This document shows positions 1 to 55,765 of a DNA stretch of 55,765 nucleotides, piece by piece. Under the pieces are notes generated by a model, which saw only the letters and a program-made list of their open reading frames with translations, was not told the DNA's origin and searched no databases. Numbering within the stretch: the first letter of the stretch is position 1; the number at the start of each line of letters is the position of its first letter. Origin of the DNA: Oscillospiraceae bacterium (GTDB taxonomy: Bacteria; Bacillota; Clostridia; Oscillospirales; UBA929); contig WRMG01000005.1 in the NCBI GenBank assembly GCA_009777255.1, positions 1 through 55,765 on the forward strand, given 5' to 3'. The position numbers and the translations under genes are program-made.

Positions 1-1
1 C

Positions 2-661
2 GTTATAGCCTCATTCCTGCGTGAAGCCGGGCATGACGTTAAAACGGCGACGCTGGATATGCCTGAACACGGCCTTACCGCTGAGGTGCTGGAAAAAACC
101 GATGTGCTTATCTGGTGGGGGCACGCGGCGCATGACAAGGTCAGCGACGCGGTCGTCAGCCGCGTCAAAGACCGCGTGTTTGAGGGCATGGGGCTGATTG
201 TGCTTCATTCGGGCCACGCGTCCAAGATATTCCAAACCCTTATGGGGACCGACACATGGAATCTGCGCTGGTATGATAACGGCGGTACATACGAGCGCAT
301 TTGGGTCATTGACAAAAGCCACCGCATCGCCCAAGGGCTGGACGACTGCTTTATCATCCCGCTGGATGAGACATACGGCGAGCGCTTCGGCATCCCTGAG
401 CCGGATCAGCTTGTGTTTATAACATGGTTCCCCGGCGGCGAGGTTTTGCGCTCCGGCTGCTGCTTTACCAGAGGCGCGGGCAAAATTTTCTATTTCCAGC
501 CCGGCCACGAAACATTCCCGATCTATTATCAGAGCGAGGTGCAGACGGTAATAAAGAACGCCGTTGAGTGGGCGTGCCCTGTTTCCAAGGATAAAGTGAC
601 ATACACTACCGGTCAAGTTGAGCCTATGGAGAAAATTGATTTCGGAAGAGAGGGGCTTTAA
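2..661 (+). CDS. ThuA-like (trehalose utilization/class I glutamine amidotransferase-like) domain protein, 5' truncated by window edge
   Basis: Frame open from base 2 ([25 protein letters not shown]...); motifs [28 protein letters not shown] and [12 protein letters not shown] are typical of ThuA-like proteins. Confidence 0.8.
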
Positions 662-2676
662 TGATAACGGTTGAAAACGGGAGGCTGGTCATACGCCGGA
701 ACCGCGAAACGGTATGGATTGAGCCATGGGGCCGCGACGCGCTGCGCGTTCGCGCCACACAGCGCGCAGAGATGCTCGAGGAGCCGTGGGCTCTTCTGGA
801 GACTCCCGACAACAGCGGCGGCGCTCTGCCGGACGCGGAGGGCGCTTGCGTTACAAACGGGAAGATACGCGCGCGCGTCGGCGAGGGACACCGCTTGCGC
901 TTTGAGAACACGCGCGGCGAAACGCTGCTTGAGGAATACTACCGCGACCGCGACGACCTGTCGCGCTACTGTCTGCCGCTGAACATCAGGGCGCGGGAGC
1001 TGAAGCCGGTCCCGGGACAGGACGCGTTCCGACTGACCGCCAGATTTGAGGCTCAGCCCGACGAGAAAATATTCGGCTTGGGCCAGTATCAGGACGGGCT
1101 GCTCGACAAAAAGGGCTGTGTTTTAGAGCTGGCGCACCGTAATACACAATGCAGCGTGCCGTTCGCGGTTTCAAGCCGCGGCTACGGCTTTCTGTGGAAC
1201 AATCCCGCAATCGGGCGCGTCAGCTTTGCCGCGAACATGACGGAATGGGTCGCGGAGTCAACCTTGCAGCTTGACTACTGGATCTGCGCGGGCGACGGGC
1301 CGGCGGATATTCTTGCCGCGTATTGCCGCGCTACAGGATTTCCGCCCGAAATGCCGGAATACGGGCTGGGGTACTGGCAGTGCAAATTGCGCTATATAAC
1401 TCAGGATGAGTTGCTGGCCGTCGCCCGGGAACTGAACAGGCGCGGCCTTCCGCCCGACGTGATGGTGGCTGATTTCTTCCACTGGACACGTCAGGGCGAT
1501 TTCCGTTTCGACCCCGAATGCTGGCCCGATCCGGAGGGTATGATCCGTGAGCTGAACGAGATGGGCGCCAAGCTGATGGTTTCGGTATGGCCGACAATAG
1601 ACAAGGAGAGCGAGAATTTCAAGGCTATGTCGTCCCGCGGGCTGCTGGTGGGAGTTGACAGGGGCATGGGGATGCACATGGATTGGATGGGCAGCACTGT
1701 GTTCTTCGACGCGACGCATCCCGAGGCACGGCAGTATATCTGGGACCGCGTTAAAGAGAACTATATAGACAGGGGCGTTGAGCTGTTCTGGCTGGATGAG
1801 GCGGAGCCTGAGTACGGGCATTATGATTTTGACATACAGCGCCACCATATCGGGCCGGCCAATCAGGTGGGCAACATATACCCCGCCATGTATTCAAAGG
1901 CGTTTTACGACGGCATGAGGGCGGAGGGCAGAACGGCGATCGTTAATCTGGTGCGCGCCGCGTGGGCCGGCTCCCAGAGATACGGCGCGCTGGTCTGGTC
2001 GGGGGATATATATTCCTCGTTCCGCTCAATGCGCGAACAGCTTGCGGCGGGCCTGTCGATGGCGATGTCGGGTATCCCGTGGTGGACAAGCGACATCGGC
2101 GGCTTCCACGGCGGCAACCCCGACGATCCCGCTTTCAGGGAGCTTGTACTGCGTTGGTTCGCGTGGGGCGCGTTCTGCCCTGTTTTCCGTATGCACGGAC
2201 ACCGTATGCCCCACATGCCGCCGAAGGAAGAGTTCCGCAACGGTGTGCGGCAATTCGGCACCGGCGCGCCCAACGAGATTTGGAGCTATGGAGAAAAAGC
2301 CGCCGGTATTATGGAGGGGTATATCCGTTTGCGGAACGAAATGCGCCCGTATCTGCGGACGCTGATGGAGGAGGCGCATAAAACCGGCGCGCCGCCGATG
2401 CGCCCGTTATTCTATGTTTTTCCGCGGGACAGCCGGTGCTGGCAGATCAGCGACGCTTATATGCTCGGCGGCAGCCTGCTTGTCGCGCCGGTGTTGGAGG
2501 CGGGAGCGAAAACCCGCGCGGTCTATCTGCCCGAAGGCGCAAGCTGGACCGAATCCGCCACCGGACTTGTGTTTCAGGGCGGGCAAACCGTTGAGGCACA
2601 CGCGCCGATCGAAGTAATACCGCTGTTTCTGCGGGACGGCGCGCAAATTGCCGGAGTGTCCGCCGTCCGCCCGTGA
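661..2676 (+). CDS. Glycoside hydrolase family 31 (alpha-xylosidase-like)
   Basis: 671 aa; GH31 nucleophile region ELFWLDEAEPEYG, GLGYWQCKLRY, WTSDIGGFHGG. Confidence 0.88.
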   Translation: MITVENGRLVIRRNRETVWIEPWGRDALRVRATQRAEMLEEPWALLETPDNSGGALPDAEGACVTNGKIRARVGEGHRLRFENTRGETLLEEYYRDRDDLSRYCLPLNIRARELKPVPGQDAFRLTARFEAQPDEKIFGLGQYQDGLLDKKGCVLELAHRNTQCSVPFAVSSRGYGFLWNNPAIGRVSFAANMTEWVAESTLQLDYWICAGDGPADILAAYCRATGFPPEMPEYGLGYWQCKLRYITQDELLAVARELNRRGLPPDVMVADFFHWTRQGDFRFDPECWPDPEGMIRELNEMGAKLMVSVWPTIDKESENFKAMSSRGLLVGVDRGMGMHMDWMGSTVFFDATHPEARQYIWDRVKENYIDRGVELFWLDEAEPEYGHYDFDIQRHHIGPANQVGNIYPAMYSKAFYDGMRAEGRTAIVNLVRAAWAGSQRYGALVWSGDIYSSFRSMREQLAAGLSMAMSGIPWWTSDIGGFHGGNPDDPAFRELVLRWFAWGAFCPVFRMHGHRMPHMPPKEEFRNGVRQFGTGAPNEIWSYGEKAAGIMEGYIRLRNEMRPYLRTLMEEAHKTGAPPMRPLFYVFPRDSRCWQISDAYMLGGSLLVAPVLEAGAKTRAVYLPEGASWTESATGLVFQGGQTVEAHAPIEVIPLFLRDGAQIAGVSAVRP

Positions 2677-2746
2677 CATCTCTCATATTGTCTTTCTTGA
2701 TTTGTCACCGCGGATTATGTCATCTGTTGAGATTGGGGCGATTTGT

Positions 2747-3502
2747 TTGAAGCTGGCATCGTGGAACGTAAACGGGCTCAGAGCCTGTCTGAAGAAGGGT
2801 TTTTCAGAGGCTTTGGCGCGTATTGACGCGGACATCGTCTGCCTGCAGGAGACGAAAATGGAGCGCGGCCAAGCCCAGATTGGGCTTGACGGGTATAACG
2901 AGTATTGGAACAGCGCGTTGCGCAAAGGCTATTCCGGTACGGCGATATTTTCCAAACTGACGCCGGTTTCCGAGTCGTATGGGATAGGCGCCGGGGAGCA
3001 TGACGGCGAAGGGCGCGTCATAACGCTGGAGTTTGACGGCTTCTATTTGGTAAATGTGTATACCCCCAACTCCCAGAGGGAGCTTTTGCGGCTTGAATAC
3101 CGTATGCGGTGGGACGACGCTTTCAGGCGCTATGTATCAGGGCTGGACAAAGTCAAGCCGGTCATAATCTGCGGCGATCTCAACTGCGCGCATCAGGAGA
3201 TAGACATTAAAAACGCGAAGTCGAATATGCGCAACGCGGGCTTTACGATAGAAGAACGCGATAAATTCTCGGCTTTGCTGGACGCCGGTTTCACGGATTT
3301 TTACCGCCGCCTGTATCCCGACAGGCACGGCGCGTATACTTGGTGGTCGTTTATGCCCGGGGTCAGGGAGAAAAACATCGGCTGGCGCATAGATTATTTT
3401 CTGGGCTCCGACAGGCTCGCGGGCAGCGTTGCGGACGCGCTGATATATCCTGACATTTACGGCAGCGACCACTGCCCCGTCGCGCTATTGCTCGAGCTGT
3501 AG
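2747..3502 (+). CDS. xth: Exodeoxyribonuclease III
   Basis: KLASWNVNGLRACLKKGF, DIVCLQETK, YSGTAIFSK, GDLNCAHQEIDI, GSDHCPVALLLEL; TTG at 2747 is the likely start (longer ORF opens at 2648). Confidence 0.9.
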   Translation: MKLASWNVNGLRACLKKGFSEALARIDADIVCLQETKMERGQAQIGLDGYNEYWNSALRKGYSGTAIFSKLTPVSESYGIGAGEHDGEGRVITLEFDGFYLVNVYTPNSQRELLRLEYRMRWDDAFRRYVSGLDKVKPVIICGDLNCAHQEIDIKNAKSNMRNAGFTIEERDKFSALLDAGFTDFYRRLYPDRHGAYTWWSFMPGVREKNIGWRIDYFLGSDRLAGSVADALIYPDIYGSDHCPVALLLEL

Positions 3503-3549
3503 CGCATTCGGGCGCACGGAAAAATTTTTAAGGATGGTGCTAAAAAACG

Positions 3550-5427
3550 ATGAGAGCTAAGATTATGCTTGCGGCCGTTTTGGCGGCGCTGCTGCTGACG
3601 GCGTTACAGCCCCGTTTTCCGGCGCGAGCCGCGGACGGAACGCTGTTCATAGATTTCGAGGATGGCACCATTATGGGGTTTGATACCCGCGGCACGGAAG
3701 AGGAAAAAGCCGCCGGAACCGGGGTGCTGACGGTTGTGACGGAGGAGGCGCGCGGCGGTTACTCTCTGCTGATCACCGACCGCACCGACGCTTGGAACGG
3801 CCCCTCAATCAATGTGACGTCCCATGTCGTGTCAGGCGCGTTCCACGACATATCGGTCTGGGTGCATGCCAAGACGCCCGACACCTCTATATTCAGGCTG
3901 TCAACCCAGGTCGGGCAGGGCGGCTCCGCGGAATACCATAATATTCTTATCAAAAGCATATCCGTATCCGACGGGTGGACGGAGCTGACTGGGAGGTTCA
4001 TGTATTCCGGCGACGATTACATAACAGTCTATGTTGAAAACAACTCGTCCGACGCCGAATATTATATCGACGACGTTTATTTCTCGGCGGACGCGGGCGG
4101 CGACGGGATACAGGACAGCATCCAGCTCCCCTCGCTGTATGAGCGCTATCGGGAATATTTTCTGCTCGGGTCCGCGTATAACCGTCAGGACCTCTCCGGC
4201 CAGCGCTTTGAGCTGATCAAGCGGCATTTCAACGTGATGACCGCCGCTAACGCCATGAAGCCCGACACCTTGGGCGGCAGAAGCAGAGGGGAATATAACC
4301 TTGATAACGCCGACGCCATGCTTGATGTACTCGGCGAAGCCGGTATACTCGTACACGGGCACGCGTTGGTGTGGCATTCCCAGTCTGCGGCGTGGCTGAA
4401 CCATAACGACGACGGGACGGTTATGACCCGCGCTGAAGCCCGCGCCAGCATGGAGGATTTTATCTCCACGGTCGCCGGACACTACGCCGGGCGCGTTATC
4501 TCATGGGATGTCGTTAACGAGGCGTTCCAGAACAGCGTCCATGGCAACCCCTCCGATTGGAGGGACGCGCTGCGCAAAGGCGAGGCGCCGTGGTACATGG
4601 CTTATGAAAACGGCGCCGATTCGGACGCCGGGGAATCAGGCGCCGACTATATTTACGACGCCTTTGTGTTTGCGCGGCTGGCCGATCCAAACGCCGTCCT
4701 CTATTACAACGATTTCAATGAAACGGAGCGGGAAAAGCGTGAGGCAATCGCTAAAATGGCGGAGGAGCTTAACGAAAAATGGAAAGCCGACACGCGCAAT
4801 AACGAGCCGGGGCGGCTGCTGATTGAGGGGCTTGGTATGCAGGCGCATTACTGGACCGACAATCTGGAGCCGCGGGATGTGGAGGACACCATTCTGCGCT
4901 GGGCCGCCACCGGCGCGGAAATCAGCATAACCGAGCTGGACATACCGGCGGGAGATTATTCGCAGTTCAAAACGCTGGACTGGGCGGAGGAGCGCAAGCA
5001 GGCGATCCTTTACGCGCAGCTGTTCCGGATTTTCAAAAAACATTCCGACTCTATTGCCCGCGTCACCGTCTGGGGCATCGACGATCCCACAAGCTGGCGC
5101 AGCGGCGGCAGTCCCCTGCTGTTTGGCGACGGCACCGTTGCGAAGCAGACCTTTTACGCCGTTTTGGACCCCGAGGGCTTCTTCGCGGGCGAGTATGACC
5201 ATATCGGGCTGCCTGACGCGCCGCCTGAGGAGGAAGAGCCCGCTTCGCCGCCCGAGGCCGCCGCGCCGCCTGAGGAGGAACCGGCATCTCAGCCCGAGCC
5301 GCCCGCGGCGGACAGCGAAAAAGACGGTCCGGCGTTATATACCATTATCGGCGCGGCGCTCGGCCTTGCCGGTGCGGTTATATTAATAGTCGCTGTGCGG
5401 CGGTTGAAATTGAGAGGTAAAAAATGA
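3550..5427 (+). CDS. GH10 endo-1,4-beta-xylanase with signal peptide, N-terminal carbohydrate-binding-like domain, Pro/Glu-rich linker and C-terminal TM anchor
   Basis: Signal peptide MRAKIMLAAVLAALLLTALQPRFPARAA; HGHALVWHSQ; acid/base WDVVNEAF; nucleophile ITELDIP; linker PPEEEEPASPPEAAAPPEEEP; TM IIGAALGLAGAVILIVAVRRLKLRGKK. Confidence 0.93.
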   Translation: MRAKIMLAAVLAALLLTALQPRFPARAADGTLFIDFEDGTIMGFDTRGTEEEKAAGTGVLTVVTEEARGGYSLLITDRTDAWNGPSINVTSHVVSGAFHDISVWVHAKTPDTSIFRLSTQVGQGGSAEYHNILIKSISVSDGWTELTGRFMYSGDDYITVYVENNSSDAEYYIDDVYFSADAGGDGIQDSIQLPSLYERYREYFLLGSAYNRQDLSGQRFELIKRHFNVMTAANAMKPDTLGGRSRGEYNLDNADAMLDVLGEAGILVHGHALVWHSQSAAWLNHNDDGTVMTRAEARASMEDFISTVAGHYAGRVISWDVVNEAFQNSVHGNPSDWRDALRKGEAPWYMAYENGADSDAGESGADYIYDAFVFARLADPNAVLYYNDFNETEREKREAIAKMAEELNEKWKADTRNNEPGRLLIEGLGMQAHYWTDNLEPRDVEDTILRWAATGAEISITELDIPAGDYSQFKTLDWAEERKQAILYAQLFRIFKKHSDSIARVTVWGIDDPTSWRSGGSPLLFGDGTVAKQTFYAVLDPEGFFAGEYDHIGLPDAPPEEEEPASPPEAAAPPEEEPASQPEPPAADSEKDGPALYTIIGAALGLAGAVILIVAVRRLKLRGKK

Positions 5428-6464
5428 ATAGATGTAATATCCCTGAAATATGGCCGGAAAAAGGCTTGGATACGGCGGACTGGCAGTCCCGAAGAGAGGA
5501 GATCGTCAGGCTTTTATGCGGGGAGGAATACGGGTTTTTGCCGCCCACGCCGGCAGCCCTGACATGGGACGTCATAGAAACCGACGAGGATTTCTGCGCG
5601 GGAAAAGCGCCGCTGAGAAAAATTCTTCTCCGCGCCGAATTGGAAAACGGAAACAGCTTCGCATTCCCCGTCAGCGTAACAATCCCCAACGCCGGCCGGC
5701 CCGTGCCGTTCTTTGTGCATATCAGCTTTTCTGCGGATGTGCCGGACAGGTATATGCCGAGCGAGGAGATTATTGACAGCGGCTTTGGGGTGCTGTCGTT
5801 CTGCTATGAGGATGTTTGCGCCGACAACGGCGATTTCCTGAGCGGATTGGCCGGAGCGCTGGAGTTGGACGGCAACGCGGCTTGCGGTAAAATCGCTTTA
5901 TGGGCGTGGGCGGCCGTGAGGGTCATGGATTATGCCGCGACCTTGCCGGAGCTGGATAAGTCCCGCGCCGCTGTTGTCGGACATTCCCGCTTAGGGAAAA
6001 CCGCGCTGCTTGCCGGAGCCGTTGATACCCGATTCTCCTTTGTAATCTCGAACGAATCGGGGTGCTGCGGAGCGGCGGTCAGCAGAGGCAAGAAGGGCGA
6101 AACCATCCGGAATATTACAGACGCGTTCCCGTATTGGTTCCGCGACGGTTTTAGGCAGTACGCGGAAAAAGAACCGCCCTTCGACCAGCATTTTCTGCTG
6201 GCGGCGGCGGCTCCGCGTTATGTCTACGTCGCGTCAGCGGCCGGCGACGAATGGGCCGGCCCTGAGCATGAGTTTCTCTCCTGCGTGCTGGCGGGAAAGG
6301 TGTGGGAAGCGCTGGGGCTTGAGGGCTTTGTCTGTAAAGGCGAAAGACCCGTGACAGGCGAGCCCTGCCATAACGGGCATATAGGCTATCATATAAGGGA
6401 CGGGGCGCATTATCTCAGCCGTGAGGACTGGCGGCAGTTCATGCGGTTTATCAGCCGCAAATAG
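5424..6464 (+). CDS. CE15-like (glucuronoyl esterase-like) alpha/beta hydrolase, no signal peptide
   Basis: Nucleophile elbow VVGHSRLGKTALLAGAVD, later HIRDGAHYLSREDW; overlaps the xylanase stop by 4 nt (ATGA). Confidence 0.75.
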   Translation: MNRCNIPEIWPEKGLDTADWQSRREEIVRLLCGEEYGFLPPTPAALTWDVIETDEDFCAGKAPLRKILLRAELENGNSFAFPVSVTIPNAGRPVPFFVHISFSADVPDRYMPSEEIIDSGFGVLSFCYEDVCADNGDFLSGLAGALELDGNAACGKIALWAWAAVRVMDYAATLPELDKSRAAVVGHSRLGKTALLAGAVDTRFSFVISNESGCCGAAVSRGKKGETIRNITDAFPYWFRDGFRQYAEKEPPFDQHFLLAAAAPRYVYVASAAGDEWAGPEHEFLSCVLAGKVWEALGLEGFVCKGERPVTGEPCHNGHIGYHIRDGAHYLSREDWRQFMRFISRK

Positions 6465-6484
6465 CTAAAAGCATACCATATATG

Positions 6485-6952
6485 TCATGTGATGGGGATT
6501 CCGCTGTCGGGGATTATAACGTCGTTCAGCTTGGAAAAATCAAAATTAAGTTTACCCTCTTTTTCAAACAGCTCCAGCGCGATGTTCTCCGTCTGGTCGT
6601 CTGTCATGCGGCATTGCCCGTTTATACGGGCGCCCTCGTCTGTTTTCAGCGTTTGGGTGGCGATACCGCCCTCCACATACGCCGTTGAGGTCAGGTGTAT
6701 CGTAGCGTCACAGCAAACGATGCCTTTTACCTTGCCTGAGATCTCGATTTTATTTGCCCGGATATTTCCGATAACGCTGCCGGTTTCGTCAATCACCAGT
6801 AAACCGTCAAGATTTATGTCGCCCAAGTATGTTCCTCTAATTATGACTGTTTCAGAACCTGTAAGGTTGGCCGATTCCAACTTCACACCAGGTCCGATCA
6901 CTGTAGTTGAAGTAATAACAGCGTCCTTCGCGTTAGCTTTTTTTCTTGCCAC
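6485..6952 (-). CDS. Bactofilin-family polymer-forming protein
   Basis: Repetitive beta-helix IIRGTYLGDINLDGLLVIDETGSVIGNIRANKIEISGKVKGIVCCDATIHLTSTAYVEGGI. Confidence 0.85.
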   Translation of the reverse strand: MARKKANAKDAVITSTTVIGPGVKLESANLTGSETVIIRGTYLGDINLDGLLVIDETGSVIGNIRANKIEISGKVKGIVCCDATIHLTSTAYVEGGIATQTLKTDEGARINGQCRMTDDQTENIALELFEKEGKLNFDFSKLNDVIIPDSGIPIT

Positions 6953-7114
6953 AGCTAATCAACCCTCCAATATGTCAGAATTTGTTCCCTATTATAACAG
7001 ACATATGCCTGTATTGCAAGATTAAACATTCATATTCAAAAAATGTTGTCAGAAAAAAATAAAAAGTGGTTATACGGGCGCGGATGTGCCGGCAAATAAT
7101 TAACTGAAAGGCGG

Positions 7115-9439
7115 ATGACTGTGAATAACGTCCTATCTCTAAACGGCAAATGGTCGCTGCGGTTCTATCCCGAGCAGGGGAAAACGCCGGAAACGCCGGA
7201 GGAGCTGCGCGGCCTGAACCTTACGGCGATTGACGCGGATGTCCCGGGTAATGTCGAGCTTGATCTTATGGCCGCCGGACTTGCCGGGGACCCGTACTTC
7301 GGGACAAATTCCCTCTCATACCGCAAATACGAGTTTTATTCCTGGTGGTTTGAGCGCGGGTTTGATATTCCCGCGGGATTTGCGGGCGAGGATATATTTA
7401 TCCGTTTTGACGGGCTTGACACCTATGGCACAGTATTTATTAACGGCGCCAAAGCGGGCTGCGCGGACAATATGCTGATTCCCCACGAGTTTGACATAAC
7501 AAGCCACGCGAAGCCCGGTGAGAGAAATACAGTCGCCGTCCACATCGCCTCGGCGGTCAACAAAGCCCGGCGGGAATATTTTCCGGCCGGGGTGCGCACA
7601 TGGGAGCCGCTGACCGATGAGTACGCCGTCGTCCGCAAGCCCGCCCACAGCTTCGGCTGGGATATTTCGGCGCGCATGATGTCGGCGGGGATGTGGCGGG
7701 ACGTGACGGTTTTTACCCGCGGCCGGACGGCTATTACAGAGGTGTATTACTCCGTGCCGGACGTCGGCCCATACTCGGCGGACCTCAATGTCTTTTACCG
7801 GTTCAACACCGACGACCCATTTTTGGAGGGGTTCTCCGTCCGCGTGGACGGTGTCTGCGGGGAAAGCCGCTTTACGGCGGAAGCCCCGACGATATTTGTT
7901 TCAAACAAGCTGCAAATAAAAATCAGCGGCCCAAAGTTGTGGTGGCCGGTGGGATATGGAGAGCAAAGCCTTTACAAAGTGACATTCACCCTGCTGCATC
8001 ATGGAGAGATTGCGGATACGCGGACAGAAAGCATCGGTATCCGAAGGGTGGAGCTGGAGAGGGCTTACGGCGGGGCCGGCGCTAATCAGTTCCGGTTTGT
8101 TGTCAACGGGGTTCCCGTCATGGCAAGGGGGACGAACTGGGTGCATCTCGACTGCCTGCACAGCCGCGATAAGGAACGGCTTCCGGCGGCCCACGAGATG
8201 CTGCGCGGCTTAAACTGCAACATGATACGCATGTGGGGCGGCAATGTTTATGAATGTGACGAATTTTATGATTTATGTGACCGGCACGGTATTATGGTCT
8301 GGCAGGATTTTTCCTTGGCCTGCGCCTTATACAGCCAGTATGAGGAGTTTGATAAGATAATCGGCAAAGAGGCGGCATCCGTTATTATCCGCTTGCGCAA
8401 CCATCCCAGCGTCGTACTCTGGGCGGGCGACAATGAGATCGACGTCATGTACGCGTTGCTGGGCCACGCTTATCCCCACGGCAGGTATAACAGGGTGACA
8501 AGGGAAACGTTGCCGCGCGCCGTGATGATGCACGACCCTTACCGCGAATATCTGCCCAGCTCTCCGCTGATCGAGGGCAACTACCCTGACGACAGCGAAA
8601 TGCCGGAGCAGCATAACTACGGCCCGCGCGATTACTATAAAGGCGATTTCCACAGGCTTTGCAAAGCGCATTTTATCAGCGAGATCAGCTATCACGGCTG
8701 TCCCGCCGCTTCCAGCCTGCGTAAATTCATTCCCGAGGACGAGCTTTGGCCTTTCTCTGAGGACAGCCCATCGTGGCGTATGCACAACACGGAATATATA
8801 ACGGGGCTGAAACGCGATTATGACCGCAACGTATTGATGTTCAAGCAGGTCAAGGTTCTGTTCGGCTCAATACCGGAGGAGCTGGGCGAATTTATCGCGG
8901 CTTCGCAAATATCACAGGCCGAGGCGCTGAAATTCCTGATTGAAAACACACGGGCGCAGAAATGGCGCAAAACCGGAATGCTATGGTGGAATCTCGCCGA
9001 CGGCTGGCCTCAGCTCTCCGACGCCGTGGCGGATTATTACAACCGCAAAAAGCTGGCGTTTTATTACGTCCGGCGCGCGCAGCAGCCGCTGCATATCATC
9101 ATCGGCGAATCGGAGGGCTGGCGGCATAAGGTGTGCCTTTGCAACGATACGCGCGAGCGGCACAGCGTCGGCTATAAAATAACCGACCATGACGCCGGAG
9201 AGGTCGTTTTAGAGGGGACGGCGGACGTTGAGGCAAACGAGAATCTGTTTCTGCCGGCGCTCGAATCCCTGCCGGGCCGGAAAAAGCTGTACCTCATCGA
9301 GTGGGAAGCGGACGGCAGACGGTATGGCAGCCACTATATCAACGGGTTCCCGCCGATGGACCTGACGCAGTACAAGGGATGGCTGAAAGCAATCAGCGGG
9401 CTTCCCGAGCCGTTTGACGCCGGCGCGTGTTTTATATGA
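7115..9439 (+). CDS. Glycoside hydrolase family 2, beta-mannosidase-like
   Basis: LSLNGKWSLRFYPEQG, DVPGNVELDLMAAGL, DTYGTVFINGAK, NMIRMWGGNVYECDEFYDLCDRHGIMVWQDF, WAGDNEID. Confidence 0.87.
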   Translation: MTVNNVLSLNGKWSLRFYPEQGKTPETPEELRGLNLTAIDADVPGNVELDLMAAGLAGDPYFGTNSLSYRKYEFYSWWFERGFDIPAGFAGEDIFIRFDGLDTYGTVFINGAKAGCADNMLIPHEFDITSHAKPGERNTVAVHIASAVNKARREYFPAGVRTWEPLTDEYAVVRKPAHSFGWDISARMMSAGMWRDVTVFTRGRTAITEVYYSVPDVGPYSADLNVFYRFNTDDPFLEGFSVRVDGVCGESRFTAEAPTIFVSNKLQIKISGPKLWWPVGYGEQSLYKVTFTLLHHGEIADTRTESIGIRRVELERAYGGAGANQFRFVVNGVPVMARGTNWVHLDCLHSRDKERLPAAHEMLRGLNCNMIRMWGGNVYECDEFYDLCDRHGIMVWQDFSLACALYSQYEEFDKIIGKEAASVIIRLRNHPSVVLWAGDNEIDVMYALLGHAYPHGRYNRVTRETLPRAVMMHDPYREYLPSSPLIEGNYPDDSEMPEQHNYGPRDYYKGDFHRLCKAHFISEISYHGCPAASSLRKFIPEDELWPFSEDSPSWRMHNTEYITGLKRDYDRNVLMFKQVKVLFGSIPEELGEFIAASQISQAEALKFLIENTRAQKWRKTGMLWWNLADGWPQLSDAVADYYNRKKLAFYYVRRAQQPLHIIIGESEGWRHKVCLCNDTRERHSVGYKITDHDAGEVVLEGTADVEANENLFLPALESLPGRKKLYLIEWEADGRRYGSHYINGFPPMDLTQYKGWLKAISGLPEPFDAGACFI

Positions 9440-9517
9440 AAAAGAATTTACGCCCGATTACCGTTAACCACAAAGTCAGTATTCCAAATTTATACGCACG
9501 GCTTACGGAGGTATAGA

Positions 9518-9762
9518 ATGGATACGTTTCAGGGGATGACGCGGGAGCGTCTTTGCGAAATATTGGAGGGCATCAAAAATGTCCGCGCCGCCGTTTTCGG
9601 CGATTTATGTGTTGACATTTACTGGCACGCCGATATGCGCAGAGCTGTCCCGCGAAACGCCGCATTTCGCTATGCCGGTGGTGGAGGAACGCGTATCACT
9701 GGGCGGCGGCGGGAATGTGGCGGCCAATATGGCGGCGCTCTTAGATAACGCGCCGCGTTATC
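9518..9762 (+). pseudogene. Remnant of a PfkB-family sugar kinase, frameshifted and 3' truncated
   Basis: Frame 2 gives ...VRAAVFGDLCVDIYWHADM; the next frame gives ...ELSRETPHFAMPVVEERVSLGGGGNVAANMAALLDN. Joined, they reconstruct a PfkB N-terminus; a frameshift lies near 9635-9645 and the rest of the kinase is missing. Confidence 0.75.
9744..9762. repeat. Perfect 9-bp inverted repeat GATAACGCG-C-CGCGTTATC
   Basis: Read directly; at the junction between the kinase remnant and the 3' end of the minus-strand ORF. Confidence 0.85.
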
Positions 9763-11027
9763 TATATAGTTAGGCTGACTGTTTTTTTCACCAATTCATC
9801 AACTGACACTGTTTCATATCCTTCGACGGATGTTTTAAGGCGGTAATGGAACGCCTCCGGCCAGTATGAATCAATCTTACCGGCTCCCAGCATTATGCCC
9901 ATAACCGACCCGGCGGTCGCGCCGTTGCAGTCGGTATCAAACGCCGCCTGAACGGCGAGGCAGATGGTTTTTCCGAAATCCTTTTCGCCGTACAGCAAAG
10001 CCATTACCACCACCATTGCGTTGGGGTTGGTATAGCACCAGCCCGTGGGCGTATGCTCGTCATATGTCCGGTGTATCTTCTCAATGGCCGCGTCGGCGGA
10101 ACAGCCGTCCTTATGCCACGACAGTACCTGATTGATGTCGCGCCGGAGCCTGCAATTACGGGGTATTTCGTCCAGCGCTTTTTCAACGGCGTCCCTAATA
10201 TCGCCGCAGACCGCCGCCGCCGCGATCAACGCGGATATGAACATTTCGCCGTAGATCCCGTTTTTGATATGGGAGACCGAAGCGTCGCGCCATGCCATTT
10301 CCGCCGCCGCCCGCGGGTTGCCTATGTTGATATACCCGAAGAAATCGCCGCGGATCTGCGCGCCGATCCATTCCCTGTACGGGTTTTTAACAGTTGCGGT
10401 ATGCGCAAGTCCGTTCGCGGCGTTTCTGTACGCGACGCGTTCGGCGGTGCAGGTTTGCAGATAGGGTATCCATTTGAGCCATGCCTCCAGCACATCATCG
10501 GGTGTAAAATCCCGTCCGTATACCTCGAGCAGCTTCAGGGCTAAAACGGTATAGTTTGTGTCGTCGTCCACGGGGGCGCCGCCTTTTACCAGCTTGTCAT
10601 TGAAATCCCCGATGTATTTATGCAGGGGGAAATTATCCGTCTCCCTGAGAAGCCGCCACAGCGCGTCGCTTTTATACCCCTCAACGGGTTTCCCGAGCAG
10701 ACAGCCCGCGATACGCCCTATCCACGCCCCCGTAAGTTTGTCCTCAAGCTCCGCGCCCTTTGGAATACCGGAATATTTGCCGGCCGAGGCCGGTTTTTCT
10801 TTTTGGATGCCTTCGTAATCCGACGGCTCGACGAACGTAAAATCCTCCCGTAAAGGCGCGCTCTTCAACATTCCCTCGGCCCGCTCCGCCATTTCCTCGT
10901 TGTTGTGCTTTGCGATCTCGGAGCATAGTTCTTTAAGATTTTCCACATCGCGCCCCTCGAGATGGCTCTGCTCCCATTCCAAAAGCATATCCGGCGCTAA
11001 ATGTATCCACAGCTGTGACTCGGGCAT
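9762..11027 (-). CDS. ADP-ribosylglycohydrolase (DraG-like) family protein with ~95-aa N-terminal extension
   Basis: DKLTGAWIGRIAGCLLGKPVEG, VDDDTNYTVLAL, FDTDCNGATAGSVMGIMLGA. Confidence 0.9.
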   Translation of the reverse strand: MPESQLWIHLAPDMLLEWEQSHLEGRDVENLKELCSEIAKHNNEEMAERAEGMLKSAPLREDFTFVEPSDYEGIQKEKPASAGKYSGIPKGAELEDKLTGAWIGRIAGCLLGKPVEGYKSDALWRLLRETDNFPLHKYIGDFNDKLVKGGAPVDDDTNYTVLALKLLEVYGRDFTPDDVLEAWLKWIPYLQTCTAERVAYRNAANGLAHTATVKNPYREWIGAQIRGDFFGYINIGNPRAAAEMAWRDASVSHIKNGIYGEMFISALIAAAAVCGDIRDAVEKALDEIPRNCRLRRDINQVLSWHKDGCSADAAIEKIHRTYDEHTPTGWCYTNPNAMVVVMALLYGEKDFGKTICLAVQAAFDTDCNGATAGSVMGIMLGAGKIDSYWPEAFHYRLKTSVEGYETVSVDELVKKTVSLTI

Positions 11028-11071
11028 TGCCGTTTCCTCCCTTTTTGTTATTTATCGGGTATTTTCCGCCG

Positions 11072-12823
11072 TCAAATATACTTTCTGTCGTACAGCAGCG
11101 CCGCGTTCAGCACCACCATTATCGAACCGGCGTTATGCGCCAGCGCGCCGGTGATCGGGCCGAGCAGTCCGAGGATCGAAAGAGTTATTGCGATTATATT
11201 AAAGGTTATCGAAATTGTGATGTTAAAAAGGATCAGCCTGACCGTCGCGTTGGACAGCCGCTTTAAGTAAGGCAGCTTAGCTATGTCGTCGCTCATCAGC
11301 GCGATGTCGGCGGCTTCTATGGCCATATCGCTGCCCATGCTGCCCATCGCCACTCCGACGTCGGCGGTTTTCAGCGCCGGCGCGTCGTTCACGCCGTCGC
11401 CGATCATGCAAACGCCGCGCCCTTCGCTTTGCAGCGCCTGTATGCGCTCTACCTTCTGGTCGGGAAGCAGCTCGGCATAAATGTCGGCTATGCCCGCGTG
11501 CGCGGCGACAGCTTCGGCGGTCTGGCGGTTATCTCCGGTCAGCATGACTGAGGCGACCTTCATGCCGCGCAAGCTCGCAACCGTGTCCGCGCCGGACTCC
11601 CTCGGCTCGTCCGCGACCGTGATTTTTCCGGCGTATACGCCGTCAACGGTCACAACGCCGCCGCGCCCGATGGCCGCCCGTTTCCCTCCAATTTCGCCCT
11701 CGACGCCGACACCGGGGGTTGCGATAAAGTCGCGTACCTCCAGATATTCGCCGTCGTAATGCGCGACGATGGCTTTGGCGATAGGATGCTCCGAATACCG
11801 CTCCAGCGACGCGGCGATCTGCAAAACGTCGCCCTCCACATCGCTGACAACCAGATTGCCGTGCGTCAGCGTGCCGGTCTTGTCAAACGCGATTGTATCG
11901 ACCTTGCCCATCCGTTCCAGCGCCTCGCCGGATTTGATGATAACGCCGTGCTTGGCGGCCTGACCGATCGCCGCCATGATCGCCGTAGGCGTTGCGAGCG
12001 CCAGAGCGCAGGGGCAGAATACGATCGCCACCGTGACCGCTCTTATAATGTCGCCGGTGAAGAAATATGTAGCGACCGCGATCAAAAGCGCCGTCGGCAC
12101 GAGCCACACCGCCCACTTGTCGGCTACGCGCTGCAAGGGCGCCTTTTTATTCTCTGCCTCCTGTACCAGCCGTATAAGCTTTTGCAGGGAGGAGTCCTCT
12201 CCCACCTTTGTCGCCTTTATGTCGATTGAGCCGAAGCGGTTTATAGTGCCGCAGAACACGTTGTCGCCGACCGTTTTATCAATCGGCAGAGATTCGCCGG
12301 TTATGATGGATTGGTCTATCGACGTGTTGCCGGACAGTACCTCGCCGTCAACGGGCATGGCCTCGCCGGGCAGTATGCGCAAAATATCTCCCTTTTGAAT
12401 CAGCTCGACCGGTATCATCTCCTCCGTGCCGTTCCTGACGACGCGTCCCCGTTCGGGCGCCAGACCGATAAGCTGCTTTATGCCTTTTTTCGCACGTTTG
12501 ACTGTTTTCTCTTCCAAAAGCGCGCCGATAGCCATGATAAAGGCTACCTGGCCCGCCGCGAACAGCTCGCCGATGCAAATAGAGGCGATCATGGCAATCG
12601 AAATGAGCGTGGCGGAGGATATTTTATATATTCCCTTGCCGAAGACGAGCCGCCAGACGGCGTAATAAAGAAGCGGATACCCGCATAGCAGCACCGTTAC
12701 CAGCGCGGGATCCACGGGTATATGTATCTTCGCAAACATAAATATCAAACTGAGGGCAAGAAAAGCGGCGCCGATCGCCGTCGCCTTCCAGCCGGAAAGC
12801 AAATCACAAAGTTTCTTAAACAT
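11072..12823 (-). CDS. Heavy-metal-translocating P1B-type ATPase lacking an N-terminal HMA domain
   Basis: FCPCALALATP, DKTGTLTHG, TGES, MLTGDNRQTAEAVA, MIGDGVNDAPAL, HNAGSIMVVLNA. Confidence 0.93.
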   Translation of the reverse strand: MFKKLCDLLSGWKATAIGAAFLALSLIFMFAKIHIPVDPALVTVLLCGYPLLYYAVWRLVFGKGIYKISSATLISIAMIASICIGELFAAGQVAFIMAIGALLEEKTVKRAKKGIKQLIGLAPERGRVVRNGTEEMIPVELIQKGDILRILPGEAMPVDGEVLSGNTSIDQSIITGESLPIDKTVGDNVFCGTINRFGSIDIKATKVGEDSSLQKLIRLVQEAENKKAPLQRVADKWAVWLVPTALLIAVATYFFTGDIIRAVTVAIVFCPCALALATPTAIMAAIGQAAKHGVIIKSGEALERMGKVDTIAFDKTGTLTHGNLVVSDVEGDVLQIAASLERYSEHPIAKAIVAHYDGEYLEVRDFIATPGVGVEGEIGGKRAAIGRGGVVTVDGVYAGKITVADEPRESGADTVASLRGMKVASVMLTGDNRQTAEAVAAHAGIADIYAELLPDQKVERIQALQSEGRGVCMIGDGVNDAPALKTADVGVAMGSMGSDMAIEAADIALMSDDIAKLPYLKRLSNATVRLILFNITISITFNIIAITLSILGLLGPITGALAHNAGSIMVVLNAALLYDRKYI

Positions 12824-12835
12824 ATTTATCTCCTC

Positions 12836-13111
12836 CTATACTATTCGTGAGAACTGCTCGATAGCCGACGACAGCTTTTTTATGGTATCCTCGCCGTTTC
12901 CTTCGCGGATGCCGTCCAGCACGCAGTGATGAAGATGCCCCTCTAAAATGACCTGCCCCGTTTTGTGCAGCGCGGATTTCGCCGAGCCGATTTGGATAAG
13001 TATTTCGTCACAGCTTTTATCCTCCTCGACCATTCTTATCAGGCCGCGCATCTGCCCTTCTATACGTTTCAGCCGGTTCATAACAGCTTCGGCGTTCGTA
13101 TATTTATTCAT
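12836..13111 (-). CDS. CsoR/FrmR-family metal-sensing repressor
   Basis: 91 aa; RLKRIEGQMRGLIRMVEEDKSCDEILIQIGSAKSALHKTGQVILEGHLHHCV. Confidence 0.92.
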   Translation of the reverse strand: MNKYTNAEAVMNRLKRIEGQMRGLIRMVEEDKSCDEILIQIGSAKSALHKTGQVILEGHLHHCVLDGIREGNGEDTIKKLSSAIEQFSRIV

Positions 13112-13148
13112 TCTATATACCTCCCTATCGTATTCGCGGACATATACT

Positions 13149-13194
13149 ATATACCCCTATATCCTATAATAAATTATACCCAAACAGCTGTCAA
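13149..13194 (-). promoter_or_regulatory. csoR-ATPase promoter with putative CsoR-type operator
   Basis: Minus strand TTGACA (13194-13189), 17-bp spacer, TATTAT (13171-13166), then ATATA-CCCC-TATAT inverted repeat (13149-13162) at the expected start site. Confidence 0.6.
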
Positions 13195-13217
13195 GTGTTT
13201 TTTAGAAAAAATTTTTA

Positions 13218-13246
13218 TTGACTTTTTTAATATAATGTTATATAAT
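13218..13246 (+). promoter_or_regulatory. SigA-type promoter of the glutamate synthase operon
   Basis: TTGACT (13218-13223), 17-bp spacer, TATAAT (13241-13246). Confidence 0.8.
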
Positions 13247-13254
13247 ATTTTTGT

Positions 13255-13290
13255 TGGACAAAGGCGTTCATCTTTTTGGTGGGCGCTTTT
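13255..13290 (+). promoter_or_regulatory. Leader RNA: hexaloop hairpin UGGAC-AAAGGC-GUUCA overlapping a terminator-like hairpin; candidate ANTAR antitermination site
   Basis: 5-bp stem closing hexaloop AAAGGC (13255-13270); alternative 13-bp stem including wobbles 13260-13272/13278-13290 with loop UUUUU. Confidence 0.55.
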
Positions 13291-13315
13291 ATACTGTTTT
13301 CAGGAGGTCGATATA

Positions 13316-14416
13316 ATGCTGCGAGAGGGTCAAATCAGGATACCGTCCGGCTGCGCCATATCGGGAATCATCAATAAATCCGGAAAACGCGTGGGCGGCG
13401 AGGCCATTATAAAGTCGATAGCCGTCATGCATGACCGCTCGAACGGATTGGGCGGCGGGTTCGCCGCATACGGGATTTATCCCGAATATAAAGACTACTA
13501 CGCTTTACATGTTTTCTACGACTCGGCGGCCTCGAAAAAGGAATGCGAGGATTTTCTCGAGAGGCATTTTGATATTATCAATCTCTCGAAGATACCGACA
13601 AGGAAGATAAAGGAGATTACGGACGAGCCGCTTATCTGGCGTTATTTTGTCACGCCGCTGCCCACCAAGCTGGCGGACAGCCAGCTTGACGAACGCGAAT
13701 TCATGGCTAAGTGCGTATTCAGGGTAAACACAAAAATCGCCGGCGCCTACGTGTTTTCCAGCGGCAAGAATATGGGAGTTTTCAAAGCGGTCGGGTTCCC
13801 CGAGGATGTGGGCAGATTTTACCGGCTGGAGGATTACGAGGGCTGGTGCTTCACGGCGCACGGGCGTTATCCTACCAACACGCCGGGCTGGTGGGGCGGC
13901 GCGCATCCGTTCGCGCTGCTCGATTATTCCGTGGTGCATAACGGTGAAATATCGTCCTATGACGCAAACAGGCGCGCTATCGAAATTTACGGATATAAAT
14001 GCACGCTGCAAACCGACACAGAGGTTATAACATATATAATAGATTTTCTGCACAGAAAAAAAGGGCTTACGTTTAAGGAAATCGCGTCCGTTATCGCCGC
14101 GCCGTTCTGGCAGACCATCGAGCGCATGGCGCCGGAGGAGAGAGAGCTGCATGAGTATCTGCGGATCGTGTTCGCGGAACAGCTTATAACCGGCCCGTTT
14201 TCCATTCTCGTCGGGTTCGAGGGCGGGCTTATGGCGTTAAACGACAGGCTGAAGCTGAGGAGCATGGTGGTCGGCGAAAAGGGCGACACCGTATATATAG
14301 CGAGCGAGGAAGCCGCTATCAGAATAATCGAGCCGGATTTGGATTCGGCATGGGCGCCCAAGGGCGGCCAGCCTGTGATCGTATGCCTGGACGGAGGTGA
14401 AGCGGAGTGCCGGTGA
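13316..14416 (+). CDS. Glutamate synthase glutaminase (class II GATase) subunit, GlxB/GltB domain 1-like
   Basis: CAISGIINKSGKRVGGEAI, HDRSNGLGGGFAAYG, GWCFTAHGRYPTNTPGWWGGAHPF, VVHNGEISSY, TDTEV; ATG at 13316 preceded by caggagg. Confidence 0.88.
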   Translation: MLREGQIRIPSGCAISGIINKSGKRVGGEAIIKSIAVMHDRSNGLGGGFAAYGIYPEYKDYYALHVFYDSAASKKECEDFLERHFDIINLSKIPTRKIKEITDEPLIWRYFVTPLPTKLADSQLDEREFMAKCVFRVNTKIAGAYVFSSGKNMGVFKAVGFPEDVGRFYRLEDYEGWCFTAHGRYPTNTPGWWGGAHPFALLDYSVVHNGEISSYDANRRAIEIYGYKCTLQTDTEVITYIIDFLHRKKGLTFKEIASVIAAPFWQTIERMAPEERELHEYLRIVFAEQLITGPFSILVGFEGGLMALNDRLKLRSMVVGEKGDTVYIASEEAAIRIIEPDLDSAWAPKGGQPVIVCLDGGEAECR

Positions 14417-15912
14417 ATTTTATATATCCCGATTATGAGGTAACGCGAAACTCCGACAGATGTATCGCCTGCCGCGCCTGTGAGCGCCAATGCGCCAACG
14501 GGGCGCATGAATATCTCCCCGACGCGAACAGGGTGGTCTGCGACGACGCAAAATGCGTGAACTGCCACCGCTGCGTTTCTCTCTGCCCCACCCGCGCGCT
14601 GAAAATCGTAAAAAGCGGCAATACATACAGAGAGAATATGAACTGGAGCGGCAAGACTATAAACGAACTGTACCGGCAGGCGGGCAGCGGCGGCGTACTG
14701 CTGTCAAGCATGGGCAACCCCGAGGAATATCCTGTATATTTTGACAAGCTGCTGTTAAACGCCTCGCAGGTCACAAACCCGTCGATAGACCCGCTGCGCG
14801 AGCCTATGGAAACAAAGGTGTTCCTTGGCGCGAAGCCCCGGCAAATTGAGCGCGGCAAGGACGGGCGGATAATAAACAATCTGCCGCCGCAGCTTAATCT
14901 GTCTATGCCGGTGATGTTCTCGGCCATGAGCTACGGCTCACTGAGCTACAACGCGCACGAAAGCCTTGCGCGCGCCGCGGAGGAGCTGGGCATCCTTTAC
15001 AATACCGGCGAAGGCGGGCTGCACGAGGACTTTTATAAATACGGTAAAAACACCGTCGTACAGGTCGCGTCGGGACGTTTCGGCGTCCATCCCGAATACC
15101 TGAACAGCGGCGCGGGCGTCGAAATTAAAATGGGGCAGGGCGGCAAGCCCGGAATCGGCGGCCATCTGCCGGGGACGAAAATCATCGGCGACGTTTCGCG
15201 CACCCGAATGATTCCCGAGGGCAGCGACGCTATCTCGCCCGCACCCCACCACGACATTTACTCAATCGAGGATCTGCGGCAGCTTGTTTTTTCGCTCAAA
15301 GAGGCGACGCGCTACACAAAGCCGGTCATCGTTAAGATCGCCGCCGTCCATAACGTATCGGCCATAGCCAGCGGCATTGCCAGAAGCGGAGCCGATATAA
15401 TCGCCATCGACGGCTTCCGCGGCGGCACGGGCGCCGCTCCCACGCGTATGCGCGACCATGTGGGTATCCCTATCGAGCTTGCTCTGGCCGGAGTTGACAA
15501 GAGGCTGAGGGACGAGGGCATCCGCGATAACGTATCCATAATAGCCGGCGGCAGCATCCGTTCCAGCGCCGACATAGTAAAGGCCGTCGCTTTGGGCGCG
15601 GACTGCGTGTATATCGGCACGGCGGCGCTGCTGGCGCTCGGCTGCCACTTATGCAGAAGCTGTCACGGCGGCAGGTGCAACTGGGGTATCGCCACACAGG
15701 CGCCGGAGCTTGTAAAGCGGCTTAACCCCGAGATCGGCTATAAGCGTCTTGTCAATCTGCTGACAGCCTGGCGGCATGAGATAAAGGAGATGATGGGCGG
15801 CATGGGGATAAACTCAATCGAGAGCCTGAAAGGCAACCGGCTTATGCTCCGCGGCGTGGGGCTGAACGAAAAGGAGCTTGAAATACTGGGCGTAAAACAC
15901 GCGGGGGAATAA
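14407..15912 (+). CDS. Glutamate synthase FMN-binding (synthase) subunit with N-terminal 4Fe-4S ferredoxin domain
   Basis: CIACRACERQCA and CVNCHRCVSLCP; MSYGSLSYNAHESLARAAEELG, GEGG, KMGQGGKPGIGGHLPG, GADIIAIDGFRGGTGAAP. Confidence 0.92.
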   Translation: MPVNFIYPDYEVTRNSDRCIACRACERQCANGAHEYLPDANRVVCDDAKCVNCHRCVSLCPTRALKIVKSGNTYRENMNWSGKTINELYRQAGSGGVLLSSMGNPEEYPVYFDKLLLNASQVTNPSIDPLREPMETKVFLGAKPRQIERGKDGRIINNLPPQLNLSMPVMFSAMSYGSLSYNAHESLARAAEELGILYNTGEGGLHEDFYKYGKNTVVQVASGRFGVHPEYLNSGAGVEIKMGQGGKPGIGGHLPGTKIIGDVSRTRMIPEGSDAISPAPHHDIYSIEDLRQLVFSLKEATRYTKPVIVKIAAVHNVSAIASGIARSGADIIAIDGFRGGTGAAPTRMRDHVGIPIELALAGVDKRLRDEGIRDNVSIIAGGSIRSSADIVKAVALGADCVYIGTAALLALGCHLCRSCHGGRCNWGIATQAPELVKRLNPEIGYKRLVNLLTAWRHEIKEMMGGMGINSIESLKGNRLMLRGVGLNEKELEILGVKHAGE

Positions 15913-15915
15913 ACT

Positions 15916-17343
15916 ATGAGTAATATATATGAAAATCCTTTATGCAAGAGATACGTGAGCGCCGAAATGCAGTATGTCTTCTCGGACGACAACAAGTTCT
16001 CCACATGGCGCAGGCTGTGGATAGCGTTAGCCGAGAGCCAGAGAGAGCTGGGGCTTGACATAAGCGCCGGGCAGATAAACCAGATGAAGGCGCATGTAAG
16101 CGACATCAACTATGACGCGGCGGCAAAGCATGAGTCCGAGACGCGGCACGACGTCATGGCGCATATTCTGGCCTACGGCGAGCAGTGCCCCAAGGCAAAG
16201 CCCGTAATACATCTCGGCGCGACGTCATGCTATGTGGGCGACAACACGGATATTATAATACAGAGGTCCGCGCTGCTGCTTGTTAAAAAACTGCTGGTAA
16301 ACGCTTTGGCGGCGCTGTACGGTTTCGCGGAGAGGTACAAAGACCTGCCCTGTCTGGCATATACCCATTTTCAGGCGGCGCAGCCCACCACCGTCGGGAA
16401 GCGCGCGACGCTGTGGATGCAGGACATCATGTTTGACCTTGAACAGCTGGAGTTTGTGTTGAAAAACCTAAAGCTGCTCGGCTGCAAGGGTACGACGGGC
16501 ACCGGCGCCAGCTTCCTCTCGCTCTTTGACGGCGACCATGAAAAGGTAAAAACGCTGGAGCTGAAGATAGCCGGAAAGATGGGCTTTGAGAAGATATACG
16601 CCGTTTCCGGCCAGACCTATTCCAGAAAAGTCGATTACTATACGTTATCGGTGCTGTCGGGGATCGCGCAGAGCGCCTATAAATTCTCCAACGACATACG
16701 GCTGATGTCGCACATGAAAGAGGTTGACGAACCGTTTGAAACAGGCCAGATCGGGTCGAGCGCAATGGCGTATAAACGCAATCCCATGCGGAGCGAACGC
16801 ATAGCCTCGCTTGCCCGCTATGTGACGGTGGACGCGCTGAATCCCGCGCTGACGGCAAGCGCGCAGTGGCTGGAGAGGACGCTGGACGACTCGGCGAACA
16901 GGCGTATATCTATCCCCGAGGCTTTTCTCGCCGCCGACGCCATCCTGTCGCTGGTCATAAACATCGCCGGCGGGCTTACGGTCTATCCGAGTATTATCAA
17001 AAAACATCTGGATGAAGAGCTGCCCTTTATGGCGACGGAAAATATCCTGATGCGCTGCGTGAAAAAAGGCGGCGACAGACAGGCTCTGCACGAGCGTATA
17101 AGACAACATTCCGTCGAGGCGGCGAAAAGGATCAAGCTGGAGGGCAAAGAGAATGACTTGATTGCCCGTATCGCGGCGGACGCCGCGTTTGGCCTGACCG
17201 GCGGAGAGCTTCAGGAGCTGCTGCGCGCCGAATGTTTCACGGGCAGGGCAAAGGAGCAGACCGCGGAGTTTTTGACTGAGGCCAAGGCGGTGCTTGACGC
17301 GAACAGGGAGCTTTTGGGCGTTGACGTAAAAATTACGGTATAG
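15916..17343 (+). CDS. purB: Adenylosuccinate lyase
   Basis: GATSCYVGDNTD, TRPxx-like THFQAAQPTTVGKRATLW, signature SSAMAYKRNPMRSE. Confidence 0.95.
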   Translation: MSNIYENPLCKRYVSAEMQYVFSDDNKFSTWRRLWIALAESQRELGLDISAGQINQMKAHVSDINYDAAAKHESETRHDVMAHILAYGEQCPKAKPVIHLGATSCYVGDNTDIIIQRSALLLVKKLLVNALAALYGFAERYKDLPCLAYTHFQAAQPTTVGKRATLWMQDIMFDLEQLEFVLKNLKLLGCKGTTGTGASFLSLFDGDHEKVKTLELKIAGKMGFEKIYAVSGQTYSRKVDYYTLSVLSGIAQSAYKFSNDIRLMSHMKEVDEPFETGQIGSSAMAYKRNPMRSERIASLARYVTVDALNPALTASAQWLERTLDDSANRRISIPEAFLAADAILSLVINIAGGLTVYPSIIKKHLDEELPFMATENILMRCVKKGGDRQALHERIRQHSVEAAKRIKLEGKENDLIARIAADAAFGLTGGELQELLRAECFTGRAKEQTAEFLTEAKAVLDANRELLGVDVKITV

Positions 17344-17356
17344 GGAGGTTCGCATT

Positions 17357-18619
17357 ATGCTTACGGCTATAGTCGGTATCAACTGGGGCGATGAGGGCAA
17401 AGGCCGCATGGTCGATTTGCTGTCGGAGGGCTATGATATAATCTGCCGTTATCAGGGCGGCAACAACGCGGGACATACGGTTGTAAACGAGAAAGGCAAA
17501 TTTATCTTAAATCTTTTGCCGTCCGGTATCCTGCGCGACGGCGCCGTCAACGTCATGGGCGGCGGCATGGTCATTGACCTTGAACATCTCTGCGGTGAGA
17601 TCAGGACGCTGCATGAGAAGGGCGTTAAGGTCACGCCGGAAAATCTGAAGATAAGCGACAAAGCCTTTATCTGTATGCCCTATCATAAAACGCAGGATAT
17701 ATTGGAGGAGGAACGGCTCCTTGATAAAAAATACGGCTCGACAAGACGCGGCATAGCGCCCGTATACGGCGATAAATATATGAAAAAAGGGCTGCGCATG
17801 GGCGACCTGCTCGACGCCGGAACCTTAGAGCAAAAGCTGGCAGACATCGTGGAGTGGAAGAATATCACTCTCAGAGGCTACGGCGGCGAGACGGATTTAC
17901 CGGCGCTGCTTAGCTGGCTGCGTGAGTACGGGGAGCAGCTTTGCCCCTATGTCACCGACACGTCGGAATATCTTGCCGCTTCCGCCGGAAAGAAGATTTT
18001 ATTCGAGGCGCAGCTCGGCGCGCTCAGGGATATAGACTACGGCATCTACCCGTATACCACGTCCTCGCAGACGCTGGCGGCATACGCGCCCATCGGCGCG
18101 GGTATCCCGGGGCTCAAACTCGACCGCGTGATCGGGGTGATGAAAGCCTATTCCAGCTGTGTGGGAGAGGGTCCATTCGCCGTGGAGATGTCCGGCGGCG
18201 AAGCCTCCGCGCTGAGAGAGGCCGGCGCGGAATACGGCGCGGCGACAGGCAGACCGCGCAGGGTCGGCGGGTTTGACATACCGGCAAGCCGCTACGGCAT
18301 ACGGGTACAGGGCGCTGATGAGATCGCGCTGACCAAACTGGACGTGCTTTCGTATATGGAAAAAATCCCCGTCTGCGTCGCGTATGAGCTTGACGGCGTG
18401 AGGATCGACGGGTTCCCCACCGGCGACAGGCTCGCCAAAGCCAAACCGGTCTTTGAGTATTTGGACGGTTTCCGTACTGATGTATCCAAGTGCCGGAAAC
18501 CCGAGGAGCTGCCCGGCGCGGCGCTCAGGTATATCCGTTTTATCGAGGACGCCGTGAAATGCCCGATAAAATATGTGTCGGTCGGCGCCGGACGCGGCGA
18601 TTATCTTGTTATGGGGTGA
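17357..18619 (+). CDS. purA: Adenylosuccinate synthetase
   Basis: VGINWGDEGKGRMVDLL, QGGNNAGHTVV, GRPRRVGGFD. Confidence 0.96.
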   Translation: MLTAIVGINWGDEGKGRMVDLLSEGYDIICRYQGGNNAGHTVVNEKGKFILNLLPSGILRDGAVNVMGGGMVIDLEHLCGEIRTLHEKGVKVTPENLKISDKAFICMPYHKTQDILEEERLLDKKYGSTRRGIAPVYGDKYMKKGLRMGDLLDAGTLEQKLADIVEWKNITLRGYGGETDLPALLSWLREYGEQLCPYVTDTSEYLAASAGKKILFEAQLGALRDIDYGIYPYTTSSQTLAAYAPIGAGIPGLKLDRVIGVMKAYSSCVGEGPFAVEMSGGEASALREAGAEYGAATGRPRRVGGFDIPASRYGIRVQGADEIALTKLDVLSYMEKIPVCVAYELDGVRIDGFPTGDRLAKAKPVFEYLDGFRTDVSKCRKPEELPGAALRYIRFIEDAVKCPIKYVSVGAGRGDYLVMG

Positions 18620-18624
18620 TATGT

Positions 18625-19056
18625 GTGAAGCGTGTTTATGTAAATGAGAAATGGTGTTTGGGCTGCCATCTGTGCGAGTATTACTGCGCGTTCGCGGGGA
18701 CGAACGAAAAGGATATGGCGCGCGCGCTCAAGGATATTAAAATCAATCCCAAGATAAAAATAGAGGAGCTGGACGGCGTCAGCTTCGCCGTATCCTGCCG
18801 TCACTGCCGCGAGCCGCTGTGCGTGAAAGGCTGTATCACCGGCGCCTTGACTATAAACGACGGCGTTATCACGATCAATAAGGACCGGTGCGTTAGCTGT
18901 TATACCTGCATTTTAAGCTGTCCGTTCGGGGCGGTATCCCCCTCGGACGGCGGCGCAGTCGAGAAATGCGAGCTGTGCGTTCAGACGACGGGGGGAACGC
19001 CGGCGTGCGTCAAGGGCTGTCCCAACGGCGCGATAGTGTTTGAGGAAAGGGGTTGA
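18625..19056 (+). CDS. 4Fe-4S dicluster ferredoxin (glutamate synthase-associated electron carrier)
   Basis: Cys clusters CLGCHLCEYYCAF, CRHCREPLCVKGC, CVSCYTCILSCPFGA, CELC; GTG start at 18625. Confidence 0.88.
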   Translation: MKRVYVNEKWCLGCHLCEYYCAFAGTNEKDMARALKDIKINPKIKIEELDGVSFAVSCRHCREPLCVKGCITGALTINDGVITINKDRCVSCYTCILSCPFGAVSPSDGGAVEKCELCVQTTGGTPACVKGCPNGAIVFEERG

Positions 19057-20294
19057 ACGGCTTGGCCGGTAACAAATACGTTATCATCGGCAACTCGGCG
19101 GCGGGTATAGGCGCGGCAGAGGGCATACGGCAGGTTGACAAGCGCGGCGAAATCACCATTATCACCGACGAGCCGCACCATACATACTCCCGTCCGCTTA
19201 TCTCCTATCTTCTGCTTGGCAAGGCAGACGAGGAGAAGATGAAATACCGCCCCGCCCGTTTTTACGCGGACAACGGATGTACGCTGATAAACGCCAGAGC
19301 GTCGCAAATCGACGCCGAAGCAAAACAGCTGGTTTTATCGGACGGACGCCGCGTGCCATATGATAAACTGCTGGTCGCGGCCGGCTCCCGCGCGTTTGTT
19401 CCGCCGTTCAAGGGTCTTGATACGGTTAAAGAAAAGTTTACCTTTATGAGCTTAGACGACGCCCGGGGACTTGACGCGGCGCTAGCGCCGGATAAGCGCG
19501 TGCTGATCGTCGGCGCGGGGTTAATAGGGCTTAAATGCGCCGAGGGGATTTTGGACAGGGTATCGCATATCACTGTAATTGATTTGGCGCCCGGGATCCT
19601 GTCCAGTATCCTTGACGAGGGCGGCGCGAAGCCGGTTCAGAGGCATCTTGAGAACAAGGGCATAGAGTTCAGGCTCTCATGCGGCGTCGAAAGTTTTGAC
19701 GGCGATACCGCGCTGCTTGACAGCGGCGAAACCGTCGGGTTTGACATCCTTGTGCTGGCGGTGGGCGTGCGCCCGAACACATCGCTGCTGGAGGGGATAG
19801 CTGATATTGACCGCGGTATAATCGTAAACGGGAGGTCCGAAACAACCGCCCACGGCATATACGCCGCCGGCGACTGCACGCAAACCCTTGATATTTCAAG
19901 CGGTCAACCAAAAATCATGGCGCTGCTGCCCAACGCCTATATGCAGGGCGAGTGCGCCGGTATCAACATGGCCGGCGGAGAAAAGGAGTTTGGCAAGGCG
20001 ATCCCCATGAACGCCGTCGGCTTCTGCGGGCTGCACGTCATAACCGCGGGCAGCTATACGGGCGATGCTTACGCCGAGGACGGCGACGGCAGCTACAAGC
20101 GCCTGTTCTACAGCGATAACGCGCTTAACGGCTTTATATTAATAGGCAATATCGAAAAGGCGGGAATCTATACAAGCCTTATCAGGGAACGCACTCCGCT
20201 TGACACTATAGATTTCGCGCTGGTCTGTAAAAAACCCGGGCTTATGGCATTCACCAAGGAAGATAGACAGTCTAAACTGGGGGAGGCGAAATAA
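19053..20294 (+). CDS. FAD/NAD(P)-dependent oxidoreductase, probable glutamate synthase small-subunit partner
   Basis: YVIIGNSAAGIGAAEGIR, VLIVGAGLIGLKCAEG, GIYAAGDCTQ; TTG start overlapping the ferredoxin stop. Confidence 0.88.
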   Translation: MNGLAGNKYVIIGNSAAGIGAAEGIRQVDKRGEITIITDEPHHTYSRPLISYLLLGKADEEKMKYRPARFYADNGCTLINARASQIDAEAKQLVLSDGRRVPYDKLLVAAGSRAFVPPFKGLDTVKEKFTFMSLDDARGLDAALAPDKRVLIVGAGLIGLKCAEGILDRVSHITVIDLAPGILSSILDEGGAKPVQRHLENKGIEFRLSCGVESFDGDTALLDSGETVGFDILVLAVGVRPNTSLLEGIADIDRGIIVNGRSETTAHGIYAAGDCTQTLDISSGQPKIMALLPNAYMQGECAGINMAGGEKEFGKAIPMNAVGFCGLHVITAGSYTGDAYAEDGDGSYKRLFYSDNALNGFILIGNIEKAGIYTSLIRERTPLDTIDFALVCKKPGLMAFTKEDRQSKLGEAK

Positions 20295-20295
20295 A

Positions 20296-21012
20296 ATGGA
20301 TATATCGGCGCTTAAACTGGATTTCAAAGCGCTCAACGAACAGATCAACGCCGAGGACGGCGACGTCCGTATCAGCGATTGCTGCGGGCATAGGTTCATC
20401 GGCTGCGGCGCCAAGGGAAAGACAATCACAATAAACGGCACGCCGGGCAACGCTCTGGGCGCTTATATGGACGGCGCGGTCATCGAGGTTAACGGCAACG
20501 CTCAGGACGCCGTCGGCGACACGATGAACGACGGGGAAATTATAATCCGCGGCAGCGCGGGCGACGCGCTCGGTTACGCCATGCGCGGCGGAAGCATCTA
20601 TGTAAAAAACGACGCCGGTTACAGAACCGGCATACATATGAAGGAGTACAGGGATAAAAAGCCCGTGATCGTGATAGGCGGCAAAGCTGGCAGCTTTTTG
20701 GGAGAGTATCTGGCCGGCGGAATTATTATCGTACTCGGCATCGGCGCGGAGGACGTACCTGTCGGAAACTTTACGGGAACCGGTATGCACGGCGGGCGTA
20801 TCTTTGTCAGAACGGAAAACGAGCTTGAGAATCTGCCCGCGCAGGTGACGATAACGGTTGCCGATGAGGATGAAAAAATGGGGATCAAGGGGTATATCTC
20901 CCGCTTCGCCGGACTTTTCGGGGCTGACATCGATGCGCTCATGCGGGATAAATTCTATGTTCTCAAACCAAACGCGAAAAATCCATACAAGCAGCTGTAC
21001 ACCGTAAATTAA
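20296..21012 (+). CDS. Glutamate synthase GXGXG-domain subunit (GltB domain 3/GlxC-like)
   Basis: Repeated beta-helix motifs NALGAYMDGAVIEVNGNAQDAVGDTMNDGEIIIRGSAGDALGYAMRGGSIYV. Confidence 0.9.
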   Translation: MDISALKLDFKALNEQINAEDGDVRISDCCGHRFIGCGAKGKTITINGTPGNALGAYMDGAVIEVNGNAQDAVGDTMNDGEIIIRGSAGDALGYAMRGGSIYVKNDAGYRTGIHMKEYRDKKPVIVIGGKAGSFLGEYLAGGIIIVLGIGAEDVPVGNFTGTGMHGGRIFVRTENELENLPAQVTITVADEDEKMGIKGYISRFAGLFGADIDALMRDKFYVLKPNAKNPYKQLYTVN

Positions 21013-21028
21013 TGGAAGGAGCGCGGCT

Positions 21029-22843
21029 ATGTGCGGGATTATCGGTTACGTCGGGGAGGAAAACGCCGTCCCGATTATTGTAGAGGGGCTTAAAAAGCTG
21101 GAGTATCGGGGATACGACTCAGCGGGGGTCGCGGTCTGCGGCCAGAACGGCTTTTTCGACGTGATAAAACAAAAGGGCCGTCTGACGGCGCTGGAGGCGC
21201 GTCTTAGCGAAAACCCGATCGCCGGTAATATGGGGATAGGGCACACCAGGTGGGCCACGCACGGCGAGCCGTCCGATACAAATTCCCACCCGCATGTGGG
21301 AAGCCAAAATAAAATCGCCGTCGTCCACAACGGCATCATAGAGAATTACAGACAGTTAAAAGAGCGCTTGGAACAAAAAGGTATAGCGTTTGCCTCGCAG
21401 ACCGACAGCGAGGTCATAGCGCAGCTCGCGGAGTATTATTACTCCGGCGACCTGCTCGATACGGTCATTAAGGTGGCCAACGCTCTTGAAGGCTCCTACG
21501 CGCTGGGCATAATGTGCCTTGACGAGCCGGATATGCTTGTCGCCGTCAAGAAAGACAACCCGCTCATCATCGGCGTGTCCGGTCACGGGCAGTTCATCGC
21601 GTCCGACGTCCCCGCCGTGCTAAAGCACACCAACAAGGTCTGTTATCTTAACGATAAGGAAATCGCGGTGCTGACAAAAGGCGGCGCGCGATTTTTCAAC
21701 ATGGACAGGGAGCCGCTTAGCAAGACGCCGGAAACCGTCACATGGGATATAGACAGCGCCGAAAAGGGCGGCTTTGAGCATTTTATGCTCAAAGAGATTA
21801 TGGAACAGCCCAAAGTGCTGCGGGACACTATCCAATCGGTTCATAGCGGCGGCAATAAAGAGGTAATCGAAAGCCTTGAGGCCGCCCGTTTCGATAAGCT
21901 CGTCATCACGGCCTGCGGGTCGGCGTATAACGCCGGAGTTGTGGCAAAATATGTTTTTGAGCGGCTTTGCAGGCTCTCCGTCGAGGTGGAGCTTGCCAGC
22001 GAGTTCCGCTATAAGGACGCGATCATCAGTGATAAAACGCTTGTCATTCTGGTCAGCCAGTCGGGAGAAACCGCCGATACCATCGCCGCCATGCGGGAGG
22101 CGAAGGCAAAGGGCGCCTTTACTCTGGGCATTGTCAACGTGGTGGGCAGCACCATCGCCAAGGAAGCGGAAGTCTGCCTGTTCACGGCGGCGGGACCGGA
22201 AATCGCCGTGGCGACGACAAAAGTATTCTCGGCCCAGCTTGTGCTGCTGTATATACTGGCGGTCCGGTTCGCCGCCGCGCTGGGCAAGATGACGGAAGAG
22301 GCGGAACGCGGGCTGTCGGCGGAGATCGCCGCTCTGCCCGGCAAGGCGGAGGAGATACTCTCCCGTATTGATTCGATCCAAAAATACGCCTCGACCTGCA
22401 TCGGCTATAAAAGCATTTTCTTCATCGGCAGAAATATCGACTACGCCATCGCGCTGGAGGGGTCGCTTAAACTCAAGGAAATATCCTATATCCACTCCGA
22501 GGCGTATGCCGGTGGCGAGCTGAAGCACGGCCCCATATCGCTGGTCGAGGAGGAGGACACGCTGGTCGTCGCGCTCTCAAACTGCGGGCGTCTGCGCGGC
22601 AAAATAATGAGCAACGTGGAGCAGGTGGTGAGCAGGGGCGCGAAAGTTTTGCTGATTGGTTCTTGCCAAGACGCCGGTCAAAGTGGTATAATCTCATATA
22701 TCGGCCTGCCGGAAGTGCCGGAGCTGTTTTCCCCGTCGCTGTCGGTGATTGTCATGCAGCTGTTCAGCTACTATGTGGCCGCCAACAAGGGGCTTGATAT
22801 AGATAAACCCCGGAACTTAGCCAAAAGCGTTACCGTAGAATAG
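21029..22843 (+). CDS. glmS: Glutamine--fructose-6-phosphate aminotransferase (isomerizing)
   Basis: MCGIIGYVG, LEYRGYDSAGVAV, GIGHTRWATHG, VSQSGETADT; C-terminal DKPRNLAKSVTVE. Confidence 0.97.
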   Translation: MCGIIGYVGEENAVPIIVEGLKKLEYRGYDSAGVAVCGQNGFFDVIKQKGRLTALEARLSENPIAGNMGIGHTRWATHGEPSDTNSHPHVGSQNKIAVVHNGIIENYRQLKERLEQKGIAFASQTDSEVIAQLAEYYYSGDLLDTVIKVANALEGSYALGIMCLDEPDMLVAVKKDNPLIIGVSGHGQFIASDVPAVLKHTNKVCYLNDKEIAVLTKGGARFFNMDREPLSKTPETVTWDIDSAEKGGFEHFMLKEIMEQPKVLRDTIQSVHSGGNKEVIESLEAARFDKLVITACGSAYNAGVVAKYVFERLCRLSVEVELASEFRYKDAIISDKTLVILVSQSGETADTIAAMREAKAKGAFTLGIVNVVGSTIAKEAEVCLFTAAGPEIAVATTKVFSAQLVLLYILAVRFAAALGKMTEEAERGLSAEIAALPGKAEEILSRIDSIQKYASTCIGYKSIFFIGRNIDYAIALEGSLKLKEISYIHSEAYAGGELKHGPISLVEEEDTLVVALSNCGRLRGKIMSNVEQVVSRGAKVLLIGSCQDAGQSGIISYIGLPEVPELFSPSLSVIVMQLFSYYVAANKGLDIDKPRNLAKSVTVE

Positions 22844-22854
22844 GAGGGAGCGGC

Positions 22855-24171
22855 ATGAACGCCACCGCGGGCGAGGTATTGGAATTTGTAAAGGAGAACG
22901 ACGTTAAGTTTATCCGGCTCGGGTTTTGCGACCTGTTCGGGCTTCAAAAGAATATTTCCATCCCGTCGGACGATTTGGAATCCGCGTTTGAGGACGGGGT
23001 GTACTTTGACGCCCACTCTATCCGCGGCTTCCGTGACGTGACCGAGTCCGATCTGCTGCTGTTCCCCGATCCCGCGACGCTTACGGTTCTGCCGTGGCGC
23101 CCGGGACCGGGCAGGGTCGCGCGTTTTTACTGCGACATCAAAACGCCGGACAGGCGCGCGTTTATACTTGACAGCAGGTATATACTAAGGCTTGTAGTCA
23201 AGCGGTGCGCCGATATGGGCTTTGTTTGCAGAATCGGCGCTGACTGCGAGTTTTATCTGTTCAGGGCCGGCGAGGACGGCGAGCCGACGCGCGCAACCCT
23301 TGACAGGGGCGGTTATCTGGATATTTCGCCGTTGGACAGGGGCGAGGATATACGCAGGGAGATATGCCTGACTCTGGATGAAATGGGGCTGAAGCCCGAG
23401 CTTTCGCGCCATGAGAAGGGCCCCGGGCAGAACGAGATCGACTTTAAGTTCTCCGACGCGCTCTCCTGCGCCGACAACCTCCTGACCTTCAAGTCGGTCG
23501 TCAAGGCGATCGCCGCGCGCAACGGGCTGTTCGCGTCGTTTATGCCCAAGCCCATACCAAACGCGCCCGGCAGCGGGCTGCACTTAAACATCTCGCTTGC
23601 GAAAAACGGGCGCAATGTTTTTAAGAGCGACGGCGAACATTCGGCGGCGGCGGAGAGCTTTATCGCGGGGATACTTCAAAGAACGCCTGAAATATCACTG
23701 TTTCTCAATCCCATCGCCAATTCATACGAGCGCTTCGGCGCTTATGAGGCGCCGAAATATGTGTCATGGTCGCATCAGAACCGCTCGCAGCTTATACGGA
23801 TCCCCGCGGCGACCGGCGAAAAGGTCAGGATGGAGCTGCGTTCGCCCGACCCGTCTGTTAACCCCTATCTCGCGTTCGCGCTGATACTCGCGGCTGGGCT
23901 TGAGGGGATCGAAAAGGGCCGGCCCCTGCCGCCCGCCGTTGACGCGGACCTATACACCGCGGACGAAAGCGTGACCAAAACACTTGCGCCGCTGCCGGAC
24001 AGCCTCGATACGTCGATCAGGCTTGCGGAAAACAGCGAGTTTGTCAAAGGAGTTACCGGCAAAGAGCTGCTTGGCAAATACCTTGCGATCAAAAAAGCCG
24101 AAGCCGCTGATTACGACGCCTCCGCAGACAAGGCGGCGTTTTGTGAGGAACGCTATTTCAGCAGTATATAG
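22855..24171 (+). CDS. glnA: Glutamine synthetase type I
   Basis: RLGFCDLFGLQKNISIP, DADSTR-like region, FMPKPIPNAPGSGLHLNISL, MELRSPDPSVNPYLAFALILAAGLEGI. Confidence 0.94.
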   Translation: MNATAGEVLEFVKENDVKFIRLGFCDLFGLQKNISIPSDDLESAFEDGVYFDAHSIRGFRDVTESDLLLFPDPATLTVLPWRPGPGRVARFYCDIKTPDRRAFILDSRYILRLVVKRCADMGFVCRIGADCEFYLFRAGEDGEPTRATLDRGGYLDISPLDRGEDIRREICLTLDEMGLKPELSRHEKGPGQNEIDFKFSDALSCADNLLTFKSVVKAIAARNGLFASFMPKPIPNAPGSGLHLNISLAKNGRNVFKSDGEHSAAAESFIAGILQRTPEISLFLNPIANSYERFGAYEAPKYVSWSHQNRSQLIRIPAATGEKVRMELRSPDPSVNPYLAFALILAAGLEGIEKGRPLPPAVDADLYTADESVTKTLAPLPDSLDTSIRLAENSEFVKGVTGKELLGKYLAIKKAEAADYDASADKAAFCEERYFSSI

Positions 24172-24204
24172 ACGCTGTAAACTGTAAGGAGAGGAGGCGA
24201 TGTG

Positions 24205-24774
24205 ATGGACAGCGTTCTAATCGTTTCCTGTTCCGGTAAAGGGACGGACTTCTTCTCCGAGCTGCTGAACTCGGCCGGCTTTCATCATATCGCCGTAACG
24301 CAATCCTGCGGCGAGGCGCGAAGGCTTTTACTCACCCGCGATTACGACCTGGTTGTCGTTAACGCCCCGCTGCGGGACGAATCGGGAGAAAATCTCTCGC
24401 GGCAGATAGCGTCCAGAGGAATTTCGCAAGCTATGCTGGTGGTAAAGAGCGAGCATTTCGAGGCGGTTTCCGCGGTTTGCGAGGACGACGGCGTTCTGAC
24501 GGTCGCCAAACCGGTAAACAGGGCGGTTTTCTGGTCCGCTTTGAAGCTGGCCGGGGCGTCGCAAAACAGACTGAGGCGCGTACAGGCCGAAAACGCGAAG
24601 CTGAAGCAGAAAATCGAGGATATACGGGTCGTTGACCGGGCTAAATGCCTTTTAATATCGCACATGAGCATGAGCGAAAACGACGCGCACAGGTTTATCG
24701 AGAAACAGGCGATGGACATGCGCTTGGGTAAAAAGGAAATAGCGGAAAGGATATTGAAAACATATGAAGCGTGA
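24205..24774 (+). CDS. ANTAR-domain RNA-binding antiterminator with degenerate receiver domain
   Basis: C-terminal helices AENAKLKQKIEDIRVVDRAKCLLISHMSMSENDAHRFIEKQAMDMRLGKKEIAERIL = ANTAR; receiver phospho-Asp position appears as Asn (DLVVVNAPLRDESG). Confidence 0.88.
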   Translation: MDSVLIVSCSGKGTDFFSELLNSAGFHHIAVTQSCGEARRLLLTRDYDLVVVNAPLRDESGENLSRQIASRGISQAMLVVKSEHFEAVSAVCEDDGVLTVAKPVNRAVFWSALKLAGASQNRLRRVQAENAKLKQKIEDIRVVDRAKCLLISHMSMSENDAHRFIEKQAMDMRLGKKEIAERILKTYEA

Positions 24775-24778
24775 GTTT

Positions 24779-24806
24779 AGTTACAAGTTACTGGTTACTG
24801 GTTACA
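24779..24806. repeat. Four 7-nt tandem units agttaca/agttact/ggttact/ggttaca
   Basis: Read directly between the ANTAR gene and carA. Confidence 0.8.
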
Positions 24807-24822
24807 AGCGGGGGTTGCGGTT

Positions 24823-25890
24823 ATGACGGCGTATCTGCTTTTAGAGGACGGCACTGTCTTTGAGGGGAGTTCTTTCGGCGCGCAGGGCAGCGTTACGGGA
24901 GAAATTGTATTCTCCACCGGCATGACCGGCTATTTGGAAACGCTGACCGATCCCAGCTATTACGGGCAAATCATTCTTCAAACCTTTCCGCTTATCGGCA
25001 ACTACGGCGTTATCCCCTCCGATTTCGAGAGCGGCGCCGTCGCGGCAAAAGCCTATATCGTAAAGCATCCGTGCCAAAACCCCTCCAACTTCCGAAGCGA
25101 GGGGGCTCTTGAGTCTTTCCTGAAGGAACGCGGCGTCGTCGGGCTTTACGGGATAGATACGCGCGCGCTTACTAAGCTAATACGCGAAAACGGCGTTATG
25201 AACGGGAAGATAACGCTCTCCCCGCCGACCGAAGCCGACCGCGCCGAAGTGCGGGCCCACCGTATCGGCGGCGCCGTCGCCGCGGTATCGTCAAAGCTCC
25301 CGTCCCCGCCGCTCAAGGGTTCGGACGCGGCGGCGCGCCGCCGCGTGGCGCTGATGGATTTCGGCGCGAAACGCGGCATCGCCGAGGCTCTGACTGCGCG
25401 CGGCTGCGAGGTGTGGGTGTTCCCGCACGACACCCCGGCTGGAGAGATCACGAAGATAAATCCCAGCGGCATTGTGCTTTCAAACGGGCCCGGCGACCCC
25501 GCAGACCCCGCGAATAACGGGATAGTCGAAACTCTCCGCGAGCTGAACCGGACCGGTATACCGATTTTCGGCATCTGCCTGGGGCATCAGCTTTTGGCGC
25601 TGGCAAACGGATATAAAACCAAAAAGCTCAAATTCGGACACAGGGGCGCCAACCAGCCTGTCAGGGACACGCGGACGGGACGCGTATATATCACCAGCCA
25701 AAACCACGGCTACACGGTCATCGCGGATAACGGCTCGTTCGTCAACGTTAACGACGGCACCTGCGAGGGTATGGATTACGGCGTGTCGTTTTCCGTGCAG
25801 TTTCATCCCGAGGCCCGGGGCGGGCCGCTCGACACGGCGTTTTTGTTTGAAATCTTTATGGAGAGGATGAACGCGTATGCCGCTGAATAA
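24823..25890 (+). CDS. carA: Carbamoyl-phosphate synthase small subunit
   Basis: LEDGTVFEGSSFGA, TGMTGYLETLTDPSYYGQI, GIDTRALT, GICLGHQLLALA, QFHPEARGGP. Confidence 0.96.
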   Translation: MTAYLLLEDGTVFEGSSFGAQGSVTGEIVFSTGMTGYLETLTDPSYYGQIILQTFPLIGNYGVIPSDFESGAVAAKAYIVKHPCQNPSNFRSEGALESFLKERGVVGLYGIDTRALTKLIRENGVMNGKITLSPPTEADRAEVRAHRIGGAVAAVSSKLPSPPLKGSDAAARRRVALMDFGAKRGIAEALTARGCEVWVFPHDTPAGEITKINPSGIVLSNGPGDPADPANNGIVETLRELNRTGIPIFGICLGHQLLALANGYKTKKLKFGHRGANQPVRDTRTGRVYITSQNHGYTVIADNGSFVNVNDGTCEGMDYGVSFSVQFHPEARGGPLDTAFLFEIFMERMNAYAAE

Positions 25891-28800
25891 GAACATCAAA
25901 AAAACTTTGGTCATCGGCTCCGGCCCGATCGTTATAGGGCAGGCGGCGGAGTTTGATTACGCGGGTACGCAGGCGTGCCGCGTTCTCCGTGAGGATAATA
26001 TCGAGATCGTGCTTGTCAACTCCAACCCCGCCACAATAATGACTGACGAAAACATCGCGGATAAAATATATATCGAGCCTCTGACACTGACGACGATCAA
26101 ACGCATAATCGAAAAAGAGCGCCCCGACAGTATCCTGTCCGGACTGGGAGGCCAGACGGGGCTGACGCGCTGTATGCAGCTTGCCAAAGAGGGCTTTTTA
26201 GAGAAAATGGGCGTACAGCTGCTGGGTTCCTCGCCGGCGACCATTGACAGAGCTGAGGACCGGCAGCTCTTTAAGGAAACCATGCTCGCCGCCGGACAGC
26301 CCTGCGTCCCGTCGGCAATAGCCACCGACGTCGGGGCTGCGGTCGAATTCGCGGAGAGTATCGGTTATCCGGTAATAGTGCGTCCGGCGTTCACCTTGGG
26401 CGGCGCCGGAGGCGGTATCGCCGGCGACGAGGCAAAGCTGCGCGAGATCGCGGCCGGCGGCATAAAGCTGTCGCCTATCAATCAGATACTCATCGAAAAA
26501 TCTATCGCCGGCTGGAAAGAGATCGAGTTTGAGGTGATGCGCGACGGCGCGGACAACGTGATAACCGTCTGCTCCATGGAAAATTTCGATCCGGTAGGCG
26601 TGCATACCGGCGACAGCATTGTCATAGCGCCCGCCGTCACGCTGGCCGACAAGGAATATCAAATGCTCAGGAAAGCGTCCTTGGATATAATCCGGGCGCT
26701 CGGCGTCGAGGGCGGCTGCAACGTCCAGCTCGCGCTGCACCCGCACAGCTTTGAATACGCCGTTATAGAGGTCAACCCGCGCGTGTCGCGCTCCTCGGCA
26801 CTGGCCAGCAAGGCTACGGGTTATCCGATCGCTAAAGTGGCTACTAAAATCGCCATCGGCTACACCCTGGACGAGATCACCAACGCCGTTACGGGAACCA
26901 CCTTCGCCGCCTTTGAACCGGCGCTTGACTATGTGGCGGTCAAATTCCCCAAGTGGCCGTTCGACAAATTCGTCTACGCCAACAGGGATCTGGGCACTCA
27001 AATGAAGGCGACCGGCGAGGTCATGGCGATAGCCGACACGTTTGAGGCGGCGCTGCTCAAAGCGGTGCGCGGCGCGGAGCTGGGGCTTGACAGCCTTGAC
27101 CTTCCCCGTCTGATGAGCAAAAGCGACGCCGAAATACGCGCGCTTCTTGATAACGTGACCGATGAGCGGCTGTTCGTGCTGTATGAGGCCGTCAAACGCG
27201 GCGTAAGCATTGACGAGCTTTATGATATAACAAAGGTTGACCGCTGGTTCCTGCACGGGCTTGCTAATATAGCAAAAGACAATCTGCCGTCCAAGCAGCT
27301 CGTATATAAGATGGTTGACACCTGCGGCGGCGAGTTCGAGGCGAAAACCCCCTACTTTTACTCCATACAAAACGGGACGGAGGACGAAGCCCTGCCGTTT
27401 ATCAAAAAAAGCGAAAAAAGCCGTATAGTCGTGCTGGGCAGCGGGCCGATCCGTATCGGCCAGGGTATTGAGTTCGACTACGCCTGCGTGCATTGCGTGT
27501 GGACGCTGAGGGAGCTTGGGTATGAGGTAATCGTCATAAATAACAACCCCGAAACGGTGTCAACGGATTTCGACACCGCCGACAGGCTGTACTTCGAGCC
27601 GCTGCATATCGGCGATGTGATGAGCGTTATAGAGAACGAAAAACCCATAGGCGTTATAGTGGCCTTCGGCGGCGGCACGGCGATCAAGCTGACGAAAACG
27701 CTGCGCGAGCGCGGCGTGAATATCATCGGCACCCCCGCGGACAGCATAGACATCTGCGAGGACAGGGGGCGTTTCGACGATTTGCTGGAACAGCTCCATA
27801 TCAAACGCCCCAAGGGTTACGGCGTGCTGACGGAAGCGGAGGCGCTCGGCGCCGCCGACAGGCTCGGCTATCCCGTGCTCATGCGCCCGTCTTACGTGCT
27901 GGGCGGACAGAATATGATTATCGCGTTCTCCGAAGCGGACATACGCGAGTATATGGAAATAATCCTGCGGCAGAAACAGGAAAACCCCGTGCTGATCGAC
28001 AAGTATCTGGAGGGCATGGAGATCGAGGTTGACGCTATCTGCGACGGCAGGGATGTCCTGATTCCCGGCGTAATGGAGCATATCGAGCGCACCGGCGTCC
28101 ACTCGGGCGACAGTATCGCCGTATATCCGGCTATAAATATCGACGACAATCTGACCGGAAAGATTTTTGACGTGACGCGAAAGCTCTGTATGGCGCTGAA
28201 TGTCAAAGGGCTGGTCAACATCCAGTACGTCCTGTATGAAAACGAACTGTATGTGATCGAGGTCAACCCCCGCGCGTCGCGTACCGTGCCGTATATCAGC
28301 AAGGTCACCGGCGTCTCCATGTGCGAGCTGGCCACAAGGATAAGCGTCGGCGAAACGCTGGAGGAGCTGGGATACACGTCAGGTGTAGCGCGCATACCGC
28401 CGTATACGGCGGTCAAGGTGCCGGTATTCTCTTTTGAAAAGCTGGTCGGTCTGGATACCCATTTAGGGCCCGAGATGAAATCCACGGGAGAGGTTCTGGG
28501 GCTCGGAAAAAACATCGAAGAGGCGCTTTACAAGGGGCTTGTCGCCGCGGGCTATACCATGCGCAAGAGCGGCGGGGTCCTCATTACTGTGCGCGACGGC
28601 GATAAAGCGGAAATCGCGGACGTCGCTAAAAAATTCGTCCGGCGCGGGTTTTCATTGTACGCGACCCGAGGCACCGCACGGTTTTTGGAGGGGAAGGGGT
28701 TCTCGGTCCAAACCGTGGAGAAAATCCATGACTGCGCCTTAAACAACACCGAAACGATGATGGAGAGCGGAAACATCAGCTATGTCGTCTGCACATCTGA

Positions 28801-29815
28801 GAAAGGAAGAGATCCCGCGCTGGACGATGTGCAGCTGCGCAGGAAAGCGTGCGCGCTGGGTATCCCGTGCCTCACGTCCATCGACACGGCAAACGCGCTG
28901 GCGGACAGCCTGCTCTCAGGCTACAGCGAAATCAACACGGAGCTTGTTGACATAAACGATCTGAGGGCTGAGCGCATGAAGCTGGAGTTTACCAAAATGC
29001 AGACCTGCGGCAACGACTATATCTACATCAACTGCTTTGACCTTGAGATAAACTCGCCGGAGTCGCTGTCGGTACTGCTGTCAGACCGGCATTACGGCGT
29101 CGGCGGCGACGGCGTCGTCCTGATCCTCCGTTCGGATATTGCCGACGCCAGGATGAGGATGTTCAATCTCGACGGCAGCGAGGGTAAAATGTGCGGCAAC
29201 GCCATCCGCTGCGTCGCCAAATACCTGTATGACAACCGTATGGTCACGAAAACGCGGATGAGCATAGACACGCTGAGCGGAATAAAAATAATGGATGTGA
29301 CCACAAAAAACGGGCTTGTCTTATCCGTCAAGGTCGATATGGGGCGCGCCGTGCTAAGGCCGGACGATATACCCGTCAGGCTCTCCGGCGAGAGCGTCGT
29401 GGCAAGGCCGGTAACCGTCGGCGGCGCGGAATATAAAATCACATGCGTTTCAATGGGCAATCCTCACGCGGTGGTATTCTGCGACAACGTTGAAAATTTC
29501 GCCGTCAACGATATAGGGCCGCTGTTTGAGTATGACGGGCTGTTCCCCGACAGGACAAACGCGGAATTTGTCGAGGTAATGGGCAGGAACCATTTGAAGA
29601 TGCGCGTCTGGGAGCGCGGCAGCGGAGAGACGCTCGCCTGCGGGACGGGCGCCTGCGCGGCGGCGGTCGCCGCCGTCCTGAACGGATACTGCGGCAAGGG
29701 CGCGGATATAAAGGTACAGGTGGCCGGCGGCGAGCTTATCGTAAACTATACCGACGAAGCGGTTATAATGATCGGCGACTGCAAAAAAGTATACGACGGG
29801 ATGGTGGAGATATGA
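25877..29815 (+). CDS. carB-dapF: Carbamoyl-phosphate synthase large subunit fused in frame to diaminopimelate epimerase
   Basis: 1312 aa. CarB part 25877-28975 ([24 protein letters not shown] ... [17 protein letters not shown]). DapF part from Met at 28976 ([59 protein letters not shown]). No stop between them. Confidence 0.92.
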   Translation: [1312 protein letters not shown]

Positions 29816-31335
29816 GCGGGCTTGTGCTGGTGCTGGACTTTGGCGGTCAATATAAGGAGCTGATCGCCCGGTCGGTAAGGAGCCTCTCGGTTTATTCGGA
29901 AATCAGAAACGGCAATATATCGGCCGACGAGGTAAAGCGCCTCTCCCCTATCGGCATAATACTGACGGGCGGCCCGAATAGCTTGCGCCTGCCCGATTCG
30001 CCGATGTGCGACCCCGCTATCTTTTCGCTGGGGATTCCTGTCCTCGGTATCTGCTACGGTATGCAGCTGATGTGCCATATGCTGGGCGGAACGGTGCAAA
30101 GCGGCGGGCGCGGCGAATATGGAACCGTCTGTGCCGCGCTGGATAACGGCTCCGCCTTGTTCGGCGGCATACCGGCGGAGAGCGCCGTCCTGATGAGCCA
30201 CAGCGACCGCGTGAGCAAGCTGCCGGACGGTTTTATAAACACCGGCAGTACGGCGGACTGCCCCGTCGCCGCATGTGAAAACACGCGGGACAGGCTTTAC
30301 GGCGTGCAGTTTCACCCCGAAACAGGGCATACCGCGCATGGGCGCGCGATACTTAAAAACTTTCTTTACGACGTGTGCGGCGCGGCGGGCGACTATAAAC
30401 TAAGCGGTTATATAAACACACAGATTGAGCGTATACGGCAGAAAGTCGGCGGTAATGAGGTTCTGCTCGCGCTGTCCGGCGGGGTCGATTCATCCGTGTG
30501 CGCGGCGCTCCTGTCCAAGGCCATCCCGGGACAGCTGACATGTATTTTTGTGGACCACGGCTTTATGCGCCAAAACGAGGGCGACGAGATCGAGAACGCT
30601 TTTTCGCGCGGCGGCCTCAGATTTATCCGCGTAAACGCGGGAGAGCGGTTCATTGGCAAGCTGAAAGGCGTGACCGAACCCGAGCAAAAGCGCAAGCTCA
30701 TCGGCGCCGAGTTTATCCGCGTCTTTGAGGAGGAAGCCGGAAAGCTGGGCGAAATACCGTTTTTGGCTCAGGGAACGATTTATCCCGACATAGTCGAGTC
30801 CGGCGGCGGTCACAACGCGACGATCAAAAGCCATCACAATGTGGGGGGGCTGCCCGAAGTCCTCAAATTCGCCGAGCTTATAGAGCCGTTGTCGGGGCTG
30901 TTTAAGGACGAGGTGCGCGCGCTCGGCAAAAAGCTGAAGCTGCCCGCGGCGATTGTAAACCGCCAGCCGTTTCCGGGGCCGGGGCTTGCCATACGCGTCA
31001 TAGGCGAGGTGACGGCGGACAAGCTGGAGGTTTTAAGGAAGGCCGACGCTATTTTCCGCGAGGAGCTTAGCGGCATGAGGCGCAAGCCGGACCAGTATTT
31101 CGCGGTGCTGACCGACACCCGCGCCGTCGGCGTCAAGGGCGACGGCAGGACATACGATCCCGTAATCGCGGTCAGAGCCGTGACGACGGACGACTTTATG
31201 ACATGTGAATACGCGCCGCTGCCGCATGACCTGTTAAAGCGCGTATCGTCACGGATAACAAGCGAGATAGCCGCCGTAAGCCGCGTGGTGTATGACATCA
31301 CCTCAAAGCCACCGGCCACGGTCGAGTGGGAGTGA
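29812..31335 (+). CDS. guaA: GMP synthase (glutamine-hydrolysing)
   Basis: [60 protein letters not shown]. Confidence 0.97.
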
Positions 31336-31342
31336 CTGTACC

Positions 31343-32965
31343 ATGACTAAGTACATTTTTGTTACCGGCGGCGTTGTATCCGGCCTCGGCAAGGGGATCA
31401 CCGCAGCGTCGCTGGGCCGGCTGCTCAAGCAGCGGGGCCTGAAGGTGGCGGCGCAGAAGCTGGACCCTTATATGAACGTCGATCCCGGAACCATGAGCCC
31501 CTTCCAGCACGGAGAGGTATTCGTCACGGACGACGGCGCCGAGACGGATCTTGACCTCGGGCATTACGAGCGTTTCATCGACGAAAACCTCACAAAGCTC
31601 TCAAACCTCACATCAGGCAAGGTATATTCCCGCGTGCTTGAGCGCGAGCGCGCCGGCGGTTACCTCGGCGGCACGGTGCAGGTCATACCGCACGTGACCG
31701 AGGAGATCAAGGGTTTCATTTACTCCGGCGCCGAAAGCAGCCGCGCCGACGTGCTGATAACGGAGATCGGCGGTACAACGGGCGACATCGAGAGCCAGCC
31801 GTTTTTAGAGGCAATACGGCAGATTTCACTGGAAAAAGGCCGCGAGAACTGCCTGTTTATCCATGTCACGCTTATCCCCTACCTGAAAGCCTCGGGCGAG
31901 CATAAGTCAAAGCCCACGCAGCACTCGGTCAAGGAGCTGCGCTCAATGGGCATTACGCCGAATATCATCATCGCGCGCGCCGACGAGCCGTTAAGCGGCG
32001 GCATCAAAGAAAAAATCTCGCTGTTCTGCGATGTGAAGCCCGATTGCGTGATAGAGAATATCACCCTCCCATCTCTCTATGAAGCGCCGCTTATGCTGCA
32101 CCAAAACGGGCTTGACGACGTGGTCTGCCGCGAGCTGAGGCTGGACGTGTCCGAAGCAGATTTAAGCGAGTGGCGGCTTTTGGCTAAAAAAATCGCGGCG
32201 AGGCAAAATACGGTCAGTATCGCCATTGTCGGTAAATACGTTCAGCTGCACGACGCGTATCTCTCGATTATCGAGAGCCTGCACCACGCGGGCTTCGACA
32301 GCGGCTCGAATATAAATATCCGCTGGATTGACAGCGAAAGCGTGACCGAGGAAAACGCCGGCAAGCTGTTAAGCGGAGCCGACGGCATGATCATCCCCGG
32401 GGGCTTCGGCGACCGCGGCATCGGCGGAAAGATCGCCGCCTGCCGTCACGCCAGAGAAAACGATCTCCCGTTTCTGGGCATATGCCTCGGTATGCAAATG
32501 GCCGTAATAGAGTTCGCGCGCCATGTGTGCGGGCTTGAGGGCGCCCACTCCGGAGAGTTTGACGAAGCCTCGCCGCATCGCGTAATAGATTTCATGCCCG
32601 GGCAGGAGGACATGATCGGCAGCGGCGGCACCATGCGCCTGGGCGCGTATCCCTGCAAAATAAAGCAGGACACGCTGATGCACAAGCTCTACGGCGCGGA
32701 CATGATAAGCGAGCGGCACCGGCACAGGCTTGAATTTAATAACGATTATCGGGAGCTTCTCGAAAAGGGCGGACTTGTCATATGCGGCTCGTCGCCGGAC
32801 GGCAGCCTTGCCGAAGCGATAGAACTGCCGGATCACAGTTTCTTCATCGGTGTGCAGTTCCATCCTGAATTCAAGAGCCGCCCCAACAAGCCGCACCCGC
32901 TGTTTACCGGACTGGTCGGCGCCGCTGTAAAACGAATAGGAGGGAAACGCCATGAACATAAATAA
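31343..32965 (+). CDS. pyrG: CTP synthase
   Basis: [75 protein letters not shown]. Confidence 0.97.
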
Positions 32966-33239
32966 CGAACTGATCACCTATCTGGAGGATTTGTCCTGCC
33001 TTACGCTCACGGAAGAGGAGAAACGGCGTCTAGCCGTGGACTTAAAGGATATTCTAAGCGGGATGGCCCGGCTCGGAGAGCTTGACACCCAAGGGGTCCC
33101 CGAACGCAGTCATCCGTTCGACCATGTCAACTGCTTCCGTGACGACGCGGCACAGGCGTCAATGGACCGCGAGCTTATCCTTAAAAACGCGCCGCACAGG
33201 AACAACGAAATGTTTATCGCGCCGAAAACAGTCGAATAG
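32952..33239 (+). CDS. gatC: Asp/Glu-tRNA amidotransferase subunit C
   Basis: Small protein with [25 protein letters not shown] directly upstream of gatA-gatB. Confidence 0.88.
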
Positions 33240-33255
33240 GCAAGGAGATAACTGT

Positions 33256-34716
33256 ATGTTTAACTTAAACGCTCTGGAATTATCAAGCCTTATACGCGAG
33301 AGGAAGCTGGGCGCGGCCGAGGCGGTAAACGCCTTTACCGGCGCTGCCGAAAAGTCAGGCAACCCGTATAACACCTTTATCACGGTATCAAAAGAGTACG
33401 CGCTTGAACGCGCCAAAGCGGTTCAGGCTCGAATCGACGCCGGTGAAACCATATCTCCGCTCGCAGGCGTCCCCGTCGCTCTGAAGGATAATATATCCAC
33501 GTCCGGTATACCGACGACCTGCGCGTCAAAAATGCACGACGGCTATATCCCCGTATTCAGCGCCGAGGTAGTTGACAAGCTGGAACGGGCGGGCATGATC
33601 ATAATCGGGAAACTTAACATGGACGAGTTCGCAATGGGCGGCTCCAGCGAAACGGGCGCTTTCGGCCCCGTACTGAATCCATGGGACACCTCCCGCGTAG
33701 CCGGAGGCTCGTCCGGCGGCAGCGCCGCCGCCGTGGCCGGACGCGAGGCGCCCCTTACGCTGGGCACGGATACCGGCGGCAGCATACGCCAGCCCTGCTC
33801 CTTCTGCGGCGTCACCGGCATAAAGCCGACATACGGCGCGGTGTCGCGGTACGGCGCCGTCGCCTATGCGTCGTCGCTCGACCAGATCGGCCCGATCGGA
33901 AAGAATATAGACGACTGCGCCGCGCTGCTGTCCGTCATCTCCGGCCCCGACGCCAAAGACAGCACATGCTTCATTGACAAGCCGTTTGTTTTTGGAGATG
34001 CCCGCGAAAACCTCAACGGCGTCAGAATCGGTCTGCCCCGCAACTATTTTGCCGCCGGCATCGAAGAAGACGTCAGGCATAACGTAACGGCGGCGGCGAA
34101 AGAGCTTGAGGCGGCGGGCGCGATTATCGGCGAATTCGACATGCCGCTGATGGACTATATGGTTCCCGTCTTTTATATAATCGCCTGCGCCGAAGCGTCG
34201 TCAAACCTCTCCCGTTACGACGGGCTGAAATACGGCTACCGCAGCGCGGCGGCGAAAACGCTCTCCGAGGTCTACAGGCTCTCGCGCAGCGAGGGCTTCG
34301 GGCTGGAGGTCAAGCGAAGGATAATGCTGGGCTCGTTTGTGCTTTCATCGGGCTATTACGACGCTTACTATAAAAAAGCGCTGCAAATCCGCGCGCTTAT
34401 CAAAGAGGAGTATAACCGGCTGTTCGAGCGCTTTGACATGATCCTCTCTCCGGTTTCGCCGACCTCCGCGTATAAAATCGGCGAGAACATAGACGACCCG
34501 ATGAAAATGTACATGGGCGACATCTATACCGTGTCGGTCAATCTGGCGGGGCTTCCGGCCGCGGTTTTCCCCTGCGGGTTTGACAGGCTTGGCCTCCCCG
34601 TCGGCGTCCAGCTTATCGGAAACGCCTTTTCGGAGGCGAAGCTTATCGAGGCGGCGCGGGTTTATCAGCGCCGAACCGATTACCACACAAAAACACCGGG
34701 AGGTGAAGCGAAATGA
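33256..34716 (+). CDS. gatA: Asp/Glu-tRNA amidotransferase subunit A
   Basis: GVPVALKDNISTSGIPTTCAS, GGSSGGSAAAVAGREAPLTLGTDTGGSIRQPCSFCGVTGIKPTYG; ATG at 33256 after aaggagat. Confidence 0.96.
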   Translation: MFNLNALELSSLIRERKLGAAEAVNAFTGAAEKSGNPYNTFITVSKEYALERAKAVQARIDAGETISPLAGVPVALKDNISTSGIPTTCASKMHDGYIPVFSAEVVDKLERAGMIIIGKLNMDEFAMGGSSETGAFGPVLNPWDTSRVAGGSSGGSAAAVAGREAPLTLGTDTGGSIRQPCSFCGVTGIKPTYGAVSRYGAVAYASSLDQIGPIGKNIDDCAALLSVISGPDAKDSTCFIDKPFVFGDARENLNGVRIGLPRNYFAAGIEEDVRHNVTAAAKELEAAGAIIGEFDMPLMDYMVPVFYIIACAEASSNLSRYDGLKYGYRSAAAKTLSEVYRLSRSEGFGLEVKRRIMLGSFVLSSGYYDAYYKKALQIRALIKEEYNRLFERFDMILSPVSPTSAYKIGENIDDPMKMYMGDIYTVSVNLAGLPAAVFPCGFDRLGLPVGVQLIGNAFSEAKLIEAARVYQRRTDYHTKTPGGEAK

Positions 34717-36152
34717 GATGGGAAACAGTCATAGGGCTCGAGGTCCACACGGAGCTGTCAACGGAATCTAAGATTTTCTGCGGCTGTACCACCGCTTTCG
34801 GCGGCGAACCGAACACCCATGTCTGTCCGGTCTGCGCGGGAATGCCGGGCACACTGCCGATACTTAACCGCGCCGTGGTGGAGCGGGCCTTGCGCGCGGG
34901 CCTCGCGCTCAACTGCAAGATCACACAAAACTGCAAATTCGACCGCAAGAGTTATTTCTATCCCGATCTGCCCAAGGCTTATCAGGTTTCCCAGCTTTAC
35001 GCCCCGATCTGCCGCGGCGGCCATATGGAAATCGAGGTTAACGGGGAGAAGAAGATTATAGGGATAAGGCAGATACACATGGAGGAGGACGCCGGAAAAC
35101 TTGTCCACGACCCGAAAAGCGGCGGCACCCTGATGGATTACAACCGCGGCGGCATACCGCTTCTGGAGATTGTGTCGCAACCGGATTTCAGAAGCGGCGC
35201 CGAGGTGATCGCCTATCTTGAAAAGCTGCGCGAAACGCTGCTCTATCTCGGCGTCAGCGACTGCAAAATGCAGGAGGGCTCACTGCGCGCCGACGTCAAC
35301 CTCTCCGTGCGGCCCATAGGCGGCGAGATGGGCGTGCGTACCGAGATGAAAAACCTCAACTCGTTTAAGGCCATAGGCCGCGCCATAGAATACGAGTCCG
35401 CCCGCCAGATCGAGATTTTGGAAAACGGCGGCTATGTCATACAGGAAACGCGCCGCTGGGACGACGACGCGGGCGAATCCTACGGTATGCGCTCAAAGGA
35501 AAACGCGCAGGATTACCGCTATTTTCCCGAGCCCGATTTGCTGCCCATAGAAATAAGCGACGAGTGGCTGGACAGCGTCCGTGAGTCCCTGCCGGAGCTG
35601 GCGCACCGGAAACGGGAGCGTTATATGCGCGATTACGGGCTGTCGGGGCACGAGGTCTCCGTCCTCACCGGCCACAAAAACATCTCCGATTTGTTTGAGG
35701 ATATTTCAAAGCAAAGCAGAAACCCGCTCGAATCGGCGCGTTTGGTCACTGGCGAGATCATGCGGCTCTTAAACGTCACAAACACCCTGCCGGAGGAGTT
35801 GTCGCCTGACGGGCGCAAGCTGGCGGTTTTAGTCGAGCTTCTCTCCGCCAGAAAAATAAACCGCAACGCGTATAAAGAGGCGGTCGAGGCGGTGTTCACC
35901 GATAACGCCGAACCGGAAGCGTATATCGCCCAAAAGGGCCTTATGATGCTCAGCGACGACAATGCCGTCTCCGAGGCGGCTGGCGCAGTTTTAGCCGATA
36001 ATCCTGACGCCGCCGCGGACTATCGCGCGGGCAAGGAAAAGGCGTTCGGGTTCCTTATGGGCCAGACCATGAGAAAACTGGGCAAAGCCGGCGACCCCGA
36101 CACGGTTAAAAAAATCCTTAAAGAAATGCTTGACAATCAGGAGGGAGCATGA
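34713..36152 (+). CDS. gatB: Asp/Glu-tRNA amidotransferase subunit B
   Basis: WETVIGLEVHTELSTESKIFCGC, FDRKSYFYPDLPKAYQVSQ, MEEDAGKLVHD, DYNRGGIPLLEIVS. Confidence 0.97.
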   Translation: MRWETVIGLEVHTELSTESKIFCGCTTAFGGEPNTHVCPVCAGMPGTLPILNRAVVERALRAGLALNCKITQNCKFDRKSYFYPDLPKAYQVSQLYAPICRGGHMEIEVNGEKKIIGIRQIHMEEDAGKLVHDPKSGGTLMDYNRGGIPLLEIVSQPDFRSGAEVIAYLEKLRETLLYLGVSDCKMQEGSLRADVNLSVRPIGGEMGVRTEMKNLNSFKAIGRAIEYESARQIEILENGGYVIQETRRWDDDAGESYGMRSKENAQDYRYFPEPDLLPIEISDEWLDSVRESLPELAHRKRERYMRDYGLSGHEVSVLTGHKNISDLFEDISKQSRNPLESARLVTGEIMRLLNVTNTLPEELSPDGRKLAVLVELLSARKINRNAYKEAVEAVFTDNAEPEAYIAQKGLMMLSDDNAVSEAAGAVLADNPDAAADYRAGKEKAFGFLMGQTMRKLGKAGDPDTVKKILKEMLDNQEGA

Positions 36153-37891
36153 CCATGAACCAATACCGTACCCACACCTGCGGAGCGCTGCGGGAAGAGC
36201 ATATCGGCCAAACCGTCAGGCTGTCCGGCTGGGCGGAAAATATCCGCGACCACGGCGGCGTCGCTTTCGTCGATCTAAGGGATCAATACGGGATCACGCA
36301 AATCGTCCTGCATGAAGAAAACATCGAGGTAAGCAGGGAGAGCGTCGTCACCGTCACGGGCGCCGTTAAGCGGCGTGACGCGGACACCGTGAACCCAAAG
36401 ATAGTAACGGGAATGGTCGAGGTTCACGCCGATACCGTCGCCGTACAGAGCAAGGTTGCCCGCGCGCTGCCCTTTGAAATACGCGATTCCAAAAATGTCC
36501 GCGAGGATGTCCGCCTGCGCCACCGCTTTCTGGATCTGCGCAATCCCGCCGTAAAAGACAACATTGTACTGCGCTCAAAGGTGACGGGCTTTCTGCGCGC
36601 GAAAATGGAAGAACTCGGCTTCACCGAGATACAGACCCCTATCCTTACGGCGTCATCCCCCGAGGGCGCGCGGGATTACCTTGTCCCCAGCCGCAAGCAC
36701 AGGGGCAAGTTCTACGCGCTCCCGCAGGCGCCCCAGATTTTTAAGCAGCTTTTGATGGTTTCCGGCTTCGACCGCTATTTTCAAATCGCCCCATGCTTCA
36801 GGGACGAGGACGCCCGCATGGACCGCTCTCCCGGTGAATTTTATCAGCTGGACTTTGAAATGGCGTTCGCCGGACAGGAGGATGTGTTAGAAGTCGCAGA
36901 AACGGTGCTTCACGGCGTATTCAGCGCCTTTTCGGACAAGCGGGTCAGCCCCGCGCCTTTCCGCAGGATCCCTTACGCGGAATCCATGTTGAAATACGGC
37001 ACCGACAAGCCGGACCTCCGCAACCCGCTGATTATCGAGGATTTGACAGAGTTCTTCCGCGGCGTTGACTTCGCCCCGTTCAAAAACATACCGGTACGCG
37101 GGATTGCCGCGCCCGGCGCGGCGCTGCGGTCCAAGTCCTTCTTCGAAAGGATGCTGGAATTCGCCATGGAGATCGGCATGAAGGGCCTCGGTTACATCTC
37201 CGTTTTAGACGACGGTTCCCTGAAAGGCCCGATCGTTAAATTCCTCTCCGCCGACAAGCAGGCGGAACTGCGGAATAAGCTGTCGCTTAAAGAAAACGGC
37301 ACCGTATTTTTCATCGCCGACAGCCCCGGCGCGGTGGACGAGCTCGCGGGCCGGATCCGCGCGGAGCTGGGCAGGCAGTTGGAGCTTATAGACAAAGACA
37401 GCTTTGAGTTGTGTTTCATCGTGGATTACCCGATGTACCATATAAACGACGAAACGGGCGCGGTGGAATTTACGCACAACCCCTTCTCAATGCCGCAGGG
37501 AGGCTTGCAGGCGCTCGAGGAAAAAGACCCGCTCAATATTTTAGCATGGCAATACGACGTTGTGTGCAACGGCTCGGAGCTATCCTCCGGCGCGGTGAGA
37601 AACCATCTGCCGGAGGTGATGAAGAAAGCGTTTGAAATCGCGGGATATACCGGCGAAGCGCTTGAAAAGAAATTCCCCGCCTTATACAACGCTTTCCACT
37701 ACGGCGCGCCGCCCCACGCCGGAATGGCCCCCGGCCTTGACCGGATCATGATGCTTCTGGCCGGAGAGGAAAATATCCGCGAGGTAGTCGCGTTCCCCAT
37801 GAACAGCAACGCTCAGGACCTGCTGCTCGAGGCCCCCTGCGAGGTTGCGGAGCGGCAGCTGCGCGAGGCGAATATACGGCGGCGGCTGTAG
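36149..37891 (+). CDS. aspS: Aspartyl-tRNA synthetase, bacterial type, possibly non-discriminating
   Basis: RLSGWAENIRDHGGVAFVDLRDQYGITQIV, FRDEDARMDRSPGEFYQLDFEM, HYGAPPHAGMAPGLDRIMMLL. Confidence 0.94.
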   Translation: MTMNQYRTHTCGALREEHIGQTVRLSGWAENIRDHGGVAFVDLRDQYGITQIVLHEENIEVSRESVVTVTGAVKRRDADTVNPKIVTGMVEVHADTVAVQSKVARALPFEIRDSKNVREDVRLRHRFLDLRNPAVKDNIVLRSKVTGFLRAKMEELGFTEIQTPILTASSPEGARDYLVPSRKHRGKFYALPQAPQIFKQLLMVSGFDRYFQIAPCFRDEDARMDRSPGEFYQLDFEMAFAGQEDVLEVAETVLHGVFSAFSDKRVSPAPFRRIPYAESMLKYGTDKPDLRNPLIIEDLTEFFRGVDFAPFKNIPVRGIAAPGAALRSKSFFERMLEFAMEIGMKGLGYISVLDDGSLKGPIVKFLSADKQAELRNKLSLKENGTVFFIADSPGAVDELAGRIRAELGRQLELIDKDSFELCFIVDYPMYHINDETGAVEFTHNPFSMPQGGLQALEEKDPLNILAWQYDVVCNGSELSSGAVRNHLPEVMKKAFEIAGYTGEALEKKFPALYNAFHYGAPPHAGMAPGLDRIMMLLAGEENIREVVAFPMNSNAQDLLLEAPCEVAERQLREANIRRRL

Positions 37892-37913
37892 GGCGCGATG
37901 CCCTAATCGCGCC
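37888..37913. repeat. Intergenic palindrome GTAGGGCGCGATgccctaATCGCGCC
   Basis: 8-bp perfect stem overlapping the aspS stop; near-identical inverted copy at 44646-44675. Confidence 0.75.
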
Positions 37914-37951
37914 GTGGCTCAGCCCCGCCGGAAATATTTTTACTCAAACGC

Positions 37952-37980
37952 TTGACAAACGCAAAAACATATGCTATCAT
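37952..37980 (+). promoter_or_regulatory. SigA-type promoter of the amt-PII/glnN unit
   Basis: TTGACA (37952-37957), 17-bp spacer, TATCAT (37975-37980). Confidence 0.82.
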
Positions 37981-37991
37981 ATCTATTGTAA

Positions 37992-38037
37992 ACGGCAAAG
38001 GCGCTGTGGATAAAACTGTCCACAGCGTTTTTTATTT
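37992..38037 (+). promoter_or_regulatory. Leader attenuator: hexaloop hairpin ACGGC-AAAGGC-GCUGU overlapping an intrinsic terminator; candidate ANTAR site
   Basis: Hairpin 37992-38007 with loop AAAGGC; competing terminator CGCTGTGGA(38002-38010)/TCCACAGCG(38019-38027) followed by TTTTTTATTT. Confidence 0.65.
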
Positions 38038-38139
38038 GTTATATTGCGTACAACGGCGTGCGGTTCCCCGTCCGGTAAGGGCGGAGGGGCGCGCGCTTTT
38101 GTTATAGAAAAAATAAAAGAGGAGAAAGGTGGAACAAAA

Positions 38140-39849
38140 ATGGATTTTGGCATTTGGTTTTTACTCGCGGCTGCGATGGTGTTCTTCATGCAGGCGGGTT
38201 TCGCAATGGTGGAGTCGGGCTTTACCCGCGCGAAAAACGCCGCGAATATTATCATGAAGAACCTGATGGATTTCTGTATCGGCACGGTATTCTTCGTCCT
38301 GATCGGTTTCGCTATCATGTGCGCAGAGGATTACCTGTTCGGCTTTATCGGCGTCCCTAACCTCGGCATCTTCACCGATTTTGCCGGCTTTGATTTCTCG
38401 GGCTTTGTATTCAACCTCGTGTTCTGCGCCACGGCGGCGACGATAGTGTCGGGCGCCATGGCGGAACGCACCAAGTTCAGCTCTTACCTGATCTACAGCG
38501 CGGCGATCAGCGCGGTCATATACCCGATAGAGGCCGGCTGGGTCTGGAACGAAAACGGCTGGCTGGCGCAGCTGGGCTATATCGACTTCGCGGGCTCGTC
38601 GGCGATCCATATGGTGGGCGGTATCTCCGCTTTCATCGGCGCGGCTTTCCTCGGCCCCCGCCTCGGCAAGTATTCCACAGACCCGAAAACCGGCAAGAAA
38701 ACCGCCCGCGCTATCCCCGGCCATTCGCTCACACTGGGCGCGCTCGGCTGCTTTATCCTGTGGTTCGGCTGGTACGGCTTCAACGGCGCGGCGGCCGAGA
38801 ACCTGTCGCAGCTGGGCTCCATATTCCTGACCACAACGGTCGCGGCGGCGGCGGCGGCGCTGTCCACAATGACCTTTACATGGATGAAAAACGGCAAGCC
38901 AGACGTGTCGATGACCCTTAACGGCTCGCTGGCCGGTTTGGTCGGCATAACGGCCGGATGCTCGAACGTGGACGCGCTGGGCGCGCTTATCATCGGCGCG
39001 GTGGCCGGCGTCATCGTCGTCGCGGCGATTGAGTTCATCGACCTCAAGCTGCATGTGGACGACCCCGTCGGCGCGGTCGCCGTACACGGAGCCTGCGGCA
39101 TATGGGGCACACTGGCCGTCGGGCTGTTCGCCAAGCCCATAACGGCGGGCGGCGACGTTATCTCCGACGCGTCGGGGCTGTTCTACGGCGGCGGAGCGGC
39201 GCTGCTGGGCGTTCAGGCGCTGGGCGTGCTTTCCATCGCCGGCTGGACGATCGTGACGATCTCGACAGTTTTCTTTCTTATCAAAAAGCTGCACGGGCTG
39301 AGAGCCTCCGCCGAAGACGAGATCACTGGGCTTGACTTTACGGAGCATGGGTTGCAGAGCAGCTACGCCGACTTCCTGCCTGTACAAACCCCCGATTTAC
39401 AAGTACTCGGCGGCGGCACGGCGGCGGTATCGGCCGTTCCCGTAAGCGCGGCGGTCCCCGTGTCCGACACATCTACCGGAAAGAAAATCACCAAAGTCAC
39501 GATAATCGCAAAGCACAGCAGATTCGACACGCTCAGGAAAGTGTTCGACGAGGTAGGCATCACAGGCATAACCGTCACGAACGTTATGGGCTACGGCATA
39601 CAGCGCGGGCATACGCATACATACCGCGGCGTGCCGCTCGAATCCCCGCTGATCCCCAAAATCCAGATCGACGTCGTTATCAGCAAGGTGCCCGTCAAAA
39701 CGCTGGTTGACGCGGTAAGGAAGAATCTGTATACTGGGAATATCGGCGACGGAAAGATATTCGTCTATGATGTTGAAAACGTCATTAAGGTTCGTACCGG
39801 CGAGGAGGGCTACGACGCGCTTCAGGACGCCGCCCCCGGCGACGAGTAG
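38140..39849 (+). CDS. amt: Ammonium transporter (Amt) with C-terminal fused PII/GlnK domain
   Basis: Amt: MVFFMQAGFAMVESGFTRAKNAANIIMKN, GFNGAAAEN, AVAVHGACGIWGTLAVGLFA. PII: ITKVTIIAKHSRFDTLRKVFDEVGITGITVTNVMGYGIQRGHTHTYRGVPLESPLIPKIQIDVVIS...GNIGDGKIFVYDVENVIKVRTGEEG. Confidence 0.93.
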   Translation: MDFGIWFLLAAAMVFFMQAGFAMVESGFTRAKNAANIIMKNLMDFCIGTVFFVLIGFAIMCAEDYLFGFIGVPNLGIFTDFAGFDFSGFVFNLVFCATAATIVSGAMAERTKFSSYLIYSAAISAVIYPIEAGWVWNENGWLAQLGYIDFAGSSAIHMVGGISAFIGAAFLGPRLGKYSTDPKTGKKTARAIPGHSLTLGALGCFILWFGWYGFNGAAAENLSQLGSIFLTTTVAAAAAALSTMTFTWMKNGKPDVSMTLNGSLAGLVGITAGCSNVDALGALIIGAVAGVIVVAAIEFIDLKLHVDDPVGAVAVHGACGIWGTLAVGLFAKPITAGGDVISDASGLFYGGGAALLGVQALGVLSIAGWTIVTISTVFFLIKKLHGLRASAEDEITGLDFTEHGLQSSYADFLPVQTPDLQVLGGGTAAVSAVPVSAAVPVSDTSTGKKITKVTIIAKHSRFDTLRKVFDEVGITGITVTNVMGYGIQRGHTHTYRGVPLESPLIPKIQIDVVISKVPVKTLVDAVRKNLYTGNIGDGKIFVYDVENVIKVRTGEEGYDALQDAAPGDE

Positions 39850-39894
39850 CCGGCGCAAACCCCCTCACAAAATCTATATATAAAGGTGATTGAA

Positions 39895-41985
39895 ATGAAA
39901 AATATTCCCGAACTGTTCGGAAGCATGGTGTTCAGCGACGAGGTCATGCGGGAAAAGCTGCCCAAGGATATTTACCGCGCGCTGAAGAAAACAATGTCAC
40001 AGGGCACTCATCTGGAGCTTGACGTGGCCAACGTTGTCGCCAGCGCTATGAAGGATTGGGCGTCGGCAAAGGGCGCGACCCATTTCACCCATTGGTTCCA
40101 GCCTATGACCGGCACAACCGCCGAAAAGCACGACAGCTTTATCGAGCCTGACGGCGGCGGCGGCGCCATAATGGCGTTCTCGGGCAAAGCGCTTATCAAG
40201 GGCGAGCCCGACGCGTCCAGCTTCCCGTCCGGCGGCCTGCGCGCCACGTTTGAGGCGAGAGGCTATACCGTCTGGGACACGACCTCATACGCGTTTATCA
40301 AGGACGATATATTATGTATCCCGACCGCGTTCTGCTCCTACAGCGGCGAGGCGCTGGACAAAAAGACGCCCCTGCTCCGCTCTATGCAGGCCGTGGACAA
40401 ACAGGCGCTGCGCATACTCCGGCTGTTCGGCAACACCGCGGCGCAGCGCGTCGTGGCGCTGGTCGGGCCGGAGCAGGAATACTTTCTCATCGACAAGGAA
40501 ATTTTCCTGAAACGCCCGGATCTGGTGTACACCGGAAGGACGCTGTTCGGTGCGCGCCCGCCAAAGGGCCAGGAGCTTGAGGATCACTATTTCGGCAGCC
40601 TGAAGCCAAGGGTGTCCGCGTTTATGAAAGAGCTTGACGAGGAGCTGTGGAAGCTGGGCGTTTACGCCAAAACCAGACATAACGAGGTCGCCCCCGCCCA
40701 GCACGAGCTTGCCCCGATCTACGCGACGACCAATATCGCCACTGACCACAACCAGCTCGCCATGGAGATTATGAAAACTGTCGCCGACCGTCACGGACTC
40801 GCCTGCCTGCTCCACGAAAAGCCTTTCGCCGGCGTCAACGGCAGCGGCAAGCATAACAACTGGTCCATAGCCGCCGACACAGGCGTCAACCTGCTGGAAC
40901 CCGGCAAAACGCCGCATGAAAACGCGCAGTTCCTGCTGTTCCTCACAGCCGTCATAAAAGCGGTGGACCAATATCAGGATTTGCTCAGGATCTCGGCGGC
41001 AAGCGCCGGCAACGACCACAGGCTGGGCGCGAACGAAGCGCCTCCGGCGATAATATCCATGTTCCTCGGCGAGGAGCTTACTGAGATTCTGGAAACGCTT
41101 GAAGCCGGCGCCGATTACAAGGGTAAGGAAAGAAACCAGATGGAGATCGGCGTGACGGTGCTGCCGCATTTTTCAAAGGACACCACCGACCGCAACCGCA
41201 CCTCGCCTTTCGCGTTCACGGGCAACAAGTTTGAGTTCCGTATGCTGGGTTCGTCATTCTCCGTCGCGGAGCCTAACATCGTGCTGAACACGGTTGTCGC
41301 CGACATCCTCAGCCAAATCGCGGACCGGCTGGAAAAATCGGACAATTTCAACGCCGACCTGGCCGGCCTGATCAAAGACACCTTCAGGGCCCACAAGCGT
41401 ATCATCTTCAACGGCAACAACTACGCCGACGAATGGGTAACGGAGGCCAAAAAGCGCGGCCTGTCAAATCTCAGAACCTCCGTGGACGCGCTGCCCGAGT
41501 TTATTTCCCCGAAAAGCATAGAGCTGTTCTCAAGGCACGGCGTGTTCACCGAATCGGAGCTTCGTTCGCGTTACGAGATATTTATGGAGAGCTATTGCAA
41601 AACACTCCATATCGAGGCGCTCACCATGGTAGACATGGTCAAAAACGGGATAATCCCCGCCTGTATCGGCTATCAGAACGAGATCGCGGAGCTGCTGAGC
41701 CTGAAAAAATCCTGCGGCGCATACGACGCTTCTCTCGAGGACCATCTGCTCGGCTCCGTGTCAAAGCTGTCGTCCTGCCTGCTCGGCAAACTGACGGCGC
41801 TTGAAAACACCCTTCTCGAGTCCAAGGCTGACGCGGACATCCTCACACACGCGGTGTTTTACCGCGACAGGGTAATAAACGCCATGTCGGAGCTGCGCCT
41901 GATCGTAGACGAGCTTGAAACCTTCGTCGCAAAAAAATACTGGCCGCTGCCGTCATACGCGGATATGCTGTTCAGCGTGATATAG
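39895..41985 (+). CDS. glnN: Glutamine synthetase type III
   Basis: ~700 aa; [77 protein letters not shown]-type region. Confidence 0.95.
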
Positions 41986-42008
41986 CTCAAAAATTACCGG
42001 CCAAAACC

Positions 42009-42034
42009 GCAAAACCCCCTTTTGGGGGTTTTGC
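42009..42034 (+). terminator. Hairpin terminator GCAAAACCCCC-tttt-GGGGGTTTTGC after GSIII
   Basis: Perfect 11-bp stem; T-rich 3' arm, weak downstream U tract. Confidence 0.65.
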
Positions 42035-42063
42035 TTGCTTTCGGCGGCTTTTAGTGATATACT
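42035..42063 (+). promoter_or_regulatory. Putative promoter of cellobiose phosphorylase gene
   Basis: TTGCTT (42035-42040), 17-bp spacer, TATACT (42058-42063). Confidence 0.5.
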
Positions 42064-42099
42064 GGCCGTAATAAATTCTTAATAACGGAGGTTGCCCCT

Positions 42100-44520
42100 A
42101 TGAGCTACGGATACTTTGACGACAAAGCGCGGGAATATGTTATCACGCGCCCCGACACTCCCTACCCCTGGATCAACTATCTCGGCAGCGAGGAGTTCTT
42201 CGGCCTGTTCTCCAACACGGCCGGCGGATACTGCTTTTACAGGGACGCGCGGCTGCTCCGCCTCACGCGGTACCGCTATAACAACGTCCCGGCCGACGTC
42301 GGCGGGCGGTATTTTTACATTAACGACGGCGGCGATGTGTGGAACCCGTCATGGAAGCCCTGCAAAACCCCGCTTGACAGCTATGAGTGCCGCCACGGGC
42401 TGGGCTATTCAAAAATAACGTCGTCGCGCGGCGGCCTGAAGGCCGAGCACACAGCGTTTGTCCCGATGGGCGAAAACTGTGAGGTTCACCGGCTTGTGCT
42501 GGAGAATACCTCGGACGCCGTAAAAAACGTGTCGCTGTTCTCCTTTGTGGAGTTCTGCCTGTGGAACGCTCAGGACGACGGCGAAAACTTCCAGCGCAAC
42601 TTCTCGATAGGCGAGGTGGAGGTCGAGGGCGGCGCAATCTACCATAAAACCGAATACCGCGAACGCCGCAACCACTACGCCGTATTCGCCGCCAACCGTG
42701 CCCCCGACGGATTTGACACCGACCGCGAGAGCTTTATCGGTCTGTATAACGGTTTCCACGAGCCTCAGGCGGTGCTGGAGGACAAGTCCCGTAACAGCAT
42801 GGCGTCCGGCTGGTCGCCCATCGGCTCGCACAGATTCGCCCTCACGCTGAAACCCGGCGAAACGGAATCCGTCGTCTTTGTCTTGGGCTACTGCGAAAAC
42901 CCCGAGGATGAAAAATATACGTCGCTCCACGTGATAAATAAAGCCCCCGCGCACAAGCTGCTTGCCAAGTTCAAAACCGACTCTCAGGTAGACGCCGCGC
43001 TTGAAAAACTGGCGGTATATTGGGAGGGGCTGCTCTCGCGCTGCCGCGTGCAAAGCGGCGACGAAAAGCTGGATCGCATGGTAAACATCTGGAACCAGTA
43101 CCAGTGTATGGTCACATTCAACATGTCCCGCTCCGCGTCGTATTTCGAGTCAGGCATCGGGCGCGGCATGGGCTTCCGCGACAGCAACCAGGACTTGCTG
43201 GGCTTCGTGCATCTCATTCCCGAACGCGCCCGCGCGCGGATACTGGACATCGCGGCAACGCAGTTCGCCGACGGCTCCGCCTACCACCAATACCAGCCGC
43301 TCACCAAGAAAGGCAACGCCGACATCGGCAGCGGCTTCAACGACGACCCGCTGTGGCTTATCATAGGCGTGGCCGCCTATATCAAAGAAACGGGCGACTT
43401 CTCAATACTTGACGAGCCGGTGCCGTTCGACCTTGAAGCGGGCACGGAGGTCCCGCTGTTCGAGCATCTGCGCCGTTCGTTTAATTTCACCGTTACCAAC
43501 AGAGGCCCGCACGGCCTGCCGCTGATCGGCCGCGCCGACTGGAACGACTGCCTTAATCTCAACTGCTTCTCCGCGACTCCCGGCGAGAGCTTTCAAACCA
43601 CCGCCAACTTCGAGTCCGGCGTCGCCGAATCGGTGCTGATTGCCGGTATCTTCCTATTTGCCGCGCCGGACTATATCGAGTTGCTCCGCCGTCGCGGTGA
43701 GGACACCGTCGAAGCGGAAAAGGCCGTCGCCGCCATACGCAAAGCCGTTGACGAACACGGCTGGGACGGCAATTGGTTCCTGCGCGCGTACGACGCCTAC
43801 GGCAAAAAAATCGGCGGCGCCGAATGTGAAGAAGGCCAGATCTTCATCGAGCCGCAGGGCTTCTGCGTTATGGCCGGCGTCGGCGTTGAGGACGGGCGCG
43901 CGCTTAAAGCGCTCGACAGCGTGAAAGAGCGGCTGGACACGGACTTCGGCGTCGTGCTTCAGCAGCCGCCCTACCAGACATACCATCTCAATCTGGGCGA
44001 AATTTCCAGCTATCCGCCCGGCTACAAGGAAAACGCGGGCATCTTCTGCCACAACAACCCGTGGGTCTCCATCGCCGAATGTGAAATGGGGCGCGGCGAG
44101 CGCGCCTTCGAGATATACCGCAAAACCTGCCCCGCGTATCTGGAGGACGTCGCCAAGCTGCACCGCACCGAGCCGTATGTCTATTCCCAGATGATCGCCG
44201 GCCGCGACGCGGTAAACCACGGCGAGGCGAAAAACTCGTGGCTCACCGGCACCGCCGCATGGACGTTCGTAAACGTGTCCCAGTATATTCTCGGCGTCAA
44301 ACCCGGCTTCGACGGGCTGACCGTCAATCCGTGCGTGCCGCCGTCAGTCAAGGGCTTCACCGCGGAGCGCGTATATCGCGGCAAAAAGTTCATAATCAGC
44401 GTCGATAACAGCGCCGGCGTCGAAAAAGGCGTGAAATCCGTGACCGTTAACGGCAAGCCCCACAGCGGCCCGATCACCGCCCAAGGCGACGTAACGCGCG
44501 TCGATGTTGTAATGGGCTGA
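42100..44520 (+). CDS. Cellobiose phosphorylase (GH94)
   Basis: [105 protein letters not shown]. Confidence 0.94.
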
Positions 44521-44532
44521 CAACCCCGCCTA

Positions 44533-44564
44533 AAAAAACCCCCGCCACTCGGCGGGGGTTTTTT
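44533..44564 (+). terminator. Rho-independent terminator after cellobiose phosphorylase
   Basis: AAAAAACCCCCGCC-actc-GGCGGGGGTTTTTT. Confidence 0.88.
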
Positions 44565-44594
44565 AATGTGTATGGCAGGTTACCAACCGCGTCC

Positions 44595-44675
44595 GTAGGG
44601 GACGACGCCCTCGGCGTCCCGTGTAAATTTTGCCACGCACGTAAACACGGCGCGATGAGGACATCGCGCCCTACG
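44595..44675. repeat. Two intergenic GC-rich palindromic elements (GTAGGGGACG...CGTCCC; GGCGCGATG-agga-CATCGCGCC)
   Basis: Read directly; same family recurs at 37888, 46415, 46519, 46651, 46708 and 46735. Confidence 0.75.
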
Positions 44676-44693
44676 ATAGATGTGTGTACCCCG

Positions 44694-46397
44694 TCACCCC
44701 ACCCACTCCAAAATCTGCGCCATCGTCACGACACCCATCTCGCGGCTGAAGGTTTCCTGCGCGTTGAAACGGGTGCCGTCGCCTTTGATGATTCCCGCCC
44801 GTTGCAGCGCGCCGATCGCCTCGCGCGCCCATGGCGAAATGCTGTCGGCATCGCTGAAGTTCGGCTCGGCGCTCGGAAGGTAGTAGCCTAGTTTAATCAT
44901 AATGTTATACATCAGCGTCAGCGCCATTTCACGCGAAAAGTTGCCGTCGGGATTGAATTTGCCCGTGCCGTCGCCTTTTACTATGCCTAAACCTGCGAGT
45001 TTCTCCACATTCGCGTCCGTCGTGTCGTCGAAAAGGCTCCACGCCGTTATCGTCCTACCGTCGAGATGCTCGTACAGCAACACGGCGAACGCCGCAAACT
45101 CCGCGCGGTTCAGCCAGCGGCGCCAGCTGCCGTCCAAATGCTCCGGTATCAGCCCGAGCTTGCGCGCTTCCTCGACGGCCGCTTTCGCCCAGTCCGACGG
45201 CGTGTCGGCGTCCGAAACCGGCGGGGTCGGCTCAAAGTAGGCAAAGAAGGGTGTTTCTGATGTTTCTGTTGTTGTGGTTGTGTCGGTTGACGGCGGTGTG
45301 TATGGCTCGTCGGGTTCGGTGTCGTCTTTTTCTGACTCGTCAGTTTCGGGCGGGTAAATCACATCGTTTCCGCTGATGTTTTCCTCACCCGTGATGCCGC
45401 CGCTTCTGCTGTTGATCGTGCCGTTGTTTGTCAGCGTTACGCCACTTGGCACCGTCAGGCTCGCGCCGTCAGGCACGGTCAGCGTTTGCCCGTCCTCAAT
45501 CGTCAACTCACCCTTGAGTGTAACATTGCCGTACACCGTGCCGGTGTCGCCGACAAACAGTATGCCGCTTTTATGATCCTGTGTCGCCCAAATCGTTCCC
45601 GACACGAACGCAACACCGTTGCCCTTTACCGTAAATGTGCCTGTGCCTTCTAATATGTTAATGCCGTAGCTGCCGCCGCTGATATTACCAACCGTGCCGG
45701 AGATTGTAACGCTGCCGCCGCGGCCCCCTACTCTAATGCCGTGGGTGGTGCCGCTGATACTGGTCACCGTGCCGGAGATTGTTACGCTGTTGCTTGCGGA
45801 AATGCCGCTGGTGCCGGAGCCGCCGGTGCCGGTAATATCGCCGGTTGTGCCGGAAATTATGACGCTGCCGCCCCCGTCTGCAACAATACCGTTAAAGCCG
45901 CCGGTAATGTCGCCCAGCGTGCCGGTGATTGTGACGCTGCCACCGACTGCGTAAATGCCTCTATCGTTGCCGGTAATGTCGCCAAACGTGCCGGTGATTG
46001 TGACGCTGCCACCGTTTGTGTAAATGCCTCTTTCGTTGCTGGTAATTGTAATATCGTCGCCCTTTCCGGTAATCGTCGAGTCGCCGGGCACCTGAAGCGC
46101 ATGGCCGTTATCTGCGATGATTACAGTCCCCGCCGCAAGTGTTATGTCCGTGGCGGTGCCGGTGACATGAACGCGCCAGCCGCCGTCCGTGCCGTTTGGC
46201 GTGCCGTCGCCCTGAATGAGGACGGTGTCGCCCTCATTGGCGTTAACGGTGATGAGTTTGTCGGTCACCGTGTAGTCGGCCGCAGTCGTGATAATGTTTT
46301 CAAGGTCAACTGTTATGATCTCACCATCAGCCACCGCCGCCGGCACAAACGCGGCCACCATCGCAACCGCCAAAACAACCGCCAAAAACCGTTTCAT
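44694..46397 (-). CDS. Secreted beta-helix-like repeat protein with three C-terminal SLH domains
   Basis: Signal peptide MKRFLAVVLAVAMVAAFVPAAVADG; repeats GGSVTITGTxGDITG...GIYxx; Thr-rich linker; SLH units ending LGIVKGDGTGKFNPDGNFSREMALTLM and AGIIKGDGTRFNAQETFSREMGVVTMAQIL. Confidence 0.85.
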   Translation of the reverse strand: MKRFLAVVLAVAMVAAFVPAAVADGEIITVDLENIITTAADYTVTDKLITVNANEGDTVLIQGDGTPNGTDGGWRVHVTGTATDITLAAGTVIIADNGHALQVPGDSTITGKGDDITITSNERGIYTNGGSVTITGTFGDITGNDRGIYAVGGSVTITGTLGDITGGFNGIVADGGGSVIISGTTGDITGTGGSGTSGISASNSVTISGTVTSISGTTHGIRVGGRGGSVTISGTVGNISGGSYGINILEGTGTFTVKGNGVAFVSGTIWATQDHKSGILFVGDTGTVYGNVTLKGELTIEDGQTLTVPDGASLTVPSGVTLTNNGTINSRSGGITGEENISGNDVIYPPETDESEKDDTEPDEPYTPPSTDTTTTTETSETPFFAYFEPTPPVSDADTPSDWAKAAVEEARKLGLIPEHLDGSWRRWLNRAEFAAFAVLLYEHLDGRTITAWSLFDDTTDANVEKLAGLGIVKGDGTGKFNPDGNFSREMALTLMYNIMIKLGYYLPSAEPNFSDADSISPWAREAIGALQRAGIIKGDGTRFNAQETFSREMGVVTMAQILEWVG

Positions 46398-46414
46398 ATG
46401 TAAAATCCTCCTGT

Positions 46415-46770
46415 GTAGGGGACGGCGTCCTCGACGTCCCGTATCATTAAATTCCCCTCCATGGAGGGGTGGCGCAACGCGCCGGGGTAGTTACGCGCGG
46501 GACGCGTTGTGGAATATACACGGCGCGTCAGGGATGCCGCGCCCTACGGACGGGCCGCGTATGTAAATTATTCCCCTGCATTATACCACAACCGTGCCGA
46601 AAATGCAACAAAAAAATTACCCCCGCCGTGTAAAACGTGCCACGCACCCTGTAGGGGCGACCGTCCCTGGTCGCCCGCCGCGTTATATACGGCGTGGGAT
46701 TTGGCGCGGGCGGCCAATGGCCGCCCCTACGACACACGGCGTGCCGGGGGCGTCGCGCCCTACGTCCCCT
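46415..46770. repeat. Cluster of intergenic palindromic repeats between the SLH gene and spoIIGA
   Basis: 46415-46440; CCCCTCC-at-GGAGGGG 46454-46469; 46519-46548; GGGCGACC-gtccct-GGTCGCCC 46655-46676; GGGCGGCC-aat-GGCCGCCC 46708-46726; 46735-46770. Confidence 0.75.
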
Positions 46771-46805
46771 AATTGTTAACTGTTCATTGTTAATTGTTAA
46801 CTGTA
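46771..46805. repeat. Five 7-nt tandem units aattgtt/aactgtt/cattgtt/aattgtt/aactgta
   Basis: Read directly. Confidence 0.8.
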
Positions 46806-46865
46806 TTTGCCGCGCGTTACGACAAAAAGCCGCCTCCGCCGTTTGTATAATGGACATGTGAGGAC

Positions 46866-47705
46866 GTGTTTTCCGTGACGGTAATATACATAGACAGCCT
46901 TTTCATACTGAATTTCATCATCAACTATCTGCTGCTGCTGCTGTCGGCAAGGCTTACGGGCGCGCCGTTTATCCGCTGGCGGCTCAGCCTGGGCGCGGCG
47001 CTGGGCGCGGCATACGCGGTGGTGACGGTTCTGCCGGGGCTCACATGGACGGGCTCGGTGCTTGCCAAGGTTATAATGACGCTGCCCATCGCCGCGCTGT
47101 CACGGGGCATAGGGCGCGGGTTCCCGCGCTTCCTTGCGCTGTTTTGGCTGACAAGCTGCCTGCTCGCTGGCATAGTGCTGGGCTTGGGGCTCATGGCCGG
47201 CGGCACGCCGTATCTGCACATACCGGCCGAGGCGCTGCTGCTCATGGCGGCGGCGGCGTACTTCATACTGTTCGCCGCGCTCAGGGGCATAGCGCGTTTC
47301 GGCGGCCTGAGGTCAAGGCTTCTGCCGGTAGAGGTGACGTTCCGGGGCCGCCGCGCCGTGTTCAGCGCCCTTGCCGACACGGGCCACACGCTCACCGACC
47401 CCATGACGGGGCAGAGCGTCCTGATCGCAGACAAGAGCTGCCTCATGCCGCTGATGCCAACAGAGGCGCGCGCGCTGATCAGCGCCTCCGAGAACCCCGT
47501 GGAGCTGGTGGAGCAGATCCGGCTTGTGGACGGCGCGCTGCTGTTCAGGCTGATACCGTATCAGGCAATCGGCACGCGCCGCGGCTGGCTGGCGGCGTTC
47601 ACCCCCGACAGCGTTGTCATAAACGGAGAGAAGAAGGTCAAGATGCTGGTGGCGTTCTCGACCCTGTCAGCCGGCAGGGCCTATCGGGCGCTGATCGGCG
47701 CATAA
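46866..47705 (+). CDS. spoIIGA: Sigma-E processing peptidase SpoIIGA
   Basis: VIYIDSLFILNFIINYLLLLLSARLTG, five-TM N-terminus, protease motif ALADTGHTLTDPMTG; directly upstream of sigE. Confidence 0.9.
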   Translation: MFSVTVIYIDSLFILNFIINYLLLLLSARLTGAPFIRWRLSLGAALGAAYAVVTVLPGLTWTGSVLAKVIMTLPIAALSRGIGRGFPRFLALFWLTSCLLAGIVLGLGLMAGGTPYLHIPAEALLLMAAAAYFILFAALRGIARFGGLRSRLLPVEVTFRGRRAVFSALADTGHTLTDPMTGQSVLIADKSCLMPLMPTEARALISASENPVELVEQIRLVDGALLFRLIPYQAIGTRRGWLAAFTPDSVVINGEKKVKMLVAFSTLSAGRAYRALIGA

Positions 47706-47720
47706 CAAGGAGGACTGACG

Positions 47721-48440
47721 TTGAGTATTTTCAAGCGCATACGGCTGTGGTGGAGCGTATTCAAGGCGCGTATAGGCGTCCATACATACGAGGACATATT
47801 CTATATCGGCGGAAGCGAAACGCTGCCGCCGCCGCTGACCCGCGACGAGGAGGCGCATCTGATAAGCCGCTATTCGGAGAACGACGAGGGGGTCAGGTCT
47901 GTGCTTATCGAGCGCAACCTGCGGCTTGTCGTCTACATCGCGCGGCGTTTTGAAAACACGGGGATATACATAGAGGACCTTATCTCTATCGGCACTATCG
48001 GGCTTATCAAGGCGATAAACACATACAACCCCGAAAAGAATATCAAGCTGGCGACCTATGCCTCGCGCTGTATCGAGAACGAGATACTGATGTACCTGCG
48101 GAAGAACGCGGGGCAGCGCGTCGAGGTATCCATCGACGAGCCGCTGAACACCGACTATGACGGCAACGAGCTGCTGCTGTCCGACATTCTGGGCACCGAG
48201 CCGGACGCGGTTATGCGCCCTATAGAGGACGACGTGGAAAAGCAGCTGCTTACCGCGGCGATAGGGCGGCTCTCCGTAAGGGAGCAGGACATCATCAAGC
48301 TGAGGTTCGGCATAGGCGGCAGCGACGAAAAGACGCAGAAGGAGGTCGCCGATATAATGGGCATATCGCAGTCGTATATATCGCGGCTGGAAAAAAAGAT
48401 CATACAAAGGCTGAGAAGGGACATTTCACGATTGACTTAA
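47721..48440 (+). CDS. sigE: RNA polymerase sporulation sigma factor SigE
   Basis: [67 protein letters not shown] start. Confidence 0.94.
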
Positions 48441-48460
48441 TCTGCGAACCGTGGTAAAAT
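48432..48460 (+). promoter_or_regulatory. Putative promoter of queT overlapping the sigE stop codon
   Basis: TTGACT (48432-48437), 17-bp spacer, TAAAAT (48455-48460). Confidence 0.6.
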
Positions 48461-48515
48461 ACACGGCAGAGGCGCGCACCGCGCGTCCTTAACCAGACTA
48501 AGGAGAGCTGTATCT

Positions 48516-49016
48516 ATGAAAAGATTTACCACGTTATCTATTACCCGTATGGCGCTGCTGGCGGCGATCTACGCCGCGCTGACGCTGGCTCTCGCGCCCA
48601 TCAGCTTCGGCCAATTCCAGATAAGGGTGTCCGAGGCTATGACCGTGCTGCCGTTCTTCTTCCCCGAGGCGGTTCCGGCGCTCTTTGTCGGCTGCCTTCT
48701 GGCAAATCTGCTGGGGACGCTGATGGGCGTGTCGCTGGGCGTGCTTGATATTGTTTTCGGGTCGCTTGCCACGCTGCTGGCGGCGTATCTGACCTCGAAG
48801 TGCAAAAAGCTCTGGCTCGCTCCGCTGCCGCCCGTGGTGATCAACGCCGTCGTCATAGGCGCGCTGCTTGCGTATACGCTGACGCCAGAAGCCGGAGCCG
48901 CGGGGTTCCCGATGTTCGCCGGCTCGGTCGGGCTGGGACAGGTCGCCGCGTGCTACGGGTTGGGTATACCGCTGCTGCTGGCGGTAAAAAAGCTCGCGCC
49001 GCGCGGTATCGGCTAG
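48516..49016 (+). CDS. queT: QueT-family (queuosine precursor) ECF-transporter S component
   Basis: ALLAAIYAALTLALAPISFGQFQIRVSEAMTVLPFFFPEAVPALFVGCLLANLLG. Confidence 0.9.
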   Translation: MKRFTTLSITRMALLAAIYAALTLALAPISFGQFQIRVSEAMTVLPFFFPEAVPALFVGCLLANLLGTLMGVSLGVLDIVFGSLATLLAAYLTSKCKKLWLAPLPPVVINAVVIGALLAYTLTPEAGAAGFPMFAGSVGLGQVAACYGLGIPLLLAVKKLAPRGIG

Positions 49017-49020
49017 GCGC

Positions 49021-49554
49021 ATGGCGCGCTACGGTTTTCGCGGGGCCGTGCCCGAAACGAAGATATTGGTGCTATACGCTCTGTCGTGCCTGACGATGCC
49101 GGTCACGACGGACAGGCTTGCCGAAATAGTCATGATCGACGAGGGCGTGGACTACTTCCACTGCTGTCAGGCGCTGGCCGAGATGGTGGACAGCGCGCAT
49201 GTCCTGACCAACGAGGAGAGCGGCCAGACGTACTACTCCATATCGCCGCGCGGTTACGAGGTGTCGGAGCTGATGGACAACCAGCTCGCGTTTACGCTGA
49301 AGATGGCCATACGCCAAAGCTCGCAAATGCTTGAGCGCAACGTGGAGCGCGACGCGTTTATCAGCACCGAGGCGTTTACGCGGGGGGGCGTGCCCTCGGT
49401 CTGCTGTGTTCTGACCGACGGCGCCGACCCTGTACTGCATATAGAGCTTATGGTCACCGACCAATCAACATGTGGTATGATAGCCAAAAATTTCAGGCGG
49501 AACGCCGACAAAATATATGAAAAATTACTAAAGATTTTAACTGAAGAGGAATAA
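49021..49554 (+). CDS. DUF4364 family protein
   Basis: ETKILVLYALSCLTMPVTTDRLAEIVMIDEGVDYFHCCQALAEMVDSAHV with winged-helix-like pattern. Confidence 0.8.
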   Translation: MARYGFRGAVPETKILVLYALSCLTMPVTTDRLAEIVMIDEGVDYFHCCQALAEMVDSAHVLTNEESGQTYYSISPRGYEVSELMDNQLAFTLKMAIRQSSQMLERNVERDAFISTEAFTRGGVPSVCCVLTDGADPVLHIELMVTDQSTCGMIAKNFRRNADKIYEKLLKILTEEE

Positions 49555-49567
49555 TTTCTTTTGGGGC

Positions 49568-49596
49568 TTGTTTTTTTTTCCCGAGTGGGTTATCAT
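49568..49596 (+). promoter_or_regulatory. Putative promoter of BMP lipoprotein gene
   Basis: TTGTTT (49568-49573), 17-bp spacer, TATCAT (49591-49596). Confidence 0.5.
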
Positions 49597-49643
49597 GTAA
49601 CAGAGGGAGTTTCTCCCCGATTTATTAAGGAGGATTTTTATAG

Positions 49644-50723
49644 ATGAAACGGATCATCGGTATTGCGCTGGCGGCGCTCATGCTTGTCGCTCTTCTCGCG
49701 GGTTGCGCGGAAGAATCAGACACTCTCAAGGTAGGTATGGTAACGGACTCCGGTACCATTGACGACAAATCGTTCAATCAGGGCACCTGGGAAGGGATAC
49801 TTAAAGCCAAGGCTGATTTCGGCATTGAGGAGCGGTATCTTATGCCCGGCGGCGAGGCTCATTCCGACTATGTACAGGAGATCACGAATCTCTACGACTC
49901 AGGATTCAAGGTCATCGTAACCCCCGGCTTCAAGTTTGAAACGGCTATCTACGAGATGCAGGAGAGGTATACCGACGCCGTATTCGTCCTTCTTGACGGC
50001 GAGCCGAACGACGGCAACTGGGCGGCGGGCTTCCCCGATTACAAAACCGGCGCCAACACGATCAACTTCCTTTTCGCCGAGGATCAGGCGGGCTTCTTAG
50101 TAGGCGTCGCGGCGGCGGTCGAGCTGGGCAGCGGCGAGCTGGGCTTTATCGGCGGCATGGAGGTTCCGGCGGTTCAGCGCTTTAACTGGGGCTTTCAGCA
50201 GGGTATCAAATACGCGAACGACAATTACGGCACAAGCTGCAATATAAGCGCGGACAACTGCATCTATCAGGGCACGTTCACCGATGTGGCGGCCGGACAG
50301 CAGCTGGCGGCGGTAATGTATGACCGCGGCGTCAGGGCGGTATTCGCGGCGGCCGGCGGCGTCGGCGTCGGCGTTATCAACGAGGGCAAGGAGCGCCGCG
50401 CGTCCGGGCAGGATGTATGGGTTATCGGTGTTGACGTTGACCAGTATGATGACGGCCTTTACAGCGGAAGCAACAGCTGCATACTCACCTCGGCGATGAA
50501 AGGCATCGACGTAGCGACTTATGACACCGTCAAGGCGATTCTTGACGACAACTTTACCGGCGGCAGAACGGTTCTCTACGAAGCGGCGAACGACGGCATC
50601 GGCATCCCCAAGAACAACCCGAACCTGGGCGCCAGAACCATCGGTACCGTCGACGAAGTTTTCAACGGAATTAAAAACGGCAGCATAAGAGTCCAGAACA
50701 CGGGAGACGGACTGCTGCCTTAA
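49644..50723 (+). CDS. BMP-family (basic membrane/PnrA-like) substrate-binding lipoprotein
   Basis: Lipobox MLVALLAGCAEE; VGMVTDSGTIDDKSFNQGTWEGI, FLVGVAAAVELGSGELGFIGGMEVPAVQRF. Confidence 0.93.
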   Translation: MKRIIGIALAALMLVALLAGCAEESDTLKVGMVTDSGTIDDKSFNQGTWEGILKAKADFGIEERYLMPGGEAHSDYVQEITNLYDSGFKVIVTPGFKFETAIYEMQERYTDAVFVLLDGEPNDGNWAAGFPDYKTGANTINFLFAEDQAGFLVGVAAAVELGSGELGFIGGMEVPAVQRFNWGFQQGIKYANDNYGTSCNISADNCIYQGTFTDVAAGQQLAAVMYDRGVRAVFAAAGGVGVGVINEGKERRASGQDVWVIGVDVDQYDDGLYSGSNSCILTSAMKGIDVATYDTVKAILDDNFTGGRTVLYEAANDGIGIPKNNPNLGARTIGTVDEVFNGIKNGSIRVQNTGDGLLP

Positions 50724-50763
50724 CGCGCAGCCCTCTCAGGAGGGAATTCCCCATTAGTTTGAA

Positions 50764-50788
50764 AATCCCCCGCCGCCGGCGGGGGATT
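50764..50788 (+). terminator. Perfect 12-bp palindromic hairpin between BMP gene and regulator
   Basis: AATCCCCCGCCG-c-CGGCGGGGGATT; short T-rich flank only. Confidence 0.6.
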
Positions 50789-50806
50789 GTTGTAAAGGAG
50801 GGCATT

Positions 50807-51352
50807 ATGATGGATATGCACGATGTAGGCGCGCGTATGCGCGAGGTGCGCGACGTCTGCGGGTTTACGCCGGAGGAGGTAGCGAAGGGTCTGGGTATGC
50901 CGGTCGAGGCTTATCTCGGCTATGAGCAAAGCGGCGCCGATATTCCGATAAGCGTTCTGTACCATGTCGCCACACTCTGCGGTGTGGACCTGAGCGAGCT
51001 TCTTACCGGCGTCGGCAGCCATATCGACACGCTCTGCGTCGTCAAGCGCGGGCAGGGGCTATCAGTTGATAGGTATGCCGGATATAACTTTGAAAATCTG
51101 GCCTTTACGTTCCGGCACAAGATGATGGAGCCGATGCTGGTCACTATTATGCCGAGTGACGGCGACCCCGCGCCGGTCACGCACAACGGACAGGAGTTTA
51201 ATATGGTGCTGGAGGGTGAGATGGATTTGCTTTTCGACGCCAAGCGGATAAGGCTGGGCGCGGGCGACTGCGCCTATTTTGACCCGCGCCGCCCGCACGG
51301 ACAGAGGGCTGTCGGCGGCAGAGCGCGGTTTTTGACGGTTATAGCGGAATGA
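50807..51352 (+). CDS. XRE-family HTH regulator with C-terminal cupin domain
   Basis: MHDVGARMREVRDVCGFTPEEVAKGLGMPVEAYLGYEQSGADIPISVLYHVATLCGVDLSELL; cupin NGQEFNMVLEGEMDLLFDAKRIRLGAGDCAYFDPRRPHGQRA. Confidence 0.9.
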   Translation: MMDMHDVGARMREVRDVCGFTPEEVAKGLGMPVEAYLGYEQSGADIPISVLYHVATLCGVDLSELLTGVGSHIDTLCVVKRGQGLSVDRYAGYNFENLAFTFRHKMMEPMLVTIMPSDGDPAPVTHNGQEFNMVLEGEMDLLFDAKRIRLGAGDCAYFDPRRPHGQRAVGGRARFLTVIAE

Positions 51353-51361
51353 GGGTGACTG

Positions 51362-53044
51362 ATGTTAGATAAATATTTACCGAGGATAGAGTTTGATTCA
51401 TATGAGGATTTCAAAGCGAATTATACGGTAAACATACCGGACGATTTTAATTTCGGATATGACGTTGTGGACGGCTGGGCGGCCGCGGATCCCGACAAGC
51501 CCGCGCTGGTGTGGTGTGACGACTGCGGCGGCGAGCGCTCGTTTACGTTCGGGGATATATCCGCGCAGTCCAACAGGGCCGCCAATATGCTGAGAAAGCT
51601 GGGCGTTTCAAAGGGCGACGCCGTTATGCTGATACTGCGCCGCCGCTTTGAATACTGGTTCGTCGTCACGGCACTGCATAAGCTGGGGGCCGTCGCCATA
51701 CCTGCGAGCTTGCAGCTTACGTCGAAGGATATAGACTACCGCGTACAGGCTGCCGGCATCAAAACGCTTATCTGTGTTGACGACGGTTTTGTGCTGGAGC
51801 AGGTGCGGCAGTCGGCGTTTGACGGCGTAAAGATAATCGTTAACGGCGAACGGGACGGCTGGCTATCACTTGATAGGGAACTTGAGGGTATGCCTGATAC
51901 GCTGGAGCGCGTCCCCACAAAATCGGATGATCTGATGCTTATGTACTTCACCTCCGGCACGACGGGGATGCCCAAGATGGTGCGCCACACCTTTGAGCAT
52001 CCGTTGGGGCATATAGTCACCGCGAAATACTGGCAGAGGGTTCAGAACGGCAGGCTGCACATGTCCGTGTCGGATTCGGGATGGGCGAAATTCGGCTGGG
52101 GCAAGATATACGGGCAGTGGCTCTGCGGCGCGGTCATTTTCGCCTATGATATGGACAAGTTCGTGCCTAAGCTGCTGTTGGAAAAGCTCGAAAGGTATAA
52201 GGTGACGACGTTTTGCGCGCCGCCGACGATGTACCGATTTATGCTTCAGGAGGATCTGACGAGGTACGACCTCTCGGGCATAACGCATTGCTGCAACGCG
52301 GGCGAGCCGCTGAATCCCGAGGTTTACCGCCAGTTCAGGGAGCTGACCGGTTTAAGGCTGACCGAGGGCTTCGGGCAGAGCGAATCCAGCGTTATGCTGG
52401 CGAATTTCGAGTGGTTTGAGCCGCGCCCGGGCTCCATGGGCAAGCCGTCGCCGCTGTATGATATAGACCTTGTGGGCGCGGACGGGAAAACCTGTCCCGC
52501 AGGCGTTGAGGGCGAGATAGTCATACGGGGGTTCGGCGACGAAGCTCACCCCTGCGGTCTTTTTTACGGCTACCACAACGATCCGGCTTATAACGCGCGG
52601 GTTATAAGCGGCGGCGTATATTATACCGGCGATGTGGCGTGGCGCGACGACGACGGCTATTACTGGTTCGTCGGACGCAACGACGATGTTATCAAGTGTT
52701 CGGGGTACCGCATCGGCCCGTTTGAGGTCGAGAGCGCGCTGGTGGAGCATCCCGATGTCGTGGAGTGCGCCGTCACCGCCGCGCCGGACCCCGTGCGCGG
52801 GCAGGTGGTCAAGGCGTCGGTAATTCTGCGGGCGGGCGTGACGGGGACGCCGGAGCTGGTGAAGGAATTGCAAAACCATGTAAAAAAGCTGACGGCGCCG
52901 TATAAATACCCGAGGATAATTGAGTTTGTGACGGAGCTGCCCAAGACGGTGAGCGGCAAAATAAAACGCAAGCAGATACGCGAGGCGGATGAGTGCGCGG
53001 CCCCGCCGCCTCCGGCGGCGCCCCCTGCGGAGGGGGTTAAATAG
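51362..53044 (+). CDS. AMP-binding acyl-CoA synthetase (acetyl-CoA synthetase-like)
   Basis: YFTSGTTGMPKMVRHTFEH, GFGQSESSVMLANFEW, YYTGDVAWRDDDGYYWFVGRNDDVIKCSGYRIGPFEVE, KTVSGKIKRKQIRE. Confidence 0.93.
   Translation: MLDKYLPRIEFDSYEDFKANYTVNIPDDFNFGYDVVDGWAAADPDKPALVWCDDCGGERSFTFGDISAQSNRAANMLRKLGVSKGDAVMLILRRRFEYWFVVTALHKLGAVAIPASLQLTSKDIDYRVQAAGIKTLICVDDGFVLEQVRQSAFDGVKIIVNGERDGWLSLDRELEGMPDTLERVPTKSDDLMLMYFTSGTTGMPKMVRHTFEHPLGHIVTAKYWQRVQNGRLHMSVSDSGWAKFGWGKIYGQWLCGAVIFAYDMDKFVPKLLLEKLERYKVTTFCAPPTMYRFMLQEDLTRYDLSGITHCCNAGEPLNPEVYRQFRELTGLRLTEGFGQSESSVMLANFEWFEPRPGSMGKPSPLYDIDLVGADGKTCPAGVEGEIVIRGFGDEAHPCGLFYGYHNDPAYNARVISGGVYYTGDVAWRDDDGYYWFVGRNDDVIKCSGYRIGPFEVESALVEHPDVVECAVTAAPDPVRGQVVKASVILRAGVTGTPELVKELQNHVKKLTAPYKYPRIIEFVTELPKTVSGKIKRKQIREADECAAPPPPAAPPAEGVK
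53001..53040. repeat. Palindromic repeat embedded in the 3' end of the acyl-CoA synthetase CDS
   Basis: GCCGCC-tcc-GGCGGC and CCCCCT-gcgg-AGGGGG; translated as PPPPAAPPAEG. Confidence 0.6.
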
Positions 53045-53046
53045 AT

Positions 53047-53985
53047 GTGCTGAACATTTCACACGCGATTTATCTCGCGCCGATGGCGGGCGTGACGGAC
53101 TGGGCGTACCGCGCGGTCTGCCGGCAGTTCGCGCCGATAGTAACCGTGTCGGAGATGGTGTCGGCAAAGGCGCTTGTGTATCAGGATTCAAAGACCTCGC
53201 GGCTCTTGAGGAAGGACGGCTCTCCGTACGGCGTCCAATTGTTCGGCAGCGAGCCGGATACCATGGCTAAGGCGGCGGTGATCGCGCTGGAGAAATCGGG
53301 CGCTGATTTTCTGGACATAAACATGGGCTGCCCCACGCCTAAGATAGTTAAAAACGGCGACGGCTGCGCGCTTATGCAAAGCCCCGCGCTGTGCGGCGAG
53401 ATAGTTGCGGCCGTGGCCGCCGCCGTGGATGTACCCGTAACGGTGAAGCTGAGGCTCGGCTGGGACAGGGGTTCACTGAACGCCGCCGGGGTCGCCAAAA
53501 TCTGTGAGGACGCGGGCGCGGCGGCGGTGTGCGTACACGGGCGCACGCGCGCGCAACAGTACGGCGGGCGCGCGGACTGGGACGCAATCGCCGAAGTCAA
53601 GGCGGCGCTGGGGATTCCCGTGATAGCAAACGGCGATATATGCTCGGCTGAAACGGCCGTGCGCGCGCTGAAACGCTCGAAGGCGGACGCGGTTATGGTC
53701 GGGCGAGCGGCGCTGGGGAACCCGTTTATTTTCAGGGAGCTATACGCGGTGCTGTCGGGGCTGCCCGTGCCCGCGCCGCCTGATATACGGGAGCGGGCGC
53801 GTTGGGCCGGCGAGCAGTTCAGGCTGATGCGCGAGGATAAGGGCGAGCGGGTCGCCGTGCTGGAGGCACGGAAGCATTTTTGCTGGTATCTGCACGGTTT
53901 GCCGTATTCACAGCGGTACAAGCGCGAGATAATAGCCATGAACACGGCGGAGGATGCTGAGCGGGTTTTGGAGCAGTGGGTGTAA
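53047..53985 (+). CDS. dusB: tRNA-dihydrouridine synthase
   Basis: LAPMAGVTDWAYRAVCRQF, DINMGCPTPKIVKNGDGCALM, VHGRTRAQQYGGRADW, VIANGDICS. Confidence 0.94.
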   Translation: MLNISHAIYLAPMAGVTDWAYRAVCRQFAPIVTVSEMVSAKALVYQDSKTSRLLRKDGSPYGVQLFGSEPDTMAKAAVIALEKSGADFLDINMGCPTPKIVKNGDGCALMQSPALCGEIVAAVAAAVDVPVTVKLRLGWDRGSLNAAGVAKICEDAGAAAVCVHGRTRAQQYGGRADWDAIAEVKAALGIPVIANGDICSAETAVRALKRSKADAVMVGRAALGNPFIFRELYAVLSGLPVPAPPDIRERARWAGEQFRLMREDKGERVAVLEARKHFCWYLHGLPYSQRYKREIIAMNTAEDAERVLEQWV

Positions 53986-54025
53986 CGGCAGGCTGCGCGG
54001 AGATTACTGAAAGGGGGCGGAGAGG

Positions 54026-54637
54026 ATCGAGGAACTGGTACGGAGGGCGAAAAGCGGGGACAAGGCGGCGTTTGAGGAGCTTGTTATTGCGAATCAGCGC
54101 GGCGTGTATTCGCTTGCCCTGAGGTACACCGGCAACCGTGAGGACGCGCTGGACGTTTCGCAGGAGGCGTTTTTCAGGGCGTATAAAGGACTTGCTTTCT
54201 TTCAGGGCGACTGCGCGTTTTCGACGTGGCTGTACAGGCTGACGATAAACGCCGCTATCGACGCTCTGCGCCGCTCGAAGCGGAAAAGCGCCGTGCCCTT
54301 CTCCGCGCTGGGCGAACCCGAACAGGTGCTTGACATTCCCGACGACCGCGGCGCGCCGGACGAGAAAGCGGAGCTGGGTGAATTAAAGGAAGCATTAGCG
54401 GAGGCGCTGAAAACGCTGTCGGACGAACACAGGGCGGTGTTTATACTGCGCGCCGTGCATGAGCTGAGCTATACCGAGATAGCGGAGATACTCGATTTGG
54501 AGGAGGGTACCGTCAAGTCGCGGCTGTCACGGGCGCGGGAGAAATTAAAGCAGGCGCTGGAAGGGAACTTTTCGCCGTCCGTTTCGTCAAACGGTAATAG
54601 AAAGAAGAGCAAAGGAGGCGGGTTGTATGGATCATGA
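54026..54637 (+). CDS. ECF-type RNA polymerase sigma factor (sigma-70 family), start uncertain
   Basis: Sigma2 ELVIANQRGVYSLALRYTGNREDALDVSQEAFFRAYKGLAFFQGDCAFSTWLYRLTINAAIDALRR; sigma4 LSYTEIAEILDLEEGTVKSRLSRAREKLKQAL. Homologous-looking residues IEELVRRAKSGDKAAFEELV precede the first GTG at 54104. Confidence 0.85.
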   Translation: MEELVRRAKSGDKAAFEELVIANQRGVYSLALRYTGNREDALDVSQEAFFRAYKGLAFFQGDCAFSTWLYRLTINAAIDALRRSKRKSAVPFSALGEPEQVLDIPDDRGAPDEKAELGELKEALAEALKTLSDEHRAVFILRAVHELSYTEIAEILDLEEGTVKSRLSRAREKLKQALEGNFSPSVSSNGNRKKSKGGGLYGS

Positions 54638-55229
54638 GCTGTTTGACAAAAAGCTGGACGCGGCGGCCAAAGAGCTTTTGACCGACGCGCCCGCGGAATT
54701 GCTTAAAGGCGTGATGTATCGCATAGAACAGGACGCAAAGCCCAAAAGAAGGTTCGCGTTCGGGCGTTATACGGGGTTTGCCGCCGCTGCCGCAGCGGTG
54801 CTGATATTCGTGAGCTTACGCTCGGGGATGTACAGGGAGAGTAACGATACGCATGAAAACGCGATTATGCCCGAGGCGGCGTCCGCGCCCGTTTTGCAGT
54901 CCGCCGCGAACGCGGACAGCATGGATGTTTATGACGCCGGAGGAGGCGGCCGGCCCGAGGAACGGGCTTTATATCCGGCGGACAGCTCCGCCGGAGCCGC
55001 GCTGTCCTCGCCGCCGGAGCTTACCGGTCTGGACAAGGCGCTTTTTGAGTGGACGCACGCGCGGGAGGGAGAGCTTTTAAGCACGCGGATACTGTCGAGG
55101 ACGGATAGCGAGCTGGTCGCGGTAGTCGAATATGAAACGGAGGTTTTGGAGCTGACCGTCATTGAGCGGGAAGGTGAGTTTTCATTTTACGAAGCTCCAG
55201 TCCGACAAGGAGAAGAGCCAGCGTCATAG
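54627..55229 (+). CDS. Probable anti-sigma factor, single-TM protein
   Basis: Overlaps the sigma gene; N-terminal cytoplasmic region, TM TGFAAAAAAVLIFVSLRSG, extracytoplasmic domain. Confidence 0.7.
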   Translation: MDHELFDKKLDAAAKELLTDAPAELLKGVMYRIEQDAKPKRRFAFGRYTGFAAAAAAVLIFVSLRSGMYRESNDTHENAIMPEAASAPVLQSAANADSMDVYDAGGGGRPEERALYPADSSAGAALSSPPELTGLDKALFEWTHAREGELLSTRILSRTDSELVAVVEYETEVLELTVIEREGEFSFYEAPVRQGEEPAS

Positions 55230-55765
55230 CCGCCGCGTCGGCGATCGGACCGGAGTAGATTACGCCGTTTATGCCGAACAGTCTTGGCAGCGTGAGGATA
55301 AGCGGCACGAAGAAGATAAACTGGCGCGTCGCGGCGATAAACACGCCCTTGAACGCTTTGCCGATCGAAGTGAAGAAGTTGCCGCAGAGCGGCTGTATGC
55401 CGTTAATGAACGCGAGCATAAGGTATATCCTGAAAAAACGCACGGCAAAATCGAAGTAAAGCTCGTCGCCCTGACCGAACATGGAGATAAGCTGGCGCGG
55501 GAAAAGCTGGTAGCACAGGAACGATATTACCGACATGGCGGTGGCCGCGAGCAGGCCCAGTTTAAGGGTCTGCCTTACGCGGTCATATTTTTTCGCGCCG
55601 TAGTTGAAGCCGATAATGGGCTGGCAGCCCTGTGATATGCCGATGACGACGCTGAAGAACAGCATGTTCGTCTTCATCACTATGCCCGCGACGGCGAGCG
55701 GTATCTCCGCGCCGTAGACAGACTGGGCGCCGTAGCGCCGCAGCGTGTTGTTCAGGATGATCTGT
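55159..55765 (-). CDS. MATE-family efflux transporter, 5' part beyond window edge
   Basis: SVVIGISQGCQPIIGFNYGAKKYDRVRQTLKLGLLAA, FFRIYLMLAFINGIQPLCGNFFTSIGKAFKGVFIAATRQFIFFVPLILTLPRLFGINGVIYSGPIADA; frame open to window end. Confidence 0.88.
   Translation of the reverse strand, partial: QIILNNTLRRYGAQSVYGAEIPLAVAGIVMKTNMLFFSVVIGISQGCQPIIGFNYGAKKYDRVRQTLKLGLLAATAMSVISFLCYQLFPRQLISMFGQGDELYFDFAVRFFRIYLMLAFINGIQPLCGNFFTSIGKAFKGVFIAATRQFIFFVPLILTLPRLFGINGVIYSGPIADAAAMTLALLLVGLELRKMKTHLPAQ

Follow-up and report, generated by a model that had tools for sequence, protein, structure and literature searches.

The regulator encoded at 24205–24774 (+ strand) of the window, as we call the whole 55,765-nucleotide stretch of Oscillospiraceae DNA that was analysed, is probably a NitR-type antiterminator that acts through a single hexaloop hairpin at the 5′ end of the RNA ahead of nitrogen-assimilation genes. 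This reading is based on sequence, conservation, mutually exclusive RNA structures, the content of the regulon and the co-occurrence of protein and leaders, and from these we infer RNA binding, the transcription starts, the direction of the response and the signal. We also favour, with a lesser degree of confidence, the broader view that it represents a separate class of ANTAR antitermination, widespread in Clostridia and also found, along with its genes, in termite-gut MAGs placed in Treponema, Fibrobacteria, Chitinispirillia and Coriobacteriia. The readers of its single minimal 5′ hexaloop would be one clade of proteins, in which the receiver is non-phosphorylatable and the RNA contacts are changed (Arg142 to Ile, Tyr164 to His).

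The open reading frame starts with the ATG at 24205 and yields a product of 189 residues, a receiver-ANTAR protein with a degenerate receiver (residues 1–105), a long helix and an ANTAR domain (131–184). The ANTAR C-terminus, already judged clear in the preliminary description, was detected by Pfam (PF03861) across residues 131–184 with an E-value of 3.8e-14 and 52.6 bits against a curated cut-off of 27.3. The Response_reg model matched residues 16–111 (E = 9e-7) with 29.5 bits, slightly below its curated cut-off of 30.2. Taken from the sequence, the protein fits a NitR-type ANTAR regulator, for which RNA binding is predicted. The source genome, assembled to 1.17 Mb and 64% complete, has chiefly termite-gut Oscillospiraceae MAGs as its near relatives, and no other ANTAR protein was detected in it. 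The 65 orthologues examined display 49–77% identity to the regulator. Clostridium orthologues are around 55% identical, and one related locus (L107) contains two ANTAR genes of this family.

The regulator gene is flanked by glnA on its 5′ side and carA on its 3′ side, within a long transcription unit on the + strand (unit 1). The genes ahead of glnA (13316–22843) are, in order, the amidotransferase and FMN pieces of glutamate synthase, purB, purA, a ferredoxin-type subunit, a pyridine-nucleotide oxidoreductase subunit, the GXGXG piece of glutamate synthase and glmS. They are followed by glnA itself (22855–24171, type I glutamine synthetase), immediately 5′ of the regulator, and, past the regulator (24823–37891), by carA, a carB-dapF fusion, guaA, pyrG, gatC, gatA, gatB and aspS. 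Unit 2 (38140–41985, +) comprises an ammonium transporter-PII fusion (amt-PII) and glnN, a type III glutamine synthetase, and is closed by a terminator at 42009–42034 (+). Most of the genes in both units produce or consume glutamine, glutamate or aspartate nitrogen. The block at 13316–37891 (+) joins glutamine synthesis with most of the glutamine-dependent amidotransferases (gltB, glmS, carA, guaA, pyrG and gatCAB) and also carries purA, purB and aspS; its gltB-to-pyrG part is found again in two close relatives (L050 and L071). The fusion of carB with dapF (diaminopimelate epimerase) forms a single frame of 1312 residues at 25877–29815, the PII domain is fused to the ammonium transporter at 38140–39849, and at 661–6461 lie the carbohydrate-active genes for a GH31 protein, a GH10 protein with a CBM4/9 domain and a glucuronyl esterase-like protein.

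Leaders with an AAAGGC loop, reported earlier for this DNA, are present ahead of both transcription units (all on the + strand), each overlapping a terminator. Leader 1 precedes gltB and consists of a hairpin at 13255–13270 (TGGAC-AAAGGC-GTTCA) and an intrinsic terminator at 13260–13290, with 13260–13270 in common; leader 2 precedes amt-PII, with the hairpin at 37992–38007 (ACGGC-AAAGGC-GCTGT), the terminator at 37997–38032 and 37997–38007 in common. The preliminary description placed the two at both ends of one block; both leaders exist, but the second opens a separate unit, amt-PII-glnN. Promoters predicted from the consensus, each with 11 of 12 matches, lie directly ahead, at 13218–13246 (TTGACT, 17 nt, TATAAT) for unit 1 and at 37952–37980 (TTGACA, 17 nt, TATCAT) for unit 2. 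The end of the −10 box is separated from the stem by 8 nt in leader 1 and by 11 nt in leader 2, so that there is no space for a second hairpin (P1). At full length the leaders fold to the terminator (−16.5 versus −3.7 kcal/mol for the hairpin in leader 1, −24.5 versus −10.3 kcal/mol in leader 2), the short nascent RNA of each folds to the hairpin, and the two structures are mutually exclusive. With an A at position 1 and a G at position 4 of the hexaloop, and a terminator overlapping the antiterminator hairpin, both leaders show two of the published hallmarks of ANTAR targets; the third, two stem-loops separated by a short linker, is lacking, as each has one hairpin. Across the 64%-complete source genome, these two were the only convincing matches to the leader model (E = 1e-3 and 1e-4, the next being 4.2); two weak matches elsewhere in the source genome (E of 4–5) had no promoter and terminator logic and were rejected. 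Rfam matched nothing in the window, and the leaders of three loci were unmatched even at permissive settings.

The leaders are not peculiar to this genome. Around 100 related loci were scanned for hairpins with any A..G.. hexaloop overlapping a terminator, and the loops recovered were AAAGGC (38), AAAGGT (8) and AATGGC (6), with no other loop exceeding three; the excess of AAAGGC and AAAGGT was absent when the same scan was applied to reversed or complemented control sequence. Furthermore, in a test that did not require a stem for site selection, 36% of the terminator-overlapping AAAGG[C/T] sites had a stem of 4 bp or longer, as against 0–10% for loop variants differing by one base. The closing pair was C-G in all 40 aligned leaders, and the stem showed compensatory change, with 67 cells altered on both sides compared with 26.5 in shuffles. 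The constancy of loop positions A1, A2, G4 and G5 and of the inner four pairs is not independent evidence, because these were selected for. Pairing of the regulator with several leaders, which had been thought unusual, is the usual state across its family.

Promoters likewise accompany the related leaders: 47 of 53 sites matched the promoter consensus at 8 or more of its 12 positions, as against 50 of 265 random positions. These data bear on the possibility that the leaders are conventional two-hairpin targets whose P1 departs from the canonical form, is of low stability, or comes from RNA begun further upstream. An A..G.. hairpin does occur within 60 nt upstream at 7 of the 53 sites, leader 1 has one at 13230–13243, and transcription of unit 1, where no clear terminator was detected, may run on into leader 2. 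However, the frequency of such upstream hairpins (13%) compares with 6% at random positions, the leader 1 example lies inside the promoter, and in 42 of the 47 promoter-bearing sites the −10 box ends at a fixed short distance (5–13 nt) ahead of the hairpin. Scanning the window for paired hairpins produced chance-like pairs only, and the candidate at 13230–13270 takes promoter DNA as P1. Moreover, P1 is visible where it is present, as a similar scan, which accepted second stems as short as 3 bp, recovered two-hairpin leaders in a locus of another genome of the same class (L256 in G083). Judged by their translations, the reading frames there look like a eut operon (eutS, eutP, eutV, eutW and eutA); its EutV has the acidic pair DD and the acceptor Asp intact and the Tyr present, a kinase gene adjoins, and two leaders carry two hexaloop hairpins each. 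A eut-style motif, tried as a control, matched a single site across 291 genomes and proved too strict for this use; the eut-like operon in L256 took its place. On this evidence we consider two-hairpin leaders unlikely, and retain the single 5′ hexaloop as the preferred reading.

The genes preceded by such leaders point to a nitrogen regulon. Around 50 similar leaders, in Clostridia and in other phyla represented among termite-gut MAGs, precede gltB, glnN, amt, gdhA, asnA, asnB, purA, purB, argG, argD and glnA; in the related loci the downstream genes include glnN (17), gltB (15) and amt-PII (5). A covariance model was built from 43 leaders, partly from ANTAR loci, after exclusion of L032_16774 and L079_12972 as spurious. 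Its genome-wide matches, many of them on contigs apart from the ANTAR gene, add argG, argD, asnB, carB, purA, gdhA and glnA, and family models confirmed the identity of gdhA, asnA, asnB, argG and argD as leader-preceded genes. The same hairpin is found before glnA in C. celatum, C. saudiense, C. cuniculi and other Clostridium genomes, where the terminator has a long loop, beyond the range of the terminator scan. Tandem single-hexaloop attenuators, approximately 70 nt apart, were observed before glnN in two loci (− strand; L044 at 8884 and 8816, L045 at 10485 and 10413).

Leaders and regulator tend to occur in the same genomes. Among the relatives, a leader was found in 18 of 23 genomes with an orthologue and in 2 of 15 that lack one (Fisher p = 1e-4, kinship ignored); in a sample of 118 genomes of the class, the corresponding figures were 25 of 38 for strong orthologues (E at most 1e-40), 5 of 24 for weaker ones and 4 of 56 without (p = 1e-9 for strong orthologues versus none, kinship ignored). 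Thirteen genomes with a strong orthologue seemed leaderless, and closer inspection recovered leaders in some of them (for example G076, G087 and G099). Two of the leader-bearing exceptions without an orthologue (G045 and G101) encode another ANTAR protein; no ANTAR protein of any kind was detected in the leader-bearing G041 and G069 of the class sample or G021 and G032 among the relatives. These last four genomes speak for a rival view, in which the leaders are attenuators for another reader, either a small molecule or a different RNA-binding protein, with the ANTAR protein as a mere neighbour; moreover, the leaders have no Rfam model, so that no known reader is excluded. Against this stand the A1 and G4 of the loop, the terminator overlap, the strong co-occurrence with the orthologue and the position of leaders ahead of the regulator's own operon; we regard another reader as quite improbable, even more so than a hidden P1, and continue with the ANTAR protein as the reader.

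The ANTAR gene was also observed in termite-gut MAG loci (L064, L085, L090, L091, L103, L088, L084 and L108, several with leaders) assigned to Treponema, Fibrobacteria, Chitinispirillia, Chitinivibrionia and Coriobacteriia. This cross-phylum occurrence suggests that the module has been transferred, or else that contigs were wrongly binned; some of the contigs exceed 100 kb. In a further locus (L117) a CRISPR-DR2 repeat array at 18438–19588 (+) lies alongside the nitrogen cluster.

The receiver was examined by alignment with EutV-like paralogues. The peptides LIVSCSGKG, DLVVVNAPL and VAKPVN, on which the preliminary description had based its account of a non-phosphorylatable receiver, were all found in the regulator. 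Asn53 falls in the column of the acceptor Asp of the paralogues (LMDIKMP), as had been claimed, and Ser8 and Cys9 occupy the columns of their acidic pair, in agreement with its proposed loss; the regulator thereby lacks both the acidic pair and the acceptor Asp that mark phosphorylatable response regulators. The late KP motif, likewise said to be kept, is present as Lys102-Pro103, with the Lys conserved in 62 and the Pro in all 65 orthologues. Residue 53 is Asn in 54 orthologues, Asp in 7, Ser in 2 and Tyr in 2; residue 8 is Ser in 59, Thr in 4 and Ala in 2, and residue 9 is never acidic. As the acidic pair is lost in all 65, even the seven orthologues with Asp53 are without the Mg-binding acids. 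With an acceptor that is mostly Asn and a pair that is never acidic, phosphorylation of the receiver is therefore unlikely across the whole family, judging by these sequences, and not only in the window as originally suggested. By the same token the degenerate receiver has no special status in the source genome. The motif NAPLxDExG, surrounding the old receiver pocket, is strongly conserved among the orthologues, and the family points to a receiver that has swapped phosphorylation for another signal.

An AlphaFold2 model of the regulator (mean pLDDT 93.3, pTM 0.75) shows a receiver fold joined by a helix of 49 residues to an ANTAR bundle. The nearest full-length structural fit was RNA-bound EutV (6ww6_B; TM 0.75, rmsd 3.7). 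Of the solved structures, Rv1626 matched best by sequence (E = 2.5e-13) but with another domain arrangement (rmsd of 15 to the model), and AmiR ranked next after these two in the structural comparison. With the numbering and RNA contacts of EutV (PMC8934654), Lys149, Glu160 and Met172 are retained in the regulator. Arg142 and Tyr164 are replaced by Ile and His, respectively, in all 65 orthologues, which counts against the preferred reading; the His at the Tyr164 position is shared with AmiR.

We propose that, in the default state, each unit's leader RNA would form its intrinsic terminator and transcription would halt at approximately 40–50 nt. Under nitrogen shortage, the regulator would bind and hold the single hexaloop hairpin as it forms at the 5′ end of the growing RNA; because the terminator's 5′ arm includes the 3′ arm of this hairpin, the held hairpin would block termination and the polymerase could continue into gltB...glnA-nitR-carAB...aspS and amt-PII-glnN. 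The direction of this response, on under nitrogen shortage, is borrowed from the published NitR system (PMC6316151). The circuit would be self-reinforcing, since the regulator gene lies inside unit 1.

The receiver would not be switched by phosphate, and the signal would most likely arrive through contact with a partner, glutamine synthetase foremost. Precedents exist in Bacillus, where glutamine synthetase acts on the regulator TnrA (PMC6316151), and in AmiR-AmiC, where a partner controls an ANTAR pseudo-receiver (PMC3369931). Across the related loci glnA lies immediately upstream of the regulator gene in 68 of 75, whereas an amt-PII gene is nearby in 9 of 75, and this near-constant adjacency makes GlnA a better candidate than PII. 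Adjacency by itself proves neither alternative. The chance that the signal instead comes from the PII domain of Amt-PII, or from a small ligand occupying the former receiver pocket, is only a little short of even, given that amt-PII is among the targets in the window and that the motif around the pocket is so well conserved. We put contact with GlnA, as against PII or a small ligand, at roughly even odds.

A NitR-type ANTAR protein is a known kind of regulator; less expected are the single-hexaloop leaders without P1, which we read as a variant of ANTAR antitermination with predicted RNA binding. The published ANTAR target RNA consists of two stem-loops and a linker (PMC3369931, PMC8164766), and published models treat both hairpins as necessary for antitermination. 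From the structure of EutV bound to RNA, one hexaloop was proposed to be the minimal binding motif (PMC8934654), a proposal with which the leaders agree, and for EutV both hairpins are required in vivo (PMC3369931, PMC8934654). No description of single-hexaloop terminator leaders was found in the open-access library searched, which did not yield the main NitR paper (Stutz 2007). As the leaders are a natural, many-times-conserved case of a single hairpin, the one-hairpin question becomes directly testable. If the proposal is true, P1 is shown to be dispensable in nature and searches demanding two hairpins would overlook such leaders; the motif would offer a simple way of mapping, across a large group of anaerobes, nitrogen regulons that those searches would miss.

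In comparison with known systems, Rv1626 from Mycobacterium tuberculosis (1s8n, 1sd5), alike in sequence, differs from the Asn-bearing regulator in having Asp at the acceptor position and otherwise arranged domains. AmiR from Pseudomonas aeruginosa (1qo0) likewise combines ANTAR with a pseudo-receiver, controlled by AmiC, and shares the His at the EutV Tyr164 position, but has another partner and a target stated to be a two-hairpin RNA (PMC3369931). EutV from Enterococcus faecalis (6wsh, 6ww6) resembles the regulator in its receiver-ANTAR layout, its overall structure and the A1/G4 hexaloop over a terminator; unlike the regulator, it has an intact receiver, a kinase (EutW), Arg142 and Tyr164, and two-hairpin targets. 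The likeness to NitR-type regulators beside glutamine synthetase, drawn in the preliminary description, holds for the window as for the related loci. As with NitR of Clostridium saccharobutylicum NCP262, where GS/GOGAT genes are induced by antitermination under nitrogen limitation (Stutz et al. 2007, summarised in PMC6316151), an ANTAR regulator adjoins glutamine synthetase and has predicted GS/GOGAT targets, but the target block in the window is far larger.

Follow-up and report, generated by a model that had tools for sequence, protein, structure and literature searches.

The leader in front of the ammonium transporter gene of this Oscillospiraceae bacterium very probably works by transcription attenuation, with an ANTAR antiterminator as its reader and one hexaloop serving each terminator. 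Clostridial ANTAR control of GS/GOGAT genes (by NitR) is already known; what is new is a class-wide, promoter-abutting single-hexaloop architecture paired with a receiver that lacks the usual Asp, and this architecture conflicts with the model requiring both hexaloops. The genes behind the elements suggest that, in many Clostridia, one simple nitrogen switch governs ammonium uptake, type III glutamine synthetase (GSIII), glutamate synthase and asparagine synthesis.

Two hexaloop–terminator units and a sister leader

Within the window (i.e., the whole 55,765-nt stretch of DNA analysed here; features lie on the plus strand unless stated), unit 1 of the leader begins with a sigma-70 promoter at 37952–37980 (TTGACA 37952–37957, a 17-nt spacer and TATCAT 37975–37980, with TG preceding the −10 box; score 11/12), giving an expected transcript start at ~37987. 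At about +6 of the RNA lies the antiterminator hexaloop ACGGC[AAAGGC]GCTGT (37992–38007), identified by sequence, folding and covariation, in which a 5-bp stem (arms ACGGC, 37992–37996, and GCTGT, 38003–38007) closes with a C-G pair on a loop carrying A1 and G4 (AAAGGC, 37997–38002). The loop and 3′ arm also serve an intrinsic terminator (37997–38037, stem 37997–38032) as its 5′ arm; the terminator core pairs CGCTGTGGA (38002–38010) with TCCACAGCG (38019–38027) and is directly followed by the U-tract TTTTTTATTT (38028–38037). The terminator stem reaches into the loop, AAAGG pairing with the U-tract, and the predicted RNA from ~37987 reads UGUAA-ACGGC[AAAGGC]GCUGU-GGAUAAAACUGUCC-ACAGCG-UUUUUUAUUU. 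A preliminary description of this DNA had recognised the promoter and the hairpin, both of which are present, as well as a strong terminator with a 9-bp core between promoter and amt, which folding bears out (−22.8 kcal/mol, z −5.5); its statement that 38002–38007 are shared with the terminator 5′ arm also stands, except that base 38002 is the last base of the loop rather than part of the 3′ arm.

The terminator is the default fold of unit 1, and the hexaloop is incompatible with it. The free hexaloop (−5.8 kcal/mol) is unexceptional, 33 of 200 shuffles folding equally well, and with the hexaloop held the downstream RNA retains only a weak hairpin (−4.7 kcal/mol). The Amt ATG, at 38140, lies ~100 nt 3′ of this terminator.

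A sequence scan located a second unit (38047–38103) that had gone unnoticed before. Its hexaloop, CGTAC[AACGGC]GTGCG (38047–38062; 5-bp stem, loop with A1 and G4), overlaps a terminator-like hairpin (38050–38103, −34.0 kcal/mol by folding) that has a U-rich tail (TTTTGTT, 38097–38103) and stops short of the ribosome-binding region. Counterparts of unit 2 before amt in relatives covary. Where a unit before amt is the second one or lies between genes, it belongs to a sub-type whose loop is framed as AC[AANGRN]GT, and this sub-type covaries as well; tandem units are common, yet every terminator comes with a hexaloop of its own. The first controlled gene encodes an ammonium transporter with a C-terminal P-II domain (38140–39849; PF00909 8.5e-120, PF00543 1.2e-22) and the second a GSIII (39886–41985; PF12437 1.2e-79).

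The arrangement of unit 1—promoter, hexaloop, overlapping terminator—recurs at 13218–13290, before the glutamate synthase/glnA/ANTAR operon. There, the promoter TTGACT-17-TATAAT (13218–13246) precedes the sister hexaloop TGGAC[AAAGGC]GTTCA (13255–13270; match to model R1, described below, 6.8e-6), overlapped by a terminator (13260–13290) with 13 pairs, several of them G-U, and a weak U-tract. The two leaders thus have the common loop and the different stems that had been claimed for them. One unit only was found in this sister leader. As the operon behind it includes the ANTAR gene, the protein would also act on the operon that encodes it. When the window by itself was scanned loosely for a hexaloop plus terminator, 9 sites came up against 1–9 in shuffles, i.e., near chance, with unit 1 and the glutamate synthase leader as the top scores.

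Several features of the surrounding DNA are recorded here as side observations. The single leader at 13218 is followed by a long series of genes on one strand (13316–37891) that handle glutamine and ammonia (glutamate synthase parts, purB, purA, a glmS-like gene, glnA, the ANTAR gene, carA, carB, guaA, pyrG, gatA, gatB and aspS). One 1312-aa frame within it (25877–29815) joins the carbamoyl-phosphate synthase large subunit to a diaminopimelate epimerase domain, an unusual fusion. On the minus strand, a near-consensus promoter (13166–13194) is directed away from the glutamate synthase leader and faces a P-type ATPase gene (11072–12823, minus strand).

Conservation, regulon and co-occurrence with ANTAR genes

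The preliminary description had listed a lack of the element in close relatives among its possible refutations; relatives do have it, and their amt leaders share the layout of the window leader. In a 16-sequence alignment, most members of which came from a hexaloop scan, both helices covary well above shuffled and slid controls, in agreement with the two mutually exclusive folds proposed earlier: in the hexaloop helix, pairing is 95% and double-change cells number 25 (8.2 for shuffles); for the terminator helix that excludes it, the values are 93.6% and 43 (13.3 for shuffles). A 51-sequence set gave 95.7% pairing and 60 such cells (21.2 in shuffles) for the hexaloop helix, the members of the hexaloop sets having been partly selected for pairing. 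Since most of the aligned sequences came from the hexaloop scan, model R1 was restricted to the terminator and searched against 199 genomes of the order, hexaloop pairing being checked afterwards. A hexaloop stem of at least 4 bp was present at 89 of 115 matches in genomes with an ANTAR gene (ANTAR+) vs 0 of 14 matches in 12 genomes without one (ANTAR−), and a strong promoter lay upstream of 74 of 115 vs 0 of 14.

These counts bear on the alternative that this is an ordinary strong terminator, belonging to aspS or to a simple leader, whose hexaloop arises incidentally from the common AAAGGC...GCCTTT opening. Ordinary terminators of these genomes do likewise open with AAAGRC, with A1 and G4 in 9 of the 14 ANTAR− matches to R1, and the stability of the free hexaloop is not unusual. 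The shared loop is therefore weaker evidence than it appears, and we rejected loop identity as the chief evidence. We nevertheless hold the ordinary-terminator reading to be very unlikely, because the terminator sits between a strong promoter and its gene, because the outer 5′ arm covaries and pairs with the 3′ arm in the ANTAR+ matches (89/115) and never in the ANTAR− ones (0/14), and because the promoter distance is narrow in 78 elements (see below). The element is diagnosed by its complementary 5′ arm, which lies outside the terminator.

The regulon is one of nitrogen assimilation. Among 72 first downstream proteins scanned, 25 had a glutamine synthetase domain (24 of them GSIII), 20 were Amt, 8 were class-II glutamine amidotransferases of the glutamate synthase type, 5 were AsnA and 2 were CTP synthase. 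When 80 named amt loci were picked by protein alone, 78 had enough upstream sequence, and a hexaloop–terminator unit preceded 40 of these 78 amt genes vs 0.9% of shuffled sequences. In many of the named loci, model R2, built on promoter plus hexaloop, places additional elements at a distance of over 2 kb on the 5′ side of amt; in Neglectibacter timonensis, the elements far upstream of amt are two tandem units before a 698-aa frame, the start of which resembles GSIII proteins from other amt loci.

With a match cut-off of 1e-5, R2 was found in 92 of 133 ANTAR+ vs 4 of 66 ANTAR− genomes of the order (counts that ignore phylogeny and include training genomes), the other 41 of the 133 ANTAR+ genomes having no match at 1e-5. 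In a sample of the class made up mostly of genomes outside the training set, the figures were 63 of 134 vs 1 of 109, again ignoring phylogeny. Strong element matches without an ANTAR match occurred in four genomes of the order (G022, G033, G084 and G097) and one of the class (G243), for which missing contigs or another binder are possible explanations.

Those few ANTAR− genomes, together with the nitrogen genes downstream, could speak for a hexaloop read by some other factor, e.g., another RNA-binding antiterminator, or for a metabolite riboswitch. An Rfam search, at the gathering cut-off and at E up to 10, returned nothing credible, the element consists of just one short hairpin, and the A1/G4 loop and the strong co-occurrence with ANTAR genes argue against both variants, which we judge very unlikely. 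The published gltD RNA motif is presented as a riboswitch candidate whose hairpin occludes a ribosome-binding site rather than as an attenuator like this one (PMC8632094). The ANTAR reading already offered in the preliminary description agrees with helix covariation, with ANTAR-gene co-occurrence and with the nitrogen regulon, the ANTAR protein being the putative binder.

The elements often stand in divergent pairs a few tens to ~240 bp apart, e.g., L143 (G189:C2) 2501–2817, G107:C9:31683–31859 and G092:C12:11484–11681. In G107 and G189, an ANTAR gene lies ~7 kb off, on the strand faced by one element of the pair.

One hexaloop versus two

Published ANTAR targets are dual, consisting of P1, a short linker and P2 (PMC3369931, PMC8164766, PMC8934654), with a linker of 5–12 nt in eut and of 2–25 nt under later criteria (PMC3369931, PMC8164766). 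Antitermination is reported to require the two hexaloops together, and a lone stem-loop to bind less well (PMC3369931, PMC8934654), though the minimal target motif is one hexaloop (PMC8934654); in the current model, an ANTAR dimer has to visit two hexaloops, the one serving recruitment and the other antitermination. With the dual-hexaloop targets of EutV (eutP), NasR (nasF) and AmiR (amiE; PMC3369931, PMC8934654) the window leader shares A1 and G4 in hexaloops on stems of at least 3 bp (AAAGGC, AACGGC), a conserved closing pair, an intrinsic terminator overlapping the proximal hexaloop, nitrogen genes downstream and an ANTAR gene in the genome. It differs from them in lacking two stem-loops joined by a short linker: there is one hexaloop per terminator, without P1 or linker, the hairpin is near the RNA 5′ end and the loop is inside the terminator stem.

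Among 78 promoter-proximal elements, the loop begins 10–19 nt past the −10 box (mode 15), and each of the 78 stems closes with a C-G pair. Only ~5 nt of RNA lie ahead of the unit 1 stem; in these elements the stem begins so few bases into the transcript that a P1 would not fit. Companion hexaloops on the upstream side (stem of 4 bp or more) accompanied 3 of the 78 promoter-proximal elements (6.7 by chance) and 1 of 56 other elements (4.5 by chance), in a scan run without a confirmed dual element from these genomes as positive control. The promoter-distance argument is independent of that missing control. No upstream P1 companion was found in the window, nor any dual leader in 16 regions around Asp-retaining ANTAR paralogues.

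The leader might still be a canonical dual target, either with an overlooked P1 or with units 1 and 2 acting as P1 and P2, as the published targets and the presence of two hexaloops 39 nt apart in the window would suggest. This strikes us as very improbable, given the short RNA before unit 1, the scarcity of upstream companions (3/78 and 1/56), the remainder of a terminator that separates the two window hexaloops far past a 5–12 nt linker, and the one unit found in the sister leader.

The 2022 EutV–RNA structure paper (PMC8934654) posed the extent of single-hexaloop use as a question, and its suggestion is the only mention of a single-hexaloop leader that we found in a literature of which subscription papers were sparsely covered; for NitR leaders, the single-hexaloop layout may already be described. 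Published two-hairpin searches would miss such elements. The large natural set found here, with one hexaloop per terminator as the rule and cultured species (N. timonensis) included, makes the question directly testable.

The proposed switch and its ANTAR protein

In the attenuator that we favour, RNA polymerase would start at ~37987 and, by default, terminate via the far more stable 37997–38037 fold. Under nitrogen shortage, the ANTAR protein encoded at 24202–24774 would grip the AAAGGC loop as the RNA leaves the polymerase; the held hexaloop would remove the terminator 5′ arm, so that unit 1 is read through, and unit 2 (38047–38103) would also have to be opened before amt-PII and GSIII are reached. 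No upstream recruitment hairpin would take part, a single hexaloop serving each terminator. The direction of this response is suggested by the controlled genes and by analogy with NitR of Clostridium saccharobutylicum, likewise an ANTAR protein, which is reported to induce GS/GOGAT genes on nitrogen limitation (Stutz 2007, cited in PMC6316151). The RNA target of NitR may belong to the same class as the window leader. RAT and the Sac-Bgl antiterminators offer a further parallel in a protein-held single hairpin exclusive with a terminator (PMC3369931), but with another RNA motif and another protein family.

The proposed binder (PF03861 3.8e-14, above the curated cut-off) is encoded directly 3′ of glnA; no other ANTAR gene was found in this genome, which is 64% complete. 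Counterparts of the EutV loop-holding residues Lys149, Glu160 and Met172 are present, in keeping with hexaloop binding; against it, the G4-stacking Tyr164 is replaced by His, as in AmiR. While the ANTAR domain places it with the REC-ANTAR response regulators of EutV type, its receiver is degenerate and lacks their phosphorylatable Asp. Specifically, Asn occupies the EutV Asp54 position (alignment to 6wsh), and 0 of 27 proteins of this ANTAR group have the phospho-acceptor Asp. The protein would presumably be activated without phosphorylation of the usual Asp.

AmiR and NasT, likewise ANTAR proteins, are set free by a partner protein (for NasT–NasS, see PMC3795266), and receivers without Asp are a known kind (PMC4395418). 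The window protein resembles AmiR and NasT in an ANTAR output without classical Asp phosphorylation but differs in its surroundings, as no AmiC- or NasS-like gene lies beside the ANTAR gene within the window, where the neighbours are glnA and carAB. We consider it reasonably probable that this is a class-wide clostridial ANTAR branch in which one promoter-abutting hexaloop per terminator suffices for antitermination, an Asp-less receiver is activated by a nitrogen signal that does not involve phosphorylation at the usual Asp, and tandem units determine the tightness with which amt and GSIII are shut off. Candidate signals would be a metabolite, glutamine synthetase or PII. The phospho-acceptor Asp is kept in a paralogue, represented by L033 and L034, in which a receiver is followed by two consecutive ANTAR domains.
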